Below are positions 1 to 15,198 of a DNA stretch of 15,198 nt, piece by piece (positions within the stretch are counted from its first letter, which is position 1; each line of letters starts with the position of its first letter). The DNA lies in NCBI GenBank assembly GCA_030668025.1, contig DAOUUT010000057.1, positions 1 to 15,198 on the forward strand, in the 5' to 3' direction. Position numbers and translations under genes: made by a program. The notes under the pieces were generated by a model, which was given only the letters and a program-made list of their open reading frames with translations, had not been told where the DNA came from and searched no databases. Source of the DNA: Promethearchaeota archaeon (GTDB lineage: Archaea > Asgardarchaeota > Lokiarchaeia > Sigynarchaeales > SOKP01).

Positions 1-339
1 CTTGTTGGCTTATTTTGGACCCCATTTTTTACATATCTAATTGCGAGAGAACGAACCTCATTCTATGATATTAGTAAAAAAATAATTCCTTACATTCCTC
101 TATTTATGGGAGTAACCATTCTAATTGATACCTACATAGGTCTTTTAGGGTTCTCATCGTCTTTTCCCATCCAACTTGGTGCTGAAATTTCGATAGCACG
201 ACCATTTCTTTATACTGCACCCTGGGCTTCCTTATTTCCCAGTTTAGCCGTTTTCATTTTGTTGTCTGGATTTTTCATCCTTTATGCGGGCCTGCAAAAA
301 TCACCTGAAGAGCTTCAAGAATTACAAAGAGTTGTATAA
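1..339 (+). CDS. ABC transporter permease, peptide (DppC/OppC) type, C-terminal fragment
   Basis: The reading frame is open from the first base to a TAA at 337-339, so the gene begins outside the window and only about 112 residues are visible. The fragment is hydrophobic, with three probable membrane segments. Near the end, a TAPW motif followed by LFPSLAVFILL, then a GLQ and a short charged tail, resembles the last helix of DppC/OppC-type permeases (consensus APW..iFPGlai...vl.fNllGdgLrd). Such proteins form the membrane channel of ABC importers for peptides or related solutes. The region between the RER and the IIPYIP stretch is shorter than usual, and I cannot find the EAA loop (AARALGAS-like) that contacts the ATPase. 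The protein may therefore be divergent, and the family call is moderate. An ordinary unrelated membrane protein is the main alternative. A T-rich tract follows the stop. Confidence 0.55.
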   Translation, partial: LVGLFWTPFFTYLIARERTSFYDISKKIIPYIPLFMGVTILIDTYIGLLGFSSSFPIQLGAEISIARPFLYTAPWASLFPSLAVFILLSGFFILYAGLQKSPEELQELQRVV

Positions 340-340
340 C

Positions 341-381
341 TAATTATATTATTTTTTCTATTTTTAATTTTATTTTTTTTA
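341..381 (+). terminator. T-rich archaeal-type terminator after the permease
   Basis: Directly after the stop codon lie several T runs (five to eight T) in a stretch that is almost entirely A and T. Archaeal RNA polymerase terminates at such T tracts without needing a hairpin. The call rests on composition and position only. Confidence 0.45.
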
Positions 382-594
382 CACTATGGAGAGTGGATTT
401 TTATCGGGTGTTTTAGCATCAGCCTAAGGTTCGCTAAACCGTTCTAATATAAAGTCTTTCTCAATTAAAGAATTAAACCACGTACTTTAAGTTCTTGAAA
501 CAACTAAAACACTTGCAAATATAAGATTTAAATAAAGGCTTATCAGAAAAAGAATTGAATCAAGCTAATATGATTTTGAATCGAGATAAGATAC
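382..594. other. Intergenic stretch without a recognisable gene
   Basis: All six frames are broken by stops and no tRNA or rRNA feature is visible. The only local structure noted is a short inverted repeat: TTTAGC at 412-417 pairs with GCTAAA at 433-438 across a 15-base spacer. It lies in a slightly more GC-rich patch than its surroundings. It could be the foot of a small RNA hairpin, but nothing else supports that. Confidence 0.4.
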
Positions 595-861
595 TTAAAT
601 CTTAATTGCAAAATCGTTATCTTTAAATTTCCCATATTTTACTAATAAACTTGTTGAAAGCCCCGCTATAATTGGTACCAAAAAATAAGAAAGATACGAA
701 AAACCAAATGTGAGAAGTTCTGAAAGATAATTGAACAAAATTATTATTAAACCACATAAAACCCCTAATATGATTGCTATAAAGATGTTGTGATATGATC
801 TGTTACCCCGAGTTAATCTAAACACAATAATCCGTTTTATGATGCAAGGAAAATTATTCAT
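595..861 (-). pseudogene. Short membrane ORF resembling the N-terminus of a ClC chloride channel; probable remnant
   Basis: The frame encodes 88 residues: a basic N-terminal stretch, a first hydrophobic helix (about residues 27-50, with an ILGVLCGLIIILFNYL core) and a second (about 58-75, with LVPIIAGLSTSLLVKYG). The order small-residue-rich helix, F.yl.ell, then a helix with a P..aGL pattern and a basic end resembles the first two helices of ClC chloride channels and antiporters. Those proteins are normally 400 or more residues, and the glycine-rich ion filter (GSGIPE-like) and later helices are missing. Downstream of the stop, no minus-strand frame from about 594 to 340 continues the similarity convincingly. 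I read this as a decayed remnant. A genuine two-helix small membrane protein is possible. No good ribosome binding site is visible. Confidence 0.35.
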
Positions 862-1152
862 ATAAATGCTAAAAATAATATGAATGTATTTAATTATATG
901 ATTGGACGTTTTTAAATTTAAGAATTTATTTTTTCTTGAATCCGAGATTATTATCGAGTAATTAATGAAATTCCAAATTTAGTGTATAATTTTCTTTTTA
1001 CCTGAGAAAAATAGCTATTAAGGTGCTGATAATTTAAAAATTGTATACCCCGATTCTGTTTTTTATTTTTTAATTTTAAATACAAGTGTAAGGTTTTATA
1101 ATATCTTAGAAAAACTTTTTTGATATCCAGAATTAAAAAGAAATAATAGAAT
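862..1152. other. AT-rich intergenic region upstream of uvrA
   Basis: This stretch separates the ClC-like remnant (minus) from uvrA (plus), so it should hold divergent promoters. It is very AT-rich. A 73-codon minus-strand frame runs across it and into the 5' end of uvrA, but its low-complexity lysine, tyrosine and leucine composition and its overlap with uvrA argue against a real gene. I see no RNA gene. Confidence 0.45.
1093..1103 (+). promoter_or_regulatory. Candidate TATA box for uvrA
   Basis: A TTTTATAATA run lies about 50 bases before the uvrA ATG. With the usual 25-base spacing from TATA box to start site, this predicts a leader of roughly 25 bases. In such AT-rich DNA the match has little weight alone. 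Confidence 0.25.
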
Positions 1153-4023
1153 ATGAATGAATTTATTGTCATTAAGGGTGCTAGAGAGAATAATTTAAAA
1201 GATATTAATGTAAAAATACCACGTAATAAGCTTGTGGTTGTGACTGGTATCAGTGGGAGCGGGAAAAGTTCGCTTGTTATTAATACTATATTCGCGGAGG
1301 GCCAGAGGAGGTTTCTTGAATCTTTATCAAGCTATGCCAGACAATTTCTTGGTGAGATGGATAAGCCAGATGTGGATTCAATAGAAGGGTTATCTCCTGC
1401 AATTGCTATAGAGCAAAAAGCCTTGTCAAAGAATCCTAGAAGTACTGTAGGAACGGTCACAGAAATATATGATTATTACAGACTATTATTTGCCAATATT
1501 GGGATTCCTCACTGTCCTAATTGTGGCAAAGAAATCAGCCCGCAAACACCTCAACAAATAATACAACTAATCCTAGATGGGCTTGAAGAAAATCAAAAAT
1601 TCATTATTAAAGCACCAATTATTCGAGATCGAAAAGGTGAATATAAGGATCTTCTCGGCGATTTAAAAAAACAAGGATATGTTAGAGTTGAGATAGATGA
1701 CATTCAATATACTTTAGATGAAGAAATATCTATGGAAAAGAATGTTAAACATAATATCAGCGTAATCGTAGATCGCCTCGTTATGAAAAGCGATATAAAA
1801 ACGAGGTTGGCTGACTCCATTGAAACTGCCTTAGAACTGACTGAAGGAATCGTAGTTGTAGAGGTTCTCGATATAGGAGATCAAATTTATTCTGAACACT
1901 TAGCGTGTGTTGATTGTGGGATATCCTTTCCTCCAATTGATCATAAAATGTTTTCTTTTAACATCCCTCATGGGAGCTGCAAATACTGCAGTGGATTAGG
2001 AACTGTAATGGAATTTGATTATGCTTTAGTATTAGGAAGCGATTTAGATGTAACAATTCAAGATTCACCCATAAGAAACATTCCCGGATTTGGTTCTTTA
2101 ACGGGATATTCTTGGCAAGCAATAGAACAAGTCACTAAGCATTATGGATTCGACACTGATAAAACAGCGATAAAAGATATTGATCCTAAAAAATTACATA
2201 AAATATTGTTTGGAACTGAAGATGAAGTCATCGAATTTTATTACGAAAGCGAAAATAATGGCTACGGAAATAAAAAAGGCGAAATAAAGTCAAAGTATCA
2301 GGTAGCTAGGCCTTTCGAAGGGATCATACCCATGTTGCATAGAAGATACATGGACACTCGCTCTGAATGGGCTCGCGATACTTACGAAAGTTTCATGAAT
2401 CAGATTGATTGTCCTCAGTGTAATGGTCAAAGGTTAAAACCTGAAAGTCTTTCTGTACTTATCGAGAACACCAATATCGCTGAATTATCTAATCTAGCAG
2501 TCAAAGACTCATTGAATTTTTTTAAAAAGTTACAATTGAATGAACTCCAAAAGTCGATAGTTAAAGATGTACTAAAGGAAATATTAGATCGGTTATCCTT
2601 TTTGGACAATGTTGGATTAGATTACATTAGTTTAAGCCGAAGATCACACACACTCTCTGTGGGAGAGGCTGAAAGAATTAGGTTAGCAACACAATTAGGT
2701 TCCCGGCTAGTTGGTGTGTTGTATGTATTAGACGAGCCTTCTGTAGGATTACATCAACGAGATATTTCACAATTGATACAAATGTTAAAGAAATTAAGAG
2801 ATTTAGGGAATTCCGTAATCGTTGTAGAACATGACGATGAGATTATGCGTAACGCCGATCATATTATAGACCTTGGGCCTTTGGCAGGCGAACACGGGGG
2901 AGAGGTCGTTGCTGAAGGGCCTATTGAAGTTATTTTAGAATCAAAAACCTTAACTGGTGAATATTTATCAGGGAAAAAAAAGATTGAAGTCCCTAAAAAA
3001 AGACGAGTCATTAACGACGAATTTATTGAAATTAAAGGTGCGCGTGAAAATAACCTAAAAAATATAAATATCAAGATTCCTTTGGGGTTATTTACGTGTA
3101 TTACAGGCGTTTCGGGAGCGGGAAAAACAAGTTTGATAATTGATTGTTTATACAAGGGACTACATAACATTATAAATACTCGCAGTTCGCGTTTAAGCAC
3201 GGGCGATTTCAACGAAATAAAGGGTCACGATAAGATTGATAAAATAATTAACATAGATCAATCTCCAATTGGAAGAACGCCTCGGTCAGTTCCAGCTACT
3301 TATACGAAAGCATTAGATTTTATAAGAGATATATTTGCTAGACTTGAAGAATCAAGAGAGAGAGGTTATAAGAAAGGAAGATTCAGCTTCAATACTAAAG
3401 AAGGGCACTGTAAAAAATGTAAAGGTACGGGTTACATTCTTAAGGAGATGTATTTTCTTCCGGATGTTTACATCAGATGCGATTTGTGCAACGGTAAGAG
3501 ATACAACGCTGAAACCTTAGAAATTAAATTTAAGGGAAAAACGATTTCAGATGTACTTAAAATGACATTTCATCAAGGTCTAGAATTTTTCGATAGCATT
3601 CCAAATTTAAAGCGAACCTTAAAAACTGTAGTTGATGTAGGTTTAGGGTATCTTGAGCTAGGGCAATCCTCAACAACTCTAAGCGGGGGAGAATCTCAGC
3701 GGATAAAAATAGCAAGAGAATTGAGGAAAACTAGCACTGGAAATACCTTATATATTCTTGACGAACCAACTACAGGATTGCATGCCCATGACATAAAATT
3801 TTTAATGAAAGTACTTCAAAAATTAGTTGATAAAGGTAATACAGTAATAGTAATAGAGCATAACATGGATGTAATTAAATCTTCAGATTATATTATTGAC
3901 CTTGGACTTGAGGGTGGAGAAAATGGCGGAGAATTAGTCGTAAAAGGTACACCAGAAGAAATTATCGATAATAAAACATCACATACAGCAAAATATCTCA
4001 AGAGATATTTAAATCATAATTAA
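1153..4023 (+). CDS. uvrA: UvrA, excinuclease ABC subunit A
   Basis: UvrA is the DNA damage sensor of nucleotide excision repair. It dimerises on DNA and loads UvrB. All hallmark parts are present in 956 residues, close to the usual length. The first ATPase half has a Walker A (GISGSGKSS, residues 32-40), a signature at 501-505 and a Walker B (LDEPS, D527 E528). The second half has a Walker A (GVSGAGKTS from 652), signature LSGGE (843-847) and LDEPT (D870 E871). Cysteine pairs at 121/124 and 420/423, and zinc modules C252/C255/C276/C279 and C753/C756/C776/C779, match the family. The N-terminus (GAREN.L, IPR) begins where UvrA normally does, supporting the ATG. One oddity is that the first signature reads LSVGE instead of LSGGE. 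In archaea UvrABC is patchy and generally viewed as acquired from bacteria. No uvrB or uvrC lies in the window. Confidence 0.97.
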   Translation: MNEFIVIKGARENNLKDINVKIPRNKLVVVTGISGSGKSSLVINTIFAEGQRRFLESLSSYARQFLGEMDKPDVDSIEGLSPAIAIEQKALSKNPRSTVGTVTEIYDYYRLLFANIGIPHCPNCGKEISPQTPQQIIQLILDGLEENQKFIIKAPIIRDRKGEYKDLLGDLKKQGYVRVEIDDIQYTLDEEISMEKNVKHNISVIVDRLVMKSDIKTRLADSIETALELTEGIVVVEVLDIGDQIYSEHLACVDCGISFPPIDHKMFSFNIPHGSCKYCSGLGTVMEFDYALVLGSDLDVTIQDSPIRNIPGFGSLTGYSWQAIEQVTKHYGFDTDKTAIKDIDPKKLHKILFGTEDEVIEFYYESENNGYGNKKGEIKSKYQVARPFEGIIPMLHRRYMDTRSEWARDTYESFMNQIDCPQCNGQRLKPESLSVLIENTNIAELSNLAVKDSLNFFKKLQLNELQKSIVKDVLKEILDRLSFLDNVGLDYISLSRRSHTLSVGEAERIRLATQLGSRLVGVLYVLDEPSVGLHQRDISQLIQMLKKLRDLGNSVIVVEHDDEIMRNADHIIDLGPLAGEHGGEVVAEGPIEVILESKTLTGEYLSGKKKIEVPKKRRVINDEFIEIKGARENNLKNINIKIPLGLFTCITGVSGAGKTSLIIDCLYKGLHNIINTRSSRLSTGDFNEIKGHDKIDKIINIDQSPIGRTPRSVPATYTKALDFIRDIFARLEESRERGYKKGRFSFNTKEGHCKKCKGTGYILKEMYFLPDVYIRCDLCNGKRYNAETLEIKFKGKTISDVLKMTFHQGLEFFDSIPNLKRTLKTVVDVGLGYLELGQSSTTLSGGESQRIKIARELRKTSTGNTLYILDEPTTGLHAHDIKFLMKVLQKLVDKGNTVIVIEHNMDVIKSSDYIIDLGLEGGENGGELVVKGTPEEIIDNKTSHTAKYLKRYLNHN

Positions 4024-4085
4024 GATTACTAATAAAAATTTAAGTTTATTACTTCTCATTCAATAAATTCTAAATCTATTGATGC

Positions 4086-4094
4086 TTTTTTTAA
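4086..4094 (+). terminator. T-tract terminator after uvrA
   Basis: A run of seven T lies about 60 bases after the uvrA stop, in the 124-base gap before aIF5B. It fits an archaeal T-tract terminator. The rest of the gap is AT-rich and must also carry any aIF5B promoter, but I could not pick out a convincing box. Confidence 0.4.
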
Positions 4095-4147
4095 TTATTG
4101 CAAATATTTAGAGAAATTTAATTAATTCTTTCAAATAGTGGTTTTAA

Positions 4148-5956
4148 ATGAACACTGAATCAGAATCCAAGACTATTCGTGCTCCAATAGCATGTATTTT
4201 AGGCCATATTGATCATGGTAAGACTTCTCTATTAGATTATATTCGAGGGACTGTAGTACAACAACGAGAAGCAGCAGGAATTACTCAACACATAGGAGCG
4301 TCTTACTTTCCAACAGAGGATATTAGAACTTTTTTGGGTAAATCAAAACAAGAATTTGCTGAAAAAGAAATTCAATTACCTGGAATCCTAATTATCGACA
4401 CTCCAGGTCACGCCGCGTTTATGAATCTTAGGAAAAGAGGCGGAGCCATTGCGGATATTGCGATTTTAGTAATTGATGTAACCGCTGGAAACATGCCAAT
4501 TACATGGGAATCAGTTAGAATTTTAAGAGAACGGAAAGTTCCTTTTGTTATTGCTGCTAATAAAATCGATAGAATTTCAGGGTGGAAATCTACTAAAGAC
4601 GCAGACTTTTTAGATTCATACAATAAGCAAAGACCTCATGTAAAAGATTTTCTTGACGAAAAACTAATTCAAATTGGCGTTGATTTCTTGCAAGAAGGCT
4701 TCAAAGGAATCGATCGATACGATAAAATAAAGGATTTTACTAAAAAAATAGCGATTGTGCCTACAAGTGCTAAAACCGGAGAAGGAATATCTACCTTATT
4801 AATGGTTTTAATGGGTTTAGTACAGCAATTTTTAACGGAAAACTTGAAGTTCTCGGAAGGGCCAGCTAAAGGCGTTGTTTTGGAAGTGAAGAAAGAAAAA
4901 GGACAAGGCGTTACTATGGATGTTTTAATTTACGATGGCATCATTCACAAAGGGGACGAATTTATTGTTGGTGGCTTAGAAAAACCCATTAAATCTAAGG
5001 TTCGTGCGTTATTAAGACCCAAACCATTGGATGAAATAAGAGATCCGCGACAAAAATTTGACTTTGAAGAATTTGTAAGTGCTGCATCAGGAATTAAGGT
5101 TTTAGCTCCCAATATTGATGATGTCATTGCAGGCTCGCCTTTTAGGACCATTGGAACTTCTTCTGAGGAAGAAATGATATATAATGATATATTGGAAGAA
5201 GTTCAGAGTATACGGATAAAAACTGATAAAGCGGGCGTTGTCTTGAAAGCTGACACTTTAGGATCGCTGGAAGCTTTAGAAAATCATTTTACAAAAAATG
5301 GTGTGACAATATGTATTGCCGATGTCGGTTCAATTAAGAAAGAAGATATTATGAATGCAAATTTAGTTAAATCTCTTGATCCATATTCAGCAGTTGTTCT
5401 AGGTTTTAATGTGGCTATCTTGCCCGAAGCTAAGGAACAAGCAATAGGAGATAACGTTAGAATTTTTACAAATAACGTTATATATCGCTTACTTGAAGAT
5501 TATATTGAGTATGCAGAAATAAGAAAAGCCGAGGAAACAGCAAAAGGATTAAGCGAATTAGTTTTACCAGCAAAGCTACAGATGATTCCCGATTTTATAT
5601 TTAGAAACTCAGATCCCGCAGTTTTTGGCGTACTTGTAGAAGCAGGAACTTTATACCCAAAAGTTCCTTTAATAACTGCTAAAGGAGTAAAAGCTAGAAG
5701 AGTTCACCAAATTCAAGATAAAGGAAAGACTGTAGAGAAAGCTGGAAAAGATACCGAAGTTGCTATTTCTATTCGTGGCATAGAAATAGGAAGAGATATA
5801 GAAAAAGACGAAACATTATATGTTAATGTACCCGAATCTCATGTAAGGCAATTAATGGGAAAATTTCTCGATGAATTAACCATAGATCAAAAACAAGCTT
5901 TACGAGAATATATTGTAATCCAACGTAAACTCCAACATCCTTGGTGGGGAATGTAA
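4148..5956 (+). CDS. infB: aIF5B, archaeal translation initiation factor (IF2/eIF5B family)
   Basis: This GTPase promotes joining of the large ribosomal subunit and checks the initiator tRNA. The 602-residue length is typical of archaeal aIF5B, which lacks the long N-terminal extensions of bacterial IF2 and eukaryotic eIF5B. The G domain opens almost at once: GHIDHGKTS (19-27), switch I threonine in GITQHIGA (T46), DTPGHAAF (84-91), NKID (138-141) and a later TSAKTGEG. Domains II to IV follow. The C-terminus, with LREYIVIQRKLQ and a final HPWWGM, is characteristic of archaeal aIF5B. The ATG start leaves a normal short N-terminus. A GNAT gene overlaps its last codons, which suggests cotranscription. 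The family assignment is secure. Confidence 0.96.
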   Translation: MNTESESKTIRAPIACILGHIDHGKTSLLDYIRGTVVQQREAAGITQHIGASYFPTEDIRTFLGKSKQEFAEKEIQLPGILIIDTPGHAAFMNLRKRGGAIADIAILVIDVTAGNMPITWESVRILRERKVPFVIAANKIDRISGWKSTKDADFLDSYNKQRPHVKDFLDEKLIQIGVDFLQEGFKGIDRYDKIKDFTKKIAIVPTSAKTGEGISTLLMVLMGLVQQFLTENLKFSEGPAKGVVLEVKKEKGQGVTMDVLIYDGIIHKGDEFIVGGLEKPIKSKVRALLRPKPLDEIRDPRQKFDFEEFVSAASGIKVLAPNIDDVIAGSPFRTIGTSSEEEMIYNDILEEVQSIRIKTDKAGVVLKADTLGSLEALENHFTKNGVTICIADVGSIKKEDIMNANLVKSLDPYSAVVLGFNVAILPEAKEQAIGDNVRIFTNNVIYRLLEDYIEYAEIRKAEETAKGLSELVLPAKLQMIPDFIFRNSDPAVFGVLVEAGTLYPKVPLITAKGVKARRVHQIQDKGKTVEKAGKDTEVAISIRGIEIGRDIEKDETLYVNVPESHVRQLMGKFLDELTIDQKQALREYIVIQRKLQHPWWGM

Positions 5957-6582
5957 CTATATCCGAAATCCAAAAATTAACCTCATTATCTGATGATCAG
6001 CTAAAATTAGCTAGCGAGGTTTTAAGCGATGCCTTTCAAGAAGACCCTATTTTTTCTAAACTAATCCCCAATGATAAGGAAAGACATAAGACTCTATTCA
6101 AAATTTTTAAATTCCAGATTAAATACTGTTTGAAACATGGTGTAGTTTTTTCCACTTCAAATCTGAAAGGAATCTCGTTGTGGCTTCCACCTAAAAATGC
6201 CTTTATTTCAATATGGAAATCAATAAAGAGCGGTTCACTTTCTCTTATATTTAAAATTAAGTGGAAAAATTTACATATTCTAAGAAAAAACGATGATTTT
6301 TGTAAGGATTTACATAAAAAATTGATCTCAACTCCACATTGGTATTTATCCACTATTGGTGTTGACCCGAAACATCAAGGTAAGGGAATTGGAAGAAGAA
6401 TGTTAAGTTTCATGATAAATCAAATTGCGAAGGACCATAAAACAATTTTTCTTGAGACGAATTCAGAAAGAAATGTTAAAATTTATAAACATTTTGGCTT
6501 TCGAAATTTACATAAGGTTTTAACTCCCGGAACAAATATTTACCATTGGAGTATGATAAGGTGCCCAATTAAGAAGAAATAA
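5941..6582 (+). CDS. GNAT-family N-acetyltransferase
   Basis: This is a predicted acetyl-CoA-dependent acetyltransferase of unknown substrate. The clearest evidence is motif A, WYLSTIGVDPKHQGKGIG: a beta strand followed by the pyrophosphate-binding loop Q146-x-x-G149-x-G151. Further on, FLETNSERN followed by YKHFGF is the usual late GNAT pattern, in which the tyrosine region sits near the acetyl group. The N-terminal half (AF.EDP.F..LIP, then WLPP) resembles the broad GNAT subgroup that includes antibiotic-type acetyltransferases. Only TTG (5941) or GTG (5944) can start the frame near the right place; both lie inside the end of aIF5B, giving an overlap of 13 to 16 bases. There is no in-frame ATG in the N-terminal third. 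Expression by coupled translation with aIF5B is likely. The substrate cannot be read from the sequence. Protein N-termini, small metabolites and polyamines are all possible. Confidence 0.85.
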   Translation: MVGNVTISEIQKLTSLSDDQLKLASEVLSDAFQEDPIFSKLIPNDKERHKTLFKIFKFQIKYCLKHGVVFSTSNLKGISLWLPPKNAFISIWKSIKSGSLSLIFKIKWKNLHILRKNDDFCKDLHKKLISTPHWYLSTIGVDPKHQGKGIGRRMLSFMINQIAKDHKTIFLETNSERNVKIYKHFGFRNLHKVLTPGTNIYHWSMIRCPIKKK

Positions 6583-6623
6583 TTATGGTCTTTTAAATTC
6601 CAAAAGGATAAATTTTGAATTCC

Positions 6624-6634
6624 TTTATATTATA
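6624..6634 (+). promoter_or_regulatory. Candidate TATA box for the CCA-adding enzyme gene
   Basis: TTTATATTATA lies about 45-53 bases before the ATG at 6677, in a 94-base gap. A start site 25 bases downstream would give a leader of about 20 bases. A weak inverted repeat (AAAGGA at 6603-6608, TCCTTT at 6621-6626) sits just upstream. The call rests on spacing and composition only. Confidence 0.3.
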
Positions 6635-6676
6635 ACAACAATTTAAACATTAATTAATCACTTCAGACTCTTATGT

Positions 6677-8131
6677 ATGACTTTAATAAATGATATTTTC
6701 AAAAATATTTTAAAAGATATTACTCCAACTCAAGAAGAACTCGCTCTTATCAACGAAATTATTAAAAAACTCAGGAAGTTATTAGATGAAAAAGCTCAGC
6801 AGTTAAATCTTAAATATACAAAAATCGAACCTCAAGGCTCTACTGGAATTAAGCAAACGCAATTAAAAAACGACTTTGACATTGATCTCTTTGTTGGGTT
6901 AGATTATGAACTGTATAGCCCAAAATATGATGGCTTAAGCAGAAATAAGTTAAAAAAAGAGTCCAAGAAAGATTTTCTTTATTTGTGTAATAATTGGATA
7001 CTAAAATCTTTAATTCTAAAAGAATTTCATAATCCTCGACTTTTATATGCCGAACATCCATATGTTACTGTAGATTATTTCATTAATAATGTCAAAATAA
7101 AAGTTGATATTGTTCTTTATTTTGATTTAGAGCTGGAATACATACATAAATATGGACCTATAACGGCAGTCGATAGATCACCGTGGCACGGTCGCTTTAT
7201 AAAAGATAATTTATTAATTGAGCAGAAAAACGATGTTAGGTTGTTAAAGCAATTTTTTAAAGCTAACCACAGTTATGGCGATAAAAGTGCTGTAGGAAAA
7301 GTAGGATTTATTGGGTATAGTGCTGAGTTACTAATATACTATTTCGGCACCTTACAAAACCTGTTTAACAATTTCAAATTTCTTAAAGATAAACCTATTG
7401 ATTATTACAATAGAACTTTAAAAGAGTTGAGAAAGATTCAACATTTCCAAAACGATTACATCATCATTACGGATCCTATAGATAAAAATCGAAATGTTGC
7501 TTCTGCAATTTCAGAAAAAGCATACAAGTATTGCAATCAGAGAATAACGGATTTTATTAATAAGCCGAACAAAAGTTTTTTTAAAAGTGATAAAATACCT
7601 GAAGTTGAGATTTCTAAGATTGATGATACTCTCTTAGCTAAAATATTCATCGTGGAATTAAAAAACGAAATTAACGAGATACATTATACCATTAATAGAG
7701 ATAAATTATACTCAATCAGTGAAAACATTAAGACAAACGGAGAAAAAGAATTCTCTCGCGCGGAACGATTTGGTAAAATAGAATTTGAAGTGTACTTTGA
7801 AGAAGATATTGAGGAATATAATATAGCTATATTTTGTGAAAAACCTAAAATAACAGAAAATTACGAACGACGGGGACCTCCAATTAAAGAGAAAAATCAC
7901 GCTAATAAGTTTAGGATAAAAAATCCAAACTTTTTTGAAAGGGACGAATTCTTATGGATAGAATCTAAAAGAGATTACACAGAATTTCTTAAATTGTTAA
8001 AAGATTTTGTCAAGAATAAACTTCCAGAAAATCTAAGTGTTGTAAATCTTTCAAAATCTTTCAATGTCAAAAGAGTTTCAGGTAAAAGGGCAATTTACAC
8101 TTTGATAAATATGATTCTTCCACACGTTTAA
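6677..8131 (+). CDS. cca: CCA-adding enzyme, archaeal class I tRNA nucleotidyltransferase
   Basis: The enzyme adds or repairs the 3'-terminal CCA of tRNAs from CTP and ATP without a nucleic acid template. The nucleotidyltransferase core shows the G54-S55 helix turn followed by DFDIDLF, whose D68 and D70 are predicted metal ligands, and the third carboxylate D144 in KVDIVLYF. Next comes the archaeal class I block: ITAVDRSPWHGRF, then DVRLLKQFFK and a YGDKSAVGKVGFIGYSAELL region, matching the family pattern AVDRTP.H, EVRLLK.F.K and GFSGYL.E.L. The C-terminal third (about 320-484) matches the expected tail and body domains only loosely. At 484 residues it is somewhat longer than many archaeal homologues. 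The ATG is preceded by a plausible promoter, and nothing upstream extends the frame usefully. The gene stands between aIF5B/GNAT and the aEF2-like gene, in a translation-rich run. Confidence 0.93.
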   Translation: MTLINDIFKNILKDITPTQEELALINEIIKKLRKLLDEKAQQLNLKYTKIEPQGSTGIKQTQLKNDFDIDLFVGLDYELYSPKYDGLSRNKLKKESKKDFLYLCNNWILKSLILKEFHNPRLLYAEHPYVTVDYFINNVKIKVDIVLYFDLELEYIHKYGPITAVDRSPWHGRFIKDNLLIEQKNDVRLLKQFFKANHSYGDKSAVGKVGFIGYSAELLIYYFGTLQNLFNNFKFLKDKPIDYYNRTLKELRKIQHFQNDYIIITDPIDKNRNVASAISEKAYKYCNQRITDFINKPNKSFFKSDKIPEVEISKIDDTLLAKIFIVELKNEINEIHYTINRDKLYSISENIKTNGEKEFSRAERFGKIEFEVYFEEDIEEYNIAIFCEKPKITENYERRGPPIKEKNHANKFRIKNPNFFERDEFLWIESKRDYTEFLKLLKDFVKNKLPENLSVVNLSKSFNVKRVSGKRAIYTLINMILPHV

Positions 8132-8182
8132 TCTCCGATTAAGACATTGAATAGAAATAAATAAATTAAACAAGGAGTTCTG

Positions 8183-8226
8183 AATTAGACAATTTATTGC
8201 CTAATTACATAAAATTTTTATTTTTT
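8183..8226 (+). terminator. Hairpin followed by T tract after the CCA-adding enzyme gene
   Basis: Arms AATTAGACAAT (8183-8193) and ATTGCCTAATT (8196-8206) pair over 11 positions with a single mismatch and a two-base loop. A short spacer follows and then T runs of five and six (8215-8219 and 8221-8226). This looks like a bacterial intrinsic terminator. In archaea the T tract alone may suffice. It lies 51 bases after the cca stop and separates it from the next gene. The tight loop could also extrude as a DNA cruciform or bind a dimeric protein. Confidence 0.5.
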
Positions 8227-8296
8227 CTCGTATTTTCCTTCTCAATTATTGAATAAGAATCAAATAAAAATTAAATTATTTTAAAGTGAATTTACA

Positions 8297-10549
8297 ATGG
8301 TTAAAGTAAAGAACCCCGACGAGATAGCGCAACTCATTACAAGCGGTTCATACAAAAAAAAGCGGTTGTTTAGCATAGTAGCGCATATAGATCACGGTAA
8401 AACAACAGCAACTGATTACTTGTTAAGACGAGCAGGTTTAATGCGAGAAGAAGATGCTGGACAACTTCAGATGACTGATTCTGACGAAGAAGAGCAAGCA
8501 AGAGGTATTACTATTTTTACAAGTGTAGTTCTACTCGCATTCAATGACCCTAGAAAGCCTGATGACGATGAACCATATATTCTTCAAATCAATGATACGC
8601 CGGGACATATTTCATTTACTGGAGAAGTCTCGCGTGCTCTTAGAGGGAGCGATGGTGCAATAATTCTCGTCGATGCCTTAGAAGGGGTTATGACTCAAAC
8701 TGAAACAAACATCCGATTAGCCGTTGGTGAAGAGTTTTGCAAACCAGTTCTTTTTATCAATAAAGTAGATCGTTTAATTAGCGAGCTTAAGTTGAGCCCA
8801 GAAGACACATTTATGAAAATTGATAAAATTTCAAAACAAGTAAATGAGCTAATCAAAAAGATTAGGCCAGAAGGATCTAAATGGAGCGTTGATTTTGCTA
8901 AAAATAGCGTTGCTGTAGGGTCAGCTAAGCACGGATGGGGTTTTACGTACGAAATGTTATTAGATAAAGGTTTAAAACCACAAGATGTTTTCGCAAAATA
9001 TACCGAAGGAGACATTCAGTGGTTAAGAGATAATCTTCCACTCGATGAGCCAATGTTAAGAATGGTAGTTGATCATTTACCCAATCCTGTGGAAGCAGCA
9101 AATTACAGGATACCTCATATTTGGGGCGGTGATCTCAACTCAGAACTAGGACAAGCGCTTCAAAAGAGTGATCCGAACGGTCCTTTATACGGTATGATTA
9201 CCAAATTATTTTTAGATCCAAGGAGAGGATATCAACCAACTTTAATAGGCAGGGTTTTTTCTGGATCATTCCGACTATCGGACTCGATTTATTTGGTAAA
9301 TAACAGAACAAGTAATCGAGTAAAACGTTTGGGGGTCATGGAAATTACAGATCTATTGGATATTCCAAAAATTCCTGCAGGAAATTTGTTTGCTTTATAC
9401 GGTTTTATTTGTCCATCTGGAGAGACATTTATGTCAGCTAGTGATGTCCCAAAGGATAAAAAAGAAGCTAAACTTCTACCGTCTTTTGAAAAAATCCAAT
9501 ATGCGTGCGAACCCGTAGTTTCAAGAAGTGTTAAGCCACGAGACCCTCACGAAATCGACAAATTAGATACGGTAGTAAGTAAGTGGCTTCAAGCAGATCC
9601 TACTGCAATGTATCGGCGGGACAAAGAATCTGGAGAGTTCATTCTAAGTGGAATCGATCCGCTTCAAATTGAAATCCTTACCAAACGGATCAATAACCAA
9701 GTTCCTATTTTAATCGGTGAACCAATTATCGTTTACCGAGAAAAGATTACCAAGAAAAGCAAACTATTACATACTAAATCTGCCAATGCTCACAACCGAA
9801 TCTTGTTATACATAGAGCCTCTAGATGAAACAACTGAGAAATTAATCGATACGGGTAAGATCACTGATTTGATGAAGGATAAAGATAGAGCAAAAATTTT
9901 AAGAGAGGACGCAGGTTGGGACGCCAAAGAAGCTAGACGCATAGTAGATGTTTACCAAGGAAGCTTACTTGTGAACGGTACATCTGGTTTACAACGATTT
10001 GATAAAGTAAAATCTTATCTAATAGCCGCTTTTAGAGATTGGCTTGGAGAGTGCATTCTTGCAAAAGAACCAGCTGCGGGTTTTAAAGTAGTATTTACAG
10101 ATATGACCATCCACGAGGACACACGACATACTTCCTACGGACAAATTGCTGGAATGGCTTCTTCTGCTATGTCCTTAGCAATGTTGGACGCTGATCCTCA
10201 TCTTTTTGAACCTATTCAGAGAATTGATGTGAAAACACCAGATGGATCAGAAGGACCAGTGAATTCGATTATAACCAAGCGACGAGGTAGAATTACGAAT
10301 GTAATTCCAGAAGGAGAATATGTTAGAGTTCAAGGTACGATTCCTGCTGCTGAAACGATTGGTATAGCTGATGATATACGAGGTTCAACTCAAGGACGTG
10401 CGTTCTTCGGATACGAATTTTCTGGTTTTGATAAAGTACCTAAAAGTCTAGAAGAAGATTTAATTCTTGAAATTCGTAAACGTAAAAACATGCCTGATCA
10501 TTTAGCTAATTCTTCGAGCTGGGATCGATTTATTTACAAGAAAACCTAA
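8297..10549 (+). CDS. fusA: aEF2-family GTPase with altered diphthamide loop; probable second EF-2 paralogue
   Basis: EF-2 drives tRNA-mRNA translocation on the archaeal ribosome. The 750-residue product has the whole family layout. The G domain has AHIDHGKTT (29-37), ARGITI (68-73), DTPGH (100-104), NKVD (155-158) and GSAKHGW. Domain II follows (DPNGPLYG, GRVFSGSF), and the domain III/IV junction is EPIIVYRE with KSANAHNR. The domain IV tip is abnormal. The usual HxDxxHRGxxQ loop reads HEDTRHTSYGQ (606-616): the histidine that would become diphthamide is kept (H611), but the following RG and the downstream proline and arginines are gone. In the G domain, the near-universal PGHVDF is PGHISF. 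Some archaea without diphthamide synthesis genes, including Asgard members, encode a second EF-2 lacking key modification residues, and this fits that class. It may be a translocase variant or have another ribosome role. It could also be the only EF-2, which the window cannot show. Confidence 0.9.
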   Translation: MVKVKNPDEIAQLITSGSYKKKRLFSIVAHIDHGKTTATDYLLRRAGLMREEDAGQLQMTDSDEEEQARGITIFTSVVLLAFNDPRKPDDDEPYILQINDTPGHISFTGEVSRALRGSDGAIILVDALEGVMTQTETNIRLAVGEEFCKPVLFINKVDRLISELKLSPEDTFMKIDKISKQVNELIKKIRPEGSKWSVDFAKNSVAVGSAKHGWGFTYEMLLDKGLKPQDVFAKYTEGDIQWLRDNLPLDEPMLRMVVDHLPNPVEAANYRIPHIWGGDLNSELGQALQKSDPNGPLYGMITKLFLDPRRGYQPTLIGRVFSGSFRLSDSIYLVNNRTSNRVKRLGVMEITDLLDIPKIPAGNLFALYGFICPSGETFMSASDVPKDKKEAKLLPSFEKIQYACEPVVSRSVKPRDPHEIDKLDTVVSKWLQADPTAMYRRDKESGEFILSGIDPLQIEILTKRINNQVPILIGEPIIVYREKITKKSKLLHTKSANAHNRILLYIEPLDETTEKLIDTGKITDLMKDKDRAKILREDAGWDAKEARRIVDVYQGSLLVNGTSGLQRFDKVKSYLIAAFRDWLGECILAKEPAAGFKVVFTDMTIHEDTRHTSYGQIAGMASSAMSLAMLDADPHLFEPIQRIDVKTPDGSEGPVNSIITKRRGRITNVIPEGEYVRVQGTIPAAETIGIADDIRGSTQGRAFFGYEFSGFDKVPKSLEEDLILEIRKRKNMPDHLANSSSWDRFIYKKT

Positions 10550-10550
10550 A

Positions 10551-10592
10551 ATTTTTTATTATTTCTGTTTCTTTTATATTATTTTTAATTTT
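10551..10592 (+). terminator. T-rich terminator of the aEF2-like gene in a convergent gap
   Basis: The 43 bases between the stop of the aEF2-like gene and the stop of the convergent small GTPase gene consist mainly of T runs (up to six) on the plus strand. That fits T-tract termination of the plus-strand gene. No comparable T tract serves the minus strand here. Confidence 0.5.
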
Positions 10593-11147
10593 TTACATTT
10601 TAGCTCTTAAATAAAGCTTCTTAGCTAAAGCTTGAAATGCTTCAATTACACCTTGGCCTGTTAAAGCGCTGGTTTTAAAATACCCAAGAAATCTATTATC
10701 GATTACATATTTTCCAATATTGTAATCTGAAGTTGCTTTATCTTTATTCAATGATAAATCGTTTTCATCAATTAGATCGATCTTATTGCCAAATAGTGCA
10801 ATTGGAATGTTTCCACAATGTTCTTTAAGTTCATTGAACCATTTATCAACAACATTAAAACTTGTAGTTTGTTCTGGAGAGTGAGAAAAGACAAATATGG
10901 CACCACTACTCCCCATATAAAACTTTTGCCGCATTACATTAAAACTATCTTGACCCGCTATGTCCCAAATGAACAATTCGACTTTTTCACCCTCGACATC
11001 TTCTTCATATTTCGAAAACTGAGTCCCTAAAGTAGAGATGTAACTTTTCTGAAATGAGTCTGTAGTATACTTTTTAATTAACGATGTTTTCCCGACGGCT
11101 GGAGCACCTAAAACAATTATTTTAAATCCAAAAGCTTTTTCAGACAT
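10593..11147 (-). CDS. Ras/Rab-like small GTPase A
   Basis: This 184-residue single-domain GTPase switches between GTP and GDP states and presumably controls a partner protein. G1 is GAPAVGKT (14-21), a switch I threonine is T39 in STLG, G3 is WDIAGQ (61-66) with the catalytic-type glutamine, G4 is NKID (121-124) and G5 is TSALTG. The order and spacing follow the Rab/Ras/Ran superfamily, except that the usual WDTAGQ is WDIAGQ. There is no C-terminal CAAX or cysteine pair for lipid attachment, and no membrane segment. Two starts are possible, at 11165 and 11147. I chose 11147 because the MS start and the bases just before it match its neighbour B. Small GTPases of this type are abundant in Asgard genomes and rarer elsewhere in archaea. 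The regulators and effectors are unknown. Confidence 0.92.
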   Translation of the reverse strand: MSEKAFGFKIIVLGAPAVGKTSLIKKYTTDSFQKSYISTLGTQFSKYEEDVEGEKVELFIWDIAGQDSFNVMRQKFYMGSSGAIFVFSHSPEQTTSFNVVDKWFNELKEHCGNIPIALFGNKIDLIDENDLSLNKDKATSDYNIGKYVIDNRFLGYFKTSALTGQGVIEAFQALAKKLYLRAKM

Positions 11148-11172
11148 AATATTGTGTAAAATCATTTCTTAC

Positions 11173-11183
11173 TTTTTTAATTA
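11173..11183 (-). promoter_or_regulatory. Conserved promoter element upstream of small GTPase A
   Basis: On the minus strand, TAATTAAAAAA lies about 26-36 bases before the ATG at 11147, the distance expected for a TATA box of a leaderless or nearly leaderless transcript. A matching box stands at a similar distance before paralogue B, and the bases next to both ATGs also match (ATATTATGTC). Conservation between the two copies makes this more credible than a lone AT-rich match. Confidence 0.5.
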
Positions 11184-11275
11184 GTAATAATTGAATTTTT
11201 TAAATCTTCACAAAAAGAAATATTCTACTTTGGTTCAGTGTTCAAGAATATTCATTTGTTGAAAAGAAATTCAAA

Positions 11276-11836
11276 TTATAGTTTAGTTTTAAAGTAGAGT
11301 TCCCTGACTAACTTTTGAAATGCTTTAATAACACCTTGGCCTGTTAATGCGCTTGTTTTAAAATATCCAATGAAATTATGATCTTTCGAATGTTTTCCAA
11401 CGTTAAAATCTGAATTTACTTTATCCTCGTTTAGAGCTAAATCTTTCTCATCAATTAAATCGATCTTATTTCCAAATAATGCAATTGGAATATTTCCACA
11501 ATATTCATTAAGTTCTTTTAGCCATTTATCAATGTGATTAAAACTTGTTATTTCTTCTGGTGCGTGAGAAACCACAATAATTGCGGCACTACTTCCATTA
11601 TAAAACTTACTACGCATTGTTTCAAAAACATCTTGACCTGCAATATCCCATATGAATAAATTAATTTGGTTTCCTTCTAAGATCTCTTCGTATTTTGAAA
11701 ACTGAGCGCCTAGAGTGGCGATATAATCCTTTTGAAATGATCCAGTAGTATACTTTTTAACTAAAGTTGTTTTTCCAACGGAGGGATCTCCCACTACCGT
11801 TATTTTAAATTTAAACTCTTTTTCTTCGTTTGACAT
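11276..11836 (-). CDS. Ras/Rab-like small GTPase B, paralogue of A
   Basis: This 186-residue GTPase has the same layout as copy A: G1 GDPSVGKT (16-23), switch I T41, WDIAGQ (63-68), NKID (123-126) and TSALTG. In my hand alignment about two thirds of the residues are identical to A (roughly 120 of 180). Blocks such as FIWDIAGQD and GNIPIALFGNKIDLIDE are fully identical. Differences cluster in the P-loop flank, around the region after switch I, in the alpha-3 region and at the C-terminus, which are places where partners usually bind. No lipidation signal is seen. The gene lies upstream of A on the same strand with a 128-base gap that contains A's own promoter-like box, so the two may be transcribed separately. 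It is divergent from the acidic repeat protein gene, with 152 bases between the starts. Confidence 0.93.
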   Translation of the reverse strand: MSNEEKEFKFKITVVGDPSVGKTTLVKKYTTGSFQKDYIATLGAQFSKYEEILEGNQINLFIWDIAGQDVFETMRSKFYNGSSAAIIVVSHAPEEITSFNHIDKWLKELNEYCGNIPIALFGNKIDLIDEKDLALNEDKVNSDFNVGKHSKDHNFIGYFKTSALTGQGVIKAFQKLVRELYFKTKL

Positions 11837-11857
11837 AATATTATGTGATTAAATGTC

Positions 11858-11870
11858 TTTTTTTTAATTA
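11858..11870 (-). promoter_or_regulatory. Conserved promoter element upstream of small GTPase B
   Basis: On the minus strand, TAATTAAAAAAAA sits 22-34 bases before the ATG at 11836. It parallels the box before copy A and again predicts a very short or absent leader. Confidence 0.5.
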
Positions 11871-11961
11871 TTATTAATACAATTTTTCAAATTATTTTAC
11901 TTATATACATTAATACAAATCTTAACATTTAAAGAATTAAAGGTTATTATTAATATTATAG

Positions 11962-11970
11962 GTATATTTA
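11962..11970 (+). promoter_or_regulatory. Candidate TATA box for the acidic repeat protein gene
   Basis: GTATATTTA ends about 19 bases before the GTG start at 11989, which fits a leaderless transcript beginning at or next to the start codon. It lies in the divergent region shared with small GTPase B. Confidence 0.35.
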
Positions 11971-11988
11971 GAATTAATTAGATTAGAT

Positions 11989-12915
11989 GTGATCGAAATA
12001 GCCGAAGATCAAGAAAATCAGAATGAAGAAAAAAGCGATGATGATAAACAAGAGTCAACACAAGACCAAGATGATTTAGAAACCTATTTATCAGATATGA
12101 AAAATCTCGAAACTGACTTTTCTGATTTGGAAGATCTAGACCTTGACGAATTAAAAGAAATGCAAGAAGCAATAGCAAAAGTTAAAGAACTCGAGTCCTT
12201 AGAAAACGAACAAGCTATTGAAGAGGGAATATCAAAAGAACTTGAGTTAATTGGATCTAAGCTCCAAACAAATGACCACGAAGATTACTTAGCCCAAAAG
12301 GAAGCGATGATTAGTGATTTCTCTGATCTTGAAGAGATCGATTTTGACGAGCTTCAGGATATGCAAAAAGCTATAGAAACAGTAAAACAAGAAGAAAGCC
12401 AAGTAACTGGTGAAGATATTATCCAAACTCCCGTTAGCAGAGGAGTGTCTTCAGATTTAGAAGAACGTATCAAACAAGAACTTATAGAACGGAAAAAAGA
12501 AAAAGAGAAGGAAATTATAACTCCAGAAAAATTTATAGAACGTGCTAATAATAAACGCGATAAAATTTGGTACCACTCTCTTTATTATTTAGTTTATCAG
12601 GCTGAGGATTATATTGCGAGTAAGGCGTTGCTTTTTGATATGCTGAAAGAAGTTACGAGCAAAAGTCCCATTGATCCCATCCCAGAAAACCAATTCTATT
12701 TTGGATTAGGCTACATATTGAGACTTACTCTAAATGATAAGCAAGTTGTTAAATATATGAGAGGAGGTAAATTCAAAATTAATATTGGAATAAAAGGCAT
12801 CAAAGAAATTTTAGAAAAAGTTGGAGAACCTATTAACACACGACCAATTATAGAAGAAAGTGAAAAGAAAAAAATGTACACAGATTTTCTAAAAGACAAT
12901 TTTCTTGATATATAG
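11989..12915 (+). CDS. Unrecognised acidic protein with an internal duplicated helical motif
   Basis: I do not recognise this 308-residue protein. The first 30 residues are very acidic and rich in Q and N. A helix-prone motif then occurs twice, at residues 43-70 and 110-137. Both copies begin DFSDLE, carry DEL, M-Q and A-I at the same positions and end ES, with 18 of 28 positions identical. A YL pair ten residues before each copy also matches, so the unit is at least 38 residues and recurs every 67. Residues 155-178 are highly charged (ERKKEKEKE) and probably helical. Residues 179-308 look like a folded domain rich in aromatic residues (IWYHSLYYLVYQAEDY, FYFGLGYILRL). No signal peptide or membrane helix is seen. 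The start is GTG; an ATG two bases earlier is in another frame and hits a stop at once. EngB follows after 34 bases, and small GTPase B is divergent. A scaffold or GTPase partner is a guess from context. Confidence 0.85.
   Translation: MIEIAEDQENQNEEKSDDDKQESTQDQDDLETYLSDMKNLETDFSDLEDLDLDELKEMQEAIAKVKELESLENEQAIEEGISKELELIGSKLQTNDHEDYLAQKEAMISDFSDLEEIDFDELQDMQKAIETVKQEESQVTGEDIIQTPVSRGVSSDLEERIKQELIERKKEKEKEIITPEKFIERANNKRDKIWYHSLYYLVYQAEDYIASKALLFDMLKEVTSKSPIDPIPENQFYFGLGYILRLTLNDKQVVKYMRGGKFKINIGIKGIKEILEKVGEPINTRPIIEESEKKKMYTDFLKDNFLDI
12115..12198 (+). repeat. Internal protein repeat, copy 1
   Basis: Codes for residues 43-70 of the acidic protein, starting DFSDLEDLD and ending KELES. It pairs with the copy at 12316-12399. 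Confidence 0.7.
12316..12399 (+). repeat. Internal protein repeat, copy 2
   Basis: Codes for residues 110-137, starting DFSDLEEID and ending KQEES. Eighteen of 28 residues match copy 1, and the changes are mostly conservative (D/E, L/I, L/F, K/Q). This suggests an old duplication kept under selection. Confidence 0.7.
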
Positions 12916-12949
12916 AAATCTTCAATATAATAAATAATGGTTAACAGTC

Positions 12950-13579
12950 ATGGTAGATAAATCCTCTCTTTTAATTATTGGGAATAGTAATGTAGGAAAG
13001 AGCTCAATAACCAAACTTTTACTTCCAAATCCGAGAAAGTTTAAAGGAAAAACGGGCAAACAACCAGGAAGTACTTTACTAATTAAGCCTATAAAGCTAC
13101 CTCAAATGCCGTACGACATTTTAGATTTACCTGGTTTTGGTTATATGAAAAGTCCGAGCCGACGCAGAGAAGAACACATAAAGAAACAATTAGTAGTTCA
13201 CATTGAAAAGCATCATAACGATTACTTTTTTGGTTTAGTAATAATAAACGTTTTAAGAATTGAAGATGAGTTAAAAAAATATCACTTTCAAAGTCAAATT
13301 ACAATTCCGTTAACATATGAATTAATAAAATTTTTAAAAGAATTTAACATCCCTCTTTTGGTTATTTTGAATAAAATAGATAAGATCTCAGTTTTTGATA
13401 AGAAAAGAATAATCTCTTTATTTACTAATTCCGCTAAGGATTATGGACTAAATCTAATTCATATAAACGAGAAAATCGATAATGATCGTTCTAAAACACC
13501 CTATTTAGAATTCTCTGCGTTAAAGAAAACAAATTTAGACAAATTGAAACGCACTATAAATACACACCTAAAAAATTAA
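12950..13579 (+). CDS. engB: EngB-type GTPase, archaeal branch
   Basis: This is a 209-residue GTPase of the TrmE-Era-EngA-EngB group. G1 is GNSNVGKSS (11-19), a threonine follows GKQPGS (T42), G3 is DLPGFGYM (59-66), G4 is NKID (141-144) and G5 is FSALKK. The pattern G.SNVGKS, then DLPGFG and a later cluster of REEHIKKQLVVHIE and IPLTYELIKFL, matches archaeal EngB proteins (PGFGFM, ERIK.EIV..IE, IPIDVEF.qFL). Bacterial EngB (YsxC/YihA) aids assembly of the large ribosomal subunit. The archaeal role is less clear. A stretch after VLRIEDELKK differs from the usual vDgK pattern, so the protein is divergent. The ATG gives a normal N-terminus right at the first beta strand. The 34-base gap from the acidic repeat protein gene suggests an operon. 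Confidence 0.83.
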   Translation: MVDKSSLLIIGNSNVGKSSITKLLLPNPRKFKGKTGKQPGSTLLIKPIKLPQMPYDILDLPGFGYMKSPSRRREEHIKKQLVVHIEKHHNDYFFGLVIINVLRIEDELKKYHFQSQITIPLTYELIKFLKEFNIPLLVILNKIDKISVFDKKRIISLFTNSAKDYGLNLIHINEKIDNDRSKTPYLEFSALKKTNLDKLKRTINTHLKN

Positions 13580-13590
13580 GTTTTAAAACT
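13579..13590. repeat. Perfect 12-base palindrome in the convergent gap between engB and taw1
   Basis: AGTTTTAAAACT is its own reverse complement and covers the last base of the engB stop codon and half of the 24-base gap between the two convergent stops. It could help end transcription from both sides. In AT-rich DNA a chance origin is quite possible. Confidence 0.4.
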
Positions 13591-13603
13591 CTTCTTTGCG
13601 TTA

Positions 13604-14893
13604 TTATGGAGTTGAAATTTTAGGGTCTTTGTCTTTATCCCAATTTACGGCAAATAAGAAATCTCTACTCACTTCATTTTTATATATTAAAGGAAAATTT
13701 CCAATCTCTTCGAACTTTAGAGCTAAATCTTCTAAATATTCATATTCGGGGAAGTAATATTGAAGAGTTTTATCGCTTTTTAGTCTTTCGTTTATCTTGA
13801 GCGCTTTTGCTTGTAATGTAAATCCTTTTATTTCAAAAAAATTTGGATTAGCTTTGTCAATTAATTTAATATAGTCCTTTATGTAATTTTCAGATAAATT
13901 TAAGTTTTTTACAGCTGTTATTCTTACTAAACTTCTACAAGATAAACTTTCAACTAAATCTAAGGTGTTTGATATTTTACCCCACCCATTTTTAATCATA
14001 GGTCGGCAAACTTTTTTATACACCGTCTCGTTTGGTGCAGGTAAGGTTATATACAGTTGGGATGGTAATGAATTTAAACTTTCAATCTTTTCTGGTAGCG
14101 TTCCGTTAGTTACAATAAATGAAGTCATGTTGCGATTCCGGAATTCTTCAACTAATCCGTCTATTTTGGGATATAATAGAGGTTCACCATCAAGAGATAT
14201 TGCTGCGTGATTTGGATTCATTGCTTCGCCATGAACTTGCATTATCTCATCAGGTGTAGTTAATGCTAAATTGAATAACTTTACGATTTCGTCTCGTGAA
14301 TTAATACAGCAAGAAATCTCTTTCTCGACTCTATAATTTTTTAAAGAATCATCTATAGCCGCAATAAATTTTTGATTTTTTAGTAAATTAATAGCGCGAT
14401 CAACCTTGTTTTTACTTACATGAAGGTTAAGGGAAAGTGAATTTATATTATGATTTTCATCATTCGATAACATAAATTTTAGCATGTCAAGCATAATTTC
14501 GTAATTTTCAAGATACCTTCTTAATGGCAAATGATTTTTTATAATATCACGCTGGTGGCGGATCATTTCATTAACTAGATCTTTTGGCTCGTCCGGTTCA
14601 ACAATAAATTCACCGCCTAAACTTCCTAATTCAATGTCTCTCCAACAGAATACGCATTGATGGTTGCAGAAAGGCATCGAAGGAGTATTTTGTAAACATC
14701 TGTGGCTTTGAATTCCAAAAACTCCTTTATAACAATTTCGATTATCTCTACCTGTTAATAATTTTTGTTCTAACCAGGGACAAGGTTTAATTGCAGTGTG
14801 CTTATTTCTACCTATTATGCGATATGTCGTTTTTGTATATTTTTCAACGAAATCGTTTGTAATTTTATTATTAACAATGTATTGGTTTTTCAT
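13604..14893 (-). CDS. taw1: Taw1 (TYW1), 4-demethylwyosine synthase with an inserted domain
   Basis: Taw1 is the radical-SAM enzyme that converts N1-methylguanosine 37 of tRNA-Phe into 4-demethylwyosine using pyruvate, the entry step of wyosine synthesis. The radical-SAM motif is C76-x3-C80-x2-C83 followed by W, as in the family's CIFCWR. C38, C54 and C66 correspond to the three cysteines of the second iron-sulphur cluster. Upstream, YKGVFGIQSHRCLQ is a family hallmark. AISLDGEP, FIVTNGT, QLYITLPAPN, RITAVKNLN and FFEIKGF continue the order seen in Taw1. From about residue 121 to 212 there is an extra segment that looks like a winged helix, so the length is 429 instead of about 310-340. An in-frame TTG at 14908 would add five residues. 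The ATG at 14893 is preferred. The gene stands alone on its strand in this window. Confidence 0.93.
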   Translation of the reverse strand: MKNQYIVNNKITNDFVEKYTKTTYRIIGRNKHTAIKPCPWLEQKLLTGRDNRNCYKGVFGIQSHRCLQNTPSMPFCNHQCVFCWRDIELGSLGGEFIVEPDEPKDLVNEMIRHQRDIIKNHLPLRRYLENYEIMLDMLKFMLSNDENHNINSLSLNLHVSKNKVDRAINLLKNQKFIAAIDDSLKNYRVEKEISCCINSRDEIVKLFNLALTTPDEIMQVHGEAMNPNHAAISLDGEPLLYPKIDGLVEEFRNRNMTSFIVTNGTLPEKIESLNSLPSQLYITLPAPNETVYKKVCRPMIKNGWGKISNTLDLVESLSCRSLVRITAVKNLNLSENYIKDYIKLIDKANPNFFEIKGFTLQAKALKINERLKSDKTLQYYFPEYEYLEDLALKFEEIGNFPLIYKNEVSRDFLFAVNWDKDKDPKISTP

Positions 14894-14929
14894 ATCTGAG
14901 TGCCACAATTATTTATTCGAATTCTATTA

Positions 14930-14957
14930 GTTTATAATTATAGGTAAATGTATTTAC
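14930..14957 (-). promoter_or_regulatory. Candidate taw1 promoter with an adjacent inverted repeat
   Basis: On the minus strand a TATAATTATAAA run (plus-strand 14930-14941) stands about 37-48 bases before the taw1 ATG, or 22-33 before the alternative TTG. Just upstream of it is GTAAAT (14944-14949) and ATTTAC (14952-14957), perfect inverted arms two bases apart, in the position of an operator or upstream activator site. Both are weak single-sequence matches. Confidence 0.35.
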
Positions 14958-14987
14958 TTAAGATATTAAAAATTGTTATTTAAAAAT

Positions 14988-15019
14988 ATAAGTGGCTCAG
15001 TAATTGGCAAGCGACTTAT
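14988..15019. repeat. Imperfect hairpin upstream of the final partial gene
   Basis: Arms ATAAGTGGCT (14988-14997) and AGCGACTTAT (15010-15019) pair at nine of ten positions around a 12-base loop. It lies 42 bases before the ATG at 15061. It may be a regulatory structure in a leader or an operator in DNA. It is more GC-rich than its surroundings, which makes it stand out. Confidence 0.45.
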
Positions 15020-15060
15020 AAAATATAATTAAAAACGGAATTAAATTTTTTCGAACGAAA

Positions 15061-15198
15061 ATGTTAAATAAAATAAAAGGCCAAATGCTTAATTTGGGGT
15101 TGAAATTTATCAGCGTTGACGAAAAGATAGTGAGAATGATATTAGAAACTAGCTCTTCAAACATTAATGAGATTGTTATAATGCCCGCAGTTAAGATA
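15061..15198 (+). CDS. Hypothetical protein, N-terminal fragment cut by the window end
   Basis: An ATG at 15061 opens a frame that stays open for 46 codons to the end of the window. It begins MLNKIKGQMLNLGLKF. The visible part has no signal peptide or membrane helix: it reads as one amphipathic helix, then a strand-like IVIMPAVKI. I do not recognise the family. The frame has no stop and starts in a sensible place after a long AT-rich gap, so a real gene is likely but not proven. Confidence 0.5.
   Translation, partial: MLNKIKGQMLNLGLKFISVDEKIVRMILETSSSNINEIVIMPAVKI

Follow-up and report, generated by a model that had tools for sequence, protein, structure and literature searches.

Why does a histidine famed for its modification stay fixed in organisms where the modifying enzymes are gone? 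The question is raised by an elongation factor 2 (EF-2) gene in a 15,198-nucleotide stretch of DNA from a Promethearchaeota archaeon (contig DAOUUT010000057.1, positions 1 to 15,198), the whole of which we call the window (Table 1). At the tip of domain IV the encoded protein keeps H611, the residue that becomes diphthamide in canonical EF-2, and the arginine and glycine beside it are replaced. The original prediction described this loop as broken, considered modification unlikely, and pointed to the altered second EF-2 of unassigned role carried by archaea that lack the dph genes, among them Asgard members; the window copy was called intermediate in that it keeps the histidine. Our analysis supports another reading of the gene. 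It is probably the main EF-2 translocase of a lokiarchaeal (Asgard) lineage unable to make diphthamide, with threonine in place of R612 (R612T) as a fixed signature.

Table 1. Window features referred to in the text; residue numbers are those of the window EF-2.
Feature	Position	Strand	Basis or remark
aIF5B (translation initiation factor IF-2)	4148..5956	+	NF003078, 754 bits, over cut-off; conserved neighbour by synteny
CCA tRNA nucleotidyltransferase	6677..8131	+	Pfam; TIGR03671, 196.5 bits, below the 281.3 cut-off; next upstream of EF-2
EF-2 homologue (translational GTPase), H-T tip type, 750 aa	8297..10549	+	ORF, Pfam, NCBIfam, AlphaFold
G1 motif AHIDHGKTT, residues 29-37	8381..8407	+	30-nt inserts between residues 30/31 or 34/35 in some relatives
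Codons S62-E64	8480..8488	+	30-nt inserts after residue 61 or 63 in some relatives; uninterrupted in the window
H499, in motif KSANAHN	9791..9793	+	Aligned with KSPNxHN of archaeal EF-2
Domain IV tip loop HEDTRHTSYGQ, residues 606-616	10112..10144	+	ORF translation, alignment
H606	10112-10114	+	
D608	10118-10120	+	
H611 (codon cat)	10127..10129	+	Alignment; diphthamide position in canonical EF-2
T612 (codon act)	10130..10132	+	Alignment; Arg in canonical EF-2
TYW1/Taw1-like radical SAM gene (wyosine base, tRNA-Phe)	13604..14908	-	TIGR03972, 259.8 bits, below the 317.95 cut-off

The gene encodes a translational GTPase of the EF-2/EF-G superfamily. Pfam finds the domains GTP_EFTU, EFG_III, EFG_IV and EFG_C in that order, the G motifs are present, and the fold agrees. 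The best matches of an AlphaFold model (pLDDT 87.1, pTM 0.80) in the PDB are archaeal EF-2, with TM scores of 0.85-0.90 at 32-34% identity for Methanoperedens EF-2 (6u43, 6u44, 6u45). The other archaeal EF-2 chains listed gave TM scores of 0.50-0.61 with an rmsd of about 10, which probably reflects a different arrangement of the domains. The model also matches spliceosomal Snu114 at a TMq of 0.79-0.83, a better value than several archaeal EF-2 chains reach (0.50-0.61); we set kinship with Snu114 aside and read this as domain arrangement. Bacterial EF-G was rejected, the protein reaching only 227.4 bits against a cut-off of 659.4 on TIGR00484. On TIGR00490, the NCBIfam equivalog model for archaeal EF-2, it scores 615.5 bits, below the cut-off of 738.45. 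Since the protein is 95-96% identical to EF-2 on Lokiarchaeota contigs such as JAHQWH010000115 and Loki_b31, we assign the window DNA to Lokiarchaeota. Of 33 related loci, 26 have a CCA tRNA nucleotidyltransferase gene upstream of EF-2 and in its orientation. The TYW1-like gene, 3 kb further downstream in the window, is a neighbour that may be relevant but does not count as evidence; wybutosine and diphthamide are reported to act together in yeast (PMC8674143).

Translation of the open reading frame confirms that residues 606-616 read HEDTRHTSYGQ with H611 in register. In the alignments shown for five archaeal EF-2s with solved structures, the loop reads HEDxxHRGPAQ, which bears out the proposed change of RG to TS. 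The missing proline and arginines after the glutamine are likewise real: where all 17 HRG-type Asgard EF-2s in the comparison have P619, R622 and R623, the window EF-2 has G, S and S. Set against the HxDxxHRG loop of diphthamide-modified EF-2, HEDTRHTS lacks the key arginine and glycine and keeps the target histidine. The window protein is like canonical diphthamide-bearing archaeal EF-2 (PDB 6q2d, described as Dph2 bound to EF-2, and 8hl1, 5h7j and 6u45) in its five-domain GTPase architecture, G motifs, tip histidine and aspartate, and fold. It differs, at 32-38% identity, in these loop residues and in that the genomes of its relatives have no match to Dph1/2 or Dph5.

To call this loop broken is misleading, because the tip is a conserved form found throughout a clade and not a single case. 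The pattern H-x-D-x-x-H-T, including H611 and T612, is present in 121 of 121 sequences (the query plus its top 120 among 5126 database hits), so the window tip is neither chance nor a sequencing error. A deep-branching Asgard relative, L100, has the tip HEDPAHTGPAQ, in which the arginine alone is changed. A search from L100 again gave H-T in 121 of 121 (the window protein, P0001, and the 120 hits listed), and names among the matches listed include Odin-, Thor-, Baldr- and Heimdallarchaeota. The clade of P0001 in a 109-sequence tree holds 70 representatives, 69 with H-T and one with H-I (L249). A comparison of 139 genomes over the stretch 596-635 shows D602, H606, D608, H611 and M620 identical in all of them and T612 in 138, and positions 607, 609, 610 and 613-615 vary; the motif H-x-D-x-x-H-[TI] served to select this set, so the counts at 606, 608, 611 and 612 cannot be taken as independent, and the independent evidence on these four positions is that of the two 121-sequence match sets and the 70-sequence clade.

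If the loop were in neutral decay after loss of the dph genes, the disappearance of RG and of the proline and arginines that follow would be expected. Decay is extremely improbable, however, as it is already contradicted by the conservation of H606, D608, H611 and T612, which are invariant in the best hits and, apart from the one isoleucine, in the tree clade, whereas their neighbours vary. We regard the H-T tip as fixed across its clade.

The absence of diphthamide foreseen for this protein is supported by gene content. No match to the Dph1/2 model PF01866 was found in any of the 26 genomes holding relatives of the window gene; as positive controls, the model detected 19 of 195 Asgard-phylum genomes and four archaea among 14 controls. 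Dph5 (TIGR00522) was found in 17 of the 19 Dph1/2-positive genomes, in none of the 26 and in none of eight other Asgard genomes. Missing contigs or assembly gaps do not explain the absence of Dph1/2, since five near-closed Asgard genomes covered by the PF01866 search, in which one contig is about as long as the genome (G076, G119, G147, G179, G182), are also without a match and have two EF-2 matches each. Because Dph1/2 and Dph5 are both absent from all 26, diphthamide on H611 of the window EF-2 is unlikely, the relatives standing in here for the window's own genome.

Two other accounts of H611 bear on this point. Diphthamide might still be made by enzymes too divergent for detection, and members of PF01902 (DUF71, which includes Dph6) do occur in 6 of the 26 genomes, as they do in 18 of the 19 Dph1/2-positive and 4 of the eight other Asgard genomes. 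However, DUF71 is described as serving other pathways too (PMC3541065), the searches that failed to match both Dph1/2 and Dph5 detect them in other Asgard genomes, and the arginine and glycine adjoining the histidine are lost in the window EF-2. We hold this to be very improbable. Alternatively, an enzyme unrelated to Dph1/2 might give H611 some modification other than diphthamide, with T612 as part of its recognition site. Such an enzyme could account for the fixation of H611 and T612 across about 50-96% identity without Dph1/2. It is nonetheless a distinctly unlikely explanation, as contact of a plain histidine with the codon-anticodon helix suffices for conservation, and H606 and D608 are equally fixed.

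An unmodified H611 in a lineage without diphthamide also agrees with how loop type is distributed. Loop and Dph1/2 status were compared in the 164 genomes with a loop read, of 204 (G001-G204), in a table that leaves out seven loci without genome assignment and seven sequences whose loop could not be read, and is complete for neither EF-2 copy, copies having been fetched by profile score. All 18 Dph1/2-positive genomes in it have HRG only; the nineteenth, G093, is Dph1/2-positive with its EF-2 not read. Among the 146 Dph1/2-negative genomes, 142 have H-T, one has H-I, two have solely a copy without HxDxxH, and one has HRG; in 37 of the 142, a copy without HxDxxH was also read. The single HRG genome with no Dph1/2 detected, G192, is perhaps incomplete. 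The association is clean, but it rests mainly on one clade and represents few independent events, not 164. The EF-2s that we provisionally call Hodarchaeales-like (L108-L135), from inserted segments of the kind described in PMC12395588, are Asgard EF-2s as well; they differ from the window EF-2 in open frames of 811-826 aa, an HRG tip and a single gene. Dph1/2 was present in 11 of 12 Hodarchaeales-like genomes read, and PMC10307638 states that within the Asgards only Hodarchaeales have dph genes and a single canonical EF-2.

Which of two EF-2 copies does the work of translocation can be approached through the decoding contacts. Judged by shared motifs and by yeast numbering that we presume to be correct, H611, H499, H606 and D608 would match diphthamide-699, H583, H694 and D696 of yeast eEF2, where H499 in particular is taken to be yeast H583. 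In yeast, diphthamide-699 is reported to touch the codon-anticodon helix with the help of H583, H694 and D696 (PMC8674143). The window EF-2 keeps all four matching residues. Among 143 H-T and H-I proteins, each from a different genome, 134 have H499; the presence of the other three in all 143 follows from how the class was drawn.

Many archaea without dph genes are said to have a second EF-2 that lacks the key residues (PMC10307638). The window gene comes from an Asgard organism, as expected, and a second EF-2 gene was found in 21 of the 26 relatives' genomes (in G014 as fragments only), with the H-T copy alone seen in G013, G017, G018, G019 and G021. It is the other copy, however, and not the window gene, that is altered. 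All 16 second copies read in those genomes lack HxDxxH, and none of the four contact residues is found in any of the 16. A search of 17 further genomes gave two EF-2 matches in 16, possibly parts of one gene in G048 and G171, and no HxDxxH was seen by eye in 11 second-copy tails from these genomes. Among 38 aligned copies without HxDxxH from all groups, 30 lack all four contact residues and eight have one. Because its copies lack HxDxxH and mostly lack the contact residues, the other gene is, on these residues, the degenerate EF-2 of these organisms. The H-T kind is not alone in keeping the histidine, since two copies without HxDxxH from Dph1/2-negative genomes (L084, L086) retain H and R at 611-612.

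Conservation gives the same picture. Both copies were read in 36 genomes. Of the 630 pairs of these genomes, 618 show better conservation of the H-T copy; in domain IV its mean identity is 64%, against 38% for the other copy (proteins shorter than 640 residues were excluded from these counts and from the trees). We take the retained contact residues and the higher conservation as good evidence that the H-T copy would be the translocase. Nor does the window kind look intermediate, as it is the better conserved, above all in domain IV, keeps its contact residues and has a fixed H-T tip.

In a maximum likelihood tree of 47 sequences, the copies without HxDxxH join HRG-type Asgard EF-2 (UFB 99) and the EF-2 of Sulfolobus (98). 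The H-T clade stands apart (98) on a stem of 0.61; in two trees this stem measures 0.56-0.61 substitutions per site. A single clade of H-T copies and copies without HxDxxH was rejected (AU p = 0.010), and a clade of all Asgard EF-2s with Sulfolobus outside was not (AU p = 0.089); these tests used quickly searched constraint trees with 5000 resamplings, fewer than the program advises. The outgroup was thin: only four sequences came from outside the Asgards, none of them from Korarchaeota or Geoarchaea. The 120 matches listed by a broad EF-2 search were close to the first sequence of the query alignment (those named being Methanobacteriaceae) and could not serve as a wide outgroup. From the tree groupings and the rejection of a joint clade, we assign the other gene to the canonical EF-2 lineage and regard the H-T gene as a separate paralogue, which could have arisen in an Asgard duplication or in an older event. 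In line with the original prediction, the window protein is not placed among canonical single-copy aEF-2 proteins.

This genealogy supports the converse assignment, in which translocation falls to the other copy and the window EF-2 is an altered second one with some side role. A long stem separates the H-T clade from canonical EF-2, and the other copy (e.g. L040, G001), an EF-2 GTPase of the same genomes, groups with canonical EF-2. The other copy also scores higher on the canonical model TIGR00490 (644.8 bits versus 615.5, both below the cut-off), so it is nearer to canonical EF-2 by whole-protein similarity. Yet it is the copy without the HxDxxH tip, with a poorly conserved domain IV and mostly with none of the contact residues, and the H-T copy excels in both respects. 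We therefore judge a side role for the window gene unlikely.

The EF-2 pair of dph-lacking Asgards described by Narrowe et al. 2018, as represented in papers that cite it, resembles the present one in its Asgard hosts, the lack of dph and the two EF-2 genes. In the present pair the histidine-keeping copy forms a separate clade and the copy without HxDxxH belongs to the canonical lineage. No description of the H-T tip, and no statement of which copy is the canonical lineage, was found in the literature searched; Narrowe et al. 2018, which lies outside it, may have one. Which Asgard EF-2 is taken for the working factor is of consequence where trees of life are built on this marker, as the copy that groups with canonical EF-2 has lost its tip.

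If the window gene is the main translocase, the following mechanism can be proposed. Domain IV of the GTPase would enter the A site, where an unmodified H611, together with H499, H606 and D608, would hold the codon-anticodon helix during translocation without a diphthamide side chain. R612, which is present in every Dph1/2-bearing genome with a loop read, is fixed as threonine (once as isoleucine) in the H-T clade, and this change would be an adaptation to a life without diphthamide, not one that was carried along neutrally. The second EF-2 gene, canonical by descent, would have lost its tip motif and be doing something else. In mammalian eEF2 the modified histidine is given as H715 (PMC8807479), and G717R is reported to rescue loss of Dph1 largely (PMC11053169), so a change two residues past the modified histidine can stand in for diphthamide. 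If H611 is indeed bare, the window protein would be a natural translocase that works without diphthamide, and R612T a single substitution to test for compensation.

The other copy is not simply dispensable, since all five near-closed genomes keep both. In a wider draw, at least four genomes (G068, G139, G185, G197) have only one match, with a score typical of the other kind, and several more have weak or partial EF-2 matches only. We considered genomes with a single kind as a clue to which copy is essential and dropped this as weak, as both single kinds occur and the near-closed genomes keep both. A division of labour between two machines is conceivable, though we put it forward only tentatively: the H-T copy would be a bare His-Thr translocase, and the tipless copy of canonical lineage an aIF6-releasing GTPase of ribosome maturation, paralleling the division between EF2 and EFL1 in eukaryotes. 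In a PDB search, human EFL1 (5anb) matches the other copy L040 at 228.5 bits and is not among the 60 best matches for P0001. This lends the EFL1-like idea weak support, since L040 resembles canonical EF-2 more closely overall. According to PMC8024482, ordinary archaeal EF-2 made without diphthamide still releases aIF6.

Finally, the EF-2 genes of some relatives are interrupted. In ten genomes the H-T EF-2 gene is cut by 30-nt inserts with in-frame stops, 11 distinct inserts in all, at four sites (after residues 30, 34, 61 and 63 in window numbering). Archaeal mRNA introns are described as being cut after the second base of each of two bulges (PMC2738675). For ten of the 11 inserts a structure can be drawn in which a 4-bp helix is followed by a 3-nt bulge, a 9-bp stem (mismatched in some inserts) and a second bulge, and cuts after the second base of each bulge remove exactly 30 nt in 10 of 11, restoring the frame. 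L235, which breaks the cut rule, does not enter the covariation count; over the ten inserts counted, the drawn pairs hold in 94.6% of cells (shuffled mean 81.8%), both-sided changes occur at 6 of 13 drawn pairs (shuffled mean 3.3), and the pairing drops to 31-48% when slid. Minimum-energy folds of each insert with 24-nt flanks place the hairpin where expected in 10 of 11. L222 folds otherwise, and the second insert of L023 forms the expected hairpin, but with an internal loop in place of the bulge.

With two 3-nt bulges and a 4-bp helix, the inserts fit archaeal bulge-helix-bulge mRNA introns, and their splicing is predicted. In the window, the best match to a model of the inserts has E = 0.14, with none in EF-2. 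Over 15 genomes, with 150 of 979 to 11,837 candidate places scored per genome, the model gave ten strong matches, all of them EF-2 inserts used to build it, and the next-best match has E = 0.0057. Splicing endonuclease genes (PF01974) are present in all 11 genomes searched, the ten with inserts and G001, and eight of these carry two.

L100, a deep-branching EF-2 of the H-T type (threonine after the tip histidine; genome G034), carries the tip loop HEDPAHTGPAQ. Because this differs from the Sulfolobus EF-2 loop only by an Arg to Thr change, it suggests that the tip arginine changed before other loop residues. Two EF-2 proteins, L084 (genome G065) and L086 (G050), lack HxDxxH yet keep H and R at 611-612 (SLTAEHRSPSN), and perhaps represent an early stage of tip loss; neither genome contains a match to Dph1/2. 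An H-T EF-2 is also encoded in L027 (WJJB01000174.1), a record titled Bathyarchaeota, and since the protein is 61% identical to the window EF-2, the record is perhaps a mislabelled Asgard genome bin.

Among Asgard-phylum genomes that do not belong to the Hodarchaeales-like group, eight carry both Dph1/2 and Dph5 (G030, G031, G056, G064, G071, G077, G083 and G093). The seven with an EF-2 match each have a single EF-2 with an HRG tip (L076-L078, L082, L083, L087 and L088). By contrast, PMC10307638 names only Hodarchaeales as dph carriers among Asgards.

In 10 relatives, one of them the near-closed genome G182, the window-type EF-2 gene is interrupted by 30-nt inserts containing in-frame stops (11 inserts). 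The four insert sites lie close to the P-loop and switch I of EF-2. From their sequences, 10 of the 11 are compatible with archaeal bulge-helix-bulge introns, and compensatory changes are present. Among the papers listed by literature searches, none deals with EF-2 introns in Asgard archaea. Some 702-aa database proteins among the best EF-2 matches listed may be annotations shortened by such inserts.

Inserts in EF-2 genes of relatives, and genes near the window EF-2
Feature	Locus	Position	Strand	Remark
Insert sites	window numbering	8386|8387, 8398|8399, 8479|8480, 8485|8486		
Insert	L022	8190-8219		
Insert	L014	8190-8219		
Inserts	L023	8091-8120, 8220-8249		two in one locus
Insert	L224	1690-1719		
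Further carriers	L234, L231, L222, L230, L233, L235			
Ras-family small GTPase	window	10593-11165	minus	downstream of EF-2
Ras-family small GTPase	window	11276-11836	minus	downstream of EF-2, adjoins preceding
TYW1/Taw1-like	window	13604-14908		EF-2 neighbourhood

Wyosine and diphthamide both aid reading-frame maintenance. The TYW1/Taw1-like gene recurs in 21 of the 33 related loci, and a match to the GTPase pair lies near EF-2 in 20 of the 33.
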